A stretch of DNA of 64,000 nt from Paracoccaceae bacterium (lineage in GTDB: Bacteria > Pseudomonadota > Alphaproteobacteria > Rhodobacterales > Rhodobacteraceae). Location of the stretch: assembly GCA_030148225.1 (NCBI GenBank), contig JASBTX010000011.1, forward strand, positions 1 through 64,000, given 5' to 3'. The position numbers were made by a program, and so were the translations under genes. This document shows positions 1 through 64,000 of this stretch, piece by piece; positions within the stretch are counted from its first letter, which is position 1, and each line of letters begins with the position of its first letter. A model generated the notes under the pieces. That model was not told where the DNA came from and did not search any database. It saw only the letters and a program-made list of their open reading frames with translations.

Positions 1-405
1 ATGTTCCGCAAGCTGCTGGACCGCGGCGAAGCCGGCGACAACATCGGCGCGCTGCTGCGTGGCGTTGACCGTGACGGCGTTGAGCGTGGTCAGGTTCTGT
101 GTAAGCCGGGCTCCGTGACCCCGCACACCAAATTCGAGGCAGAAGCATATATTCTGACCAAAGAAGAAGGTGGCCGTCACACCCCGTTCTTTGCGAACTA
201 CCGTCCGCAGTTCTACTTCCGGACCACCGACGTGACCGGCACCGTGACCCTGCCGGAAGGCACCGAGATGGTGATGCCGGGCGACAACCTGAAGTTCGAA
301 GTTGAACTGATCGCCCCGATCGCGATGGAAGACGGTCTGCGTTTCGCCATCCGCGAAGGCGGCCGCACCGTCGGCGCTGGCGTTGTGTCGAAGATCATCG
401 AGTAA
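1..405 (+). CDS. tuf: Elongation factor Tu, C-terminal part (5' end outside window)
   Basis: EF-Tu is the GTPase that delivers aminoacyl-tRNA to the ribosome. Only the last 134 codons are present, covering the end of domain 2 and all of domain 3; the GTP-binding domain lies upstream of the window. The reading frame is open at position 1, so the first Met codon is internal. Recognisable stretches are the PGDN loop and the terminal [15 protein letters not shown] segment that contacts tRNA. The TAA stop is followed by a strong terminator, so tuf ends a transcript here. The last 20 or so bases recur downstream at 495-517. Confidence 0.98.
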
Positions 406-430
406 TTCGCACTCGCGAATGATCAAACGG

Positions 431-460
431 AAAGGGCGCCCCAGTGGCGCCCTTTTTGTT
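431..460 (+). terminator. Intrinsic terminator after tuf
   Basis: A perfect 10-bp stem (431-440 with 446-455) has a 5-nt loop and runs straight into a T-rich tail. It lies 26 nt after the tuf stop codon. Confidence 0.9.
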
Positions 461-494
461 TGAACGCGATGATCCCGAGACGCACCAGAAAGAC

Positions 495-517
495 TGTGTC
501 GAAGATCATCGAGTAAT
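495..517 (+). repeat. Duplicate of the tuf 3' end (23 bp)
   Basis: These 23 bases are identical to 384-406, which encode the last residues (VSKIIE), the TAA stop and the next base of tuf. The upstream flank shows no further EF-Tu coding sequence, so this is a detached tail rather than a second gene. It is followed by its own terminator. It may be a scar of recombination between tuf copies or of a collapsed tandem duplication. Confidence 0.85.
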
Positions 518-530
518 CAGGTTTCCTGAT
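516..530. promoter_or_regulatory. 15-bp inverted repeat, copy 1
   Basis: ATCAGGTTTCCTGAT is a perfect 6-3-6 inverted repeat. The same 15 bases occur at 4931-4945 in front of the small membrane-protein gene. The symmetry and exact recurrence suggest a transcription-factor operator, but no regulator is identified. Here it sits between two terminators. Confidence 0.4.
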
Positions 531-540
531 TGCGGATGGA

Positions 541-568
541 AAGGGCCTCCTTCGGGAGGCCCTTTTCC
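541..568 (+). terminator. Second intrinsic terminator downstream of tuf
   Basis: A perfect 10-bp stem (541-550 with 555-564) is closed by a TTCG tetraloop and ends in a short T run. It follows the duplicated tuf tail, mirroring the arrangement after the real gene. The next 190 bases up to the histidine kinase stop show no gene. Confidence 0.85.
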
Positions 569-760
569 TATGTGTACAAAGCTGAGCAGGGCAGGGGCCG
601 CTTCGCCAATGAAACCGTTTGGCCTTCGGCGGATTTGATCGGATCAGGCGCGCGCCCGGAGACCTGGTCGGGCGCGGCCCAGACGCAGCACAAACGCGGG
701 GCGTCCGGGCGGTTTTGCGGGCCGGTGTATTCTTGGTTGAGACGACAGGATGCCTTAGGC

Positions 761-2032
761 TCAGGGCGCGGGCTGAATGTCCGGATTGCAGGGCAGCGTC
801 AGAACGAAACGACTTCCCTTTCCCGGGCCTTCGCTTTCGGCATGAGCGCTGCCGCCATGCGCACAGGCAATTTCGCGTACATTCGCGAGTCCCAGGCCAG
901 TGGACTTTTCACCATCCGTTGGCTGCGCGGAAAGCCTTTGAAAACGGCCGAAGGCGCGCGTCAGGTCGTCTGGCGTCAGGCCCTGACCGGTATCGGAGAC
1001 GGCAACGGTGACGCTTTCACCTTCCTGCGCGACCGAAATCCGGACCTCGCCTCCGGGATAGGTATATTTCACGGCGTTGCTAATCAGATTGTCGATGGCA
1101 GAGATGACCAGTGTTTCATCAACCTCTGCGATGGTCCGCTGCGGTGGGTCGACGGACAGGGAAATCGATTTGCGTGCAGCCTCTTCCCGGTTGGCTTCGG
1201 CTGCAATGTGCAGCAACCCGGTCAGGTCGACCGGCTTGCGGTCCAGGCGCAGCGCTTCGCCTTCGACCCTGGCCCGGTCCAGCGTCGCGTCGATCAACTG
1301 CGCGATCCGGTCCGCATTGTCGATGACCTTCTGAAACGCGGTTTCAATCCGGGCTGTGTCCGGTGTTTCTGTGCGGGCTCTGATCAGTCCCAGTTCGGCC
1401 TGGGACAGCACGGCGGCCAGCGGGCTGCGTAGGTCGTGGGCAATCAGCCCCATAAGTGCGATCTTTTCCGCGTTTTCACGCCGCACTTCGGAATAGCCCT
1501 GCTGCAGCCGCCGGTTCATCCGCGCAAGATCCGCGATTAGCTTCTTTCGGTCCCTTTCAACGGAGAGGCGGCGCAATTCGGCTTCGGCGCGCAGGGCAAA
1601 AATCGTTGATATCGCAGTGGCGATCTCGGATTCCTTGATCTCCTGGTTGGAAAATACAGCCAGATGACCGGTGACCTCGCCAGAGGTGTCGCGAAGTGGA
1701 ATACCTATGTAGCCTTCAAACCTCGCTTCGCGGGGATAAAGGTCGGCAATCCCGCAGGGGATGATCACCACCTCCCCGGCATATACCCGGGCGCAGGGGG
1801 TGCCCTGCAATTCGTAGCGTATCCCGCGAGCAACCTTGTGGTCCTGCAGGGCGTAGAGCGCCCGCGCGTGGGTGGGGGGCACCCCTTCGCCATAGGTGAC
1901 TGCGACGAAGGCTGCATCTAGATGCTCGCTCAGGGCCTCAACCAGGCGCGCCAGGAGCGCATGACCGGTTTCACCAGCGATACTGCGCGCAATCAGCAGA
2001 ACTTGCTCGGTTTCGGGGCTGTGAGGCGGCAC
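761..2032 (-). CDS. GAF-domain sensor histidine kinase (orphan)
   Basis: This 423-residue protein is a cytoplasmic two-component sensor kinase. An N-terminal GAF-like sensor (about residues 20-155) is followed by a coiled-coil linker, a HisKA domain with the phospho-acceptor motif IAHDLRSPL (about residues 198-206), and a HATPase domain with an N box (DNLISNAVKYT), a G1 box (DTGQGL) and a G2 box (STGLGLANV). There is no membrane segment, and no response regulator lies nearby. The start is a GTG at 2030-2032 with only a weak ribosome-binding site. It is inserted between tuf and rpsJ on the opposite strand to the ribosomal genes. The ligand is unknown. Confidence 0.88.
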   Translation of the reverse strand: MPPHSPETEQVLLIARSIAGETGHALLARLVEALSEHLDAAFVAVTYGEGVPPTHARALYALQDHKVARGIRYELQGTPCARVYAGEVVIIPCGIADLYPREARFEGYIGIPLRDTSGEVTGHLAVFSNQEIKESEIATAISTIFALRAEAELRRLSVERDRKKLIADLARMNRRLQQGYSEVRRENAEKIALMGLIAHDLRSPLAAVLSQAELGLIRARTETPDTARIETAFQKVIDNADRIAQLIDATLDRARVEGEALRLDRKPVDLTGLLHIAAEANREEAARKSISLSVDPPQRTIAEVDETLVISAIDNLISNAVKYTYPGGEVRISVAQEGESVTVAVSDTGQGLTPDDLTRAFGRFQRLSAQPTDGEKSTGLGLANVREIACAHGGSAHAESEGPGKGSRFVLTLPCNPDIQPAP

Positions 2033-2226
2033 TATTGGGTTGTCCGTTGTGAGGCTTTGCGCAAGATTAACCGGACTTGGAGGGCGCCACTAGGGCCACT
2101 GGCCGCCCTGCGTCAGTTTTTAACACGGGACGGCCAGGTTTTCTGGGGGTGACCTTGCCCGATCGCCGTAACGGCTCCTGAGGTGGACCCAAAGAGTGGG
2201 AGCATTCGCACGGGCCTCATTTACCC

Positions 2227-2255
2227 TTGCAATACCGCCGCTGCAGGCTTAAGAC
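2227..2255 (+). promoter_or_regulatory. Candidate S10-operon promoter
   Basis: TTGCAA (2227-2232) and TAAGAC (2250-2255) are separated by 17 nt. The -35 element is good and the -10 element is weak. It would give a leader of about 110 nt before rpsJ. Confidence 0.4.
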
Positions 2256-2279
2256 GCGCGAGTTCTCAATGAGAATATC

Positions 2280-2303
2280 AAGGCGGGGTGATTCCCGCCT
2301 TTT
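2280..2303 (+). promoter_or_regulatory. Hairpin in the rpsJ leader
   Basis: An 8-bp perfect stem (2280-2287 with 2294-2301) with a 6-nt loop is followed by only three T residues. It could be an attenuator or a protein-binding site for autogenous control of the S10 operon, as L4 does in enterobacteria, but the shape alone does not show this. Confidence 0.4.
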
Positions 2304-2373
2304 GGGTTCGATGAGGGTGCGCGGTGGTCGTGGGCCCTCCTCTCAACTCCAACGCCTATAAAAGGCTGACGAA

Positions 2374-2682
2374 ATGCAAAGTCAAAACATTCGCATTCGG
2401 CTGAAGGCTTTCGATTACCGCGTGCTGGACGCCAGCACCCAGGAAATCGTGAACACTGCAAAGCGCACCGGCGCGCAGGTTCGTGGCCCGATCCCGCTTC
2501 CGAACAAGATCGAGAAATTCACCGTTCTGCGTGGTCCCCACGTGAACAAGAAATCCCGCGATCAGTTCGAGATCAGGACGCATAAGCGCCTGTTGGACAT
2601 CATTGACCCGACACCCCAGACAGTCGACGCGCTGATGAAGCTCGATCTGGCTGCCGGTGTTGACGTGCAGATTTCGGTTTAA
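2374..2682 (+). CDS. rpsJ: 30S ribosomal protein S10 (uS10)
   Basis: S10 (102 aa, normal length) binds the 3' domain of 16S rRNA in the head of the 30S subunit. It also works with NusB as NusE in transcription antitermination. The beginning [18 protein letters not shown] and the central [20 protein letters not shown] are family signatures. It heads the S10 operon, preceded by a leader with a promoter-like site and a hairpin, and is followed 17 nt later by rplC. Confidence 0.98.
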
Positions 2683-2699
2683 GGAGGGCATAGAGAGTC

Positions 2700-3440
2700 A
2701 TGCGCTCAGGAGTAATAGCGAAAAAGGTCGGTATGACCCGGCTTTTCATGGATGACGGTCGCCAGGTTCCGGTCACTGTCCTCCAGTTGGATAACCTTCA
2801 GGTGGTTGCGCAGCGCACCGCCGAGAAAGACGGCTACTCGGCTGTTCAGCTTGGTGCGGGTTCGGCCAAAGCCAAACGCACGAGCCAGGCAATGCGCGGC
2901 CACTTTGCCGCCGCCAAGGTTGCACCCAAACGCAAGATCGCGGAATTCCGCGTGTCTGCTGACAACCTGATCGGTGTTGGAGAGGAAATCTCGGCAGAGC
3001 ATTTCCTTGAAGGACAAAAGGTTGACGTATCGGGCACGTCGATTGGTAAAGGCTTTGCCGGTGCCATGAAACGCCACAACTTTGGTGGTCTTCGCGCGTC
3101 GCATGGTGTGTCGATCAGCCACCGGTCGCACGGTTCGACCGGTCAGTGTCAGGATCCCGGCCGCGTGTTCAAGGGCAAGAAGATGGCCGGTCACATGGGT
3201 GCCGCCAAGGTCACGACCCAGAACCTTGAGGTCGTCAAGACCGATGCCGACCGCGGCCTGATAATGATCAAGGGCGCTGTCCCGGGCTCAAAGGGTGGCT
3301 GGGTCACGATCAAGGATGCCGTGAAAAAGAAACTGCCGGACGGTGTTCCGTTTCCGGCGGCGCTGAAATCCGCAGCCGCGGCCGCCGCGCCTGCCGAAGA
3401 GACTCCGGCCGAAGCTCCGGAAGGAGGAGCAGAAGAATGA
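2700..3440 (+). CDS. rplC: 50S ribosomal protein L3 (uL3)
   Basis: L3 (246 aa) is one of the first proteins to assemble on 23S rRNA and reaches towards the peptidyl-transferase centre. The internal loop [20 protein letters not shown] carries the GQ that the methyltransferase PrmB modifies in E. coli L3. The last 30 residues form an Ala/Pro/Glu-rich acidic tail, so the protein is longer than the E. coli one (about 209 aa), as is common in alphaproteobacteria. Its stop overlaps the rplD start by 4 bases. Confidence 0.98.
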
Positions 3441-4057
3441 AACTTGATGTGATCAAACTGGACGGCAAGAAAGCCGGTTCCGTCGACCTGGGTGATGACG
3501 TGTTCGGGCTCGAGCCGCGCGCTGATATCCTGCACCGTGTCGTGCGCTGGCAGCGCGCGCGGGCACAGGCCGGAACGCATAAGGTCAAAACCCGTTCCGA
3601 GACCAGCTACTCGACCAAGAAGATCTATCGCCAGAAGGGCACCGGCGGCGCACGCCACGGTGACCGCAACGCGCCGATCTTCCGCAAGGGTGGTGTCTAC
3701 AAGGGTCCGACCCCGCGCAGCCACGCCCATGACCTGCCCAAGAAATTCCGGGCGCTGGGTCTGAAGCATGCCCTGTCGGCCAAGGCAGGCGCAGGCGAAT
3801 TGGTGGTGCTGGACGAGGCAGCGTTGAAAGAAGCCAAGACCAAGACACTGGCCAAAGCGGTCAAGGAACTGGGCTGGAAGCGCGCGCTGATCATCGACGG
3901 CGCCGAGGTGAACGAGAACTTTGCCAAGGCTGCCCGCAACATCGACGGTGTTGACGTCCTGCCAAGCATGGGCGCCAACGTCTATGACATCCTGAAGCGC
4001 GACACGCTGGTCCTGACCAAGGCGGGCGTCGAAGCATTGGAGGCCCGACTGAAATGA
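3437..4057 (+). CDS. rplD: 50S ribosomal protein L4 (uL4)
   Basis: L4 (206 aa) binds 23S rRNA domain I, and its extended loop lines the exit tunnel. That loop is visible as [20 protein letters not shown] at about residues 61-80. In enterobacteria L4 also represses its own operon; whether it does so here is unknown. It is translationally coupled on both sides, with ATGA overlaps with rplC and rplW. Confidence 0.98.
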
Positions 4058-4350
4058 GCGCCAAAGCAGAACTCTATGACGTGATCCGCAAGCCGATCAT
4101 CACCGAAAAGGCGACAATGGCATCCGAATCCGGCGCCGTCGTTTTCGAAGTGGCAGTCGATGCGAACAAACCGCAGATCAAGGAAGCGGTGGAAACCCTG
4201 TTCGGGGTCAAGGTGAAGGCGGTCAACACGACCATCACCAAGGGCAAGAACAAGCGTTTCCGCGGCCAGCCGGGCAAGCGCAGGGACGTAAAAAAGGCCT
4301 ATGTGACGCTTGAAGAAGGCAACACGATCGACGTCTCGACCGGCCTCTGA
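4054..4350 (+). CDS. rplW: 50S ribosomal protein L23 (uL23)
   Basis: L23 (98 aa) sits at the tunnel exit and is the docking site for trigger factor and SRP. The N-terminal [13 protein letters not shown] and the basic loop [20 protein letters not shown] are diagnostic. It overlaps rplD by 4 bases. In most bacteria rplB follows directly; here a terminator and an opposite-strand gene intervene, so this is the end of the first ribosomal transcript. Confidence 0.98.
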
Positions 4351-4373
4351 TCGCCGTTCGTCTTTGAATTGAG

Positions 4374-4405
4374 AAAGCCCCCGGTGGATGCCGGGGGCTT
4401 TTTTC
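4374..4405 (+). terminator. Intrinsic terminator between rplW and rplB
   Basis: A perfect 11-bp stem (4374-4384 with 4391-4401), a 6-nt loop and a run of six Ts start 23 nt after the rplW stop. It physically divides the S10 operon. Confidence 0.92.
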
Positions 4406-4494
4406 GTATGTGACCGTCTGCCCTGACTTCGTGTGCAATGAAGTTCTGGCTTGGGAAAAATCAGTCGATGTGCGCTGGTCTGCGAACCGTCAGG

Positions 4495-4914
4495 TCAGTG
4501 GAACGTCAGGACCGCCATGCCCAGCACCGACAGATAGGTCAGAAGGATAGTCAGGCCGATCTTGGGCGCGCGCTGAGCAGCGTCCGGATCACCCGCGACG
4601 ACACGTTTGGTATTTCGTGTGGCAAACCCGACCAGAAAGATCAGCCCGAGAATTAACATCAGCTTGACCCAGAACCAATTGGGCAGGGTTGCCATGTCGG
4701 TCCCCGATGCCCATAGCGCCAGCGGACCAGTGACCAGCAAAGCGGCCAGCGCGATATGCCCCACGCGCGAGAGCCGGACCGCAACCCTGAGCATTGTCGG
4801 TCGCGCCTCGGGTTCCGTGCCTGCCATCATCGCGCCGACGACGGGTATGCCAAAGACGGCCGCGCCACCCAGAGCGATGGATGCAAGATGCAGCCAGTAG
4901 AGAAGATCGCTCAT
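4495..4914 (-). CDS. Small integral membrane protein, four predicted TM helices
   Basis: The 139-residue protein has four hydrophobic segments at about residues 5-29, 50-70, 79-100 and 117-138. Histidines lie within or next to the first two helices (LHLASIALGG and GHIALAALLVTG), and a His is C-terminal. This resembles CopD/DUF2269-like or cytochrome b561-like four-helix proteins that bind metal or heme, but the match is from memory and the function is not established. It is transcribed against the ribosomal genes between rplW and rplB. A perfect palindrome lies 17 nt before its start codon. Confidence 0.7.
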   Translation of the reverse strand: MSDLLYWLHLASIALGGAAVFGIPVVGAMMAGTEPEARPTMLRVAVRLSRVGHIALAALLVTGPLALWASGTDMATLPNWFWVKLMLILGLIFLVGFATRNTKRVVAGDPDAAQRAPKIGLTILLTYLSVLGMAVLTFH

Positions 4915-4930
4915 GACGATGACATCCTTG

Positions 4931-4945
4931 ATCAGGTTTCCTGAT
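4931..4945. promoter_or_regulatory. 15-bp inverted repeat, copy 2, upstream of the membrane-protein gene
   Basis: ATCAGGTTTCCTGAT is identical to the copy at 516-530. Its position, 17 nt before the start codon of the minus-strand membrane protein, is typical of an operator. Confidence 0.45.
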
Positions 4946-5055
4946 ATGTGAATTTGTCACGAATCCGGGGTTTTGACCAAGGGTTTAAATGGTGGGGCAA
5001 AAGTGATCTGAAATTCAGGCAGATACACCACTGGACACCTATCGCCACCGCTGCT

Positions 5056-5104
5056 AAACGGCCCCATCGCAATCAGCCCCGGATTCGTCCGGGGCCGTTT
5101 GTTG
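5056..5104 (+). promoter_or_regulatory. Nested alternative hairpins upstream of rplB
   Basis: A 10-bp helix can form between 5056-5065 and 5091-5100. A 6-bp helix, 5077-5082 with 5089-5094, competes for four of the same bases. The inner helix is followed by GCCGTTTGTTGTT, a weak terminator tail. This could be an attenuator or an ordinary terminator for read-through from upstream. Confidence 0.4.
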
Positions 5105-5134
5105 TTGAGACGGGCACCTACGGGGGCCTATACC
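5105..5134 (+). promoter_or_regulatory. Candidate promoter for the rplB-rplP operon
   Basis: TTGAGA (5105-5110) and TATACC (5129-5134) are spaced 18 nt apart, about 65 nt before rplB. The -10 element resembles the TATACG seen upstream of rpmC, rplO and rpmI in this window. Confidence 0.45.
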
Positions 5135-5205
5135 CATGGGCCGAAATCGGCCCCGAACATAGCCGGAGGTGCGCCTTCGGCACTGCTAAACGGAAGACAG
5201 AAAGC

Positions 5206-6048
5206 ATGGCACTTAAGTCGTACAAACCCACGACGCCGGGCCAGCGAGGGCTGGTTCTGATCGACCGTTCGGAGCTCTGGAAAGGCCGGCCGGTCAAATC
5301 CCTTACCGAGGGTCTGACCAAATCCGGCGGACGGAACAATACCGGACGGATCACGATGCGCCGCCGCGGCGGTGGGGCGAAACGCCTCTACCGGATCGTG
5401 GATTTCAAGCGCAACAAGATGGACGTGGCCGCAACGGTCGAACGGATCGAATACGATCCCAACCGCACCGCCTTTATCGCGCTCGTGAAATACACCGATG
5501 GCCAGCAGGCCTATATCCTCGCCCCTCAGCGTCTGGCTGTGGGTGATGAAGTGATCTCTTCGGCCAAGGCCGACATCAAGCCGGGCAACGCGATGCCATT
5601 CTCCGGCATGCCCATTGGTACAATCGTACATAATATCGAACTGAAACCCGGCAAAGGCGGCCAGATCGCCCGTGCGGCGGGTACCTATGCCCAGTTCGTT
5701 GGCCGCGATGGCGGCTATGCACAGATCCGCCTGTCTTCGGGCGAGTTGCGCATGGTGCGTCAGGAATGCAGGGCCACGGTCGGCGCAGTGTCGAACCCCG
5801 ACAATTCGAACCAGAACCTCGGCAAGGCCGGCCGCAACCGGCACAAGGGCATCCGCCCCAGCGTTCGCGGTGTGGTCATGAACCCCGTCGATCACCCACA
5901 TGGTGGTGGTGAAGGCCGGACCTCGGGTGGTCGTCATCCGGTGTCGCCATGGGGCAAGCCCACCAAGGGTGCACGCACCCGTAACAAGAACAAGGCGTCG
6001 CAGAAGCTGATCATCCGCTCGCGTCACGCCAAGAAGAAGGGCCGGTAA
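5206..6048 (+). CDS. rplB: 50S ribosomal protein L2 (uL2)
   Basis: L2 (280 aa) is needed for subunit association and peptidyl transfer. The chosen ATG at 5206 gives the usual [15 protein letters not shown] start and family length, although the frame stays open about 260 bases further upstream. The C-terminal [20 protein letters not shown] block holds the conserved functional histidine. It begins the second ribosomal transcript after the rplW terminator and is followed by rpsS after 2 nt. Confidence 0.98.
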
Positions 6049-6050
6049 TC

Positions 6051-6329
6051 ATGTCGCGTTCTGTATGGAAGGGCCCTTTTGTCGACTCTTATGTCCTCAA
6101 AAAGGCAGAAGCGGCACGCGAGAGCGGCCGCAACGATGTCATCAAGATCTGGTCGCGCCGTTCGACCATCCTGCCCCAGTTCGTTGGGCTGACCTTTGGT
6201 GTCTATAACGGCCGCAAGCACATTCCGGTCAACGTTTCGGAAGAGATGATCGGCCAGAAATTCGGCGAATACGCTCCGACCCGCACCTATTACGGCCATG
6301 CGGCGGACAAGAAAGCGAAGAGGAAGTAA
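6051..6329 (+). CDS. rpsS: 30S ribosomal protein S19 (uS19)
   Basis: S19 (92 aa) forms a complex with S13 in the 30S head near the A-site tRNA. The start [11 protein letters not shown] and the segment [22 protein letters not shown] are typical. It lies 2 nt after rplB and 3 nt before rplV, in the conserved order. Confidence 0.98.
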
Positions 6330-6332
6330 GCC

Positions 6333-6713
6333 ATGGGTAAGGACAAGAATCCGCGCCGCGTGGCGGATAACGAAGCAATGGCAAAGACACGCATGCTGCG
6401 GACTTCGCCACAAAAGCTGAACCTCGTTGCTGCAATGATCCGTGGCAAAAAGGTGGACAAGGCGCTGAACGATCTGACTTTCTCGAAAAAGCGGATCGCC
6501 GTTGACGTCAAGAAATGTCTTCAGTCGGCTATCGCCAACGCAGAAAACAACCACAATCTTGACGTGGACGAGCTGATCGTGGCCGAGGCCTATGTCGGCA
6601 AGAACCTGACGATGAAACGCGGTCGCCCACGGGCCCGCGGTCGGTTCGGCCGGATTTTCAAGCCGTTTTCCGAGCTTACGATCAAAGTTCGCCAGGTAGA
6701 GGAGCAAGCGTAA
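6333..6713 (+). CDS. rplV: 50S ribosomal protein L22 (uL22)
   Basis: L22 (126 aa) binds all domains of 23S rRNA, and its beta-hairpin lines the exit tunnel, where macrolide-resistance mutations occur. [20 protein letters not shown] and the hairpin [15 protein letters not shown] are visible. The first 13 residues precede the usual family start; a second in-frame Met follows at residue 16. Its stop shares a base with the rpsC start (TAATG). Confidence 0.97.
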
Positions 6714-7420
6714 TGGGTCAGAAGGTAAATCCGATTGGCATGCGCCTGCAGGTAAACCGCACCTGGGACAGCCGCTGGTATGCAAACACCAAGGATTATG
6801 GTGATCTTCTGCTGGAAGATCTGAAAATCCGTGAATTCATCAAGAACGAGTGCAAACAGGCCGGCGTCAGCCGCGTGATCATCGAGCGCCCGCATAAGAA
6901 ATGCCGCGTCACCGTGCACACGGCGCGTCCGGGTGTGATCATCGGCAAGAAAGGCGCCGATATCGAAGGTCTGCGCCGCAAGCTGGCCGCGATGACCGAC
7001 AGCGAGTTGCACCTGAACATCGTTGAGGTTCGCAAGCCCGAGCTTGATGGTCCGCTGGTCGCAGAATCGATCGCACAGCAGCTCGAGCGTCGTGTCTCGT
7101 TCCGCCGTGCGATGAAGCGCGCGGTTCAGAACGCGATGCGCATGGGCGCGCTGGGTATCCGGGTCAATGTCGCCGGACGTCTGGGCGGTGCCGAAATCGC
7201 GCGTACGGAATGGTACCGCGAGGGCCGGGTCCCGCTGCACACGCTGCGCGCGGATATCGACTATGCCACCGCAGAGGCGATGACGCCCTATGGCATCATC
7301 GGGATCAAGGTCTGGATCTTCAAAGGCGAGATCATGGAGCATGATCCGTCTGCGCGTGATCGCAAGGCCCAGGAACTCCAGGACGGTCCCGCACCACGTG
7401 GTGCTGGCGGTCGCCGGTAA
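6713..7420 (+). CDS. rpsC: 30S ribosomal protein S3 (uS3)
   Basis: S3 (235 aa) lies at the mRNA entry channel and helps unwind mRNA. It has a type-II KH domain with the [17 protein letters not shown] loop at about residues 64-80 and a C-terminal domain with [20 protein letters not shown]. It is coupled to rplV by a 1-base overlap. Confidence 0.98.
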
Positions 7421-7432
7421 GGGAGAACAGAG

Positions 7433-7846
7433 ATGCTGCAACCAAAGCGCACAAAATTCCGCAAGATGCACAAGGGCCGTATCCGTGGCGAAGCCAAGGG
7501 TGGTTCCAGCCTGAACTTCGGCACCTACGGTCTGAAGGCAACCGAGCCTGAGCGCGTGACCGCGCGCCAGATCGAAGCCGCGCGTCGTGCAATGACCCGC
7601 CACATGAAACGTCAGGGCCGCGTCTGGATCCGGATTTTCCCGGACCTGCCAGTCACCTCCAAACCTGTCGAGGTGCGGATGGGTAAAGGTAAAGGTTCGG
7701 TTGATTACTGGGCCTGTAAGGTCAAGCCTGGCCGCGTCATGTTCGAGATTGACGGCGTGTCCGAAACCGTTGCCCGCGAGGCGCTGCGCCTTGCGGCGAT
7801 GAAACTGCCTGTCAAGACGCGCACCGTGGTTCGCGAAGACTGGTAA
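7433..7846 (+). CDS. rplP: 50S ribosomal protein L16 (uL16)
   Basis: L16 (137 aa) binds near the A site and the peptidyl-transferase centre and is added late in 50S assembly. It starts [16 protein letters not shown] and contains the signature [16 protein letters not shown]. In most bacteria rpmC follows directly; here the transcript ends and three non-ribosomal genes intervene. Confidence 0.98.
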
Positions 7847-7884
7847 TTCAGCCGGTTCAGCCGCTGTGTGGCGGCACAGAGAAT

Positions 7885-7918
7885 CAGAAACCCCGTCAGG
7901 ATGCTGGCGGGGTTTCTG
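7885..7918. terminator. Long hairpin after rplP
   Basis: The 15-bp stem (7885-7899 with 7904-7918, one G-T pair) has a 4-nt loop. There is no long T run, only TTTCTGGATT at the end, so termination efficiency is uncertain. It lies about 40 nt after the rplP stop, at the edge of the insertion. Confidence 0.6.
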
Positions 7919-8006
7919 GATTCAGGGTTCGAAATTTGGTCAAAACCCGGAAAACGTGTACTGTTGCGTGATCTCTACAAGACCATCACTGACACAGGAG
8001 TTTTCG

Positions 8007-8315
8007 ATGTCCCTTTCACTGCAGGTGTTATACCCTACCGCTGGCGGCACGACGTTTGACCATGACTATTACGGGTCGGCACATATGAAGATAGTGGGAG
8101 AGAATATGGGCCCGCATATCGAGAGTACGCTTATCACCAAAGGTCTGGCCGGTGGACCGGACACACCCCCGGGCTATCATGCTGTGGCGACAATTGTTTT
8201 CAAGGACCAGGCGGCATTGGACGCGGCGATGGCCGCTTCCGGTCCCGCCTTGGCCGACATTCCGAATTTCTATAGCGGCGAGCCGCAGATGTTGGTGGGT
8301 GAAATAACCGGTTAG
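8007..8315 (+). CDS. EthD-family protein
   Basis: The 102-residue protein has the EthD/dimeric alpha-beta-barrel pattern: an N-terminal strand SLQVLYPTAGGTTFDHDYY, a conserved H in YYGSAHMKIV, and a C-terminal strand ending in the GEPQMLVGEI segment. EthD proteins accompany alkyl-ether degradation in actinomycetes, but most alphaproteobacterial members have no known function. The ATG at 8007 is preceded by CAGGAG. It lies in the rplP/rpmC insertion, with no obvious metabolic partner. Confidence 0.75.
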   Translation: MSLSLQVLYPTAGGTTFDHDYYGSAHMKIVGENMGPHIESTLITKGLAGGPDTPPGYHAVATIVFKDQAALDAAMAASGPALADIPNFYSGEPQMLVGEITG

Positions 8316-8465
8316 GGCCTGCACTCACCCGCAGGAAAGAGTGGTTGCCGGTATCTTGGCCGGGAACGAACCTTGTCCCGCTGCCGGGAATCCCGGGCCT
8401 TTTGCATTGTCGTGATCCCTTGATCCTGCTTAGATCGGCCGACAATTGGATCAGGGGAAACACAG

Positions 8466-8843
8466 ATGAAAACTGCCAAGGATTTCATGGCCGAAGCCAA
8501 TGCCGTGGTTGCACGGCTGTCATTTGACGAGGCAAGTGAACTACACGCGAGCGGCAATGCCGTGTTTGTCGATGTTCGCGACAGTGGGCTTATTGCCAAG
8601 TCAGGCACTATTGAAGATGCGCTCTGCATTCCGCGGGGCATGATGGAGTTCGCGGCTGATCCCGGCACGCCTTTTCACAACGCAGCGCTTCAGAAGGATG
8701 CGCAGATCGCGCTTGTTTGCGGCGCGGGTGGTCAGGCCGCGCTGGCCGGCAAGACGCTTGTCGATATGGGCTTTCAGAATGTTGTAAATGTCGGCGGGTT
8801 TGGCGACTGGAAAGAGGCGGGCGGGAAATGCCAGCCGGGCTAA
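8466..8843 (+). CDS. Rhodanese-like domain protein
   Basis: A single rhodanese domain fills the 125 residues. The substrate motif VFVDVRDSG (about residues 36-44) and the active-site loop VCGAGGQA, with cysteine at about residue 84, can be seen. The loop has Gln where many active sulfurtransferases carry Arg, so the substrate may differ. It presumably moves sulfane sulfur in the cytoplasm; the partner is unknown. Its 3' end overlaps the convergent next gene by 4 bases. Confidence 0.85.
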   Translation: MKTAKDFMAEANAVVARLSFDEASELHASGNAVFVDVRDSGLIAKSGTIEDALCIPRGMMEFAADPGTPFHNAALQKDAQIALVCGAGGQAALAGKTLVDMGFQNVVNVGGFGDWKEAGGKCQPG

Positions 8844-9466
8844 CGCCAGCTGTAGTTGAAGCTGACGCTGATACGCTCATCCTCGGCCATGTTCATTGGT
8901 ACTTCGTGGCGTAGCCAGCTTTCCCACAGCAGAACGTCGCCCACCGACGGCGACACATAGACAAACTGCCTGAGTTCATCGCGCGCATCGGCCTGCCGGG
9001 CCGGTGCCGCCATCATCATCGCAAGCCTCGGGTCCTCGAACTTGATTGCCGAGGTGCCTGCGGGCATCGAGACATAAGTCGTGCCGCTGATCACCGAATG
9101 GGGATGGATATGGGCGGTATGAATGCCGCCTTCGGGCAGGATGTTGATCCAGATATCCTCGAGCGTCGGCGCCTTGTCGCCCAGATCAAACTGCAGATCT
9201 TCGGCGAATGCAGCGACATGCTGATCCAGCACCCGGACAAGATCGGCGAATATGGGGAACCGCCAGGGCAGATCAGCCAGCGAGGCATAGCTGGTATAGC
9301 CCGCATACTGGTTTTCTTCGCACCAGCGCTGTCCGGCCTCATCATCTTCTGCGATCACGATGCAGGATGACATCAGCTCAGACCCGTCGATCGGATCACC
9401 GTGATCTGAGAGCGGTGCCTGGTAAAGTCGGGTCGCAAAGAGTGAACGGATATCTGCCATGCCCAT
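8840..9466 (-). CDS. Putative 2OG-Fe(II) oxygenase (TIGR02466-like)
   Basis: The 208-residue protein resembles the putative 2-oxoglutarate/iron dioxygenases of the TIGR02466 group. Likely metal ligands lie in HTAHIHPHSVISGTTYV (about residues 115-131) and in WLRHEVPMN near residue 189, followed by an Arg (DERISVSFNYSW) that could bind 2-oxoglutarate. The substrate is unknown. Two in-frame Met codons (9466 and 9460) could start it; neither has a clear ribosome-binding site. It converges on the rhodanese gene. Confidence 0.75.
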   Translation of the reverse strand: MGMADIRSLFATRLYQAPLSDHGDPIDGSELMSSCIVIAEDDEAGQRWCEENQYAGYTSYASLADLPWRFPIFADLVRVLDQHVAAFAEDLQFDLGDKAPTLEDIWINILPEGGIHTAHIHPHSVISGTTYVSMPAGTSAIKFEDPRLAMMMAAPARQADARDELRQFVYVSPSVGDVLLWESWLRHEVPMNMAEDERISVSFNYSWR

Positions 9467-9589
9467 GTCTTAGCCGAGCCGGATGGCGGTGACGAGGATA
9501 AAGGCCCGGTTTGCACCGCGAAACTGACGCTGAAACCGGGGGTTGTTGCGGCCCCAAGGCCGCGCGCGTCAGGTCATCCCAGATTCTGC

Positions 9590-9618
9590 TTGCCAGCCGG
9601 GATATTCGCGCCTATACG
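9590..9618 (+). promoter_or_regulatory. Candidate promoter for the rpmC-rpmD operon
   Basis: TTGCCA (9590-9595) and TATACG (9613-9618) are separated by 17 nt, about 80 nt before rpmC. It would restart ribosomal-protein transcription after the three-gene insertion. Confidence 0.6.
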
Positions 9619-9637
9619 GCCCCCTCATCATGATCTC

Positions 9638-9675
9638 CACCAGAATCAAGGTGACCCTGCGGGGGCCTTCTGGTG
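9638..9675 (+). promoter_or_regulatory. Hairpin in the rpmC leader
   Basis: An 8-bp perfect stem (9638-9645 with 9668-9675) forms just downstream of the candidate promoter and ends 21 nt before the rpmC start. It could affect translation or mRNA stability; nothing further can be said. Confidence 0.35.
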
Positions 9676-9696
9676 ATGTTGGAAAGGAAAAGGCGC

Positions 9697-9903
9697 ATGA
9701 ACGCCGCTGAACTACGTGACAAGACGCCGGACGAGCTGCGCGATCAGCTTGCCGAGCTCAAGAAAGAAAGCTTCAACCTACGGTTCCAGCAGGCCACGAA
9801 CCAGCTGGAGAACACCGCCCGCATGAAGGTTGTTCGTCGTGACACCGCGCGGGTCAAGACCGTGTTGAACGAAATGGCAGCTGCTGCTGCAGGCGAAGAG
9901 TAA
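9697..9903 (+). CDS. rpmC: 50S ribosomal protein L29 (uL29)
   Basis: L29 (68 aa) is a helical protein at the tunnel exit next to L23. The ATG at 9697 follows a purine-rich ribosome-binding site (GGAAAGGAAAAGG) and gives the normal [17 protein letters not shown] start, so the upstream in-frame ATG at 9673 is rejected. rpsQ follows 12 nt later. Confidence 0.96.
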
Positions 9904-9915
9904 GGGGCCCCGAAG

Positions 9916-10146
9916 ATGCCAAAACGTATTCTGCAGGGCACCGTGACCAGCGATGCAAACGATCAGACCGTAACCGTATCGGTCGAACGCCGATTCAAGC
10001 ATCCGCTGCTGCACAAAACCGTTCGTAAGTCCAAGAAATACCGGGCGCACGACGAAAAGAACGCTTTCAAGGTTGGCGATGCCGTTCGCATCATCGAATG
10101 CGCGCCAAAATCGAAAACGAAACGCTGGGAGGTGCTGGAGGCCTAG
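9916..10146 (+). CDS. rpsQ: 30S ribosomal protein S17 (uS17)
   Basis: S17 (76 aa) is an OB-fold primary binder of the 5' domain of 16S rRNA. It starts [20 protein letters not shown] and has the signature [19 protein letters not shown] 74-nt gap separates it from rplN. Confidence 0.98.
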
Positions 10147-10220
10147 GCTGACAGACCTTTCGGTTTGATCGAAACCCTGGGGGCAACGCAAATAGCGCCC
10201 CATAGGTCGGGAGAAACCAA

Positions 10221-10589
10221 ATGATCCAGATGCAGACCAATCTGGATGTTGCTGACAATAGCGGCGCCCGCCGCGTTCAGTGCATCAAGGTCCTGGGTGG
10301 TTCCAAGCGCAAATATGCGTCCGTGGGCGACATCATCGTCGTCTCGGTCAAGGAAGCCATCCCGCGCGGCCGCGTCAAGAAAGGCGATGTCCGCAAGGCC
10401 GTTGTCGTACGTACCGCCAAAGAAGTTCGCCGCGACGATGGCACCGCCATCCGCTTTGACCGCAACGCCGCCGTCATCCTGAACAATGCGGGTGAGCCCA
10501 TGGGCACCCGTATCTTTGGGCCGGTGGTGCGTGAACTGCGCGCGAAGAACTTCATGAAGATCATCTCGCTCGCGCCGGAGGTGCTCTGA
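10221..10589 (+). CDS. rplN: 50S ribosomal protein L14 (uL14)
   Basis: L14 (122 aa, exact family length) is at the subunit interface and contacts L19. The start [18 protein letters not shown] and the segment [17 protein letters not shown] are classic. rplX follows after a single base. Confidence 0.98.
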
Positions 10590-10590
10590 T

Positions 10591-10896
10591 ATGGCTGCCA
10601 AACTGAAAAAGGGCGACAAGGTCGTCGTACTGGCCGGCAAGGACAAGGGTAAGGAAGGCGAGATTTCGTCGGTAAACCCCGCCGCCGGCAAAGCCGTGGT
10701 CGAGGGTATCAATATCGCCATCCGCCACACGCGCCAGTCGCAGGCGAGCCAGGGCGGGCGTATCCCGCAGGCCATGCCGATCGATTTGTCGAACCTCGCG
10801 CTGCTGGACAGCAACGGCAAGGCCACACGCGTTGGCTTTCGTGTCGAGGATGGCAAGAAGGTTCGCTATGCGAAATCTACAGGGGAGGTTGTCTGA
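10591..10896 (+). CDS. rplX: 50S ribosomal protein L24 (uL24)
   Basis: L24 (101 aa) starts 50S assembly by binding the 5' end of 23S rRNA. It has an N-terminal KOW motif ([20 protein letters not shown]). The last base of its stop codon is the first base of the rplE start codon. Confidence 0.98.
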
Positions 10897-11456
10897 TGCT
10901 GGATACTGCAAACTACACCCCGCGCCTCAAGACCGCTTATGCCGAAACCATTCGCCCGGCCATGAAGGAAGAGTTCGGGTACAAGAATGACATGATGATC
11001 CCGCGTCTGGACAAGATTGTCCTGAACATGGGTATCGGCGACGCGGTCAAGGACACGAAAAAGGTGAAGGCCGCACAGGAAGACCTGACCGCAATCGCCG
11101 GTCAGAAGGCCGTCATCACCAAGGCCAAGAATTCCATCGCTGGTTTTCGCGTACGCGAAGACATGCCGCTGGGTACCAAGGTGACGCTGCGCGGCGACCG
11201 CATGTATGAATTCCTTGACCGTCTGATCACGGTGGCCATGCCCCGGGTTCGCGACTTTCGCGGGGTATCGGGCAAATCTTTCGACGGCCGGGGCAACTAT
11301 GCCATGGGTCTGAAAGAGCACATCGTGTTCCCCGAAATCGATTTTGACAAGGTCGTCGACATGCTGGGCATGGATATTGTCATCTGCACCACCGCGAATA
11401 CCGACGCGGAAGCCAAGGCGCTGTTGAAGCATTTCAACTTGCCGTTCAACAGCTGA
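10896..11456 (+). CDS. rplE: 50S ribosomal protein L5 (uL5)
   Basis: L5 (186 aa) binds 5S rRNA and contacts the P-site tRNA and S13 across the B1b bridge. [19 protein letters not shown] and [19 protein letters not shown] are diagnostic. It overlaps rplX by one base. Confidence 0.98.
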
Positions 11457-11475
11457 TCGCGGGAAGGATAAAGAC

Positions 11476-11781
11476 ATGGCTAAAAAAGCAATGATCGAGC
11501 GCGAAAAGAAGCGTCAGAAGCTGGTGGACCGTTACGCCGCCAAGCGTGCTGAGCTGAAGGAAATCGCGTCAGACGAGTCACGGCCGATGGAAGAGCGTTT
11601 CAAGGCGCGTCTGAAACTGGCCAAACTGCCGCGGAATTCTTCCGCGACCCGTCTTCACAACCGCTGCCAACTGACCGGCCGTCCGCATGCGTATTATCGC
11701 AAGCTCAAGGTCAGCCGGATTGCGCTCAGGGAACTTGGCTCTCACGGCCAGATCCCCGGCCTCGTGAAATCCAGCTGGTAA
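11476..11781 (+). CDS. rpsN: 30S ribosomal protein S14 (uS14), long zinc-free form
   Basis: S14 (101 aa) sits in the 30S head. This is the long C-minus type: the end has [15 protein letters not shown] with a single Cys and no CxxC pairs, so it needs no zinc. Confidence 0.98.
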
Positions 11782-11796
11782 GGGAGGGAAACTGAT

Positions 11797-12189
11797 ATGA
11801 ACGATCCTCTCGGAGATATGCTGACCCGTATCCGTAACGCGCAGATGCGCGGCAAATCCACCGTTGTCACGCCAGCATCCAAGCTGCGGGCATGGGTTCT
11901 GGATGTGCTTGCGGACGAAGGTTACATTCGTGGCTACGAGAAAACGACCGGTGCCGATGGCCATCCCGCCATCGAGATCAGTCTGAAATATTTCGATGGC
12001 ACCCCTGTCATTCGCGAGCTCAAGCGGGTCTCGAAACCCGGTCGCCGCGTCTATATGGGCGTCAAGGACATTCCGCAGGTCCGTCAGGGCCTGGGCGTGT
12101 CGATTGTCAGCACACCCAAGGGTGTGATGTCGGATGCAAGCGCACGCACTGCCAATGTCGGCGGTGAGGTGCTTTGCACCGTCTTCTAA
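11797..12189 (+). CDS. rpsH: 30S ribosomal protein S8 (uS8)
   Basis: S8 (130 aa) binds helix 21 of 16S rRNA and in enterobacteria represses the spc operon. The start [16 protein letters not shown] and the C-terminal block [19 protein letters not shown], close to the usual STSKGVMSD motif, identify it. Confidence 0.98.
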
Positions 12190-12199
12190 GGAGGGGCTG

Positions 12200-12733
12200 A
12201 TGTCTCGTATTGGTAAAAGACCGGTCGCTCTCCCCTCTGGTGTGACGGCGTCCGTTTCCGGCCAGACGGTAGAGGTAAAGGGCCCAAAAGGCACCCGCAG
12301 CTTTACCGCGACGGATGATGTGACGCTTGCGGTCGAAGACAACGTCGTCACCGTGACGCCGCGCGGCTCGTCCAAGCGGGCGCGCCAGCAATGGGGCATG
12401 TCGCGGACCATGATCGGTAATCTGGTGACCGGCGTCACCGACGGGTTCAAGAAAGAACTCGAGATCAACGGCGTGGGCTACCGCGCTCAGGTTCAGGGCA
12501 CAACGCTCAAGTTGCAGCTTGGCCTCAGCCATGACGTGAACTTTGACGTGCCCGAAGGCGTAACCGTCACCGCACCGAAACCGACCCAGATCATTGTGGA
12601 AGGCATCGACCAGCAGCTTGTTGGTCAGGTTGCCGCGAATATTCGTGAATGGCGCAAGCCCGAGCCCTACAAGGGCAAAGGCATCAAGTATGTCGACGAA
12701 TATATCTTCCGCAAAGAAGGTAAGAAGAAGTAA
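12200..12733 (+). CDS. rplF: 50S ribosomal protein L6 (uL6)
   Basis: L6 (177 aa) binds helix 97 of 23S rRNA near the sarcin-ricin loop. The ATG at 12200 follows AAGGAGGGG and gives the standard [14 protein letters not shown] start. The C-terminal motif [16 protein letters not shown] is conserved. Confidence 0.98.
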
Positions 12734-12743
12734 GGACGCAACA

Positions 12744-13103
12744 ATGGCTAACAGCAAAAGACAACTGTTCTTGAAGCGCCGCCTGCGCGTTCGGAACCGA
12801 CTGAAAAAAAACGCCAGTGGACGCCCACGTCTGAGCGTTCACCGTTCCAGCAAGAATATCAGCGTTCAGCTGATCGATGACCTGAACGGTGTCACGCTGG
12901 CTGCGGCAAGTACGCTCGAGAAAGATCTGGGCGTGGTTGGCAAGAACAACATTGAAGCCGCCGGCAAGGTTGGTGCGGCAATTGCCGAACGCGCCAAAAA
13001 GGCCGGCGTCGAGGAATGTGTGTTCGACCGCGGTGGCTTCCTCTTTCACGGAAAGGTCAAGGCGCTTGCCGATGCCGCCCGTGAAGGCGGACTGAAGTTT
13101 TAA
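12744..13103 (+). CDS. rplR: 50S ribosomal protein L18 (uL18)
   Basis: L18 (119 aa) binds 5S rRNA together with L5. The ATG at 12744 gives [17 protein letters not shown], and [20 protein letters not shown] is the family signature. Confidence 0.98.
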
Positions 13104-13115
13104 GGAGAGGACGAT

Positions 13116-13697
13116 ATGGTAGAACGTGAAAATCGTCGTGGTGGACGTCGCCAGGAGCGCGAGGAAACCCCGGAATTCGCCGATCGTCTGGTGGCGATCA
13201 ACCGCGTATCCAAGACCGTAAAGGGTGGTAAACGCTTTGGCTTTGCAGCGCTCGTCGTTGTGGGCGATCAGCGCGGCCGCGTCGGTTTCGGCAAGGGCAA
13301 AGCCAAAGAGGTGCCCGAGGCGATCCGCAAGGCAACAGAACAGGCCAAGCGTCAGCTGATCCGTGTTCCCCTGCGCGAGGGCCGTACGCTGCATCATGAC
13401 ATCGAAGGGCGCCACGGTGCCGGCAAGGTCGTGATGCGCACCGCGCCTCAGGGTACCGGGATCATCGCCGGTGGTCCGATGCGCGCCGTATTCGAAATGC
13501 TGGGCATTCAGGATGTCGTGGCCAAATCGATCGGTTCGCAGAACCCCTATAACATGATCCGTGCCACCATCGACGGTCTGGGCCGCGAGGCCAGCCCGCG
13601 AATGGTCGCCCAGCGTCGCGGCAAGAAGGTCGCCGATATTCTGGGCAAGTCGGACGCACCTGCAACCGACGCCGCCGCTGAGCCGGCAGAAGCGTAA
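13116..13697 (+). CDS. rpsE: 30S ribosomal protein S5 (uS5)
   Basis: S5 (193 aa) is part of the mRNA entry helicase and affects decoding accuracy. The N-terminal RNA-binding loop [18 protein letters not shown] and the C-terminal domain with [18 protein letters not shown] are visible. There is a short Ala-rich tail, as often in alphaproteobacteria. Confidence 0.98.
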
Positions 13698-13709
13698 GGA
13701 GAGCGATCC

Positions 13710-13898
13710 ATGGCAAAGACGATTGTTGTAAAGCAGATCGGTTCGCCGATCCGCCGCCCCGAGAAACAGCGCCAGACGCTGATCGGGCTGGGCCTGAACA
13801 AGATGCACAAGACCCGCGAACTGGAAGATACCCCTTCGGTTCGTGGTATGGTCGCCAAGATCCCGCATCTGGTCGAGATCATCGAAGAACGCGGCTAA
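13710..13898 (+). CDS. rpmD: 50S ribosomal protein L30 (uL30)
   Basis: L30 (62 aa) is a small 50S protein; [20 protein letters not shown] and [20 protein letters not shown] are typical. rplO normally follows, but here a terminator and three inserted genes come first. Confidence 0.97.
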
Positions 13899-13918
13899 GC
13901 CCCGTATCGGAACAAGAC

Positions 13919-13948
13919 AAAGCGCCCCGCCTGCCGGGGCGCTTTGCG
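13919..13948. terminator. Terminator-like hairpin after rpmD
   Basis: A perfect 11-bp stem (13919-13929 with 13935-13945) ends in TTTGCGTTT. It lies between rpmD and the convergent vWA gene and could serve both. Confidence 0.8.
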
Positions 13949-13961
13949 TTTCAGAGGGGCG

Positions 13962-14672
13962 TCAACCCGCCGTGATGTCCTCTTCCCGTGCACTGAAGAG
14001 TGCACAGCCCAGCGTCTGGTTCAGGGCGTCAACCAGTTCATCAACCGTTTGGGTGGTTACAAAGAGACCACCATTCAGATCCGCGATGCAGCGGGCAACG
14101 GTGGCATTTGTGGTCGGGTCCTGTTCGGGGTTGTTCCAGCTGAAGAAATCCACGACCGCACGGAAGCCGATCACATGAACCGTCAGATCGAACGCGTTAT
14201 CACTCAGCGCCTGACCCAGCGCGCAAGGCCGACCGCCACAGGTCTCATTGCCATCCGTCACCAGCACCACGACCGCAGGTTCGCGGCGGTAGTTCAGCGC
14301 CTCGGCGGCCTGCAGGACGGATTGGGTCAGCGGGGTCAGCCCGTTGGGGCGGAGCGCGTCAACCTCTGCGATGATCCGGTCAGCAGTATCGGGCCCGGGC
14401 GGAAAACGCATGTCGATGCCTGAACAGCTGGTTTCGCCACCCGGGCCATAGACAATTAGCCCGACATCGCGCTGGGGCGTGATCTGCGGCATCGCCTCCC
14501 GGATCGCCTGACGGGCCTCCACGATCCGCGTGTTTGGCCCGGTTTCGAAACTGATTTCATCCATCGATGCTGAACCGTCGAAAACCAGCATGGCGGGCGC
14601 CACGCAGGCGGCGGCCTGGGCGGACAAGAGCGCCATGGTTGTTGTTGTTGTGAGTGTCAGCATTCTGAGCAT
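13962..14672 (-). CDS. Secreted von Willebrand factor type A domain protein
   Basis: The protein (236 aa from the chosen start) has a signal peptide with an unusual run of threonines and an Ala-rich end before a Cys. It continues into a vWA domain with a MIDAS metal site (DGSASM), a central LVTDGNET and a final strand near HVIGF. Several cysteines (for example CSG, CGGRPC) could form disulfides in the periplasm. I chose the ATG at 14672 because it places the hydrophobic segment at the N-terminus; an upstream ATG at 14717 adds 15 residues. Function is unknown; such proteins often bind other proteins. Confidence 0.75.
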   Translation of the reverse strand: MLRMLTLTTTTTMALLSAQAAACVAPAMLVFDGSASMDEISFETGPNTRIVEARQAIREAMPQITPQRDVGLIVYGPGGETSCSGIDMRFPPGPDTADRIIAEVDALRPNGLTPLTQSVLQAAEALNYRREPAVVVLVTDGNETCGGRPCALGQALSDNAFDLTVHVIGFRAVVDFFSWNNPEQDPTTNATVARCIADLNGGLFVTTQTVDELVDALNQTLGCALFSAREEDITAG

Positions 14673-14746
14673 GTCGCGGATATTAGGCGCGGGAAGGGCC
14701 CGTTCGTCAATTGGCATGGCGGGCCAATGTGGCGCTGATGGTCAGA

Positions 14747-15637
14747 TCAGAACCGCAGATAGTCCGAGAGCAGGTCAAAGACCAACCGAATTCGGCGATT
14801 GGTGTTCAATTCGCGATGCGTGACCAGCCAGATCGGAAAGGTAATTTCGGGCATGATGCCGGGCAGGATGGCGCTGACCTCGGGCGTTCTGTCACCCAGT
14901 GCCTCTGACATGATCCCGGCACCTAGGCCGCCTTTGACCATTTCCCACCCTGCGACGCCGCTTTCGGTTGTGTAGCGGAAATTGTCGCGGGTAAACGGAA
15001 GCCCCAGCCCATCCAGATAGGTCAGCATGCGGGCAGGCTCTCCGTAGCCGATCATTGACAGTTTCGACAGATCGGCCAGCGTGTCGAGGCGCCCCAGACG
15101 TGACAGATAATCCGGTGTCGCATAAAAATGCGCCTGCGCCTCGCCCAATAGTTTTGCAATCAGATCGGGCTGTTCCGGCCGCACGTGTCGGATGGCGATA
15201 TCGGCTTCGCGTCGCCTGAGGTCGCGGATCTCGTCTGATGCGTTGACCTCGAGCGTGATGCCGGGTGCATGATCAATTAGTATTTTCAGGAAATCCGGCA
15301 GGAAATAGGTCGCCATCACATCGCTTGCCGTCAATACGACGTGACCTTCGATCGATTCCGACCGGCCCGATGCTACAAGCGATATGCGCTCGGCAGCAGC
15401 GCCCATTGATCTGAAATGATCCAGCAGATCGCGCCCCGCCTGCGTCAGGCTGAGGGATTTTCCGATCCGCTCGAATAGCAGAACTTTCAGATCAGCCTCC
15501 AGCCCGGCGACCTGCCGGCTTAATGTCGGCTGCGTTTGTCCCAAAACCGCCGCTGCAGCTGAAAGAGAACCGTGCTCGGCCGTAGCCAAAAAGGCGCGTG
15601 CCTGGTTCCAGTCAAAGTGAGTCCATGGCTGTATCAT
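14747..15637 (-). CDS. LysR-family transcriptional regulator
   Basis: The 296-residue protein has an N-terminal winged HTH (DWNQARAFLATAEHGSLSAAA, then LGQTQPTLSRQVAGLE) and a C-terminal effector-binding domain starting near HVVLTASDVMATYFLP. The ATG at 15637 is preferred to an upstream TTG at 15655. It is divergent from the methyltransferase at 15721; the AT-rich gap holds symmetric sequences, which is the usual arrangement for a LysR regulator and its target. The inducer is unknown. Confidence 0.9.
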   Translation of the reverse strand: MIQPWTHFDWNQARAFLATAEHGSLSAAAAVLGQTQPTLSRQVAGLEADLKVLLFERIGKSLSLTQAGRDLLDHFRSMGAAAERISLVASGRSESIEGHVVLTASDVMATYFLPDFLKILIDHAPGITLEVNASDEIRDLRRREADIAIRHVRPEQPDLIAKLLGEAQAHFYATPDYLSRLGRLDTLADLSKLSMIGYGEPARMLTYLDGLGLPFTRDNFRYTTESGVAGWEMVKGGLGAGIMSEALGDRTPEVSAILPGIMPEITFPIWLVTHRELNTNRRIRLVFDLLSDYLRF

Positions 15638-15664
15638 GCAAATGCGTATATACAACCAACGAAA

Positions 15665-15694
15665 TTATACAATTCACATTCAAAAATTGTATAA
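15665..15694. promoter_or_regulatory. Inverted repeat between the LysR and methyltransferase genes
   Basis: TTATACAATT (15665-15674) and AATTGTATAA (15685-15694) form a perfect 10-bp inverted repeat with a 10-nt spacer. GTATATAC lies just to the left (15646-15653). This is a plausible LysR operator overlapping the divergent promoters. Confidence 0.6.
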
Positions 15695-15720
15695 GTACTG
15701 AGGCGGCGAAGGAGACAGAC

Positions 15721-16344
15721 ATGACCACTCAAACCGCATTCTGGGACAAAGCCGCGCCTAAATACGCCAAAAGCCCCATCCGCGACACCGCCGCCTATGA
15801 ACAGTCACTTGAGCGCACGCGGTCATACCTGAGACCCACCGACCGCCTGCTTGAATTTGGCTGCGGCACCGGCTCGACTGCGTTGTTGCTGAGCGACTGC
15901 GTCGCCAACATCACCGCCACCGATATATCGCCGGGTATGATTGATATCGCCCGTACCAAGGCAACCGATCAGGGGATCGATAATGTCGCCTTCTGGACCC
16001 AGACCGCCGAAGGGGACTTTGCGCGGGAAACGCCCTATGACGTGGTCATGGCGTTGAACCTATTGCACCTGATTGAGGATCTGGACGGTGCACTGGCCAA
16101 TATTCGGGCGCAGACGGCAGAAGGCGGGCTTTTTATCTCCAAGACCGTGTGCATGGGAGAAATGGCATCAGTCTGGAAACTGGTCCTGCCGATCATGCAG
16201 TTTTTCGGCAAGGCCCCCTTTGTCCGCTTCATGAAAATCCAGGAACTTGAACAAGCGATCGAGGGGGCCGGGTACAAGATCATCGAAACCGGCAACTATC
16301 CCGTCAAACCACCAAGCCGCTATATCGTCGCACGCAAGCTCTGA
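15721..16344 (+). CDS. Class I SAM-dependent methyltransferase
   Basis: The 207-residue protein has the Rossmann methyltransferase motifs: motif [14 protein letters not shown] (about residues 43-55), an acidic residue after beta-2 (TATDISPGM) and motif III around [10 protein letters not shown]. It resembles the UbiE/methyltransferase 11 group, but the substrate cannot be told. The ATG at 15721 follows GAAGGAGACAG. Its likely regulator is the divergent LysR gene. Confidence 0.85.
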
Positions 16345-16358
16345 AAGGCAACTGCCAC

Positions 16359-16387
16359 TTGAAAGCGCGGGGCGCACTGTCTATACG
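16359..16387 (+). promoter_or_regulatory. Candidate promoter for rplO-secY-adk
   Basis: TTGAAA (16359-16364) and TATACG (16382-16387) are separated by 17 nt. It lies about 100 nt before rplO, immediately after the inserted methyltransferase. Confidence 0.6.
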
Positions 16388-16485
16388 CGCCCGGTGGACA
16401 GCCAAAGGCTGGAATCACATGATCAACTGAATGCCGTGTTTGCCCCAGTCGCTCTGGGGGTAGTTCCGGCCAAGGAGAGAGCGAA

Positions 16486-16959
16486 ATGAAACTCAATGAA
16501 CTGTCCGACAATCCGGGCGCAGCGAAAACCAAAAAACGGGTCGGGCGCGGACCCGGCTCGGGCAAGGGCAAGACGGCGGGCCGTGGTATCAAGGGCCAGA
16601 AGTCGCGTTCGGGTGTTGCGCTGAATGGCTACGAAGGCGGCCAGATGCCGCTTTATCAGCGCCTGCCAAAGCGCGGGTTCAACAAACCCAACCGCAAGAA
16701 ATTCGCCGTCGTGAATCTGGGTCTGTTGCAGAAATTCATCGACGCCAAAACGCTGGACGCCAAGAAGGCGATTACCGAAGATGTGCTGGTCGAAACCGGC
16801 GTCGTACGCCGCAAACTTGATGGCGTGCGCATTCTGGGCAAGGGCGAGATCACCGCGAAGGTCAAGATCGAAGTGACCGGCGCATCCAAGGGTGCCATAG
16901 AAGCCGTTGAAAAAGCGGGCGGCTCTCTGACGGTCACAAGTGCGTCGGCTGCTGAATAA
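16486..16959 (+). CDS. rplO: 50S ribosomal protein L15 (uL15)
   Basis: L15 (157 aa) is a late-assembly 50S protein with a long basic N-terminal extension. The start [20 protein letters not shown] and the following glycine-rich [20 protein letters not shown] are typical. It opens the fourth ribosomal transcript, followed about 100 nt later by secY. Confidence 0.98.
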
Positions 16960-17065
16960 GCCCTTGTGAGGGCGCAGTGACGCCCTTACATAAGCACACA
17001 GTTTTCCAGAGCGCCGCCCGACCGGGAAACGGTCTGGCGGCGTTTCAATAGGGAGAGACCCATAG

Positions 17066-18417
<1,352 letters not shown>

Positions 18418-18421
<4 letters not shown>

Positions 18422-19059
18422 ATATTATCCTTCTGGGGCCACCGGGCGCGGGCAAGGGAACACAGGCCAAGCGGCTTGTCGATGAACGCAACATGATCCA
18501 GCTCTCGACCGGAGACATGCTGCGCGAGGCGCGGACATCCGGGACCGAGATGGGCAACAAGGTTGCCGCGATCATGGATGCCGGGGAACTGGTTACCGAT
18601 GAAATCGTCATTGGCCTGATCGAAGAAAAGCTGGCCGGCGATGCCGGTGGCGGGTTCATCTTTGACGGTTTTCCACGCACCTTGGCGCAGGCCGATGCGC
18701 TGGGCGAATTGCTGGCGCGTAAAGGTGCACGCCTTGACCGGGTTGTCGAGATGCAGGTCGATGATGACGAGCTGGTCAAGCGGATCACGGGCCGTTTTAC
18801 CTGTGGCAATTGCGGCGAAGGTTATCACGACGAGTTCAAGCGCCCGAAAACGCCCGATGTCTGCGATGTCTGCGGTGAAAGCCAGATGAAGCGCCGTGCC
18901 GACGACAACGAAGAAAGCCTGCGCACGCGGCTGATGGAATATTACAAGAAGACCTCGCCGCTGATCGGGTATTATTACGCCAAGGGCAACCTGAAGGGCG
19001 TCAATGGTCTGGGCAGCATTGAAGAGGTCGCCGCCGAAATCGCGGGTGCGCTGGAATAA
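18418..19059 (+). CDS. adk: Adenylate kinase with zinc-finger-type LID
   Basis: Adk (213 aa) catalyses ATP + AMP = 2 ADP. The P-loop [11 protein letters not shown] (residues 7-17) and [11 protein letters not shown] are diagnostic. The LID domain has four cysteines in two CxxC pairs (CGNCGEGY and CDVCG), which in Gram-positive and some alphaproteobacterial enzymes hold a structural metal ion; enterobacterial Adk lacks them. It is coupled to secY. Confidence 0.97.
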
Positions 19060-19143
19060 TCCCGCGCAGCATCACGGACCACTGGCGCTGAACACAACGC
19101 TCGCCTAAGCTGTCTCCGGACAGGATGACGTCAGGGGGATGCG

Positions 19144-19530
19144 ATGATTTCACTTCGACACGGGGCCGCTGCTGTATTGGCAATTATCGCCGGGACAACG
19201 GCGATGGCCGACGGGCTGATCGTCGACAACAAGGCCGCATGCAATGTTCCGGTCAGCGACAGCCAACTGTCCGAGATCATTGCCGATAACACCATGATCC
19301 TGGATGGCACCGGCATGTTTACGATCGAATATAATTGCCAATTCGATCCGGCCATCGAGATCAGTTGGGATCAGACCCGCACACAGTCGCGCGCCGGGCA
19401 TTGCGAAGAGCCGGGTTTCATCATGCCGACGGTCTTTACCATTCTGACATCCGAGTTCGAGCCCGGTGTCATTTATGTCTATCAGATGGGCGAGGACGAG
19501 CCGCAGACATTCTATCTCTGCGAGGAATGA
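19144..19530 (+). CDS. Small secreted cysteine-containing protein, unknown function
   Basis: The 128-residue product has a signal peptide (hydrophobic residues 8-20, probable cleavage after AMA) and a mature part of about 105 residues with four cysteines at 33, 65, 87 and 126, which could make two disulfides. I do not recognise the family. The ATG at 19144 follows a CAGGGGG ribosome-binding site. It lies alone between adk and rpsM, so it may be co-transcribed with adk. Confidence 0.65.
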   Translation: MISLRHGAAAVLAIIAGTTAMADGLIVDNKAACNVPVSDSQLSEIIADNTMILDGTGMFTIEYNCQFDPAIEISWDQTRTQSRAGHCEEPGFIMPTVFTILTSEFEPGVIYVYQMGEDEPQTFYLCEE

Positions 19531-19573
19531 CAGGCCTTTCGGCGATTTATTTCCGGTCGGTTTCGCACCGGCC

Positions 19574-19602
19574 TTGACGTTTGGCCGTCAGACCCCTATT
19601 TG
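19574..19602 (+). promoter_or_regulatory. Candidate promoter for the rpsM-rplQ operon
   Basis: TTGACG (19574-19579) and TATTTG (19597-19602) are separated by 17 nt. A leader of about 140 nt would precede rpsM. Confidence 0.55.
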
Positions 19603-19750
19603 ACGCCATCTTGGAAATTGATTCTGCTCGACAATTTGCGAATCGGTCCAAATCACTAGGCAATTACGCGGCCCTACGGCATCTGCCCGGGGCCGCCGTT
19701 GTGAAAAAAGGTTCTGGCGCTACGGAACCGCAACGAGAGGAAAGAACGAA

Positions 19751-20119
19751 TTGGCACGTATTGCTGGCGTTAACATCCCTACCGGGAAACGCGTCCCCAT
19801 CGCACTTACTTACATCACGGGTATCGGCCACACTTCCGCAGCCAAGATCTGCGAAGCCGTCGGTATCGACACATCGCGCCGCGTCAACGAACTCAGCGAT
19901 GCTGAGGTTCTGTCGATCCGCGAACATATCGACGCGAACTTCACCGTCGAAGGCGACCTGCGCCGCGAAGTTCAGATGAACATCAAGCGGCTGATGGATC
20001 TTGGCTGCTATCGTGGCCTGCGCCACCGTCGCAACCTGCCGGTGCGCGGTCAGCGCACCCACACCAACGCACGCACCCGCAAAGGCCCCGCAAAGGCCAT
20101 TGCCGGCAAGAAGAAATAA
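19751..20119 (+). CDS. rpsM: 30S ribosomal protein S13 (uS13), TTG start
   Basis: S13 (122 aa) is in the 30S head and contacts tRNA and the L5 bridge. The family start [20 protein letters not shown] begins right after a TTG codon at 19751, preceded by GAGAGGAAAG, so TTG is the initiator. The C-terminal [20 protein letters not shown] is diagnostic. Confidence 0.97.
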
Positions 20120-20131
20120 GGAGGCGGATCG

Positions 20132-20521
20132 ATGGCTCGCGACAGAACACGCGCAAAGCGCAAGGTCTCCAAGAATATCGCCGCTGGCGTGGCGCATGTG
20201 AACAGCTCGTTCAACAACACAAAGATCCTGATTTCCGACGTTCAGGGCAACGCGATTGCGTGGTCTTCGGCAGGAACGATGGGTTTCAAGGGTTCGCGCA
20301 AATCCACCCCTTATGCAGCGCAGATGGCGGCAGAAGATGCCGGCAAGAAGGCGCAGGAGCATGGGGTCAAGACCCTTGAGGTCGAGGTTCAGGGCCCCGG
20401 TTCGGGCCGTGAATCGGCGCTGCGTGCCCTGGCTGCTGTCGGGTTCTCGATCACGTCGATCCGTGACGTGACCCCGATTGCGCATAACGGTTGCCGCCCG
20501 CCAAAGCGCCGCCGCGTTTGA
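20132..20521 (+). CDS. rpsK: 30S ribosomal protein S11 (uS11)
   Basis: S11 (129 aa) lies on the 30S platform near the Shine-Dalgarno helix. [18 protein letters not shown] and the C-terminal [15 protein letters not shown] are conserved. An AAGGAGG site precedes it. Confidence 0.98.
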
Positions 20522-20625
20522 TCTATTGACGGTATCCGGCGTCTGGCCGGATACCGATTTCGCAATTTGAACCTCGGGCGTTCCCGATCCCGGATCCTGA
20601 TTGGGAACAAGAATGGAGGCGACAC

Positions 20626-21642
20626 ATGATCCATAAAAACTGGCAAGAGCTGATCAAACCGACACAGCTGGAAATCAAGCCCGGCAAAGAGCCATCGCGC
20701 GCTGCGACGCTGGTTGCTGAACCGCTGGAGCGTGGTTTCGGCCTGACAATGGGCAACGCGCTGCGCCGCGTTCTGATGTCATCGCTGCAGGGTGCGGCGA
20801 TTACAAGTGTACAGATCGACAATGTTCTGCACGAATTTTCCAGCGTCGCGGGTGTTCGGGAAGACGTCACGGATATCGTTCTGAACCTCAAGGGCGTGTC
20901 CATCCGTATGGAAGTTGAAGGCCCCAAGCGCCTCTCGATTGCCGCCAAGGGCCCGGGCGTTGTGACCGCTGGTGATATTTCTGAATCCGCCGGGATCGAG
21001 ATCCTGAACAAGGATCACGTCATCTGTCACCTCGATGACGGCGCAGACCTGTTCATGGAACTGACAGTCAACACCGGCAAGGGCTATGTCTCGGCCGAGA
21101 AGAACCGCCCCGAAGATGCGCCGATCGGCCTGATGCCAATCGATGCGATCTTTTCTCCGGTGAAAAAGGTCAGCTATGACGTGCAGCCCACCCGCGAGGG
21201 GCAGGTGCTGGATTATGACAAGCTGACGCTGAAACTGGAAACCGACGGCTCGATCACACCCGACGACGCCGTGGCCTTTGCTGCGCGTATCCTGCAGGAT
21301 CAGCTGTCGATCTTCGTGAATTTCGACGAACCCGAAAGTGCCTCCCGCCAGGACGAAGAGGACGAACTGGAATTCAATCCGCTTCTGCTCAAGAAAGTGG
21401 ATGAGCTGGAACTGTCTGTGCGGTCCGCCAACTGTCTCAAGAACGACAATATTGTCTATATTGGCGATCTGATCCAGAAGACCGAGGCAGAAATGCTGCG
21501 GACGCCGAACTTTGGCCGAAAGTCGCTGAACGAGATCAAAGAAGTGCTGTCGGGTATGGGCCTGCATCTTGGTATGGATATCGTTGACTGGCCGCCAGAC
21601 AATATCGAGGAACTCGCCAAGAAATTCGAGGATCACCTCTAG
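20626..21642 (+). CDS. rpoA: RNA polymerase subunit alpha
   Basis: Alpha (338 aa) dimerises through its N-terminal domain to start RNA polymerase assembly, and its C-terminal domain contacts UP elements and activators. Visible are [20 protein letters not shown] in the N-terminal domain, an acidic linker ([11 protein letters not shown]), and [20 protein letters not shown] with [18 protein letters not shown] in the C-terminal domain. rplQ follows after 107 nt containing two hairpins. Confidence 0.99.
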
Positions 21643-21647
21643 GAAAA

Positions 21648-21717
21648 AATGCCCGGTTCAGCCGGGGAATATTCGGGCATTCCGCCCCAAGGAGAGGGCC
21701 CCGCACGCATGGGGCCC
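21648..21717 (+). promoter_or_regulatory. Two hairpins in the rpoA-rplQ gap
   Basis: The first stem is 8 bp (21648-21655 with 21674-21681), the second 7 bp (21696-21702 with 21711-21717). Neither is followed by a T run, so they look like processing or stability elements that could set the rplQ/rpoA ratio. Confidence 0.4.
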
Positions 21718-21749
21718 CAGACAAAGCATAAAGTGTAAGGAGACAGAAA

Positions 21750-22169
21750 ATGCGTCACGCGAGAGGCTATCGCCGCCTGAACCGCACCCACGAGCACCGC
21801 AAGGCGCTCTTTTCCAACATGGCCGGGTCGCTGATCGAACATGAACAGATCAAGACAACCCTGCCCAAGGCCAAGGAACTGCGTCCGGTCATCGAAAAGA
21901 TGATCACGCTGGCCAAGCGCGGTGATCTGCATGCCCGTCGTCAGGCCGCGGCCAAACTGAAACAGGACCAGTATGTGGCCAAGCTCTTTGATGTGCTCGG
22001 ACCGCGTTACAAGGATCGCCAGGGCGGCTATGTGCGCGTGCTCAAGGCCGGGTTCCGTTATGGTGACATGGCGCCGATGGCGATAATCGAATTCGTCGAC
22101 CGCGATGTTGACGCCAAAGGTGCCGGTGACAAGGCCCGCGTCGCAGCCGAGGACGCTGCCGAAGAATAA
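21750..22169 (+). CDS. rplQ: 50S ribosomal protein L17 (bL17)
   Basis: L17 (139 aa) is near the tunnel exit. The start [20 protein letters not shown] and the segment [19 protein letters not shown] are typical; a short charged C-terminal extension follows. It ends the alpha operon. Confidence 0.98.
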
Positions 22170-22194
22170 TCCCGGCATTTGTTCGCCGGATCAG

Positions 22195-22221
22195 GGCCCG
22201 CCGTTTGGCGGGCCTTTTCTT
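22195..22221 (+). terminator. Terminator after rplQ
   Basis: A perfect 8-bp GC stem (22195-22202 with 22207-22214) with a GTTT loop is followed by TTTTCTTT. It closes the ribosomal supercluster. Confidence 0.92.
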
Positions 22222-22270
22222 TGCCGGGACCGGCTTGAGCATCTGCGACGATGCGGCGTAGTCTGCCGGT

Positions 22271-23584
22271 ATGGGGGATTTGTTCGATCAGGTAGAAACG
22301 GCTGAAAAGGCGGCAGTCAGTACGCAGCCGCTGGCCGATCTGATGCGGCCGAAATCCCTGTCCGAGGTGATTGGCCAACCGCAGATACTGGGCCCCGACG
22401 CGCCACTTGGCATCATGCTGGCCTCGGGTGCGTTGTCATCGATCATTTTCTGGGGACCGCCGGGTGTTGGCAAAACAACCATTGCCCGGCTGCTGGCCGA
22501 TGAGACCGATCTGTCCTTTGTCCAGATCAGCGCAATATTCTCGGGCGTGGCCGAGCTGAAAAAAGTTTTCGAAACGGCGCGCATCCGGCGGCAGAACGGC
22601 AAGGGCACGTTGCTGTTCGTCGATGAGATTCACCGTTTCAACAAAGCACAGCAGGATGGGTTCCTGCCCTTCATGGAGGATGGCACAATCCTCTTGGTGG
22701 GGGCGACGACGGAAAATCCGTCGTTCGAGCTGAATGCGGCGCTGTTGTCGCGGGCGCAGGTTCTGGTGTTGGAGCGTCTGTCGCCCGCTGATCTGGAACT
22801 GCTGGCGCAGCGCGCCGAAAAGACATTGTCGCGTGCATTGCCGCTGACGGGCGAGGCGCGGGATGCGCTGATCGACATGGCAGACGGGGACGGCCGCGCG
22901 CTGCTGAACCTGATCGAACAGATCTGCGCCTGGAAGGTGGATGATGCTCTTGACCCGGATCAGCTGGCCACGCGGCTGATGCGGCGGGCGGCGAAATACG
23001 ACAAGTCGGGCGATGAACACTATAACCTGATTTCGGCCTTGCACAAATCGGTGCGGGGTTCCGACCCCGACGCGGCGCTCTATTGGCTTGCACGGATGCT
23101 CAATGGCGGCGAGGACCCGCGATATCTTGCCCGGCGGGTCACGCGGATGGCGGTCGAAGATATTGGTCTGGCCGATCCGCAGGCGCAGTCTCATTGCCTT
23201 CAGGCATGGCAGACCTATGAACGCCTTGGCTCGCCCGAAGGGGAACTGGCGATTGCGCAGGCGGTCGTCTATCTGGCGCTGGCACCGAAATCCAACGCCG
23301 TCTATGCCGCCTATAAAAACGCAATGTCGGCAGCGCGCAGCACAGGATCAGAGCCACCGCCAAAGCACATCCTGAACGCCCCCACCAGCCTGATGAAGGA
23401 TCAGGGCTACGGCGATGGCTATGAATATGATCACGACGCCGAAGGCGCGTTTTCCGGGCAGAATTACTTTCCCGACGGGATGAAGCGGGGCGTCTATTAT
23501 CAGCCGGTCAATCGTGGCTTTGAACGCGAGCTGAAAAAGCGGCTCGACTTCTTTGTTGGTCAGCGCGCCAAGCGCAACAGTTGA
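22271..23584 (+). CDS. rarA: Replication-associated recombination protein A (RarA/MgsA)
   Basis: RarA (437 aa) is a clamp-loader-like AAA+ ATPase that acts at stalled replication forks. Walker A GPPGVGKTT is at residues 62-70, Walker B FVDEIHRF at about 116-123, and sensor 1 is GATTENPSF. The C-terminal part (KSVRGSDPDAALYWLARML, then YPDGMK-like FPDGMKRGVYY) matches MgsA. It is followed closely by crcB, rluC, a HAD gene and atp12 in one operon. Confidence 0.96.
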   Translation: MGDLFDQVETAEKAAVSTQPLADLMRPKSLSEVIGQPQILGPDAPLGIMLASGALSSIIFWGPPGVGKTTIARLLADETDLSFVQISAIFSGVAELKKVFETARIRRQNGKGTLLFVDEIHRFNKAQQDGFLPFMEDGTILLVGATTENPSFELNAALLSRAQVLVLERLSPADLELLAQRAEKTLSRALPLTGEARDALIDMADGDGRALLNLIEQICAWKVDDALDPDQLATRLMRRAAKYDKSGDEHYNLISALHKSVRGSDPDAALYWLARMLNGGEDPRYLARRVTRMAVEDIGLADPQAQSHCLQAWQTYERLGSPEGELAIAQAVVYLALAPKSNAVYAAYKNAMSAARSTGSEPPPKHILNAPTSLMKDQGYGDGYEYDHDAEGAFSGQNYFPDGMKRGVYYQPVNRGFERELKKRLDFFVGQRAKRNS

Positions 23585-23615
23585 CATCGCTCCGCCAAGG
23601 CGCGACAGACCGCGC

Positions 23616-23975
23616 ATGCTGTCGACACTTGCATATGTGGGGCTGGGTGGCGCCGTTGGCGCCATGGCGCGATTCCTGATCGGGATCTGGGTGCTGTTTC
23701 CCTATGGAACCATGGCGGTAAACGTTACCGGCTCTTTCGTGATCGGTGCGATTTATGTCTGGCTGAATGCCCGTGGTGCCATGTATCTGCACCCGTTTCT
23801 GGCGGTCGGTTTCTTGGGTGGTTTCACGACGTTCTCCACTTTTTCCTTCGACGTGATCCGATTGGTTGAATCCGGGCGTGTCGTGATGGCCGGGGTGTAT
23901 GTCCTGCTGACGGTTTCCGCGTCGCTGATAGCTTGCTTTGCCGGATATGAGGCGATGAAGGGCCTTGTACAGTGA
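23616..23975 (+). CDS. crcB: Fluoride efflux channel Fluc/CrcB
   Basis: CrcB (119 aa) forms a dual-topology dimer that exports fluoride. Four TM segments are visible, with GLGGAVGAMARF near the N-terminus, the conserved Asn in VNVTGSFVIG, and the phenylalanine-rich GGFTTFSTFS motif. The ATG at 23616 gives the normal family start; it lies 31 nt after rarA. No fluoride riboswitch is apparent in the short gap. Confidence 0.95.
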   Translation: MLSTLAYVGLGGAVGAMARFLIGIWVLFPYGTMAVNVTGSFVIGAIYVWLNARGAMYLHPFLAVGFLGGFTTFSTFSFDVIRLVESGRVVMAGVYVLLTVSASLIACFAGYEAMKGLVQ

Positions 23976-25015
23976 GCGGCGTTCAACTGATCGAGGTGCA
24001 GCCCGGCGAGGGTGATCAGCGCATTGACCGCTGGCTCAGGCGCAGGTTTCCGCAGCTGAGCCAGGGCCGGATCGAAAAGATGTGCCGCAAGGGCGAATTG
24101 CGTCTGGACGGCGGCCGGGTGAAATCGGCCACGCGTGTCGCGGCAGGGCAATCCGTGCGCGTGCCGCCCATTCCAGACGCATCGGCAACACCGATGCGCG
24201 CGGCGGCAGAGGTCAGCGAGACTGATGCGCGGATGATCCGGGCCGCGGTTCTGTATCGCGATGATCATATCCTGGCGCTGAACAAGCCCGCTGGCCTGCC
24301 CGTGCAGGGTGGCAGCGGGCAAAAGCGCCATGTCGACGGGATGGGTGAGGCGTTGAAATTCGGGCTGGACGAGGCGCCGCGCCTTGTGCACCGCCTGGAC
24401 AAGGACACAAGCGGCGTTCTGATCATGGCGCGGACGCGCGCGGTTGCGGCAGCACTGACGCAGGCCTTTCGTGCCCGTGAAACACGCAAGATATACTGGG
24501 CAGCGGTCGCAGGCGTACCCAGCCCGGCCATGGGTACTATCCGATATGCGCTGGTCAAGGCCGCCGGGCATGGTGCGGGCGGTGAAGCCGAAAAGATGCG
24601 CTGCGTCGATCCGCGCCGGATCGATGACGTGCCGGGTGCAAAACGTGCCACGACCGATTACGCCGTGCTGTCGTCGCTGGCTAAACGCGCCGCCTGGATG
24701 GCGCTGATCCCGATAACGGGGCGCACGCATCAACTCAGGGCGCATATGGCGGAAATTGGTCATCCCATCGTCGGTGATGGCAAATACGGTGGCAGCGGTC
24801 AGGAAAACCTTGGCGATGGCTGGGGCGCGCAACTGGGCGGCGGAATCAGCCGCAAGCTGCATCTGCACGCCCGTTCGCTCAGGCTGGTTCATCCGGTCAC
24901 GGGCGGTACACTTTCCCTGACGGCACCATTGCCCGATCACATGTTGCGTACCTGGGAATTTCTGGGCTGGAACGCCGCGGATGCACCCGCAGATCCGTTC
25001 GAGGACCTTGAATGA
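23972..25015 (+). CDS. rluC: 23S rRNA pseudouridine synthase, RluC-like
   Basis: The 347-residue enzyme has an N-terminal S4 RNA-binding domain (residues about 15-75) and an RluA-type catalytic domain. The catalytic aspartate is D143 in HRLDKDTSG, and the late motif GRTHQLRAHMAEIGHPIVGD is present. RluC modifies three uridines in 23S rRNA. The start is a GTG overlapping the crcB stop, and the stop overlaps the next ATG by 4 bases. RluD or RluA specificity cannot be excluded. Confidence 0.92.
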   Translation: MSGVQLIEVQPGEGDQRIDRWLRRRFPQLSQGRIEKMCRKGELRLDGGRVKSATRVAAGQSVRVPPIPDASATPMRAAAEVSETDARMIRAAVLYRDDHILALNKPAGLPVQGGSGQKRHVDGMGEALKFGLDEAPRLVHRLDKDTSGVLIMARTRAVAAALTQAFRARETRKIYWAAVAGVPSPAMGTIRYALVKAAGHGAGGEAEKMRCVDPRRIDDVPGAKRATTDYAVLSSLAKRAAWMALIPITGRTHQLRAHMAEIGHPIVGDGKYGGSGQENLGDGWGAQLGGGISRKLHLHARSLRLVHPVTGGTLSLTAPLPDHMLRTWEFLGWNAADAPADPFEDLE

Positions 25016-25686
25016 GCGATTTCAAGCTGGTGGTATTCGACGTCGACGGTACGCTGATCGACAGCCAGCGCCATATCATCGTGGCGATGCAAAACGCGTT
25101 TGACGAATGTGGAATTGCACCGCCCGATCCGGGGGATATACGTGCGCAGATCGGGCTGTCGCTTGATGAAATCATGCCACGGCTTGCCCCGGAACATGAC
25201 GCAGACCGGCTGGTCGATGCCTACAAGCGCGCATTTGTTGCACTCAGACATGCAGGCGATCATCGGGAATTATCGGCACTATTTCCCGGTGCGCGCGAAG
25301 TGTTGCATGATCTGGCGGCGTGCGATGATGTCATGCTGGGTGTGGCGACGGGCAAATCGATGCGCGGTCTGGACCACGTTTTTGAACTGCATGATATCGG
25401 ATCGCTTTTTCACACGGTTCAGGTATCCGATCACCATCCCTCCAAACCGCATCCATCGATGCTCTTTGCGGCTTTGTCGGAAACCGGGATTGATCCGGAA
25501 TGTTGCCTGATGATCGGGGATACGAGCTTTGACATGCAGATGGCGGCGAATGCCAGGGTGGCGCCGGTTGGTGTTGACTGGGGCTATCATCCGGCAGCGC
25601 AATTGCTGGCGCATGGGGCGCGATCCGTGCTGACAGAGTTTTCCGCACTCCTCCCGCTTGTCGAAACCCTGGGGGCAGAAACATGA
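25012..25686 (+). CDS. HAD-family phosphatase (phosphoglycolate-phosphatase-like)
   Basis: The 224-residue protein has HAD motif I FDVDGTLID (Asp10 and Asp12), motif II in GVATGKSMRG, motif III lysine in SKPHPSML and motif IV MIGDTSFDM, with a helical cap typical of the Gph/PgmB group. The substrate is not certain. It overlaps rluC and atp12 by 4 bases each, so it is tightly co-translated. Confidence 0.88.
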   Translation: MSDFKLVVFDVDGTLIDSQRHIIVAMQNAFDECGIAPPDPGDIRAQIGLSLDEIMPRLAPEHDADRLVDAYKRAFVALRHAGDHRELSALFPGAREVLHDLAACDDVMLGVATGKSMRGLDHVFELHDIGSLFHTVQVSDHHPSKPHPSMLFAALSETGIDPECCLMIGDTSFDMQMAANARVAPVGVDWGYHPAAQLLAHGARSVLTEFSALLPLVETLGAET

Positions 25687-26396
25687 GCGAATGGGCACAA
25701 AAGAGGTTCTGGAAGGATGTTGCCGTATCCGAAATGGATGACGGTTACGGCATTCAACTCGACGGGCGCGTCGTTAAAACCCCGCTCAAACGCACCATGT
25801 CGGTGCCAACAGAAAAACTGGCCGCCGCCATCGCTGGTGAGTGGGATGCGCAGGATGGGGTGGTTGATCCGACAACCATGCCCTTTACCCGTTCTGCCAA
25901 TGCCGCGATTGACAAGGTTGCCGATCAGCGGGCCGAGGTGGCAGCGCTAATTGCAGCCTATGGAGAGACCGATCTGCTGTGTTATTTTGCCGAAGGACCC
26001 GATGCGCTGATCGAACGGCAAGAGGCCGGCTGGCGACCCTATCTCGACTGGGCGGAATCCGCCCTGGGCGCCCGCCTGAAGACCGGTGCAGGCGTGATGC
26101 ATGTTCCGCAATCGGCGGGGGCAACCGCACGGCTGAGCGAGGCGGTGCACGACCTGAGGATATTTTCCCTTACGGCGCTTCACGACATGGTTGCGCTGAC
26201 GGGTTCGCTCGTTCTCGGTCTGTCGGCAGCGCATGGCCATTCATCACCCGAGGAAATCTGGGCAATTTCGCGAATCGATGAAGACTGGCAGAGCGAACAA
26301 TGGGGCGAGGACGACGAAGCCCTGACCATGAGTGCGGTAAAAAAGGCCGCGTTTTTACATGCCTGCAGGTTTTTTCGGCTGGCAAATGGACATTAA
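25683..26396 (+). CDS. ATP12 family F1-ATPase assembly chaperone
   Basis: The 237-residue protein matches the ATP12 chaperones that help assemble F1 alpha subunits in mitochondria and alphaproteobacteria. It starts with WAQKRFWKDVAV, then has YGIQLDGRVVKTPLKRTMSV and MPFTRSANAAID, all characteristic. It is the last gene of the rarA operon; a 230-bp promoter region follows. Confidence 0.92.
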   Translation: MSEWAQKRFWKDVAVSEMDDGYGIQLDGRVVKTPLKRTMSVPTEKLAAAIAGEWDAQDGVVDPTTMPFTRSANAAIDKVADQRAEVAALIAAYGETDLLCYFAEGPDALIERQEAGWRPYLDWAESALGARLKTGAGVMHVPQSAGATARLSEAVHDLRIFSLTALHDMVALTGSLVLGLSAAHGHSSPEEIWAISRIDEDWQSEQWGEDDEALTMSAVKKAAFLHACRFFRLANGH

Positions 26397-26628
26397 TGCA
26401 ACCGAATTCACGCTTCGTTCCATCAATTGTTTCCGTGACATAGCCATTGAAAAAACTTCTGAAGAAGCTGGGTCAGGATTGGCATGTCAAGGCTTGACCT
26501 TATTGGGTTTATTTGGCCAAACTCCGCTATGCTGACGGGCTATGTCCCAAACAGTATCGCCCCTGGTCCCCTAGAAAGGACCGGAATAACTGCCCCGCTA
26601 AAGGGCAGACCATCAGGAAGAGGTAAAT
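26397..26628. promoter_or_regulatory. Upstream region of bztA
   Basis: This 232-bp gap must contain the bzt promoter. TTGACC at 26494-26499 is a possible -35 element, but no good -10 lies at the right distance. Two small hairpins follow, GGTCC...GGACC and CTGCCC...GGGCAG, near 26567-26610 in the leader. Confidence 0.3.
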
Positions 26629-27645
26629 ATGAAAAAATCGATCTTTTTCGGAACGCTTGCGCTTTCCGGTATCGCCGCTGGCGCGGCTGCAGCCGGCACG
26701 CTTGACGATGTCAAGGCGCGCGGCAAGCTGAACTGCGGCGTGTCGACCGGCCTTGTCGGCTTTGCCGCGCCCGACGCGAATGGTAACTGGGATGGCTTTG
26801 ACGTAGCAGTCTGCCGTGCTGTTGCTGTTGCGACGCTTGGCGATGCCAATGCCGTCGAATTCGTACCAACCACGGGTAAGACCCGCTTTACCGCCCTTGC
26901 ATCCGGCGAAGTCGACATGCTGGCGCGGAACACCACCTGGACCTTCTCGCGCGATGTCGACCTCAAGTTCGAATTCGTCGGCGTGAACTACTATGACGGC
27001 CAGGGTTTCATGGTTCCAAAGGATCTTGGCGTATCGTCGGCCAAGGATCTGGACGGTGCGACCGTCTGCATCCAGACCGGTACGACCACCGAGCTGAACC
27101 TGGCGGACTTCTTCCGCTCGAACAACATCAGCTACGAACCGGTTCCAATCGAGACAAACGCCGAAGCGCAGCAGCAGTATCTTGCGGGTGCCTGCGACGT
27201 TTACACGACGGACGCATCAGGCCTCGCCGCGACACGTGCGACGTTTGAAAACCCTGGAGATCACGTTCTGCTGCCTGAAATCATCTCCAAAGAGCCTCTG
27301 GGCCCGCTTGTCCGCCACGGCGACAGCGAATGGGGTGATATCGTTCGCTGGACGCTGAACGCGATGATCACAGCCGAAGAACTGGGCGTCACCTCCGCGA
27401 ATGCCGGTGAGATGGCCGGTGGTACCAACAACCCTGAAATCAACCGTCTTCTGGGTTCCGAAGGTACGCTTGGCGAAATGCTCGGCCTGAGCGCCGATTG
27501 GGCCAAGAACGTCATCATGTCCCAGGGCAACTATGGCGAAGTGTTCGAGCGCAACATCGGTGAGAACACACCGATTGGCCTTGCACGCGGCCTGAACGCA
27601 CAGTGGACCAATGGTGGTCTGATCTACTCTCCACCATTCCGGTAA
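26629..27645 (+). CDS. bztA: Amino-acid ABC transporter substrate-binding protein (BztA/AapJ type)
   Basis: This periplasmic protein (338 aa) captures glutamate, glutamine, aspartate or asparagine for the BztBCD importer. It has a signal peptide ending near GAAAAGT, then the solute-binding-protein-3 signature GKLNCGVSTGLVGFAAPD and DGFDVAVCRA. The ligand loop TGKTRFTALASGEVDMLARN is typical of the AapJ/BztA branch. A strong hairpin separates it from bztB, which should favour high expression of the binding protein. Confidence 0.95.
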   Translation: MKKSIFFGTLALSGIAAGAAAAGTLDDVKARGKLNCGVSTGLVGFAAPDANGNWDGFDVAVCRAVAVATLGDANAVEFVPTTGKTRFTALASGEVDMLARNTTWTFSRDVDLKFEFVGVNYYDGQGFMVPKDLGVSSAKDLDGATVCIQTGTTTELNLADFFRSNNISYEPVPIETNAEAQQQYLAGACDVYTTDASGLAATRATFENPGDHVLLPEIISKEPLGPLVRHGDSEWGDIVRWTLNAMITAEELGVTSANAGEMAGGTNNPEINRLLGSEGTLGEMLGLSADWAKNVIMSQGNYGEVFERNIGENTPIGLARGLNAQWTNGGLIYSPPFR

Positions 27646-27656
27646 AACCATTCAGG

Positions 27657-27685
27657 AAAGGGCGCAGATCACTCTGCGCCCTTTT
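27657..27685 (+). terminator. Intercistronic hairpin between bztA and bztB
   Basis: A perfect 12-bp stem (27657-27668 with 27673-27684) with a 4-nt loop ends in TTTT. It probably allows partial read-through and protects the bztA transcript 3' end. Confidence 0.85.
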
Positions 27686-27766
27686 CACATCCAATAACAA
27701 CGTTTCGGACCAAGATGCAGGAATAAACCTGCCGGGGAGATGTCCGAAACAGTTCAGGGAAAAAAC

Positions 27767-29035
27767 ATGACGACACTGACCGACCCCCCGAAGGAGTCGT
27801 TCCGCCTGTCGATGTTGATCTACGATACGCGATATCGCTCGATGACCATTCAGGTTGTTGCGATGTTCGGTTTCATGCTTCTGGCCGCCTGGCTGATCAA
27901 CAACACAATCACCAACTTGAACGCACTGGGCAAACCAGTCGAGTTCGGGTTTTTGGGTGAACCGGCAAGCTACGACATTAACCAACGTCTTCTGGACTAT
28001 ACTTCGCGCGATACGCATTTGCGGGCATCGCTGCTGGGCCTTTTGAATACGCTTGTGGTTGCGGCGCTGGGCTGCATCACGGCAACGATACTGGGTGTTC
28101 TGATCGGTGTGCTGCGCCTGTCGAACAACTGGATCGTCGCGCGGATCATGACGGTCTATATCGAAATGTTCCGGAACGTTCCCGTTCTGCTGTGGATTGT
28201 GCTGGTGATGGCATTCCTGATCGAGGGCCTGCCCGCACCGCGTGAGTTCCGGGGTGATGACGCCACGGCGTCGATGATCCTGAATGAAACAGTGGCGATC
28301 ACCAACAGGGGGGTCTATGTTCCCGAATTTCTGTTTTCACGCCCACTTGGTGATATATCACTGCTGGGCACATCGAGCCTCAGGTTCGATGTCAGTCTTG
28401 AACTGATCGTACTTGTGCTGGTGTTTGCCGCCGGGCTTTATGTTTCGGGGCGGATTGGCCGCTATGCTGATCGAACTCAGGAACAAACCGGTGAACGCCC
28501 GGTTGTCTGGTACTGGCGTCTGGCGGTGGTTGTCATCCCGTTCGCCATTGTCAGCTGGATGCTGGGTCTGCATCTGGGATATCCGGCCCTCAAGGGCTTC
28601 AACTTTCAGGGCGGTACGCATCTCAGGAACTCTCTGATCGCACTTTGGCTGGCATTGTCGCTTTATACTGCGGCATTCATCGCCGAGATTGTGCGCGCGG
28701 GTATCCTTGCTATCTCTAAGGGCCAGACCGAGGCAGCAGGTGCATTGGGGCTGCGCCCCAACCGGATCATGAGCCTCGTGGTGTTGCCACAGGCACTGCG
28801 CGTCATCATTCCGCCGCTGATCTCGAACTATCTGAACCTGACCAAGAACTCGTCACTGGCGATTGCGGTTGGCTATATGGATATTACCGGGACGCTTGGC
28901 GGTATCACGATGAACCAGACCGGTCGCGAACTGGAATCCATCCTGCTGTTGATGGCGGTCTATCTGACCATCTCGCTCAGCATTTCGGTGGTGATGAACT
29001 GGTACAACAACAAAGTAAAACTGGTGGAGCGGTAA
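27767..29035 (+). CDS. bztB: Amino-acid ABC transporter permease BztB
   Basis: This inner-membrane permease (422 aa) belongs to the large HisM-type subfamily with an N-terminal extension. The SRDTHLRASLLGLLNTLVVA segment starts the transport domain, and the EAA loop is TEAAGALGLRPNRIMSLVVL. I chose the ATG at 27767, spaced well from AGGGA, over one at 27740, which abuts its ribosome-binding site. bztC starts 1 nt after the stop. Confidence 0.94.
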   Translation: MTTLTDPPKESFRLSMLIYDTRYRSMTIQVVAMFGFMLLAAWLINNTITNLNALGKPVEFGFLGEPASYDINQRLLDYTSRDTHLRASLLGLLNTLVVAALGCITATILGVLIGVLRLSNNWIVARIMTVYIEMFRNVPVLLWIVLVMAFLIEGLPAPREFRGDDATASMILNETVAITNRGVYVPEFLFSRPLGDISLLGTSSLRFDVSLELIVLVLVFAAGLYVSGRIGRYADRTQEQTGERPVVWYWRLAVVVIPFAIVSWMLGLHLGYPALKGFNFQGGTHLRNSLIALWLALSLYTAAFIAEIVRAGILAISKGQTEAAGALGLRPNRIMSLVVLPQALRVIIPPLISNYLNLTKNSSLAIAVGYMDITGTLGGITMNQTGRELESILLLMAVYLTISLSISVVMNWYNNKVKLVER

Positions 29036-29036
29036 G

Positions 29037-30347
29037 ATGGCTGAAAAATCATTTGTCCGCATGGAAATGCTGCCGGAACAGGCACCGCCCGCTTCGTCGG
29101 TCGGTGTCATCGGCTGGGTCCGCGCCAACTTGTTTTCAAGCTGGTTCAACTCGATCCTGACCGTGATATCCATCTATTTCATCTGGCGGGTGCTGGCCGG
29201 TATTCTGCCATGGGTATTTCTGTCGGTTTGGGATGCGGATTCGCTGGCCGGGTGTCGCGAGGTTATCGCAGCCAACTGGCCAGGTGCCGAAAGCGCCGAA
29301 CATGCCTGTTGGGCCGTCATCAATGAACGCTGGTTGCAGTTGCTTTACGGGTTCTACCCGCCCGAGCTTTACTGGCGTCCGAATCTGGCGATCATCCTGC
29401 TGTTCGTTGCGCTCGCGCCTGTGCTGTTTGCTGATCGGGTCCCGCGGAAACTGCTTTATGTCACCATGGTCTATCCGTTCCTGATGCCATGGCTGCTGTG
29501 GGGCGGGACAATCTGGGGCCCGCTCATGGCGGCTGCGGGTTTTGTCATCGGCTTCTATGTCATCAAGATATTGAGCGATGAAATCGGCGCGCTGAGCGCG
29601 ATGATCGTGGGTGTTCTGGCCACCGTCACTTGGTGGCTGGGCGCGGGTCCGGCAGTAGCGGATGCGCTGTCGGGGACACTCCCCATCGGGATCGAAGCGG
29701 TCGAGAGCCGCAAGTTCGGCGGCTTCATGCTGTCGGTTCTGATCGGTGTGGTCGCGATTGGTGTATCCCTGCCCATCGGGATCGTTCTGGCGCTTGGCCG
29801 CCAGTCGGACCTGTTGATCGTCAAGGGAATCTGCGTGGGCTTTATCGAGTTCATCCGGGGCGTTCCGCTGATCACGCTGTTGTTCGTGGCCTCGACGCTT
29901 TTGAACATCTTTCTGCCACCGGGCACGAACTTTGACATCATCCTGAGGGTGATGATCATGGTGACGCTGTTTGCGGCGGCCTATATGGCCGAGGTGATCA
30001 GGGGCGGACTGGCCGCGTTGCCGAAAGGCCAGTACGAGGGGGCGGATTCCCTTGGTCTGGACTACTGGCAGTCGCAGCGGCTGATCATCATGCCGCAGGC
30101 GCTCAAGATCTCGATCCCGGGTATCGTTTCGACCTTCATCGGTATCTTCAAGGATACGACGCTGGTGTCGATCATCGGGCTTCTTGATCCTTTGGGTCTG
30201 GCCAATGCCATTCGCGCGGACGCCGCATGGAACGGAGTTTACTGGGAACTGTTCGCGTTTATCGCGCTCTTGTTCTTCGTCTTCTGTTTCTCGATGTCCC
30301 GATACTCAATGTATCTGGAGCGCAAGCTTCAGACCGACCATAGGTAA
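29037..30347 (+). CDS. bztC: Amino-acid ABC transporter permease BztC
   Basis: The second permease (436 aa) has several hydrophobic segments, a long non-conserved N-terminal region with a periplasmic loop, and the C-terminal transport domain with the EAA loop [38 protein letters not shown] is characteristic of the HisMQ family. It pairs with BztB to form the channel. Confidence 0.95.
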
Positions 30348-30358
30348 GGAAACAAGCT

Positions 30359-31162
30359 ATGGCTGAATCTACACACGAAACCATGGTCGATCGGGAAATC
30401 GACCGGTCTCATATGCAGGTGAGCGACGAGGTCGCCATCCAGATCACGGAAATGAACAAGTGGTATGGTGCCTTTCACGTGCTCAGGGACATTAACCTGA
30501 CCGTCAACCGGGGCGAACGGATCGTCATCTGTGGTCCATCCGGTTCGGGCAAATCGACACTGATCCGGTGCATCAACCGTCTGGAGGAACATCAGGCGGG
30601 CCAGATCATAGTCGATGGTACGGAACTGACCAGCGATCTGAAAAACATCGACAAGATCCGCTCAGAGGTTGGCATGTGCTTTCAGCACTTCAACCTGTTT
30701 CCGCATCTGACGATTCTGGAAAACTGCACGCTGGCGCCGATCTGGGTGCGCAAAACGCCCCGCAAGGAGGCCGAGGAAACGGCAATGCATTTCCTGGAAA
30801 AGGTCAAGATCCCGGAACAGGCGCTGAAATACCCCGGCCAGTTGTCCGGTGGTCAGCAGCAGCGTGTGGCGATTGCCCGCTCGCTTTGCATGAAGCCGCG
30901 GATTATGCTGTTTGACGAACCGACCTCGGCGCTTGACCCCGAGATGATCAAAGAGGTTCTGGACACGATGATCGAGCTTGCCGAAGAGGGCATGACGATG
31001 ATTTGTGTCACGCACGAGATGGGCTTTGCCCGTCAGGTGGCGAACAGGGTCATCTTTATGGATGCGGGTCAGATTGTGGAACAGAACGAGCCCGAGCCGT
31101 TCTTCAACAACCCGCAATCGGACCGGACCAAACTGTTCCTCAGCCAGATTCTGGGCCACTGA
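30359..31162 (+). CDS. bztD: Amino-acid ABC transporter ATPase BztD
   Basis: The ATPase (267 aa) powers the importer on the cytoplasmic side. Walker [11 protein letters not shown]-loop [12 protein letters not shown], signature [13 protein letters not shown], Walker [13 protein letters not shown] and the switch histidine in CVTHEMGFA are all intact. An N-terminal extension of about 25 residues precedes the usual start; a Met at residue 19 is an alternative. Confidence 0.96.
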
Positions 31163-31171
31163 ACGAACGAC

Positions 31172-31200
31172 GATCCCCCGCGCCCGCAGCGTGGGGGATC
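31172..31200. terminator. Hairpin between convergent bztD and sixA
   Basis: A 12-bp stem (31172-31183 with 31189-31200, one G-T pair) with a 5-nt loop lies at the junction and touches the sixA stop. There is no T run on the plus strand. Confidence 0.6.
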
Positions 31201-31702
31201 ATTCCGATGCAGGCAATTCCCGGGGAATGACGAACCCGGATACATGCCCGTCCCCCCAATTGATCGCTTGCCAGCTATCGGCCGAGAACGACAACAGCGT
31301 CGTTGCGGCGGTAGGATAGTCATGAAACCGATGATGGTCGGGCGGGCTGGTGCAAATCCGCTCTGCGAAATCGCCAATGCCCGGATTGTGCCCGATCAGC
31401 ATGACGGTTTTTCCTGCCGCCTGAGCGAGTGCGGCGCGTATCCCCGATGCGCCCGCGTGATAAAGAGCAGACATCACATTGAGATCGGATGAAGTGAGGC
31501 CGCTGCGTTCCCATGTTTCGAGCGTACGCAGCGCCGACGAACAGAGAACCTGATCAACGGGTGGCGCGTGTCTGGCAATCCACGAGCCGATCTTGCGCGC
31601 ATCCCCGCGCCCGCGCTTGTTCAGCGGTCGTTCATGGTCGGACAGGCGGGGGTCGTCCCAGCTTGATTTCGCGTGGCGCGTCAGGATCAGCGTCAGGCTC
31701 AT
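31199..31702 (-). CDS. SixA-like histidine phosphatase
   Basis: The 167-residue protein is of the histidine-phosphatase superfamily: catalytic RHAKSSW near residue 9, then LNKRGRGDAR, and the second catalytic histidine in LIGHNPG. SixA in E. coli removes phosphate from phosphohistidine of a phosphotransfer protein; here the substrate is not known. It overlaps the upstream iron-sulfur protein gene by 4 bases. Confidence 0.87.
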   Translation of the reverse strand: MSLTLILTRHAKSSWDDPRLSDHERPLNKRGRGDARKIGSWIARHAPPVDQVLCSSALRTLETWERSGLTSSDLNVMSALYHAGASGIRAALAQAAGKTVMLIGHNPGIGDFAERICTSPPDHHRFHDYPTAATTLLSFSADSWQAINWGDGHVSGFVIPRELPASE

Positions 31703-32364
31703 GGGTGGAACCGTGACATGTGATGCGCCGATTGCGCCGGATTGCGTGGGTAGCGCTGACTGACAGGGCAGGCGCGCCGGGCAAGGCAGCCCGCATTCAT
31801 GCAGGCCGCGCCCTCGGGCCTGTCCAGATGGGCATGACAGCGCGTCAGTACATATTCGTCCGGCGTCAATGCATTTACAGGGCAGGTGGTCAGGCAGGGC
31901 CTGTCGGCACAGGTTTCGCAGGGGCTGTGGGTCGGGACAGGCGGCAGATCAATATGCCGCGTCAGGCCAATTGCCCCCCGGAAGGACACCAAGAGCCCGG
32001 CCACGTCATGTACCAAGAGCAAGACCGGCGATGCCCAGACCCGCCCCGTATTCAGCGCCCAGTCAAAAAACGGATGATATGGCGGTCCGTCAAACGGAAA
32101 AAGCGGTGTTCCACCCAGCGTATGGGACAATTCCGAAATCTCGCGCCGCGACCATGCGTCGAACGGATCGGGGTTCTGATCCCGCCATTCCGGTGTCTGC
32201 CGGAACCGTTCCCAGAATCCCGGCTCGTGCGGGCCGAACAACAACATCGTGCGTGCATCTGGCGCGGCATCAATCGGTTGATCGATATGAAATCCGCCCA
32301 GAATTGTCAGATTGCGGGCATTCGCCTGGGCCTCGAACGCCGCGTAGCCGGGATCGCCGGTCAT
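31699..32364 (-). CDS. 4Fe-4S ferredoxin-type protein (QueG C-terminal-like)
   Basis: The 221-residue protein has an N-terminal domain without cysteines and a C-terminal iron-sulfur region: [18 protein letters not shown], then a second set with [21 protein letters not shown]. This resembles the cluster domain of epoxyqueuosine reductase, but the protein is much shorter than QueG. It may be an electron carrier or reductase of unknown substrate. It overlaps argB and sixA by 4 bases each. Confidence 0.78.
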
Positions 32365-33227
32365 GTGCTGCGAATGATACTGCCGGCACCGTGATCGGTA
32401 AAAAGCTCAAGAAGGCAGGCATTGGGTGCCCGTCCATCAAGGATCACGGCGGCGCGGACACCGCCGTTTACAGCGGTAACACAGGTTTCCGTCTTGGGGA
32501 TCATGCCGCCTGCGATGGTGCCATCGGCAATCAGCGCCTCAATATTGGCAACGGTCAGTTCCGTCAGCACCTCGCCATCGGCGTTTTTAACCCCCTCGAC
32601 ATCTGTCAGCAGGAGCAACCGATCAGCCTTGAGCCCGGCGGCGATGGCCCCGGCAGCGGTATCGCCGTTGACGTTGAAGGTTTCGCCATCCCGTCCCGCT
32701 CCAATCGGGGCGATGACCGGTACGATCTCGGCATCAAAGAGTTGACGCAGGAGATTGGCATCAACCTCAACCGGATCGCCGACAAAGCCAAGCTCGGGCT
32801 TTGCAGGTTCGCAGATCAACAGATTGGCATCCTTGCCCGACAGCCCGACGGCCCGCCCGCCCTGCCGGTTGATCGCCTGAACGATCCGTTTGTTCACCCG
32901 TCCCGACAACACCATTTCCACGACCTCGACCGTCGCGGCATCCGTCACCCGCTTGCCATTCACAAATTCGGACTGGATATCGAGACGCGACAGCATGTCG
33001 TTGATCATCGGCCCACCGCCATGCACGATGACGGGGTTCACGCCGACCTGCTGCATCAGGACGATATCGCGGGCAAAACTGTCCATTGCCGCGTCTGAAC
33101 CCATGGCGTGACCGCCAAATTTGATGACGACGATGGCGCTGTCATAGCGTTGAAGATATGGCAAAGCCTCGGACAATGTCGCCGCCGTTGCAAACCAGTC
33201 CCTGTTCATGGCGTCCTGTTTCTTCAT
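32361..33227 (-). CDS. argB: Acetylglutamate kinase
   Basis: ArgB (288 aa) phosphorylates N-acetyl-L-glutamate, the second step of arginine synthesis. Visible are IKFGGHAM, the VHGGGPMIN nucleotide/substrate loop, the central [12 protein letters not shown] and the C-terminal [15 protein letters not shown] region. N-terminal residues before [12 protein letters not shown] resemble the arginine-sensitive form with an N-terminal helix. It lies in the engB-to-sixA string. Confidence 0.97.
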
Positions 33228-33289
33228 GGATTTGGTCCCTGTCAGACGTTGTTACGCCGAAGCCCCCGCGCTGCCAAGGGTGCTGTGGT

Positions 33290-33943
33290 TCAGCCGATCC
33301 CGGCGATGATCGCGCGCAGCACCTCAAGCCCTTCAGATTTTTCGCTGGAGGTCACAACGATCTCGGGAAAGGCGGCGGGATGGTCTTTCAGCGCGTTACG
33401 CACCTGATCCAGCACCCGCTGGCGGTCCTTCTCTTTAACCTTGTCCGATTTGGTGAGCACCACCTGAAACGTAACCGCCGCCTGATCGAGACGTTTCAGA
33501 ATCTCACTGTCCACGGCTTTGATTCCGTGACGGTGATCAATCAGCACAAATACCCGCCGCAGCGTGGCCCTCCCTGTCAGATAGGCCTTCAGCAGCGCCT
33601 GCCATTTCTCAACAATCGCGACGGGGGCGTTGGCAAAACCATAGCCCGGCAGATCGACAAGATAGTGACTCTCACCCAAAGTGAAAAAGTTTATCTCTTG
33701 CGTGCGGCCCGGTGTGTTTGAGGCCCTTGCCAACGATTTCTGATTTGTCAAAGCGTTGATCAGGCTGGATTTCCCGACGTTTGACCGACCGGCAAAACAA
33801 ATCTCGACACGATCCGCACCGGGCAGGCCATCCATCGCAACCACCCCCTTGAGGAAGGTGGACGCCGGCGCAAAGAGACGCCTGCCGGCCTCTCTTTCGG
33901 TATCGGATGGGGTGGGCGCGAGGGGAAAGGGAAGCTGGCTCAT
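33290..33943 (-). CDS. engB: Ribosome biogenesis GTPase EngB/YsxC
   Basis: EngB (217 aa) is a small GTPase needed for 50S assembly. G1 GRSNVGKSS (about residues 52-60), G2 NTPGRTQEINFF, G3 DLPGYGFA and G4 TKSDK are all present. The start overlaps the stop of the upstream MOSC gene by 4 bases. Confidence 0.96.
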   Translation of the reverse strand: MSQLPFPLAPTPSDTEREAGRRLFAPASTFLKGVVAMDGLPGADRVEICFAGRSNVGKSSLINALTNQKSLARASNTPGRTQEINFFTLGESHYLVDLPGYGFANAPVAIVEKWQALLKAYLTGRATLRRVFVLIDHRHGIKAVDSEILKRLDQAAVTFQVVLTKSDKVKEKDRQRVLDQVRNALKDHPAAFPEIVVTSSEKSEGLEVLRAIIAGIG

Positions 33944-34686
33944 ATCAGCCGCGCCTCGTCACCGATGCTGACCGTCCCGGCACTACGCACGATGCCCAGC
34001 ACCCCCATGTCCTGATGGCCCCAGCCATCATTGAGTGCGCGGAGCGTTTCAGCGTCGCGTCTGCCCGTGTCGGGATTTGCCATCGTGGCGTTGCATCGCT
34101 CGATCGGTTCGATGATTTCGACGACTGCGTCGCCGATGCCAAGCGTCTTTCCGACCCAGTTGAATTCAGCCCAGGGTTCGGGTCCTTCAAGCCAGATATT
34201 GCCGCGCCAGCGGCGCAGGTCCAGTTGCTGCCCCATCCGATCTGACAGGGCCTTGTTGGACGCCAGGTTCATGATGCTGATCGAGGGATAGTCTGAATCC
34301 GTCATGCCACGGTCGGGAACGCGGACGATGCCCTGCGATTGTGCCCTGCCAGCAGGCATCAGCGGCTTGACCCAGTCCAGAAATGCATCCAGGTCGCGAT
34401 CCGGATTGAAACGGAGCGGCGGTCGATCCGGATGGGTCAGCGTGACGGTCCCGGTATCTTCATCAGTTTCGGCCTGAATGGCCATGAGTGACGGGGCCTT
34501 GGCCGCACGGGAAAAATTCATGCAGTCTGCCCAGCCGGTTCCGTCGGTTTTGGCGTACTCATGCCGCACCGCCCACCGGCGATCCCAGGGCAGGGTTTTG
34601 CCCGGTTCCAGCCGGACCGAGCGCATGGGCTCGTGACCATGAGACTTGATGGGGTGGCGATAGATATGGCGGACAGTGCCCGCCAT
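33940..34686 (-). CDS. MOSC domain protein
   Basis: The 248-residue protein has an N-terminal MOSC beta-barrel (HIYRHPIKSHGHEP) and a C-terminal MOSC core with RRWRGNIWLEG and the region IERCNATMANPDTGRRD, where the Cys could bind molybdenum-cofactor-type sulfur. Such proteins act as sulfur carriers or as mARC-type reductases; the substrate is unknown. Its 5' end shares one base with the yidC stop codon. Confidence 0.87.
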   Translation of the reverse strand: MAGTVRHIYRHPIKSHGHEPMRSVRLEPGKTLPWDRRWAVRHEYAKTDGTGWADCMNFSRAAKAPSLMAIQAETDEDTGTVTLTHPDRPPLRFNPDRDLDAFLDWVKPLMPAGRAQSQGIVRVPDRGMTDSDYPSISIMNLASNKALSDRMGQQLDLRRWRGNIWLEGPEPWAEFNWVGKTLGIGDAVVEIIEPIERCNATMANPDTGRRDAETLRALNDGWGHQDMGVLGIVRSAGTVSIGDEARLI

Positions 34687-36503
34687 CAGCCGTCCTTTGT
34701 CTTGCGTTTGAACGAACCAATGATGTTGCCGAAAACGTCGGGTTTATAGCCCTGGCTGCGCATGATCAGATATTGCTGGATGAAGGTGATCGTGTTGTTT
34801 GCAATCCAATAGACCACCAGTCCCGAGGCAAAGCTGCCCAGCATGAACATGAAGACCCAGGGCATCCAGGCAAATATCATTGCCTGAGTGGGATCGGTGG
34901 GTGCGGGGTTCAGTTTCTGTTGCAGCCACATCGAGACGCCTAGCAAAAGCGGCAGAATGCCGATGAATATCAGCGCCATGATGCTTTCTGGCTGGGGACC
35001 GTCCCAGGGCATGATGCCCCACAAATTAAAGATTGATGACGGATCGGGCGCAGAAAGGTCCTTGATCCAGCCGAACCAAGGGGCATGGCGCAGTTCGATC
35101 GTGACAAAGATCACCTTGTAGAGCGAGAAGAAGATCGGGATCTGCAGCAGGATCGGCAGACAGCCCGAGGCCGGGTTCACCTTTTCCTTCTTGTAGAGCG
35201 CCATCATCTCTTGCTGGAGTTTCTGGCGGTCATCACCGGCCTTTTCCTTGATCTTCTCCATCTGCGGCTGGAGTTCCTTCATCTTGGCCATGGAGACATA
35301 TGATTTATAGGCCAGCGGCAGCAGGAGCGCCTTGATCAGCAGCGTCAGGCCGATAATGGCCCAGCCCATGTTGCCGATGACGCCGTTCAGCCAGTGCAGA
35401 ACACGAAAGATCGGTTTTGTCAGGAAAAAGAACCAGCCCCAGTCAATCGAGTCGATATACCGATAGATGTTCTGATCTTTTTCGTAATTGTTGATGGTTT
35501 CCCAGACCTTCGCACCGGCAAAGAGGCGCGTTGTCACTTCGGAAGTCGAGCCGGCCGCCACAGTCAGCGTCTGCAACCGGGCCTCAGCGCGGTAGATGTC
35601 GCCGCCGGTATTGTATTGCAGAACCGAGCTGAAGGGCTGATCAGCATCGGGGATCAGCGTCGTCATCCAGTAGTGGTCGGTAAATCCAAGCCAGCCGTTC
35701 TGGGCTACTTCGACCACGTCAGTGCCCGCACCCCAGCGGGGATCAGCTCCAAAGTCGCGCAGATCGCCATAATCAAACTCGCTCAGTTCTTCGCCGGACT
35801 GGCGGATCGCGCCCTCGTGGATGATGAAGAAACCTTTGAGGTCCGCGGGTTCGCCATGGCGCTGAATTTGCCCAAACGGAGCGACCCGGATGTCAGCATC
35901 ACTGTTGTTTTCCACGCTTTGGCGGATGGTGAACATGAACTTGTCATCAACAGATATCGTCCTGCGGAACACCACGCCCTTGTCGTTTTCCCAGCGCAGT
36001 GTGACCGGGCTCTCGGGTGTCAGCGTTTCGCCGGATTCGATGCGCCACGGGGTATCGGCACCCGGAACATCCGGCCAGTCCAGATTGCCCCCCGGTGCCC
36101 AGCCAAAGCCGGCGTAGTAGGCTTTTGGCCGCCCGACTGGCGACAGCAGCGTCACCATGGGAGAATCTTCGGCCAGGCTTTCGCGGTAGTTGTTCAGTGA
36201 GATGTCATCGATGCGCCCGCCGGTCAGCGAGATTGAACCGCTGAGGCTGGGTGTGTTGACCATCACCCGTTCGCTCTGGGCCAGTGCGGTTTCGCGCGTG
36301 GCCAAAGTGCCGGGCAGTAACGCGGCAGAGTTGGTGGCCTGAGCGTCGCCACCGGCCGGATCGGCTGTTACATCTGCCGCAACGGGCGTGTTTGTGTTGG
36401 GATTGTCCTGCGGCGTTTCCGGCGGAAACAGCACGAACCAGACAAGGATCACGAGGAAACTGAGCGCGGTTGCAAGGATGAGATTCTTGTTCTGATCGTC
36501 CAT
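34686..36503 (-). CDS. yidC: Membrane protein insertase YidC
   Basis: YidC (605 aa) inserts membrane proteins alone or with Sec. There is an N-terminal TM anchor (LATALSFLVILVWFVLF), a large periplasmic domain (about residues 50-350), and the conserved five-helix core ending in SGLVVYWIANNTITFIQQY. The cytoplasmic loop carries KIKEKAGDDRQKLQQEMMAL. It lies in the standard Rhodobacterales string rpmH-rnpA-yidD ... yidC-MOSC-engB-argB. Confidence 0.97.
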   Translation of the reverse strand: MDDQNKNLILATALSFLVILVWFVLFPPETPQDNPNTNTPVAADVTADPAGGDAQATNSAALLPGTLATRETALAQSERVMVNTPSLSGSISLTGGRIDDISLNNYRESLAEDSPMVTLLSPVGRPKAYYAGFGWAPGGNLDWPDVPGADTPWRIESGETLTPESPVTLRWENDKGVVFRRTISVDDKFMFTIRQSVENNSDADIRVAPFGQIQRHGEPADLKGFFIIHEGAIRQSGEELSEFDYGDLRDFGADPRWGAGTDVVEVAQNGWLGFTDHYWMTTLIPDADQPFSSVLQYNTGGDIYRAEARLQTLTVAAGSTSEVTTRLFAGAKVWETINNYEKDQNIYRYIDSIDWGWFFFLTKPIFRVLHWLNGVIGNMGWAIIGLTLLIKALLLPLAYKSYVSMAKMKELQPQMEKIKEKAGDDRQKLQQEMMALYKKEKVNPASGCLPILLQIPIFFSLYKVIFVTIELRHAPWFGWIKDLSAPDPSSIFNLWGIMPWDGPQPESIMALIFIGILPLLLGVSMWLQQKLNPAPTDPTQAMIFAWMPWVFMFMLGSFASGLVVYWIANNTITFIQQYLIMRSQGYKPDVFGNIIGSFKRKTKDG

Positions 36504-36626
36504 CGGGGACTGCTGCCTTTAGCGTTTTCGGTCTCAGGGGTTGAAACGACTGGCGGATCAAAGGTCAAGGCATTTCGCCGATGAAATGTGCGTGTTTCTG
36601 CCGCTTTTCAAGGCAGGGAGCAGGAT

Positions 36627-38165
36627 TCAGGCCCGGGTCCGTACCGGGCTGGTGCCACCTTGCCCGCCGCCCGCCTTTTTGGCCTGACGTTGCAGCCATT
36701 GCGTCGTGTCCTCGGCGGGCATCGGGCGGGCAAAGTAAAACCCCTGGGCATAGGCACAACTCAATTCTGACAAACAGGCGAGTTCGCCAGCCGTTTCCAC
36801 ACCTTCGGCCAGCACCGCTACATCCAGCTGTTTCGCCATGGTCATGATGGCGCGAACCGTTTTTTCCTGTTCGGGATCACGATCAAGCGATGACACGAAG
36901 GATCTGTCGATCTTGATACGGCCAACAGGGAACCGTCGCAGCATCGTGATCGAGGAATAGCCGGTGCCGAAATCGTCGAGGTCGATGTGAAAGCCCATTT
37001 GCGCCATCCGCGTGATATTGGCCAGCGGTATATCCGATGTCTCACCCGCGATGACGCTTTCCAGAATCTCTATCGCGATCCGGTCAGGCAACAGGTCAAA
37101 ACGGTCGAGTTCCCATGTCAGGCGCTCGACCAGCCTTGGGTTTGCAAAATCTTCCTTGGCAAGATTGATGCCAACCTGCGGCACCTGCAGCCCGGCCTGA
37201 TCCCATGCGTGCAAATTGCGCGCAATCTGCGCCATCATGGTTTCTGACAGACGGGCGTGGAGCCCCAGTTCGTCGATCAGCGGCAAAAACTGATCCGGCG
37301 GAATGGGCCCCCGGTCGGGATGCTGCCAGCGCGCCAGCGCCTCCAGCCCCGACAGAGAAAGATCGGTGATGCAGATCTGAGGCTGATACCACGCAACGAT
37401 TTCACCCCGGTCAAAGGCGGCCCCGATCTCGGATGTCAGGGTACGGCGGCTGCGTGAACGTGCGTCCAGATCAGGTGTGTATTCGCGCACCGATGCCGGC
37501 CCGTTCTGATGGGCGAATTCCAGTGCCGTCTGCGCCGCTGACAACAGACCCGCGCCGGTCAGCGGCGGATTGAGATGAGCAAATCCCGCACAGATCGTCA
37601 GGTAGACAGGCGTGCCGCCAATTTCAAACGGCTCGGCCAGGACGCGTTGCAGCCGTTCGATCACCCCCAATATCCTGTCGGTATCCAGCCCGCGGTCCGA
37701 TGCGAGGGCGATGGCGAACCGGTCCCCATCCAGTCGGGCGATCACATCGGTTCCGCGTATGCTGGTGACCAGCCGTTCGCCCACGCGGCGCAGAATCTCA
37801 TCGGCGGCCTGTGGCCCGTGCTGCCGCTTCAGGCGGCTGAACCCGTCGATATCCAGCGCGATACAGGCGGCACGCGTTTCCTTAGCGTCCTGTCCCGTCA
37901 TCTGATCGATCCGACTGACCAGGCCACCTGCGCGGTGCAACCCCGTCAGTCCGTCGCGCGCTGGTGGCGCAGGTCTTTCATGATCCTCGAGCCCGGATTT
38001 CAATGCGATCAGGATCGGAAACAGCACAGAGGTGGTAAAGAGCACGGCGTCGCCCCCGACCCAATAGGCCAGAATGGTCAATAGCGGGAAAATCGCAAAG
38101 AGGCGCGCCGAGGTCAGAAATTCACCCGCGCGCCGCGCCGTCCGAACCCCTGATCGAGATATCAT
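36627..38165 (-). CDS. GGDEF/EAL protein, degenerate GGDEF with intact EAL
   Basis: The protein (512 aa from ATG 38165) has two N-terminal hydrophobic stretches, then a GGDEF domain whose active site reads RLDGDRF instead of GGDEF, so it is probably not a diguanylate cyclase. The EAL domain keeps the key motifs: LSGLEALARW, IEILESV, DDFGTGYSS, the lysine in RIKIDRSF and the glutamate in LAEGVET. It should therefore hydrolyse cyclic di-GMP, with the degenerate domain as a possible GTP sensor. A TTG at 38204 would add 13 residues, but the ATG is preceded by a better ribosome-binding site. Confidence 0.92.
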   Translation of the reverse strand: MISRSGVRTARRAGEFLTSARLFAIFPLLTILAYWVGGDAVLFTTSVLFPILIALKSGLEDHERPAPPARDGLTGLHRAGGLVSRIDQMTGQDAKETRAACIALDIDGFSRLKRQHGPQAADEILRRVGERLVTSIRGTDVIARLDGDRFAIALASDRGLDTDRILGVIERLQRVLAEPFEIGGTPVYLTICAGFAHLNPPLTGAGLLSAAQTALEFAHQNGPASVREYTPDLDARSRSRRTLTSEIGAAFDRGEIVAWYQPQICITDLSLSGLEALARWQHPDRGPIPPDQFLPLIDELGLHARLSETMMAQIARNLHAWDQAGLQVPQVGINLAKEDFANPRLVERLTWELDRFDLLPDRIAIEILESVIAGETSDIPLANITRMAQMGFHIDLDDFGTGYSSITMLRRFPVGRIKIDRSFVSSLDRDPEQEKTVRAIMTMAKQLDVAVLAEGVETAGELACLSELSCAYAQGFYFARPMPAEDTTQWLQRQAKKAGGGQGGTSPVRTRA

Positions 38166-38269
38166 CACTGTATTGTCCCCGTCCCGGCACCGATTGCCGT
38201 TCAATTGGGGGAGTGGGCCTGCAAATACGGTTAATGCATCGGCGCTGATCGCGGAAAGTTTGGCTAAAT

Positions 38270-39100
38270 TTATCCGGAGTGCCGCTCCAGACCGGCAAAG
38301 TCAAAGAGCGCGGGGTCAAGCAGATGCGACGGGCGTGCGTTCATCAGCGCGCGGAACATGACCTGTCTCCGGCCGGGGCTGTTCTTCTCCCAGCCGTCCA
38401 GAATGGCCTTGACCTGCTGGCGCTGCAGTCCGTCCTGCGAACCGCAGAGATCGCAAGGGATGATGGGGTAATTCATCGCCGCCGCGAATTTCGCGCAATC
38501 GGCCTCGGCGACATGCGCCAGCGGGCGCAGAACAAAAAGATCGCCCTCTTCGTTCACCAGCTTGGGCGGCATGGTTGCCAGCCGCCCGCCGTGAAAGAGG
38601 TTCATGAAAAACGTTTCCAGAATGTCGTCGCGATGATGGCCCAGCACCACAGCGCTGCAGCCCTCTTCGCGGGCAATCCGATAGAGGTTGCCGCGCCGCA
38701 GCCGCGAGCAGAGCGCGCAATAGGTGCGCCCGGCGGGCACCTTGTCGGTCACGATGGAATAAGTGTCCTGATATTCGATCCGGTGCGGCACCTGCATACG
38801 TGAGAGAAATTCCGGGAGCACAGTCGCCGGAAAACCGGGCTGTCCCTGATCCAGATTGCAGGCCAGCAATTCGACCGGCAGCAAGCCGCGCCATTTCAGC
38901 TCGTGAAGAACCGCCAACAGGGTATAGCTGTCTTTGCCACCGGACAGACAGACGAGCCATTTCTGATCACGCGTGACCATCCCGTATTGCTCGACCGCCT
39001 CGCGCGCCAGCCGTACGATACGCTTGCGCAGCTTTTTGAATTCTGTCGTTGAAGGCGCGTTCGCAAAGAGGGGGTGAATGTCGTTCGCGTCGTCGAGCAT
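38270..39100 (-). CDS. ttcA: tRNA 2-thiocytidine synthetase TtcA
   Basis: TtcA (276 aa) thiolates C32 of some tRNAs. The PP-loop [10 protein letters not shown] binds ATP near residue 54, and two cysteine pairs ([10 protein letters not shown] and CDLCGSQD) hold the iron-sulfur cluster. [14 protein letters not shown] is a further family motif. It lies between yidD and the GGDEF/EAL gene. Confidence 0.94.
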
Positions 39101-39148
39101 GCAGAGCCTGCGGGAAATGGTTTCAGAGGTCAGGGGCGGAATATCGGA

Positions 39149-39370
39149 TCAATCGGGCACATCGTCAACGCCTTGACCACCCCAGGGGTGACACCGCATG
39201 ATCCGCCGGATGGCAAACCATCCACCGCGCAGGCCGCCATGCTTTTCCAGCGCCTCTAGCGCATAGGCCGAGCAGGTCGGATCGAATCGGCAGCTTCGCC
39301 CAAGCCACGGGGACAGGAACAGCCGGTAAAACCGGACGGGCAAGGCGAAGACATGGGCAAGTGGCGACAT
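39149..39370 (-). CDS. yidD: Membrane protein insertion efficiency factor YidD
   Basis: YidD (73 aa) is a small membrane-associated protein that aids insertion near YidC. LPVRFYRLFLSPWLG, the CRFDPTCSAYALEAL cysteine segment and RCHPWGGQGVDDVP are all classic. It starts 1 nt after the rnpA stop. Confidence 0.96.
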   Translation of the reverse strand: MSPLAHVFALPVRFYRLFLSPWLGRSCRFDPTCSAYALEALEKHGGLRGGWFAIRRIMRCHPWGGQGVDDVPD

Positions 39371-39371
39371 C

Positions 39372-39755
39372 TCAGCCAGCAGACAGGCGTTTCAGCGCCA
39401 GTTCAAGGTCTCTGCAGAGGTCGTCAAAGGGTTTCTCGGCCGTCCTGCCCGCACGCCCGATCAGCACGTAATCCCACCCGGCGCGAAAGAGCGTTGCATC
39501 AACCGCGCGGCAGATCGCGCGCAGTCGGCGGCGGGCACGGTTGCGCGCAACCGCATTGCCGACCTTGCGGCTGGTGGTAAATCCGATGCGGGGCGCGCCG
39601 GTATCGGCGGGGCTGCGTTCGCGGGCCTGCAGGATGAACCCGTCGTGATGGCTGCGCTGTCCCCGCGCTACCCGCAGGAAATCCGGCCGTTTCTTCAATC
39701 TCGTGGGTACTAACGAAAACACCGCCCCGGGCGTATCGCCGGAGCGGCCTGTCAT
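39372..39755 (-). CDS. rnpA: Ribonuclease P protein component
   Basis: RnpA (127 aa) binds the RNA subunit of RNase P to process pre-tRNAs. The motif RIGFTTSRKVGNAVARNRAR includes the conserved RNR block. Three in-frame Mets are possible; I chose ATG 39755 because GAGGA lies six bases before it, whereas ATG 39761 abuts that site and the 39788 codon lacks one. Confidence 0.93.
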   Translation of the reverse strand: MTGRSGDTPGAVFSLVPTRLKKRPDFLRVARGQRSHHDGFILQARERSPADTGAPRIGFTTSRKVGNAVARNRARRRLRAICRAVDATLFRAGWDYVLIGRAGRTAEKPFDDLCRDLELALKRLSAG

Positions 39756-39808
39756 CCGCATTCCTCTGGCGTCAGGCGGCGTTGCCACCCGACCAGCGCT
39801 GGCCCTGT

Positions 39809-39943
39809 TCAGGCGCTCAGCGATTTGCGCCCACGCACACGGCGTGCGTTGAGGATTTTGCGGCCTGCCTTGGTTGCCATCCGCGCACGAAAGCCGTGGC
39901 GGCGTTTGCGAACCAGATTGCTTGGCTGATACGTGCGCTTCAT
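39809..39943 (-). CDS. rpmH: 50S ribosomal protein L34 (bL34)
   Basis: The minus strand encodes the 44-residue L34, starting [20 protein letters not shown] and ending GRKSLSA, an almost invariant sequence. It heads the rpmH-rnpA-yidD block. A consensus-like promoter (40001-40029) lies upstream. Confidence 0.98.
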
Positions 39944-39973
39944 AGCACTACCCCGATCATTCTTTGCATACGG

Positions 39974-39985
39974 TCGGTCGACCGA
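39974..39985. promoter_or_regulatory. 12-bp palindrome in the rpmH 5' region
   Basis: TCGGTCGACCGA is a perfect palindrome placed about 10-20 nt downstream of the predicted rpmH transcription start, so it could be an operator or a short RNA hairpin. Its role is unknown. Confidence 0.3.
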
Positions 39986-40000
39986 TCATTCCGAGCCCGC

Positions 40001-40029
40001 TCTTTAGGCAGTTGATTCCACGGAGTCAA
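40001..40029 (-). promoter_or_regulatory. Candidate rpmH promoter
   Basis: On the minus strand TTGACT (40024-40029) and TAAAGA (40001-40006) are separated by 17 nt, 58 nt before the rpmH start codon. Confidence 0.65.
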
Positions 40030-40108
40030 CGCGCCAGTCAGGGCAGATTGGTCAAAATTCCAAGAACGGACAGTAATTTTTGTGGTAATCCGGTCAATGG
40101 AGAATATC

Positions 40109-40140
40109 GGCGCGCTGGGGAGTGCGAAACTCCGCAGACC
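40109..40140 (-). repeat. Decayed copy of the tRNA-Arg 3' end (possible att remnant)
   Basis: The 14 bases at 40109-40122 are identical to 41566-41579, the acceptor-stem and CCA end of tRNA-Arg(ACG). The next 18 bases are a diverged version of its T arm. No tRNA body precedes it, so it is a displaced or decayed tRNA 3' fragment in direct orientation with the intact tRNA. It fits the distal att site of an element inserted at the tRNA. Confidence 0.65.
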
Positions 40141-40232
40141 ATGCAGCGGGTGAGAACCCTTCGACACATGAATCTGGAATTGCCGATCATTGTGGAGCTG
40201 TACGGGTAGGAGCAACCGGACTTCGCTGCGAG

Positions 40233-41399
40233 TCAGAGCGATAACTTCTGCTCAACAATTGTAACAAAATAGGCGCAGCCATAAGCGAGTGCGTCATCAT
40301 TGAAATCGAAGGCTGGGTTGTGCAATGCCGCGCTATCTCCGTTGCCGATAAACATGAAATTGCCCGGGCGTTGCTCAAGCATGAAAGAAAAATCCTCACC
40401 ACCCATGGTTGGTGTTCTGTTGCCGTTAACCGCCTCGGAGCCCACCAGTCTGGAGGCCGCATCAATAGCAAAGTCGGTTTGTGTCGGGTCGTTTTCCGTA
40501 ACCGGCAATTCGTCAATGTAATTGAGATGGATGTCAGTACCCGTCATGGATGCTACACCCGCGCAAATCTCGTACATCCTTTGTTTGCCCAAAGCACGTG
40601 CCGTGCTGGATAGGCTGCGCACGGTCCCTCTGATCTCTGCTGTCTCAGCAATGATATTATCTGCTTTCCCCATGTGGATTTGCGTGATTGAAACGACATG
40701 TTGCGCCGAAGCAATTATTGAACGCGACACAATCGTCTGGAAACCCTGGATTATCTGAGCAACGGCAATGGCGGGGTCGAGACCCTCATGTGGAAAAGCC
40801 GCATGGCAGCCCTTTCCTGTTATTTGTACATCAAAGAGGTCCGCAGACCCCATTATACTACCGGGGCGAGTTGAGAAATTGCCGATAGGCAGACCAGGAG
40901 ATGTATGAAGCGCAAAAACGCTTTGAATGCCAAATCGATTCATCAGACCATCCTGAACCATGGCGAGGCCACCGCCTTCCGCCTCTTCCGCTGGTTGGAA
41001 AATCAGAACTGCAGTTCCATTGAAATTGCGGGTCTCGCTCAGATAACGAGCAGCGCCCAGCAGCATCGTGGTGTGCCCATCATGTCCGCAGGCATGCATT
41101 CGGCCTACAATTTTTGACGCATAAGGGAGATTTGTCTGCTCCTGCATGGGCAAAGCGTCCATGTCCGCGCGTAAGCCAATCACCTTGTCGCTTGCTGTAC
41201 TTTTGCCTTTTATCACCGCGACGACGCCGGTTTTCCCAATACCAGTATACACTTCGTCGACACCCATTTTTTGCAATCGCTCAGCAACCAGACCGGCGGT
41301 TCTATGGACGTCGAATGTGATTTCCGGATGTGCGTGAAAATCGCGACGCCATTCAATTAGTTCAGCCAACTGCGTGTCGAAAACTTCAGTGTGAACCAT
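40233..41399 (-). CDS. M20-family amidohydrolase (hippurate hydrolase/N-acyl amino acid hydrolase type)
   Basis: The 388-residue enzyme (start ATG 41399 after GAGGG) is a zinc-dependent M20D peptidase. Metal-binding motifs are intact: ADMDALPM, HACGHDGHTTML and PAEEAEGGG, with a later histidine in GKGCHAAFPHEGLDP and the terminal MGGEDFSFML. It should release an amino acid from an N-acyl or aryl-acyl conjugate; the substrate is unknown. Its GC content is lower than its neighbours' (about 48-57% in the stretches I counted against mid-60s nearby). It lies between the intact tRNA-Arg and the decayed tRNA end, suggesting acquisition. Confidence 0.92.
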   Translation of the reverse strand: MVHTEVFDTQLAELIEWRRDFHAHPEITFDVHRTAGLVAERLQKMGVDEVYTGIGKTGVVAVIKGKSTASDKVIGLRADMDALPMQEQTNLPYASKIVGRMHACGHDGHTTMLLGAARYLSETRNFNGTAVLIFQPAEEAEGGGLAMVQDGLMNRFGIQSVFALHTSPGLPIGNFSTRPGSIMGSADLFDVQITGKGCHAAFPHEGLDPAIAVAQIIQGFQTIVSRSIIASAQHVVSITQIHMGKADNIIAETAEIRGTVRSLSSTARALGKQRMYEICAGVASMTGTDIHLNYIDELPVTENDPTQTDFAIDAASRLVGSEAVNGNRTPTMGGEDFSFMLEQRPGNFMFIGNGDSAALHNPAFDFNDDALAYGCAYFVTIVEQKLSL

Positions 41400-41564
41400 T
41401 GGTCTGCCCTCACAAATGACCTTCAATGACATGTTGCTACATTAAAGCGGTCATGATCAATTGGCGGTCCTTCAGAGGTCTTGGGCTCAGACCGGTCATC
41501 GTCTTATTGGCGCATCGGAATTGACGGACCCACAATCGGGGTTGGTGCTGAATGTCAGAGAAAT

Positions 41565-41641
41565 TGGCGCGCTGGGGAGGATTCGAACCCCCGACCCCTT
41601 GATTCGTAGTCAAGTACTCTATCCAGCTGAGCTACCAGCGC
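41565..41641 (-). tRNA. tRNA-Arg (ACG)
   Basis: The 77-nt minus-strand gene folds into a complete cloverleaf: acceptor stem GCGCTGG/CCAGCGC, D arm with AGCTCAGCTGGATAGAGT, anticodon stem CTTGA/TCAAG around the loop CTACGAA (anticodon ACG), and a T arm with GTTCGAAT. CCA is encoded. Its A34 is normally edited to inosine to read CGN codons. Confidence 0.97.
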
Positions 41642-41704
41642 GTGAGGGTGGGATGTATCCCCGTCGTCAGGGCATTGCAAGCGGAAAGGTTGGGGTGTGT
41701 CGCG

Positions 41705-42565
41705 CTAGCTGCCTGTCTGGCTTTCGATAAAGAGCGTCAGCCGCTCGACGGCGTTTTCCAGCCAGACACGGGCGATGTCGGCATTGCGGATGAAGGCCTT
41801 GAGATAGGGTTCCGTGCCCGGTGCAATCTCGATGATGGTCGCGGAAAAGAGATAGGCGATGATGGCCACCAGCGCCAGCATCACCATCAGCATAAAGCCC
41901 ATGCGAAACCCGCGGCTGCGGGACTGATAGCCCATCACGTCGTCGGACACCGGGCCGGATGCCTCTCGTTTGCGTTCGGTGGTCGAGCGGAGCGTGGAAT
42001 TGATCTCTTCGATATCCGGCAGCAGGTTGCGGCGCGACGTGGCGGCCACCGCACCGGCGGATTTCCTGAGGTTGGTTACCCGGTTGCTCTCGGCCTCGGC
42101 GCGGGCATTGTGATTGGGTTCCGCCGTTTCCTCCAGCCCCAGATCGGGCTGGGTTTCGATCCGCGTCTCGGCTTCGCGTTTGCGGATGGTGCGTTCATGC
42201 TCGGCCTCTTCGCGCAGGATACCGGCGACATCGGCGCTCAGCTCGCGGCGGGGGGCGACGGTGCGCGGCGCGGGCGCTGACGGGTCGGGGTCGGGCAGCG
42301 GTTCGTCGTCCGGATCATCGCCCAGCGCCTGGCGCAGATTGTCCTCAAAACTCTCGGCGGTGGCGCGCCCTGCCCTGTCGCCTCCGGCATCATTTCCGCC
42401 ATACGGCGCGGGCGCGGGATCCTCGGCAGGGCGCGGGTCAAATCCTTCGGGATGCTGGAACCATGTATTGCCGCAGTTGGAGCACTGAACATCCCGCCCC
42501 TCATCCGGAATCACGCCCTCTCCGACCTCATACTGGGCCTCGCAATTTGGGCAGACCAGACGCAT
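41705..42565 (-). CDS. MJ0042-type zinc-ribbon membrane protein
   Basis: The 286-residue protein opens with a zinc ribbon (CPNC at residues 5-8 and CSNC at about 28-31, the MJ0042 pattern). It continues with a long acidic, proline-rich low-complexity region and ends in one TM helix (GFMLMVMLALVAIIAYLFS) and a short extracytoplasmic part. Such proteins are common in alphaproteobacteria, and their function is unknown. It is divergent from ftsE, with which it shares an AT-rich intergenic region. Confidence 0.85.
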   Translation of the reverse strand: MRLVCPNCEAQYEVGEGVIPDEGRDVQCSNCGNTWFQHPEGFDPRPAEDPAPAPYGGNDAGGDRAGRATAESFEDNLRQALGDDPDDEPLPDPDPSAPAPRTVAPRRELSADVAGILREEAEHERTIRKREAETRIETQPDLGLEETAEPNHNARAEAESNRVTNLRKSAGAVAATSRRNLLPDIEEINSTLRSTTERKREASGPVSDDVMGYQSRSRGFRMGFMLMVMLALVAIIAYLFSATIIEIAPGTEPYLKAFIRNADIARVWLENAVERLTLFIESQTGS

Positions 42566-42720
42566 TCCGAGTTCATTCCGTCCTGTGTAAGAGCCGATTT
42601 CTGCTCATATTCTGAAATGGTTTATCAATCCATACTGACAAATCCAAGCTTTACTGCCAAAGCCAATTGAAAGTAAGGCCCGCTTCGGCCAAAACAAGTC
42701 AGACGAGGGTGGAGCAGCCG

Positions 42721-43398
42721 GTGATCGAGCTTGAAAACGTAGCGTATAGTTACGGCGGTGGTGAACTTTTGAGCGACGTATCGCTCAAGTTGAGCCCGGG
42801 CTCGTTCCATTTTCTGACCGGCCCGTCCGGCTCGGGCAAGACGACGTTTCTGAGGCTCTGCTATGGTCAGCTGATCGCGACAGCGGGGCAGGTGCGCCTG
42901 TTTCGCAAGGATGTCAGGGAATTGTCGCGCGACGGCGTCGCGGGCATCCGGCAGCGCATCGGGGTCGTGCATCAGGATTGCCAGTTTCTGGATCATATGA
43001 GCGTGACCGAAAACATCGCGCTGCCCCTGATGGTTTCGGGCCGCGGCGGTGGCGGTGCAGCAGAAAATCTGGTTGATCTGATCGGCTGGGTCGGGCTGAC
43101 CCCGCGCGCCAACGCCCTGCCTGCGGAATTGTCGGGCGGCGAACGACAACGCGCCGCGCTAGCCCGGGCCGTAATCATGTCACCCGATATCCTGCTGGCG
43201 GATGAACCCACGGGCAATATCGACTGGGACATGTCGTTGAGGTTGCTCAAGCTGCTGATCGAGCTGAACAGGATGGGCAAGACGGTTCTGATTGCGACCC
43301 ATGATCTGAACCTGATCCGCGCCGCCAAATCAGAGGTGGCCGCACGCGTGCTCAGGATCAGTAACCGCCGCCTGCAGCTTGCCGGGTCGGACCTGTGA
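42721..43398 (+). CDS. ftsE: Cell division ATP-binding protein FtsE
   Basis: FtsE (225 aa) is the ATPase of the FtsEX complex that controls septal peptidoglycan hydrolases. Walker A GPSGSGKTTFL, Q-loop VVHQDCQFLDHM, signature LSGGERQRAALAR and Walker B ILLADEPTGNID are visible. I chose the GTG at 42721 because GGAG lies six bases before it and the product then has normal length. It overlaps ftsX by 4 bases. Confidence 0.93.
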   Translation: MIELENVAYSYGGGELLSDVSLKLSPGSFHFLTGPSGSGKTTFLRLCYGQLIATAGQVRLFRKDVRELSRDGVAGIRQRIGVVHQDCQFLDHMSVTENIALPLMVSGRGGGGAAENLVDLIGWVGLTPRANALPAELSGGERQRAALARAVIMSPDILLADEPTGNIDWDMSLRLLKLLIELNRMGKTVLIATHDLNLIRAAKSEVAARVLRISNRRLQLAGSDL

Positions 43399-44300
43399 GG
43401 TTGCCGCGTTTCATGAGCGCACTGATCGCGCCCCGCGACAAGGCATCAGACAGGATCGTGCCGCCGTCGGGCTTTACGGTACTGCTGACGTCATTCACGG
43501 CGGGTGCGATGGCGTTCCTGACGGTTTTTGCGCTGGCGCTTTCGCTGGCGACGGGGCGGCTCGCGGACAGATGGGCATCGGAACTGGCGCAGACATCGAC
43601 GATCCGGATATCCGCACCGGCTGAACAGATGGATGCCCAGCTGCGCGCGGTCGAGAGGGTGCTGCAGACGACGCCGGGCATCGCATCGGCGCGAACGCTG
43701 AGCGAAGAAGAGCAGCGCCAGTTGCTGGAGCCGTGGTTCGGCCCCGATCTGCCGATCGAAAACTTGCCTGTGCCCAAACTGGTCGAAGTTATCGAGAATT
43801 CAGAAGGCTACGATTCCGAAGGGTTGCGCCAGCGATTGGCCGCAGAGGCACCCGGCGCGATCCTTGATGATCACACGCGCTGGCGTAAGCCACTGGTCTC
43901 AGCGGCCGACCGGCTGCGGATGTTGGGATTTGTGGCGATTGTGCTGATTGCCGCCTCTACGGCGGCGATGATTACGCTCGCGGCACAGTCGGCGCTGGCG
44001 GCAAACGCTCAGGTGATCGGCGTTCTGCGGCTGGTCGGCGCGCGGGATAGCTATATTGCCGGGGCATTTGTCCGCCGCTTCACGCTGCGCGCCTTTGTCG
44101 GTGCTGTGGGCGGAACCGTGCTGGGGACGCTGGCGGTGGCATTGTTGCCGGATTCCGAGGTTGCGGGCAACTTTCTGACCGGGCTTGGATTTCAGGGGGC
44201 GCACTGGATATGGCCCTTTGCCATACCGCCGCTTGCGGCGCTGGTGGCGCATCTGGCCACGCGCAATGCTGCCCGGCGCACGCTGCGGGGAATTGCGTGA
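43395..44300 (+). CDS. ftsX: Cell division protein FtsX
   Basis: FtsX (301 aa) is the four-TM partner of FtsE: one TM near residues 28-50, a periplasmic domain (about 55-175), and three C-terminal TM segments, including the one with GVLRLVGARDSYIAGAFVRR. It begins with GTG inside the ftsE stop (GTGA) and its stop shares a base with the plsC start. Confidence 0.93.
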   Translation: MRLPRFMSALIAPRDKASDRIVPPSGFTVLLTSFTAGAMAFLTVFALALSLATGRLADRWASELAQTSTIRISAPAEQMDAQLRAVERVLQTTPGIASARTLSEEEQRQLLEPWFGPDLPIENLPVPKLVEVIENSEGYDSEGLRQRLAAEAPGAILDDHTRWRKPLVSAADRLRMLGFVAIVLIAASTAAMITLAAQSALAANAQVIGVLRLVGARDSYIAGAFVRRFTLRAFVGAVGGTVLGTLAVALLPDSEVAGNFLTGLGFQGAHWIWPFAIPPLAALVAHLATRNAARRTLRGIA

Positions 44301-45037
44301 TGCGCTATGGGCTTCAATGGATACGTTCCCTGATCTTTACCGGCCAGATGTATGCGATGATGGCGGTGCTGGCGCTGTTCTTTACACCATGGGTGCTGAT
44401 CGACCGGACGGCTGCGTATCGCGCGGTCAGGACCTATTGCCGCTGGGTGCGCTGGACGGCGTCTTGGATGATCGGCCTCAAGACGGAAATCAGGGGGGAA
44501 GTGCCCACTGACGAGGTTCTGATCGCCTCTAAGCATCAGTCGTTTCTGGACATCATCATGATCGTCAGCGTTGTCCCGCGCCCGAAATTCATCATGAAAT
44601 CCAGCCTGCGCTGGGCACCCATACTGGGCTGGTACGCGATCAAGATCGGCTGTGTGCCGGTCGATCGCGGAAAAAGGTCCGAGGCGATCCGTAAAATGGT
44701 CGCCAATGTGAAATCTGGCGTTTCGCTGCCCGGACAGCTGATCATCTATCCGCAGGGAACGCGGGTCGCGCCCGGTGTGCAGAAACCCTACAAGGTCGGC
44801 AGTGCGGTGCTCTATCGTGAGACCGGTCAGGATTGCATTCCCGCCGCCACCAATGTCGGGGTTTTCTGGCCGCGTATCGGGATTTATCGTAAGCCCGGTA
44901 CGGCGGTTGTCGAGTTCCTGCCGAAGATTGCGCAGGGCCTGGACACTGACGGGTTCATGGCCGAGCTTGAAAAGGTCGTCGAGGCCGCATCTGACCGGCT
45001 GATGCAGGAAGCAGGGTTTTCCGGAGATACGCCATGA
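44300..45037 (+). CDS. plsC: 1-acyl-sn-glycerol-3-phosphate acyltransferase (PlsC-like)
   Basis: This 245-residue membrane enzyme acylates lysophosphatidic acid to phosphatidic acid. An N-terminal hydrophobic segment precedes the catalytic HX4D motif SKHQSFLD, and the substrate motif reads IYPQGTRVAPG, where the usual form is PEGTR; the Glu-to-Gln change is notable. The start is the ATG overlapping the ftsX stop. Its own stop overlaps the next gene by 4 bases. Confidence 0.9.
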   Translation: MRYGLQWIRSLIFTGQMYAMMAVLALFFTPWVLIDRTAAYRAVRTYCRWVRWTASWMIGLKTEIRGEVPTDEVLIASKHQSFLDIIMIVSVVPRPKFIMKSSLRWAPILGWYAIKIGCVPVDRGKRSEAIRKMVANVKSGVSLPGQLIIYPQGTRVAPGVQKPYKVGSAVLYRETGQDCIPAATNVGVFWPRIGIYRKPGTAVVEFLPKIAQGLDTDGFMAELEKVVEAASDRLMQEAGFSGDTP

Positions 45038-45639
45038 AATTCGTCACCGATATTGCAGAACTGGAAGCACTCTACGGGGAACCCGGCGACGCCTCTCTGA
45101 GCAAGGTCGCCCGCCGTCTGACGCCGCTCTACCGCGACTGGATCATGCGGTCGCGTTTCTGCATCCTGACCACCGTCGGGCCGGATGGCACCGATGGTTC
45201 GCCGCGCGGAGATGTCGGCCCCGTCGTCACGGAAATCGACGAGGTGACGCTGGCAATGCCGGATTGGCGTGGCAATAATCGTATGGATTCGCTCAGGAAT
45301 ATTGTCGCCGACGGGCGCTGCTCGCTTTTGTTCATGGTGCCCGGATCAACCACGGTGGTGCGCGTCAATGCGGTCGCCCGCCTGACAATCGATGCTGATA
45401 TGATCGCGCGCTTCGATCACAAGGGCCTCGCGCCGCGCAGCGTCATCCTTTTTCACATTCACGAGGTTTATACCCAATGCGCCCGCGCGGTGCTGCGTTC
45501 CGAGATCTGGACAAGCGGAGATCAGAGCGCCGGCCTGCCCAGCGCCGGGGACATCCTGTCTGAAATGACCGGTGGGCGCATTGATGGCCGGGCCTATGAC
45601 AATGCATGGCCGGACCGTGCCGATAAAACGATGTGGTAG
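45034..45639 (+). CDS. Pyridoxamine 5'-phosphate oxidase-like FMN-binding protein
   Basis: The 201-residue protein has the PNPOx split-barrel pattern: RSRFCILTTVGPDGTDGSPR near residues 33-52, GNNRMDSLRNIVADGR, and a C-terminal strand with FHIHEVYTQCARAVLRSE. It is of the general PPOX class rather than true PdxH. It overlaps plsC, so it may be translated with it, but no functional link is evident. Confidence 0.85.
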   Translation: MKFVTDIAELEALYGEPGDASLSKVARRLTPLYRDWIMRSRFCILTTVGPDGTDGSPRGDVGPVVTEIDEVTLAMPDWRGNNRMDSLRNIVADGRCSLLFMVPGSTTVVRVNAVARLTIDADMIARFDHKGLAPRSVILFHIHEVYTQCARAVLRSEIWTSGDQSAGLPSAGDILSEMTGGRIDGRAYDNAWPDRADKTMW

Positions 45640-45646
45640 CCCGGAC

Positions 45647-46609
45647 TTAGGCCGCCAGACCTTTGGAGCCCATCTTCAGGAATTTCTTGCGCCGCTCATC
45701 GATCAGCTTTTTCGGCGATTTCGACGAGAGTTCCTTGAGCATCGCCGTCAGCGCACTGCGCACGGAATTCAGTACCGCGTCCCTGTCACGCTGCGCGCCG
45801 CCCCGCGGCTCTGCGATGATGCGGTCGACCACGCCCAGCTGCTTGAGGTCCTGCGCCGTCAGCCGCAATGCTTCTGCCGCTTCGCGCATTTTCTCGGCAT
45901 CTTTCCACAGGATCGATGCGCAGCCTTCGGGACTGATGACCGAATAGATCGAATGTTCCAGCATGGCGACGCGATTGCCGGTTGCAAAGGCAACCGCCCC
46001 GCCCGATCCGCCCTCGCCGATGATGATCGAAATCAGCGGCACCCCGACCTGCAGGCATTTCTCTGTCGCCCGGGCAATCGCCTCGGACTGGCCGCGTTCT
46101 TCGGCACCTTTTCCCGGATAGGCGCCGGGCGTATCCACCAACGTGACAACCGGCAGGCCGAAACGGCTTGCCAGTTCCATCAGGCGGATGGCCTTGCGGT
46201 AACCTTCGGGTCGCGCCATGCCGAAATTCCGTTCGATCCGGGATTTGGTGTCAGAGCCTTTTTCATGCCCGATCACCATGACCGGAGTGCCGTCAAACCG
46301 GGCCAGCCCGCCCATGACCGAATGGTCATCGGCGAAATTCCTGTCCCCGGCCAGGGGTGTGTATTCGTCGAACAATGCCGCAATATAGTCACGGCAATGG
46401 GGCCGGTCAGGATGGCGTGCAACCTGGCATTTCTGCCAGGGTGTCAGTGATTTATAAAGCGTATCCAGCATCTTGGACGCTTTGGCATCCAGTGCAGCGG
46501 CCTCATCGGCGACGTCCATGGAGTCAGATGACCGCGCCATAGCTCGCAGTTCTTCTGCCTTGCCTTCGATCTCTGCCAGAGGTTTTTCAAATTCGAGATA
46601 ATTCTGCAT
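45647..46609 (-). CDS. accA: Acetyl-CoA carboxylase carboxyltransferase subunit alpha
   Basis: AccA (320 aa) is one half of the carboxyltransferase that makes malonyl-CoA for fatty acids. The ATG at 46609 gives [20 protein letters not shown], the family start. The core shows [10 protein letters not shown]-like [20 protein letters not shown] and [18 protein letters not shown]. The open frame extends further upstream, but without resemblance to the family. It lies downstream of the malyl-CoA lyase on the same strand. Confidence 0.97.
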
Positions 46610-46680
46610 GACGCCTCTTTCGGGACCGACCGGTTGGTATATGCCCCCAAGCGGGTGATATTGCAACGCGGAGGCGGCGC

Positions 46681-47640
46681 CTATTTCGACGAAATCAGCT
46701 CGGATTGGGCAACGATCACCTCGGCCTGCTTGATCGATGCAATGTCGACAAGCCGCCCTTTGTAGACCGTGGCGCCAGCGCCTTCGGCTTTGGCCTTCTC
46801 CATCGCGGCCAGAATCTCGCGCGCTTCGGCAACAGCGTCGGCCGAGGGGGTAAAGACCGCGTTGGCCAGTGCCACCTGCTTGGGATGAATGGCCCATTTG
46901 CCCACCATGCCCAGGGTCGCCGAGCGTCGCGCCTGCGCCAGGAAACCGTCATCATCCGAGAAATCACCGAACGGGCCGTCTACCGGCAGCACGCCATGCG
47001 TCCGGCAGGCTGCCACGATCGCCGCCTGCGCCCAGTGCCAGGGGTCGCTCCAGTGTTTCTGACCCTCGCGGATCATGTAATAGTTTTCCTGTGTCCCGCC
47101 GATGCCGGTGGTCTGCATGCCCATGGAGGCCGCGAAATCAGCAGCGCCCAGCGACATGGCCTGCAGTCGCGGCGAACTGGCGGCAATTTCGTCGACATGG
47201 GCAATGCCGGTCGCCGATTCAATGATCACCTCGAACGATATGGGTTTCTGACGACCCTTCGCCGCCTCAACCGCCGTCACCAGCGCATCGACCGCATAGA
47301 TATCAGCCGCGTTGCCCACCTTGGGGATCATGATCTGATCGAGCCTGTCGGCAGCGCATTCCAGCAGGTCAACAACATCGCGGTACCAGTAAGGCGTATC
47401 CAGCCCGTTGATCCGTACTGAAAGATACTTGTCCCCCCAGTCGACATCGCCGATGGCCTCGATGATGTTCTTGCGCGCCTCGGGCTTGTCAACGGGCGCG
47501 ACGCTGTCCTCGAGATCAAGGTTGATGACATCCGCCGCCGATGCTGCCATCTTTTCGAAAATCGCGGGGCGGGAACCGGGACCGAACAACTGACATCTGT
47601 TGGGCCGGGCCGGGGCGGCGGGTTGCAAGCGAAAGCTCAT
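46681..47640 (-). CDS. mcl1: L-malyl-CoA/beta-methylmalyl-CoA lyase
   Basis: This CitE-like TIM-barrel enzyme (319 aa) cleaves malyl-CoA and beta-methylmalyl-CoA to glyoxylate plus acetyl- or propionyl-CoA, a key step of the ethylmalonyl-CoA pathway in Rhodobacter and relatives. [18 protein letters not shown] carries the magnesium ligands, and [12 protein letters not shown] and [10 protein letters not shown] are typical. The length equals that of the Rhodobacter enzyme as I remember it. It is divergent from the TIM-barrel gene at 47753. Confidence 0.92.
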
Positions 47641-47752
47641 ATCGTATTCCCTGGTAACTTAGTTGCGTCTGCGTCGCGATGATCGTTAGAATATTGCGCG
47701 CACCTTCGCAAGCGCAGAAAAGAACCCGCTGCGATGCGGCAGAAAGGAACTC

Positions 47753-48628
47753 ATGCGTCACCTCAGGACTTACACGTCACTCTGGGCGATGCGCCCCCAC
47801 GACCAGACCGGCATCCGCCTGCCCTACGAAGAGGTCTGCGATATGGTGGCGGATGCGGGCTATGATGGCATGGCGCTGGATCTTGGGGCGGGCGATGTGG
47901 CCGAGGCGCGTAAAGTTCAGCCAATGATGGCCCGGCGCGGCCTGACCCCCCTGATCGTTGCCTTCCCGAAAACCGTCGAAAGCCTGCGTGAAACCCTGAT
48001 CATGGCGCGGGATTTCGGTTCGCCTTTCGTGGATGTGATCGGCCAGGTCATGCCGCTTTCGGTCGATGGCATGATCCCCGTCATCCGCAAATGGATCGAG
48101 ATGTCGGACGAGGTCGGCATGCCCATCCAGTTCGAAAGCCATCGCAACTGCATCACCAACGATCTCTATTCAACGCTCTGCCTTCTGGACGCCATCCCCG
48201 AGATGCGCATGTGCGCAGACCTGTCGCACTATGTCGTGGACCGGGAATTCTGGTTCCCTTTGTCAGATCGCGACCTCGGGCTGATCAGCCGGATACTCGC
48301 GCGCTCCGACAGTTTTCAGGGTCGCGTGGCCAGCCGCCAGCAGATACAACTGCAGCTCGATTTTCCTCAGCACCGGAAATGGGTCGGACTGTTTCGTGAC
48401 TGGTGGCGCGAGGGGCTCGAGGGCTGGCGTCAGCGCAACCAAAGCGGCGACTGCATCTTTCTTTGCGAGCTCGGCCCCCCTGAATACGCCATGACCGGTC
48501 CGGACGGGCGTGAAATGAGCAACCGGTGGGAAGAAGCACTCACCATCAAAGGCTGGATCGGAGAGATGTGGCAAGAGATGGAGGCCGGCGCGGGCGGGCC
48601 GCCTCTGACTCCGGAAGCAACAGAATAA
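47753..48628 (+). CDS. Xylose-isomerase-like TIM-barrel protein (sugar-phosphate isomerase/epimerase fold)
   Basis: The 291-residue protein shows the AP-endonuclease-2/xylose-isomerase-like fold: DMVADAGYDGMALDLGAGD near the N-terminus, the strand QFESHRNCITNDLYSTLCLL with a metal-ligand Glu and His, and MCADLSHYVVDREFW with Asp and His ligands. The substrate is unknown. It starts 112 nt from the divergent malyl-CoA lyase. Confidence 0.8.
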   Translation: MRHLRTYTSLWAMRPHDQTGIRLPYEEVCDMVADAGYDGMALDLGAGDVAEARKVQPMMARRGLTPLIVAFPKTVESLRETLIMARDFGSPFVDVIGQVMPLSVDGMIPVIRKWIEMSDEVGMPIQFESHRNCITNDLYSTLCLLDAIPEMRMCADLSHYVVDREFWFPLSDRDLGLISRILARSDSFQGRVASRQQIQLQLDFPQHRKWVGLFRDWWREGLEGWRQRNQSGDCIFLCELGPPEYAMTGPDGREMSNRWEEALTIKGWIGEMWQEMEAGAGGPPLTPEATE

Positions 48629-48632
48629 TCTC

Positions 48633-48659
48633 TTCTTCTTTGCATAAATACTCGAAGAA
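48633..48659. repeat. Short inverted repeat in the AT-rich gap before dgcN
   Basis: TTCTTC (48633-48638) and GAAGAA (48654-48659) flank TTTGCATAAATACTC. The stem is short. It may be part of a terminator or a dispersed intergenic motif; the gap (48629-48751) is strongly AT-rich and should also hold the dgcN promoter. Confidence 0.35.
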
Positions 48660-48751
48660 AATTCTAATAATTTCGACTTATCAACAGAATTAGGCGATAT
48701 TTCTGTCAGATGCGATGCTAGACGGGCGCGATACTGCAGGGGAGTATTGTC

Positions 48752-49753
48752 ATGATCAAAACACCGTATCTCTTGTTTCTTGGCGACGCGCCGGATGCGC
48801 TGGCGGCAAAGGTGGCGCAGGGCATCAAGGACTGGCGCCCGGAAAATGCCGTGGGGCAGTTCCGCCTGCCTGATTGCGGTGCCGATCTGGGCATTGCCGA
48901 CATGACCCTGGCTCAGGCCCAAGAGGCCGGCGCCAAAACGCTGGTGATCGGCGTGGCCAATCGGGGCGGCGTCATTTCCCAGGCCTGGAAAGAAGTGCTG
49001 ATCGAGGCACTCAACATGGGCTATGACATTGCCAGCGGCCTGCACAATCTTCTACATGATGAGGCCGATCTCGTCGCGGCCGCCGACGCAAATGGCCGCC
49101 AGCTTCATGATGTTCGCATCCCCTCGGTCGATTATCCGATCGCCAATGGCGTCAAACGCAGCGGCAAACGCTGTCTAGCCGTGGGCACGGACTGTTCGGT
49201 CGGCAAGATGTACACCGCGCTGGCGATGGACAAGGAAATGCGCGCCCGGGGGATGAAGTCCACTTTTCGGCCAACCGGCCAGACCGGTATCCTGATCACC
49301 GGTGGCGGCGTGCCGCTGGACGCGGTGATCGCCGATTTCATGGCCGGCGCGGTCGAGTGGCTGACGCCGGACAATGATGCCGATCATTGGGACCTGATCG
49401 AAGGGCAGGGATCGCTCTTTCACGTGTCCTATTCGGGGGTCACCATGGCGCTGGTTCACGGCGGTCAGCCTGATGCGCTGATCCTGAGCCACGAACCCAC
49501 CCGCAAGCATATGCGCGGATTGCCGGATTATCAGCAGCCCAGCCTGCAGGCGCTGCGCGATACCGCGCTGACGCTTGCCCGCGTGGCCAACCCGGCCTGC
49601 GAAGTTATCGGCGTTTCGGTCAATACCCAGCATCTCTCGGATCAGGAGGCGCTGGATTACTGTGCCCGTGTCGAGGCTGAAATGGGGCTGCCGACCGTTG
49701 ATCCGTTCCGGCACGGGGCCGGGCGGCTGGTCGATGCGCTCTCATCCGTCTGA
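48752..49753 (+). CDS. dgcN: DgcN-type N-acetyltransferase (DUF1611), D-glutamate catabolism
   Basis: The 333-residue protein belongs to the DUF1611 P-loop family; the N-terminal domain is alpha/beta, and the C-terminal domain has the P-loop-like VGTDCSVGKMYTALAM at about residues 147-162. DgcN proteins are reported to acetylate D-glutamate with acetyl-CoA. The next gene, an enolase-superfamily racemase 14 nt away, and the aminotransferase after it support a D-amino-acid role. The specific function rests on family recognition and context. Confidence 0.82.
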   Translation: MIKTPYLLFLGDAPDALAAKVAQGIKDWRPENAVGQFRLPDCGADLGIADMTLAQAQEAGAKTLVIGVANRGGVISQAWKEVLIEALNMGYDIASGLHNLLHDEADLVAAADANGRQLHDVRIPSVDYPIANGVKRSGKRCLAVGTDCSVGKMYTALAMDKEMRARGMKSTFRPTGQTGILITGGGVPLDAVIADFMAGAVEWLTPDNDADHWDLIEGQGSLFHVSYSGVTMALVHGGQPDALILSHEPTRKHMRGLPDYQQPSLQALRDTALTLARVANPACEVIGVSVNTQHLSDQEALDYCARVEAEMGLPTVDPFRHGAGRLVDALSSV

Positions 49754-49767
49754 TCCGTGATCCGGGT

Positions 49768-50733
49768 ATGAAGCGCAGCGTCACACGGGATGTCTTTCGG
49801 CTGGCCGAGGTCTTTACGATCTCGCGCGGGTCGCGGACCGAGGCTCAGGTCCTGACGGTTCACCTGGAACAGGACGGTGTGATCGGCCGGGGCGAATGCG
49901 TGCCCTATGCCCGCTACGGTGAAACGCTCGACAGCGTGACCCAACAGATAGATGCCCTTCCCCGGGCGCTTGATCGGCGCATCCTGAACGAGGTCATGCC
50001 CGCAGGTGCCGGGCGCAACGCGGTCGATTGTGCGCTTTGGGATCTCGCGGCCAAGGCAGCGGGAAAACCTGTCTGGGACCTGGCGGGCTTGCCCGCCCCG
50101 GGACCGGTGATCACCGCCTATACCCTGTCGCTTGATACGCCCGACAACATGCAGGCGGCGGCGGCGCGCAATGCGCATCGCCCCCTGCTCAAGATCAAGC
50201 TTGGGACGGCAGATGACATGGCCCGGCTCGAGGCGGTGCGCCGAGGCGCACCGGATGCGCGTATCATCGTCGATGCCAACGAAGGCTGGAGCGCCGAGGT
50301 CTATTCAGACCTTGCCCCGCATCTGATCCGGCTGGGCGTTGCACTGGTTGAACAGCCGCTTCCGGCGGATCAGGATGATATGCTGGCCGAGATTGCCCGC
50401 CCGCTGCCCGTCTGCGCCGATGAGGCCGCCCATGACCGGGCCAGCCTGCCATCGCTCGTCGGCAAATACGATGTCGTCAACATCAAGCTCGACAAGACCG
50501 GCGGCCTGACCGAGGCCCTGCTGATGCAGGAGGCGGCAATTGCCGCTGGCTTTGACGTCATGGTGGGCTGCATGGTCGGCTCGTCCCTGGCGATGGCACC
50601 TGCGACGCTGATAGCACAAAACGCGATCATAACGGATCTTGACGGTCCGCTTCTCTTGGCCGAAGACCGCGATGAACCGCTGATTTATGACCAAGACGGA
50701 GTGCACCCGCCCAAAGCCGCACTTTGGGGGTAG
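49768..50733 (+). CDS. dgcA: DgcA-type N-acetyl-D-glutamate racemase / dipeptide epimerase-like enolase
   Basis: The 321-residue protein is of the muconate-lactonising/dipeptide-epimerase branch of the enolase superfamily. The catalytic lysine pair is in LLKIKLG, the metal ligands are in IIVDANEGW (Asp), LVEQPLP (Glu) and VCADEA (Asp), and the opposite lysine is in VNIKLDKTGG. All key residues are intact. Beside dgcN it should racemise N-acetyl-D-Glu to N-acetyl-L-Glu; L-Ala-D/L-Glu epimerase activity is the alternative. Confidence 0.85.
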   Translation: MKRSVTRDVFRLAEVFTISRGSRTEAQVLTVHLEQDGVIGRGECVPYARYGETLDSVTQQIDALPRALDRRILNEVMPAGAGRNAVDCALWDLAAKAAGKPVWDLAGLPAPGPVITAYTLSLDTPDNMQAAAARNAHRPLLKIKLGTADDMARLEAVRRGAPDARIIVDANEGWSAEVYSDLAPHLIRLGVALVEQPLPADQDDMLAEIARPLPVCADEAAHDRASLPSLVGKYDVVNIKLDKTGGLTEALLMQEAAIAAGFDVMVGCMVGSSLAMAPATLIAQNAIITDLDGPLLLAEDRDEPLIYDQDGVHPPKAALWG

Positions 50734-50757
50734 AACCCGTCAAGCCGAGGAGCTGAC

Positions 50758-51609
50758 ATGAGCCGCATCGTATACGTGAACGGAGAGTATGTTCCCGAAG
50801 AGGAGGCCAGGATCTCGGTTTTTGACCGTGGTTTCCTGATGGCCGATGGCGTCTACGAAGTAACCTCGGTTCTCAAAGGCAAGCTGATCGACTTTGCCGG
50901 GCACGCAAAACGGCTTGAACGTTCGCTGAACGAGCTGGATATGGCTGCCCCCTGCACCACGGATGAATTGCTGGAAATCCACCGCGAACTTGTTGCGCGG
51001 AACGCGGTGACCGAGGGGCTGGTTTACCTGCAGGTGACACGCGGTGTGGCAGACCGCGATTTTGCCTATCCCAAGGATACGACACCGACGCTGGTTCTTT
51101 TCACCCAGCACAAAACCGTTGTCGAAAGCCCTGCGGCCAGCACCGGGATCAAGGTGATCTCGATCGAAGATCAGCGCTGGGGACGGCGCGATATCAAGAC
51201 GGTGCAGCTGCTTTATCCCGCCATGGGCAAAATGATGGCCAAGGCCGCAGGTTGCGACGATGCGTGGATGGTCGAAGAGGGCGCGGTGACCGAGGGGACA
51301 TCAAACAACGCCTATATCATCAAAAACGGCAGGATCATCACGCGGCAGCTTTCCAACGACATCCTTCACGGCATTACCCGCGCGGCGGTACTCAAATTCG
51401 CCGAAGAGGCACAGATGGTTGTCGAGGAACGCCCCTTTACCATTGCCGAGGCTCAGGGAGCCGACGAAGCCTTTATCACTTCGGCCACAACATTCGTGCA
51501 GCCCGTTGTGTCCATTGACGGAGTCGAGATCGGCAGCGGCGCACCGGGCCCTCTGGCACTGCGCCTGCGCGAGATTTATGTCGATCAGAGCCGTAAACAG
51601 GCAATCTAG
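50758..51609 (+). CDS. dat: D-amino acid aminotransferase
   Basis: The 283-residue PLP enzyme is fold type IV. The catalytic lysine is in RRDIKTVQLL, the start MSRIVYVNGEYVPEEEARIS with FDRGFLMADGVYEV is typical of D-alanine aminotransferase, and GAVTEGTSNN binds the cofactor phosphate region. It moves amino groups among D-amino acids, usually D-Ala + 2-oxoglutarate to pyruvate + D-Glu. It follows dgcA by 24 nt, probably in the same operon. Confidence 0.92.
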   Translation: MSRIVYVNGEYVPEEEARISVFDRGFLMADGVYEVTSVLKGKLIDFAGHAKRLERSLNELDMAAPCTTDELLEIHRELVARNAVTEGLVYLQVTRGVADRDFAYPKDTTPTLVLFTQHKTVVESPAASTGIKVISIEDQRWGRRDIKTVQLLYPAMGKMMAKAAGCDDAWMVEEGAVTEGTSNNAYIIKNGRIITRQLSNDILHGITRAAVLKFAEEAQMVVEERPFTIAEAQGADEAFITSATTFVQPVVSIDGVEIGSGAPGPLALRLREIYVDQSRKQAI

Positions 51610-51634
51610 CGGCGCTCGCCGCTGATACGCCGGG

Positions 51635-51877
51635 TCATTGCACGATCCTGAGTGCGATATATGGCACCAGGTTGAAAAGGATGATGCCCAGTTTGTACTG
51701 GCCGAGGAAACGGTAAAATGTCAGGCGGATGTCGGCCTGATCCAGATCGAAGAGAGTGGCGTGAAATGCGGTGGCCCGATTTCGGACCAGCATCGTCAGC
51801 AATGTCGCCGCGATCAGCAGCCCGAGGTTGATCGCCGTCATCCAGGCAAATAATTGCGTCAGCGTTTCAAGGGTCAT
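51635..51877 (-). CDS. Small two-TM membrane protein (DUF6868-like)
   Basis: The 80-residue protein has TM segments at about residues 10-31 and 62-78 separated by a charged region with FHATLFDLDQADIRLTFYRF. It resembles a small family of unknown function (DUF6868, from memory). It lies alone between dat and a DUF1244 gene. Confidence 0.65.
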   Translation of the reverse strand: MTLETLTQLFAWMTAINLGLLIAATLLTMLVRNRATAFHATLFDLDQADIRLTFYRFLGQYKLGIILFNLVPYIALRIVQ

Positions 51878-51934
51878 GAGATACCTCTCTGACCCGATTG
51901 TATCACAGATCGGTTGCGTTGTACCTGATCTTCC

Positions 51935-52225
51935 TCAGCCGTGGGATTTTTTGAAGGCCGCCTGCGCCTCGGCGCTGGCTTCGGTCTGGTACTTTTCCCG
52001 CCACTCGGCAAACGGCATGCCATAGAACGCCTCGCGGCCTTCATCCTTGGTCATCCCGATGCCCTTCTCATTGGCGGCCTCCTGATACCAGCGGCTCAGG
52101 CAATTGCGGCAGAACCCGGTCAGGTTCATCATGTCGATATTCTGAACATCGGTACGTCGGGACAAGTGATCGCGAAGCCGCCTGAATGCCGCCGCTTCGA
52201 GTTCCATGCGCGTCGTGTCGTCCAT
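51935..52225 (-). CDS. DUF1244 family protein
   Basis: The 96-residue protein carries the family block MNLTGFCRNCLSRWYQ, with two cysteines in CRNC, and FYGMPFAEWREKYQ. DUF1244 is widespread in proteobacteria; function is unknown. It lies 12 nt downstream of the N-formylglutamate amidohydrolase on the same strand and is probably co-transcribed. Confidence 0.9.
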   Translation of the reverse strand: MDDTTRMELEAAAFRRLRDHLSRRTDVQNIDMMNLTGFCRNCLSRWYQEAANEKGIGMTKDEGREAFYGMPFAEWREKYQTEASAEAQAAFKKSHG

Positions 52226-52237
52226 CTTTCCCCTCCG

Positions 52238-53062
52238 TCAAAGGCCCGATGCGGCCAGCGCATCGATCAGCAGCGGCGCGAGCCGTGCCGCCCAGTTCAT
52301 TTGCCCGGTTTCGGTTTCGATCAGATCGTTGCGGATTTCAACCAGGACATGCGGGCGTCCGGGCGTCAGGCCATGACGATCCATCGCGTCTCCGCCCAGC
52401 TTGCCGTGATAGGGTACGTTGTCGCCCGAAATGATATCACGCTCGGATGCCAGCCGCTGCAACAGCGGATCGGCAAGCCGCCGGTCATCCGCCGAGAGCA
52501 CGCCCAGATGCCATGGTCGTGGCGATCTGCCGTTCAGGCGCGGCGTAAAACTGTGAACCGACACAAGGACCCTGTCATCACGCGCGCCGGCCAGCGCCGA
52601 GAGGGCTGCATGATAGGGTCGGTGAAACGCGTTCAGTCGGCGTTCGATCTCGGTTTCGCTAACATGTCGGTTGGTCGGGATGATGGTCCCGTCATAGAGG
52701 CGCATCACCAGTGTCGGATCATCTTCTCCCCGGTTGGGGTCGATGACAAGGCGCGAAAACCGCGAGAGCACCGCCGGGGCATTCAGCGCATCGGCCAAAT
52801 GTCGTGTGACGCCCGCTGCGCCAACGTCATAGGCGATATGGCGGTTCATGTCCGAGTTGTTCAGACCAAGGCTGCCATTGTTGACGCAGTCCGGCACCCG
52901 GTTCGATGCGTGATCGCATGTCACGAGCCACCGCCCCTGCCGAGCGGTGCCGATCAGTTCATAGGCATCGGCCATGCCATCGTCGAAATCCTGTCTCATT
53001 GCCGCATACATATGCGCGGAAAAACCGAAGCGCCAGTTGCTCTGGCAGGAGAATTGAGCCAT
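52238..53062 (-). CDS. N-formylglutamate amidohydrolase family protein
   Basis: The 274-residue protein belongs to the FGase family, which hydrolyses N-formyl-L-glutamate at the end of one histidine-degradation route and may include other N-acyl hydrolases. LVTCDHASNRVP, FSRLVIDPNRGEDDP, SVHSFTPRLNG and VLVEIRNDLI are the conserved blocks. No other hut gene is nearby. The start is uncertain: Mets at 53062, 53011 and 52999 are possible, and the family similarity begins around the last. Confidence 0.88.
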   Translation of the reverse strand: MAQFSCQSNWRFGFSAHMYAAMRQDFDDGMADAYELIGTARQGRWLVTCDHASNRVPDCVNNGSLGLNNSDMNRHIAYDVGAAGVTRHLADALNAPAVLSRFSRLVIDPNRGEDDPTLVMRLYDGTIIPTNRHVSETEIERRLNAFHRPYHAALSALAGARDDRVLVSVHSFTPRLNGRSPRPWHLGVLSADDRRLADPLLQRLASERDIISGDNVPYHGKLGGDAMDRHGLTPGRPHVLVEIRNDLIETETGQMNWAARLAPLLIDALAASGL

Positions 53063-53109
53063 AGAGGCCGCGGCCCACTACAATCTGGTTAAGAAGGAAT
53101 GCGGTAAGG

Positions 53110-54555
53110 ATGAGACGCCTGCGCAAGGTAAAGATCGTGGCAACACTGGGCCCGGCATCAAACGATTATCAGACAATCCGTGCGCTGTTCGAGGCGGGCG
53201 CAGACGTGTTTCGCCTGAACATGAGCCACGGCGATCACGCGGAAATCGCTGCCCGTCACGCCATAATCCGCCAGATCGAAAAGGATCTCGAGCGGCCCAT
53301 CGGCATTCTGGCCGACCTACAGGGCCCGAAACTCAGATGCGGCGTGTTCAAAAATGGTGAAGAGGACCTGGAGGAAGGGGCCAGTTTCCGCTTTGACCTC
53401 GATCCAGCCGAGGGCGACGCGACCCGCGTTTGCCTGCCGCACAAAGAGATTTTCGCTGCGCTACAGCCGGGTTCGACCCTGCTGGTCAATGACGGCAAGA
53501 TCCGGGTTCAGGTCAGCGAATGTGGACCGGATTTTGCCAATTGCACCGTCATCGCCGGGGGTACGATTTCAAACCGCAAGGGCGTGAATGTCCCCGATGT
53601 GGTGCTGCCGCTGGCCGCACTGAGCGAAAAGGACCGCAAGGACCTCGAGTTTGTGTGCGATCTGGGGGTCGACTGGCTGGCGCTGTCATTTGTACAGCGC
53701 CCCGAAGATGTAAAAGAGGCGCGCGAACTGGCATGGGGCCGCGCAGCGATCCTGTCGAAGATCGAAAAACCCGCTGCTGTCGAAGCCTTTGACGAAATTC
53801 TTGCCGTGTCGGACGGGATCATGGTTGCGCGTGGTGATTTGGGCGTCGAACTGCCGGTGCAGAATGTGCCGCCGATCCAGAAACGCCTTGTGCGCCGCTG
53901 TCGCGCGGTTGCCAAGCCGGTGATCGTTGCGACCCAGATGCTGGAAAGCATGATCGAAAGCCCGATGCCGACACGTGCCGAGGTCTCGGACGTGGCCACC
54001 GCGATCTACGAGGGTACGGATGCGATCATGCTGTCGGCGGAATCGGCGGCAGGAAGCTATCCGGTCGAGGCGGTTCAGACGATGAACAACGTCGCCATCG
54101 AGGTCGAGCGTGACCCGAACTATCGCCAGGTCATCAATTCATCGCGCGGCGGGATCAAGGAATCGGTCGCTGATGCTATCGTCAGCGCCGCCCGCGAAAT
54201 CGCGGAAACCACCGATATCAAGGTGATCTGCTGTTTCTCGCAGTCCGGATCGACGGCGCGGCTGGTCGCGCGCGAACGTCCGCATGTGCCCATCATCATG
54301 ATGACCTCGCTCGAGGCGACATCGCGCAAGCTTTGCCTGACTTGGGGGATGCACTGCGTCCTGACAGGCCCGGTCGATCGCTTCAAGGGTGCGGTCATTA
54401 GCGCGGTGCGCGCGGCGACCAGAGAGGGGTTTGCGGATGCCGATGACAGTATCGTCGTGACCGCCGGTGTGCCTTTCAATCAGTCGGGTACCACAAATAT
54501 TCTGCGGGTTGCCCCCTGCGAAGAACGCTTGATTTACAAATCTGATCCAGAATAA
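53110..54555 (+). CDS. pyk: Pyruvate kinase
   Basis: Pyruvate kinase (481 aa) makes pyruvate and ATP from phosphoenolpyruvate and ADP. Visible are KIVATLGPAS, FRLNMSHGDH, ILADLQGPKLR, the catalytic ILSKIEKPAAVEAFDEIL lysine, MVARGDLGVELP and the signature EGTDAIMLSAESAAGSYP. The C-terminal domain has a full regulatory fold. It is divergent from the FGase gene. Confidence 0.98.
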   Translation: MRRLRKVKIVATLGPASNDYQTIRALFEAGADVFRLNMSHGDHAEIAARHAIIRQIEKDLERPIGILADLQGPKLRCGVFKNGEEDLEEGASFRFDLDPAEGDATRVCLPHKEIFAALQPGSTLLVNDGKIRVQVSECGPDFANCTVIAGGTISNRKGVNVPDVVLPLAALSEKDRKDLEFVCDLGVDWLALSFVQRPEDVKEARELAWGRAAILSKIEKPAAVEAFDEILAVSDGIMVARGDLGVELPVQNVPPIQKRLVRRCRAVAKPVIVATQMLESMIESPMPTRAEVSDVATAIYEGTDAIMLSAESAAGSYPVEAVQTMNNVAIEVERDPNYRQVINSSRGGIKESVADAIVSAAREIAETTDIKVICCFSQSGSTARLVARERPHVPIIMMTSLEATSRKLCLTWGMHCVLTGPVDRFKGAVISAVRAATREGFADADDSIVVTAGVPFNQSGTTNILRVAPCEERLIYKSDPE

Positions 54556-54582
54556 TGCGCGTGTCATTGATGGAGCAGCATT

Positions 54583-54813
54583 ATGGATCTGATAAATCCT
54601 GATTATCTGTTCGTGATCGGACTGGCCCTGGCGATCTATGCCGTGCCCGCAATCGTCTCGGCGATGATTGATGGCCGTGCGATGCGGGGCGGGCTGATGT
54701 TTCTGTTTCTGGCCTGTGCGGCGGTCGTGGTGGCCACCGTGATGCGACCGGGACATTATACATTCATGGGCATCCCGGACGTGATTATCCGCGTCATCTC
54801 GGATTTTACCTGA
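54583..54813 (+). CDS. Small two-TM membrane protein, unknown function
   Basis: The 76-residue protein has hydrophobic segments at about residues 8-27 and 36-54 and the C-terminal tail MRPGHYTFMGIPDVIIRVIS. I do not recognise the family. It is 27 nt downstream of pyk and may be co-transcribed. Confidence 0.6.
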   Translation: MDLINPDYLFVIGLALAIYAVPAIVSAMIDGRAMRGGLMFLFLACAAVVVATVMRPGHYTFMGIPDVIIRVISDFT

Positions 54814-54822
54814 AAAATACGC

Positions 54823-54851
54823 TTGTCACGACGGCGGCTTCTTTCTATACG
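54823..54851 (+). promoter_or_regulatory. Candidate rpmI-rplT promoter
   Basis: TTGTCA (54823-54828) and TATACG (54846-54851) are separated by 17 nt, about 70 nt before rpmI. Confidence 0.65.
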
Positions 54852-54924
54852 GCGCACTCGTTGCCTGGGCCGGCCGAATGGCATGCCGAGTCGCAGGATA
54901 ACCGTTCGCATCAAGGAGACGGAA

Positions 54925-55125
54925 ATGCCAAAGATGAAGACCAAGTCGAGCGCCAAGAAGCGTTTCAAGGTGACGGCCTCCGGGCGTATCAAGTCGGCAC
55001 AGGCCGGCAAGCGCCACGGAATGATCAAGCGCACCACCAAATTCATCCGCAATGCACGCGGCACGACGGTACTGTCCGAGCAGGACGAACGTATCGTCAA
55101 GAAATACATGCCCTACGCACGCTGA
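54925..55125 (+). CDS. rpmI: 50S ribosomal protein L35 (bL35)
   Basis: L35 (66 aa) is a small 50S protein. The ATG at 54925 follows AAGGAGAC and gives [20 protein letters not shown]. rplT follows 12 nt later, as in most bacteria. The usual infC is not adjacent. Confidence 0.98.
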
Positions 55126-55137
55126 GGAGTTTGAGAC

Positions 55138-55500
55138 ATGTCGAGAGTTACCAGCGGTAAAGTCACCCACGCCCGCCACAAGAAAGTCATCAAGGCCGCC
55201 AAAGGCTATTACGGTCGGCGCAAGAACGCCTTTCGCACCGCCACGCAGGCCGTTGACAAGGCCAACCAGTACGCCACCCGCGACCGCAAGCAGCGCAAGC
55301 GCAATTTCCGCGCGCTCTGGATTCAGCGGATCAACGCAGCCGTGCGGTCACATGACGAGGCGCTGACATATTCGAAATTCATCAACGGGCTGGCAAAAGC
55401 CGGTGTTGAAGTGGATCGCAAGGTTCTGGCCGATCTGGCCGTACACGAGCCTGATGCGTTCGGGGCCATCGTCGATAAGGCGAAGGCCGCGCTCGCGTAG
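55138..55500 (+). CDS. rplT: 50S ribosomal protein L20 (bL20)
   Basis: L20 (120 aa) is needed early in 50S assembly. [20 protein letters not shown] and [20 protein letters not shown] are the family blocks. A terminator follows. Confidence 0.98.
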
Positions 55501-55526
55501 ACAACCCGTTCAGGGACAGGATTGAG

Positions 55527-55563
55527 ACCGCGAGCCCGGGTTTCGGGTCTCGCGGTTTTTTTG
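55527..55563 (+). terminator. Terminator after rplT
   Basis: A 12-bp GC-rich stem with one bulge (from 55527 to 55557) is followed by seven Ts. Confidence 0.88.
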
Positions 55564-55644
55564 TTTGCGGGTGGTTTGTCAAAGTGAGAACGCCATAGGC
55601 GTTCACACCATCATGACCGGGCCTGCGCCCGGTCGGCGGGCACC

Positions 55645-55672
55645 TTGCAATCAGGGGCGTCTGTGATAGCAG
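55645..55672 (+). promoter_or_regulatory. Possible pheS promoter
   Basis: TTGCAA (55645-55650) and TAGCAG (55667-55672) are 16 nt apart. The -10 is weak. Confidence 0.3.
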
Positions 55673-55697
55673 GGCAGGGATTTTTGGAGGGTCTGAC

Positions 55698-56771
55698 GTG
55701 GACGATCTGAGAGAGAAATATCTGGCGCTTATCTCGGCGGCGGGGGACGAAGCCACGCTCGAGGATGTGCGGGTTCGTGCCGTCGGCAAGAAGGGTGAAA
55801 TCAGCCTGAAGATGCGCGAGCTTGGCAAGATGACGCCGGATGAGCGTCAGGTTGCCGGCCCGGCGCTGAATGCGCTTAAAACCGAAATCAACTCGGCCAT
55901 TTCGGCGCAGAAATCGGCGCTGGCCGACGCAGCGCTTGAAGAGCGGCTGAAATCGGAATGGCTGGACGTGACGCTGCCCTCGCGCCCGCGCCCGGCGGGC
56001 ACGATCCATCCGATCAGTCAGGTCACCGAAGAGGTCACTGCGATCTTTGCCGATATGGGTTTTGCTGTTGCCGAGGGCCCGCAGATCGAAAGTGACTGGT
56101 ATAATTTCGATGCGTTGAACATTCCCTCGCATCATCCGGCGCGTGCCGAGATGGATACGTTCTATATGCACCGTGACGCGGGTGACAACCGCCCGCCGCA
56201 TGTGTTGCGCACGCATACGTCGCCTGTGCAGATACGGTCGATGCAGCAGCGCGGCGCACCGATCCGCGTCATCTGCCCCGGTCGTGTCTATCGCTGCGAC
56301 TATGACCAGACCCACACCCCGATGTTTCATCAGGTCGAGGGGCTGGCCATCGACACGGATATCTCGATGGCCAATCTGAAATGGTGCCTCGAGGAATTCG
56401 TGCGGTCCTATTTCGAGGTGGATGATGTCGAGCTGCGTTTTCGCGCCTCTCATTTTCCCTTTACCGAACCCTCGGCCGAGGTCGATATCCGCTGTTCCTG
56501 GGACAAGGGGCAGCTGAAGGTCGGCGAAGGCGATGACTGGCTTGAGATTCTGGGCTCGGGCATGGTCCACCCCAAAGTGCTGAATGCCGGCGGGATCGAT
56601 CCCGAAAAATACCAGGGCTTTGCCTTTGGGCTGGGGATCGACCGCATCGCGATGCTGAAATACGGCATTCCCGATCTCAGGGCATTTTTTGACAGCGATC
56701 TGAGGTGGCTCAGGCATTACGGCTTTGCCAGCCTCGATCAGCCGACCGTTCATGCAGGGCTGAGCAGATGA
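55698..56771 (+). CDS. pheS: Phenylalanyl-tRNA synthetase alpha subunit
   Basis: PheS (357 aa) carries the catalytic core of the class II alpha2-beta2 synthetase. An N-terminal coiled coil precedes motif 1; motif 2 and 3 are visible as [34 protein letters not shown] and [15 protein letters not shown]. The start is a GTG at 55698 after TGGAGG. An unusual 43-nt gap and a glutamine amidotransferase gene separate it from pheT. Confidence 0.97.
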
Positions 56772-56814
56772 ACCAGCCCCTCCGCATTGCATGGTCTGGT
56801 CGGGGCCGGGTGCG

Positions 56815-57597
56815 ATGACCCGGGTTCTGATCGTCGAAAGCCATTCGCCCGCGCTCTGCGCGCGTGACCGCGCCGCCGGGCGTGAGAGTGCGGCTGATAT
56901 GTATGCCGGTGCATTCCGGTCATTCGATCCCGAACTGTCGACCCAGATCGTGGCCCCATACGAGGATGAGGTTGCCCGGCTGGACGGCATCGATGCCGTG
57001 GCCTTTACCGGGTCGGACGTGGAATGGGCGACAGATGATCCCCGGGCTGTACCGCTGGCGCGCGTGATGGAGGACGTTTTTGCGCGTGGCTTGCCAACGC
57101 TCGGGTCCTGCAACGGTATGCAACTTGCCGCGGTCGTGCTTGGTGGTGGCGTCGGTGCAAGTGCCGCAGGTTACGAGGACGGGCTGGCGCGACAGGTGCG
57201 CCTGACAGCCGAGGGGAATACCCATCCGATGATGGCGGGCCGGAACGGAGAATTCGCGGCACCTGCTGTGCATCGTGACGAGGTCACGGCCTTGCCGGAT
57301 GGCGCAGAGCTGCTTGCTACGAATACCCATTCGCGGGTTCAGGCCTTTGCCTATGACAAAGCTGGCGTCAGTTTCTGGGGGGTGCAATATCATCCGGAAT
57401 ATGCCGCCCCGGTCATTGCCCGCAAGATCAGGGAAACCGGACGGTCCGATGCCGGGTTTGCCGATGACCTTGCCGTGATGGACCGCGATGAGGATGCCGC
57501 CGGACGGTTGAGCGTTTCACCCCGGGACCTGCAACCGCAGCAACGCCTGACAGAGCTGCGCAACTGGCTCGAATTCATACAAAGGGATAAGCCATGA
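56815..57597 (+). CDS. Class I glutamine amidotransferase-like protein inserted between pheS and pheT
   Basis: The 260-residue protein is a stand-alone class I GATase domain related to GMP synthase N-termini. The nucleophile cysteine is in LGSCNGMQLAAV (about residue 99) and the catalytic His and Glu are in GVQYHPEY, so the triad is complete. It may take ammonia from glutamine or cleave a gamma-glutamyl compound; the substrate is unknown. I chose ATG 56815 rather than an upstream ATG at 56791. Its stop overlaps pheT by 4 bases. Confidence 0.87.
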   Translation: MTRVLIVESHSPALCARDRAAGRESAADMYAGAFRSFDPELSTQIVAPYEDEVARLDGIDAVAFTGSDVEWATDDPRAVPLARVMEDVFARGLPTLGSCNGMQLAAVVLGGGVGASAAGYEDGLARQVRLTAEGNTHPMMAGRNGEFAAPAVHRDEVTALPDGAELLATNTHSRVQAFAYDKAGVSFWGVQYHPEYAAPVIARKIRETGRSDAGFADDLAVMDRDEDAAGRLSVSPRDLQPQQRLTELRNWLEFIQRDKP

Positions 57598-60002
57598 AAT
57601 TCACATTGTCCTGGCTGAAAAAACATCTGGAGACCGAGGCATCGCTGGATGAGATCGTCTATGCGCTGACCGATCTGGGCCTTGAGGTTGAGGATGTCGT
57701 CAATCCTGCCGACACGCTTGGTGAATTCACAATCGGATATGTGAAATCCGCGGACAAACATCCTGACGCGGACAAGCTGAGGGTGTGCATGGTCGAAACC
57801 GATGAAGGTGAGAAACAGATCATCTGCGGCGCCCCCAACGCACGCCAGGGCATCCGCGTCGTGGTGGCCAAACCGGGCATGTATATCCCGGGCATCGACA
57901 CCACGATTTCGGTGGGCAAGATACGGGGCGTCGAAAGCTTTGGCATGATGTGTTCCGAGCGCGAGATGCAGCTCTCGGATGAGCATGACGGCATCATCGA
58001 ACTGGACTCGGGCGAGGTCGGCGACCGGTTTGTTGACTGGCTGGCGGTGAATGATCCCGAAAAGGTCGATCCGATGATCGATATCGCGATCACGCCCAAC
58101 CGCCCGGATGCGCTGGGTGTGCGGGGCATTGCACGCGATCTGGCGGCGCGCGGGCTTGGCCAAATGAAACCCGCGCCCGAAATCAGCATCGCGGGTGGTT
58201 TCACATCCGGGATCGACGTCGAGATAGACAAGGATACGCTGGATGGCTGCCCCCTTTTCACGGGCCGTCTGGTGCGGGGCGTGCGAAACGGCCCCAGCCC
58301 GGAATGGCTGCAATCGCTGCTGAAATCCATCGGGTTGCGCCCGATCTCGGCGTTGGTCGATATCACCAACTACTTCACCTATGATCAGAACCGGCCCCTG
58401 CACGTATTCGATGCCGACAAGGTGCAGGGCAATCTGCGCGTCCACCGCGCAGAGGGCGGCGAGGTGATCACGGCGCTGGATGACAAGGAATACACTTTGC
58501 AGCCCGGCATGATGGCGATTTCCGACGACGCCGGGGTCGAAAGTATCGCCGGCATCATGGGCGGTGTCGCCAGCGGCTGTACCGATGAGACGGTAAATGT
58601 CTTTGTCGAAAGCGCCTATTGGGATCCGGTGACGATTGCGCACACGGGCCGCAAGCTCAAGATCAACTCGGATGCGCGCTATCGTTTCGAGCGCGGCGTC
58701 GATCCGGCATATACCCCTGATGGGCTGGACGCAGCTGTTCAGATGATCCTTGATCTGTGCGGCGGCGAAGCCTCGGACAAGGTGATGGCGGGTGCGGTTC
58801 CCGATAAGTCGCGGTCCTACAAGCTTGATACGGACCGGGTGCAATCTCTGGTCGGGATGGAAATCCCCGCTGATGAACAGCGCGCGACGCTGCGGGCGCT
58901 GGGTTTCGAATTGCAGGGCGATCAGGCCAAGGTACCAAGCTGGCGTCCTGACGTGATGGGCGAGGCTGATCTGGTCGAGGAGGTGGCGCGGGTCGCTTCG
59001 CTGACCAAACTCAAAGGGATTGCGCTGCCGCGCGGGACCGAAGGCGTGCCCAAGCCGGTCCTGACACGCATCCAGCGTCGCGAACAGATCGCCCGCAGGA
59101 CAGCCGCCGCGCTGGGTTACAATGAATGCGTGACCTATTCCTTTGTTGATCAGGCATCCGCGCAGCTATTTGGCGGGGGCTTGGATGCCACGCGGCTGGA
59201 AAACCCGATCTCGAGCGACATGAGCCATATGCGCCCGTCACTCTTTCCGGGATTGCTGCAGGCAGCGGCCCGCAATCAGGCGCGTGGCGAGATGGATCTG
59301 GCGCTGTTCGAGGTGGGGCCGGTATTTCACGGTGGTGAACCCGAGGAACAGGAGTTGCTGATCGCGGGTATTCTTGTTGGCCATACCGGCCCCAAGGATA
59401 TTCACGGCGCGCGCCGGGTGCATGACCTCTATGACGCCAAGGCGGATATCGAAGCGATCCTGTCGGCGGTCGGTGCGCCGCAGAAGATGATGATCCAACG
59501 CGGCGCACGGGAATGGTGGCATCCGGGCCGCAGCGGGCGCATGTCGCTGGGTCCCAAGAATATTCTGGCCAGTTTCGGTGAGTTGCATCCGCGCGTGATC
59601 GCGTCGATGGATATCAAGGGCCCGGTGGTCGGGTTTGCCGCGCATCTTGCGCGCATCCCCGAGCCGAAATCTAAAACCGCCACACGCCCAGCACTTGAGG
59701 TGCAGGATTTGCAGTCGGTCGAACGTGACTTTGCCTTTGTCGTCGATACGGATGTCGAGGCGATCAATATCGTGAACGCCGCAGGGGGCGCCGACAAGGC
59801 GCTGATCACATCGGTCAGGGTATTTGACGAATTCACCGGGGCTGCTGCCGAGGCGCAGATTGGTGCGGGCAAGAAATCGCTGGCCGTCAGTGTTACCCTG
59901 CAGCCAAAGACCCGGACCCTGACCGACGAGGAAATCGAAGAGGTATCGGCCCGGATCGTCGCCAAGGTGAACAAGGCCACCGGCGGCGTGCTCAGAAATT
60001 AG
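57594..60002 (+). CDS. pheT: Phenylalanyl-tRNA synthetase beta subunit
   Basis: PheT (802 aa) contains the tRNA-binding and editing parts of PheRS. An OB-fold tRNA-binding domain (about residues 40-150, VCMVETDEGEKQIICGAPNA), the B3/B4 editing domain, B5 and a C-terminal ferredoxin-fold anticodon-binding domain (last 95 residues) can be recognised. It is translationally coupled to the amidotransferase gene. Confidence 0.97.
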   Translation: MKFTLSWLKKHLETEASLDEIVYALTDLGLEVEDVVNPADTLGEFTIGYVKSADKHPDADKLRVCMVETDEGEKQIICGAPNARQGIRVVVAKPGMYIPGIDTTISVGKIRGVESFGMMCSEREMQLSDEHDGIIELDSGEVGDRFVDWLAVNDPEKVDPMIDIAITPNRPDALGVRGIARDLAARGLGQMKPAPEISIAGGFTSGIDVEIDKDTLDGCPLFTGRLVRGVRNGPSPEWLQSLLKSIGLRPISALVDITNYFTYDQNRPLHVFDADKVQGNLRVHRAEGGEVITALDDKEYTLQPGMMAISDDAGVESIAGIMGGVASGCTDETVNVFVESAYWDPVTIAHTGRKLKINSDARYRFERGVDPAYTPDGLDAAVQMILDLCGGEASDKVMAGAVPDKSRSYKLDTDRVQSLVGMEIPADEQRATLRALGFELQGDQAKVPSWRPDVMGEADLVEEVARVASLTKLKGIALPRGTEGVPKPVLTRIQRREQIARRTAAALGYNECVTYSFVDQASAQLFGGGLDATRLENPISSDMSHMRPSLFPGLLQAAARNQARGEMDLALFEVGPVFHGGEPEEQELLIAGILVGHTGPKDIHGARRVHDLYDAKADIEAILSAVGAPQKMMIQRGAREWWHPGRSGRMSLGPKNILASFGELHPRVIASMDIKGPVVGFAAHLARIPEPKSKTATRPALEVQDLQSVERDFAFVVDTDVEAINIVNAAGGADKALITSVRVFDEFTGAAAEAQIGAGKKSLAVSVTLQPKTRTLTDEEIEEVSARIVAKVNKATGGVLRN

Positions 60003-60015
60003 CGGGAGAGAGGTC

Positions 60016-60471
60016 ATGACACTCAGGGTATATCTGTCGGGCGAAATTCATACCGACTGGCGCGATCAGATCATGACCGGTGCCACCGGTCTGGATGTAG
60101 AGTTTGATGCGCCGGTAACCGATCACGATGCATCCGATGATTGCGGTGTCGCGATCCTGGGTGAAGAAAGCAGTAAATACTGGCATGACCACAAGGGTGC
60201 GATGGTCAATGCCATCCGCACCCGGCGTGGGATTACGCAGGCCGATGTCGTGGTGGTCCGGTTCGGCGACAAGTACAAACAGTGGAACGCCGCATTTGAT
60301 GCCGGCTATGCGGCGGCGCTGGGCAAATCACTGATCGTGCTGCATCCACCCGAGCATCAGCACGCATTGAAAGAGGTCGACGCCGCCGCACTCGCGGTTG
60401 CCGAAACGCCCGCCCAGGTGGTCGATATTCTGAAATACGTGCTAACCGGCGAACTGCCAGCCGGGCGTTAG
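60016..60471 (+). CDS. ytoQ: YtoQ family protein
   Basis: The 151-residue protein matches YtoQ: MTLRVYLSGEIHTDWRDQI at the start, HKGAMVNAIRTRRGI and DVVVVRFGDKYKQWNAAFDA. It has a nucleoside-deoxyribosyltransferase-like Rossmann fold by resemblance; the reaction is unknown. It follows pheT by 13 nt. Confidence 0.88.
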   Translation: MTLRVYLSGEIHTDWRDQIMTGATGLDVEFDAPVTDHDASDDCGVAILGEESSKYWHDHKGAMVNAIRTRRGITQADVVVVRFGDKYKQWNAAFDAGYAAALGKSLIVLHPPEHQHALKEVDAAALAVAETPAQVVDILKYVLTGELPAGR

Positions 60472-60488
60472 CGGCGGTTCACGCAGCC

Positions 60489-61187
60489 TTATTCACGTGG
60501 CGGGATCAGACGACCGCGCTGAACCGCGGGGCGGGCGAGGAACCGTTCGACATAGGCCCGTGTATTCCCGAGCTGATCCCAACCTACGAGATCGTGCACC
60601 CCATAGAAATCCAGCGCACCCAGCCAGGGGGCAAGCGCGATATCCGCGATTGAATAATCACCCGAAATCCATTCCCGCCCATCAAGCTGGGTTTCGACCA
60701 CGTTCAACAGGCGGATCGCTTCGTTGACATAGCGTTCGCGCGGACGGGGGTCTTCGATTTCCGCCCCGGCAAAACGGGCGAAAAATCCCAGCTGTCCGAA
60801 CATTGGCCCGACACCACCCATCTGAAACATCAGCCACTGGATGACATGTGCACGTTCCGCCGCCCCGGTGGGTATGAGCATACCGGATTTCTCGGCCAGG
60901 TAAATCAGGATGGCACCGGATTCAAATAGGGTTACCGGTTCACCGTCCGGGCCGTTCGGGTCGATGATTGCGGGTATCTTGTTGTTGGGATTAAGCGACA
61001 GGAACTCGGCGCTTTTGACGTCGGCATCAGCCAGCGTCACGCGATGCGCCTCGTATTCCAGACCCATCTCCTCAAGCGCGATTGACGCCTTGACGCCATT
61101 GGGCGTGGGAAATGAATAAAGCTGGATGACTTCCGGATTGCTGGGTGGCCAGCGCCGCGTGATGGGGAATTCGCTAAGTTTCGACAT
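60489..61187 (-). CDS. Glutathione S-transferase, YfcG/YghU (Nu)-like
   Basis: The 232-residue protein has a thioredoxin-fold N-terminal domain (PNGVKASIALEEMGLEYEAH, NNKIPAIID, LFESGAILIYLAEK) and a helical C-terminal domain. The position of the catalytic Ser, Tyr or Cys is occupied by TPNG, as in Nu-class enzymes that reduce disulfide bonds of glutathione conjugates. It is transcribed against ytoQ. Confidence 0.9.
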   Translation of the reverse strand: MSKLSEFPITRRWPPSNPEVIQLYSFPTPNGVKASIALEEMGLEYEAHRVTLADADVKSAEFLSLNPNNKIPAIIDPNGPDGEPVTLFESGAILIYLAEKSGMLIPTGAAERAHVIQWLMFQMGGVGPMFGQLGFFARFAGAEIEDPRPRERYVNEAIRLLNVVETQLDGREWISGDYSIADIALAPWLGALDFYGVHDLVGWDQLGNTRAYVERFLARPAVQRGRLIPPRE

Positions 61188-61321
61188 AAACTATCCTCTC
61201 TCTGGAACCTGAACCTAAGATTTTCCGGCATGCAGAAAAGATGTGCGCCCGTGTTTCTCGGCAGATATACCTGTGCATACATGCGCAGCCAAATAGCGCA
61301 GCTGAAACGGGAGAAACTATA

Positions 61322-61753
61322 GTGCTACAGGAATTCAAGGACTTCATTGCCAAGGGCAATGTCATGGATATGGCCGTCGGGATCATCATCGGCGCGGCAT
61401 TCACCGCGATCGTCAAATCGATGGTCAGCGATCTGATCAATCCGATTGTCGGGATTTTCACCGGCGGACTGGACTTTTCCAATCTGTTCTTTGTTATCGG
61501 CGGTGGAGAGTTCGCTTCGCTCGACGCCGCACGCGAGGCAGGCGCAGCCGTCTTTGCCTATGGTGCATTCATCAATGCCGTGATCAATTTCCTGATCATT
61601 GCCTTCGTGGTCTTCATGCTGGTGCGCTATGTCAACAAGGTCAAAGCCGCCGCCGAAAAGGCTGAGGAACCGGTCGAGGAAGCCCCGACCGAAGATCCCG
61701 GCCCCAGCGAAAAGGACATCCTGATCGAGATCAGGGACGCCCTGCAGAAATAA
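61322..61753 (+). CDS. mscL: Large-conductance mechanosensitive channel MscL
   Basis: MscL (143 aa) opens when the inner membrane stretches during osmotic downshock. The start is GTG at 61322 after GGGAG, giving [22 protein letters not shown]1 has [22 protein letters not shown]2 is [20 protein letters not shown], and there is a charged C-terminal helix. Confidence 0.97.
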
Positions 61754-61761
61754 AGCATGAA

Positions 61762-61783
61762 GGGTGGCCGCGTGCGGCCACCC
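61762..61783. terminator. Hairpin between convergent mscL and ald
   Basis: A perfect 8-bp stem (61762-61769 with 61776-61783), able to extend inwards by two pairs, fills the 32-nt gap. There is no T run. Confidence 0.6.
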
Positions 61784-61785
61784 GA

Positions 61786-62904
61786 TCAGGCCTTGAGCGC
61801 GAGGGCAGGGCTGAGAACGTCAATACCCAGCGCCTTGCCCACCGCATAATATGTCAGATTGCCGGCATGGACGTTAAGCCCGTCCAAGAGGTGCGGATCA
61901 TCCTCGCAGGCCTGTCGCCATCCCTTATCCGCCAGCGAGAGCAGGAACGGCAGCGTCGCGTTGCCCAGCGCCAGCGTCGATGTGCGCGCGACAGCACCCG
62001 GCATATTGGCCACACAGTAATGCATGATGCCGTCAACCTCGTAGATCGGATCCTGATGCGTTGTCGCGCGGGAGGTTTCGAAACATCCGCCCTGATCGAT
62101 GGCAACATCGACAATGGCGGCGCCCGGCTTCATCGAGGAGAGCTGATCGCGTGTCACCAGCTTGGGCGCGGCGGCGCCCGGGATCAGCACAGCCCCGATC
62201 ACCATGTCGGCCGTGGCCACGTGATCTGCGGTAGCGGCGGCAGAGGCAAAGGCGGTGTTGAATTCGCGCCCGAAAACATCATCAAGGTAGCGCATGCGCG
62301 GCAGCGAACGGTCCAGAACGGTCACGCGGGCGCCCATGCCCGCCGCAACCCGTGCGGCATGTGTGCCCACGACACCGCCGCCGATCACGACCACGCGCGC
62401 AGGTTCCACCCCCGGCACCCCACCCATCAGCACACCGCGCCCGCCATTGGCCTTTTGCAGCGTCCAAGAACCGACCTGCGGCGCAAGTTTGCCCGCCACT
62501 TCGGACATCGGCGCCAGCAAAGGCAACCCGCCCGTATTGTCAGTGACGGTTTCATAGGCAATGGCCGTACAACCCGACGCAATCAGATCGCGGGTCTGAT
62601 CGGGGTCGGGGGCGAGATGCAGATAGGTAAACAGTATCTGCCCCTCGCGCAGCATCTTGCGCTCGACCGCCTGCGGCTCCTTGACCTTGACGATCATGTC
62701 GGCACTGGCAAAGACCTCTTTGGCATCCGGCGCGATGCGGGCACCCGCCGAGATGTAGTCGTCATCAGTGAACCCGGCGCCGGCACCTGCCATCGTCTCG
62801 ATCAAGACATCATGACCGTGGGCAATGGCCTCTCTTGTCGCTGCCGGGGTCATGCCCACGCGAAATTCCTGGGGTTTGATTTCCTTCGGGCATCCGATTT
62901 TCAT
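61786..62904 (-). CDS. ald: Alanine dehydrogenase
   Basis: Ald (372 aa) interconverts L-alanine and pyruvate plus ammonia with NAD. The start MKIGCPKEIKPQEFRVGMTP, the Rossmann motif VVVIGGGVVGTHAARVAAGM and the DVAIDQGGCFETSRATTHQD block are typical. The Lrp-family gene is divergent from it, which is the usual regulator arrangement for ald. Confidence 0.97.
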   Translation of the reverse strand: MKIGCPKEIKPQEFRVGMTPAATREAIAHGHDVLIETMAGAGAGFTDDDYISAGARIAPDAKEVFASADMIVKVKEPQAVERKMLREGQILFTYLHLAPDPDQTRDLIASGCTAIAYETVTDNTGGLPLLAPMSEVAGKLAPQVGSWTLQKANGGRGVLMGGVPGVEPARVVVIGGGVVGTHAARVAAGMGARVTVLDRSLPRMRYLDDVFGREFNTAFASAAATADHVATADMVIGAVLIPGAAAPKLVTRDQLSSMKPGAAIVDVAIDQGGCFETSRATTHQDPIYEVDGIMHYCVANMPGAVARTSTLALGNATLPFLLSLADKGWRQACEDDPHLLDGLNVHAGNLTYYAVGKALGIDVLSPALALKA

Positions 62905-62954
62905 CAGATTATCCTCCTGACTGTATCCGCGCGGATTCTGCGCCGGAATGGACA

Positions 62955-62998
62955 GAATTTCTTGAGAAATTCGTCAACAAATATATAAATTTGATCAA
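62955..62998. promoter_or_regulatory. Symmetric AT-rich elements between ald and its Lrp regulator
   Basis: GAATTTC (62955-62961) and GAAATTC (62966-62972) make a perfect 7-bp inverted repeat around TTGA; TTGATCAA (62991-62998) is a second palindrome. Lrp-type regulators prefer such AT-rich symmetric DNA. The 118-nt gap must hold both divergent promoters. Confidence 0.5.
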
Positions 62999-63022
62999 TT
63001 ATCTTCGATAGAATTCGAAAAT

Positions 63023-63505
63023 ATGAGGACATTCATGCTTGATCACGAAATCGACAGCACGGATCGACGAATCCTGAATGTGCTGCAGAAATCCGGGCGT
63101 ATATCCAACGCCGACCTGTCGGAACGGATCAACCTGTCGCCTTCGGCCTGCCACCGGCGCGTGCAGCGGCTCGAGGAAGAGGGGATCATATCGAAATACG
63201 TGGCGTTGCTGGATCCGCGCAAACTGTCACGACCCACAACCGTTTTTGTCGAGATCACGCTGAGTGGGCAGGCGGATGAGGTTCTGGATGCCTTTGAAAA
63301 GGCGGTGGCGCGCGTGCCCGACGTGCTGGAATGCCATCTCATGGCCGGGCGTGCCGATTATCTGCTCAAGGTCGTAGCCAAAGATACCGAGGATTTTGCC
63401 CGTATTCACCGCCGCTACCTCGCCGGCCTTCCCGGTGTCGCGCAGCTGCACTCTTCCTTCACGCTCAGAACCGTCTTCAAAACGACCGCCCTGCCGGTGG
63501 ACTGA
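63023..63505 (+). CDS. Lrp/AsnC-family regulator, probably of ald
   Basis: The 160-residue protein has an N-terminal HTH (DRRILNVLQKSGRISNADLS, then SPSACHRRVQRLEEEGII) and a C-terminal RAM ligand-binding domain (about residues 75-155). It resembles AldR/PutR regulators that sense alanine or other amino acids. A second Met at residue 5 could be the true start. Confidence 0.92.
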   Translation: MRTFMLDHEIDSTDRRILNVLQKSGRISNADLSERINLSPSACHRRVQRLEEEGIISKYVALLDPRKLSRPTTVFVEITLSGQADEVLDAFEKAVARVPDVLECHLMAGRADYLLKVVAKDTEDFARIHRRYLAGLPGVAQLHSSFTLRTVFKTTALPVD

Positions 63506-63521
63506 GGACGGCGAAAACCTG

Positions 63522-64000
63522 TCAGTCGACCAGCTGATCGTTCCTGAGCCCGGCGCGTTCGTGGTGGCGTGGCAGAACGCGTCCGTATAGTTGCCGGGTG
63601 CGCTCGACGCTGCCGCACATCCCCTCGCGTTCGACGAACGAGAATATCCCGACATAGCGTCGGCGCGTGCCGCTGACGGGTAACACGCGGTGCAGTGCAT
63701 ATCTCCCTTTGAAAATCTGAAGGTCCCCGGGGTTCAGCACCAGCGTCTTGACGCGGTCCGATTGGCCGTCCAGCACTTCCCTGACCGCGTCGAAACATTC
63801 GTCATCCGATGTGCGCAGGGCAGGTGCATATTCGAATTCCCCACCTTCTTCGGCGTTCTGGATGGCCAGCGTCACAGTGTAGTTATTGGTATCGAAATGC
63901 CAGGGAAAGCCGTTGCCCGCATCCACCATATTGATGATGACATCGGCGAGCGGATCGTCATAGCGGAAAAACCTGTCTTCGCGTTCGCCCAGTGCGAGGC
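63522..64000 (-). CDS. 2OG-Fe(II) oxygenase of the HalD/BesD-like group (5' end outside window)
   Basis: The frame is open to the window end, so the N-terminus is missing; at least 158 residues are visible. The iron site shows PWHFDTNNYTVTLAIQ (His-X-Asp) and a distal histidine in GRYALHRVLP, with Arg residues nearby for 2-oxoglutarate. BesD-like halogenases replace the Asp by Gly; here the Asp is present, so hydroxylation rather than halogenation is expected. Substrate unknown. Confidence 0.75.
   Translation of the reverse strand, partial: LALGEREDRFFRYDDPLADVIINMVDAGNGFPWHFDTNNYTVTLAIQNAEEGGEFEYAPALRTSDDECFDAVREVLDGQSDRVKTLVLNPGDLQIFKGRYALHRVLPVSGTRRRYVGIFSFVEREGMCGSVERTRQLYGRVLPRHHERAGLRNDQLVD

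Follow-up and report, generated by a model that had tools for sequence, protein, structure and literature searches.

A one-gene islet between rpmH and tRNA-Arg(ACG) in a Paracoccaceae genome as a probable remnant of a tRNA-targeted integrative element

How did a single amidohydrolase gene of low GC content come to stand between rpmH and tRNA-Arg(ACG), with a short copy of the tRNA 3' end on its far side? The window, i.e. the whole stretch of 64,000 nucleotides that we analyzed, comes from a Paracoccaceae genome of 3.5 Mb in 44 contigs; the best-matching named relatives of a protein flanking the locus are Roseovarius, Phaeobacter, Marivita, Shimia and similar Rhodobacteraceae-type records. The locus comprises a minus-strand series of ttcA, yidD, rnpA (39372-39788), rpmH (39809-39943), an M20 hydrolase gene (40233-41432), tRNA-Arg(ACG) and, at the 5' side of the tRNA, the gene of an MJ0042-type zinc-ribbon protein (41705-42565), followed on the plus strand by an ABC-transporter ATPase gene; the genes that we call ttcA, yidD, rnpA, rpmH and ftsE (the ATPase gene) are those we take to be such. 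The reading that we favor, and consider probable, is that an element inserted at the tRNA-Arg(ACG) 3' end, upstream of rpmH, and then decayed to a one-gene islet of ~1.46 kb, proposed to span 40123-41564 between the two copies of the tRNA end.

The tRNA gene is intact, as the earlier note had stated, with ARAGORN placing it at 41565-41641 on the minus strand and Rfam RF00005 matching at 64.3 bits; its only close match in its own genome is itself. The claim that its terminal bases recur was likewise borne out: the 14 bases preceding the final A, at 41566-41579, have an exact, identically oriented copy at 40109-40122, and this 14-mer occurs just twice in the whole genome, both times at this locus. 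When extended, the repeat is identical at 16 of 17 positions over 40106-40122 and 41563-41579 (minus strand), the copies lying 1457 bases apart. The tRNA-side copy consists of the 3' strand of the T stem, the acceptor strand, and the CCA plus 2 nt, and the displaced copy, the proposed distal att scar, includes the CC of the CCA end with the final A changed. It sits between rpmH and the stop codon of the M20 gene, where there are only short overlapping ORFs.

Coincidence, with an ordinary low-GC gene lying beside a chance repeat, is a most improbable explanation. Only 6e-6 to 4e-5 exact copies of the 14-mer are expected in the 1.6 kb concerned, and 0.14 genome-wide over both strands; when one mismatch is allowed, there are 7 genome sites compared with 5 for a reversed control pattern. 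As a control we took 304 kb lying 3' of tRNA-Arg in 19 relatives: the corresponding 14-mer has no antisense copy there and a single sense copy, which marks the far end of a prophage. What speaks for chance is a match of 14 nt, slightly shifted, that the relative G109 shows to its own tRNA end at a distance of 8.5 kb; it lies in GC-rich sequence, has no tRNA-like extension and itself looks like a chance occurrence. The genome-wide rarity of the 14-mer, the expected counts and the control in the relatives led us to reject a chance repeat.

Beyond the repeat, the earlier note had described a diverged T-arm-like stretch, for which the evidence proved weak. When extended from an anchor, the match was equalled by 88 of 500 shuffles at the T-arm side and by 45 of 500 in the opposite direction; weak similarity carries on past the CCA end. 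Because the extension is not significant on either side alone, a T-arm remnant is possible but unproven. A tRNA finder run at 40,050-40,160, as had been proposed, called no tRNA there (ARAGORN, Rfam), and the folding of the strand was not unusual; we thus rejected a further full-length tRNA at this position, decayed or not.

The DNA between the copies has a composition of its own, its GC in 500-base windows being 0.51-0.52, whereas the flanks are mostly at 0.58-0.66. The M20 gene has a GC content of 51% and a GC3 of 0.52, compared with GC3 values of 0.65-0.76 in 16 other window genes; the contrast noted previously therefore stands for the M20 gene, although ttcA is at 61% rather than in the mid-60s. 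This gene is the only long ORF of the islet, in which no integrase or other mobility gene was found. It lies on the minus strand, is intact, and encodes a protein of 399 aa that matches TIGR01891 with 352.2 bits against a cut-off of 153.75 (residues 25-385, model positions 1-366 of 366), as well as PF01546. The closest solved relatives of the protein are YxeP (1ysj, E 1.5e-84) and ILL2 (1xmb), and it resembles these M20D amidohydrolases in being full-length and in retaining the motifs ACGHDGH, PAEE and, late in the sequence, LHNPAF. Alignment with both structures reveals that the Cys-x-His, the Glu-Glu and two more His positions are kept, among which we presume to recognize the metal-binding residues. 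The probable product of the gene is a functional, metal-dependent hydrolase that would act on N-acyl or conjugated amino acids.

The affinities of the M20 protein point in the same direction as its composition, albeit with weak resolution. Its own genome holds three full-length relatives (39-50% identity) and one fragment, and its best full-length identities are about 50-54% within the family and 54-57% in other families. Two trees were made, the first with 73 rows and the second with 48 (33 of the 73 dropped and 8 added). In both, the window protein, differing in this from typical M20D members, is on a long branch outside the large family M20 clade, which includes one paralogue from its own genome; its neighbors are weakly supported (82/61 with one, 84/64 with another), and the 48-row tree puts it, with weak support, close to a clade holding a different paralogue of its genome (87/76). 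The earlier note had suggested comparing the M20 phylogeny with the species tree; the trees made here bear out a position outside the large family clade, and their weak neighbors differ, so that they name no donor. Composition, tree position and identities would together fit acquisition from outside, with deep paralogy accompanied by fast change a possible alternative. The M20 protein had no match among viral contigs, and when plasmids and phages were searched by blastn with the locus, no place covered 80% of it, the places listed corresponding to the M20 gene or the tRNA.

The M20 gene is absent around tRNA-Arg or rnpA in all 93 loci of relatives, and the surroundings of the two genes in the family are informative as to the site itself. 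We surveyed 149 family genomes, none of the host genus, with both the tRNA-Arg and rnpA rows typed in for 132 of the 149; one tRNA row was used per genome and, where there were several, the row on the contig of rnpA or the nearest one was picked by eye. In 106 genomes the two genes share a contig and lie no more than 10 kb apart; they are divergent in 104 of these, mostly at a distance of about 4.1 kb, the exceptions being G083, where they stand 6.2 kb apart on the same strand, and G035. The interval, as seen in locus L178, contains a histidine kinase gene (identified by Pfam) together with reading frames that we take to be oxidoreductase-like and TVP38-like. In the window, by contrast, tRNA-Arg points the same way as rpmH and is separated from the kinase gene that usually neighbors it. 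The survey hence indicates that rpmH and tRNA-Arg as parallel neighbors are an unusual arrangement in themselves, which was not visible to the earlier note.

The kinase cassette that usually accompanies tRNA-Arg is present in the genome under study, but on contig C23 (G000:C23:67300-70900; L277, 5305-8913), and no tRNA was found around it. The tRNA instead adjoins the zinc-ribbon gene, which in relatives is beside ftsE and away from rnpA: the zinc-ribbon loci of relatives, 81 in number, yielded no tRNA gene, nor did rnpA, ttcA or rpmH match in the fetched flanks of the same loci (at most 1.5 kb for 29 of them). A kinase cassette devoid of the tRNA and a tRNA beside the zinc-ribbon gene imply that tRNA-Arg was relocated in this lineage, apparently together with a promoter-like stretch that was seen by eye upstream of it.

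This relocation raises the question of whether a partial duplication at the relocation breakpoint gave rise to the second tRNA end, the M20 gene being trapped between the copies or arriving separately. The tRNA is indeed out of place relative to 104 of the 106 relatives, its usual neighbor cassette lies on another contig without it, and the weak similarity running on beyond the CCA end would suit a duplicated segment. The composition of the M20 gene, however, is unlike that of both flanks, and the duplication would have to spare only the tRNA end. Moreover, the displaced copy is about where G035 has its tRNA end. In that genome the kinase-tRNA pair is inverted, and the tRNA end consequently stands upstream of rpmH at a distance of 155 nt from the start of this gene, no insert intervening. 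The corresponding distance for the end of the displaced copy, again upstream of rpmH, is 165 nt in the window. Overall, we consider a relocation by-product distinctly unlikely.

With an insert-free arrangement in G035, the displaced copy at 165 nt and an intact rpmH promoter, G035, which is of another genus, models the site as it would be without the islet. Given that its genus is different and that the 5' side of its tRNA is unlike that of the window, G035 may have reached the adjacency of tRNA and rpmH independently. The putative rpmH promoter (40003-40031, minus strand; TTGACT ... CCTAAAG), identified by eye against 42 rows of relatives, is of the type seen in relatives and is undisturbed by the insert; a promoter/terminator scan gave results near shuffle level. 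As a separate observation, the rpmH promoter (GTTGACTT ... CTAAAGGACGGGCTTCGAA type) looks strikingly conserved family-wide, over the window and the 42 rows of relatives.

According to our preferred reading, i.e. insertion of an element followed by decay, tRNA-Arg would already have stood just upstream of rpmH when an integrative element (a prophage or island) entered its 3' end by site-specific recombination. The att site of the element would have rebuilt the tRNA, displacing the original tRNA end, which would now be the short copy at 40106-40122. Later losses would have stripped the element of its integrase and of all cargo but the amidohydrolase gene, leaving the islet of 1.46 kb. As the integrase is gone, insertion driven by one, presumably a tyrosine integrase, and reduction from a larger element are matters that we infer. 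In the proposal of a tRNA-targeted element made previously, it is accordingly the tRNA-end scar, the foreign composition, the arrangement without insert in G035, the use of this tRNA end by a prophage in a relative (see below) and the place of the M20 protein outside the large family clade that give substance, and the past integrase that stays inferential. Points against the reading are the shortness of the repeat (14-17 nt), its non-significant extension, the lack of an integrase in the islet and the weak placement of the M20 protein.

The arrangement can be compared with genomic islands of the Islander type (PMC4383910). Integrases that target tRNA genes are there described as using a subsite at the junction of T stem and acceptor, and the start of the copied block of the islet in the T stem is consistent with this (PMC4383910). 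The islet resembles such islands in having an intact tRNA and a downstream 3' fragment in the same orientation on the same replicon, with foreign DNA between them, and its displaced copy reaches the tRNA end and apparently lies outside conserved coding sequence, as is asked of a fragment there (PMC4383910). It differs with respect to the filters given there, in that an integrase is absent and its size is 1.46 kb compared with 2-200 kb, which together put it outside the class catalogued (PMC4383910). Finders such as Islander, in requiring an integrase and at least 2 kb, would miss the islet, and scars of this size may be undercounted. The islet illustrates the extent to which a tRNA-targeted element can be reduced with a single intact gene and the two scars still in place; the case is otherwise neat but ordinary, reflecting routine genome evolution with a scar of the usual type.

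A close parallel comes from the relative G164, in which a prophage of 15.3 kb is located between the 3' end of tRNA-Arg(ACG) and a 46-nt direct copy of that end (L237, G164:C2:44500-64000, positions 572-15976). It shares with the islet the same tRNA gene, the use of its 3' end as target and a distal boundary formed by a direct copy of that end. It differs in its size, in the presence of an integrase-type gene and of phage genes (domain hits to terminase and primase), and in its exact 46-nt repeat, which reaches towards the anticodon. The integrase-type gene adjoins the far 46-nt copy, its Arm-DNA-bind_3 match being above the cut-off and its PF00589 match below.

The prophage bears on the proposal that the M20 DNA was captured with no integrase involved, by a transposon-like insertion or the repair of a staggered break, the repeat then being a target-site duplication. 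An islet devoid of an integrase and a short repeat whose match falls off abruptly at the tRNA side would both agree with this. A length of 14-17 bp is, however, long for a target-site duplication, there is no transposase, no inverted repeats were reported at the islet ends, and the insertion is at the tRNA 3' end, the very site used by the G164 prophage; capture of this type thus seems unlikely. The genome containing the window has 10 integrase-family Pfam matches, all on contigs other than that of the islet. That the islet is a minimal non-autonomous cassette between two tRNA-end att sites, movable by an integrase encoded elsewhere in the cell, is a very unlikely alternative; it looks like the remnant of a tRNA-targeted element rather than a functioning one. 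G164 also has a further partial match to tRNA-Arg (nt 37-77) on its contig C6 (L238, G164:C6:138649-138689), perhaps a second scar.
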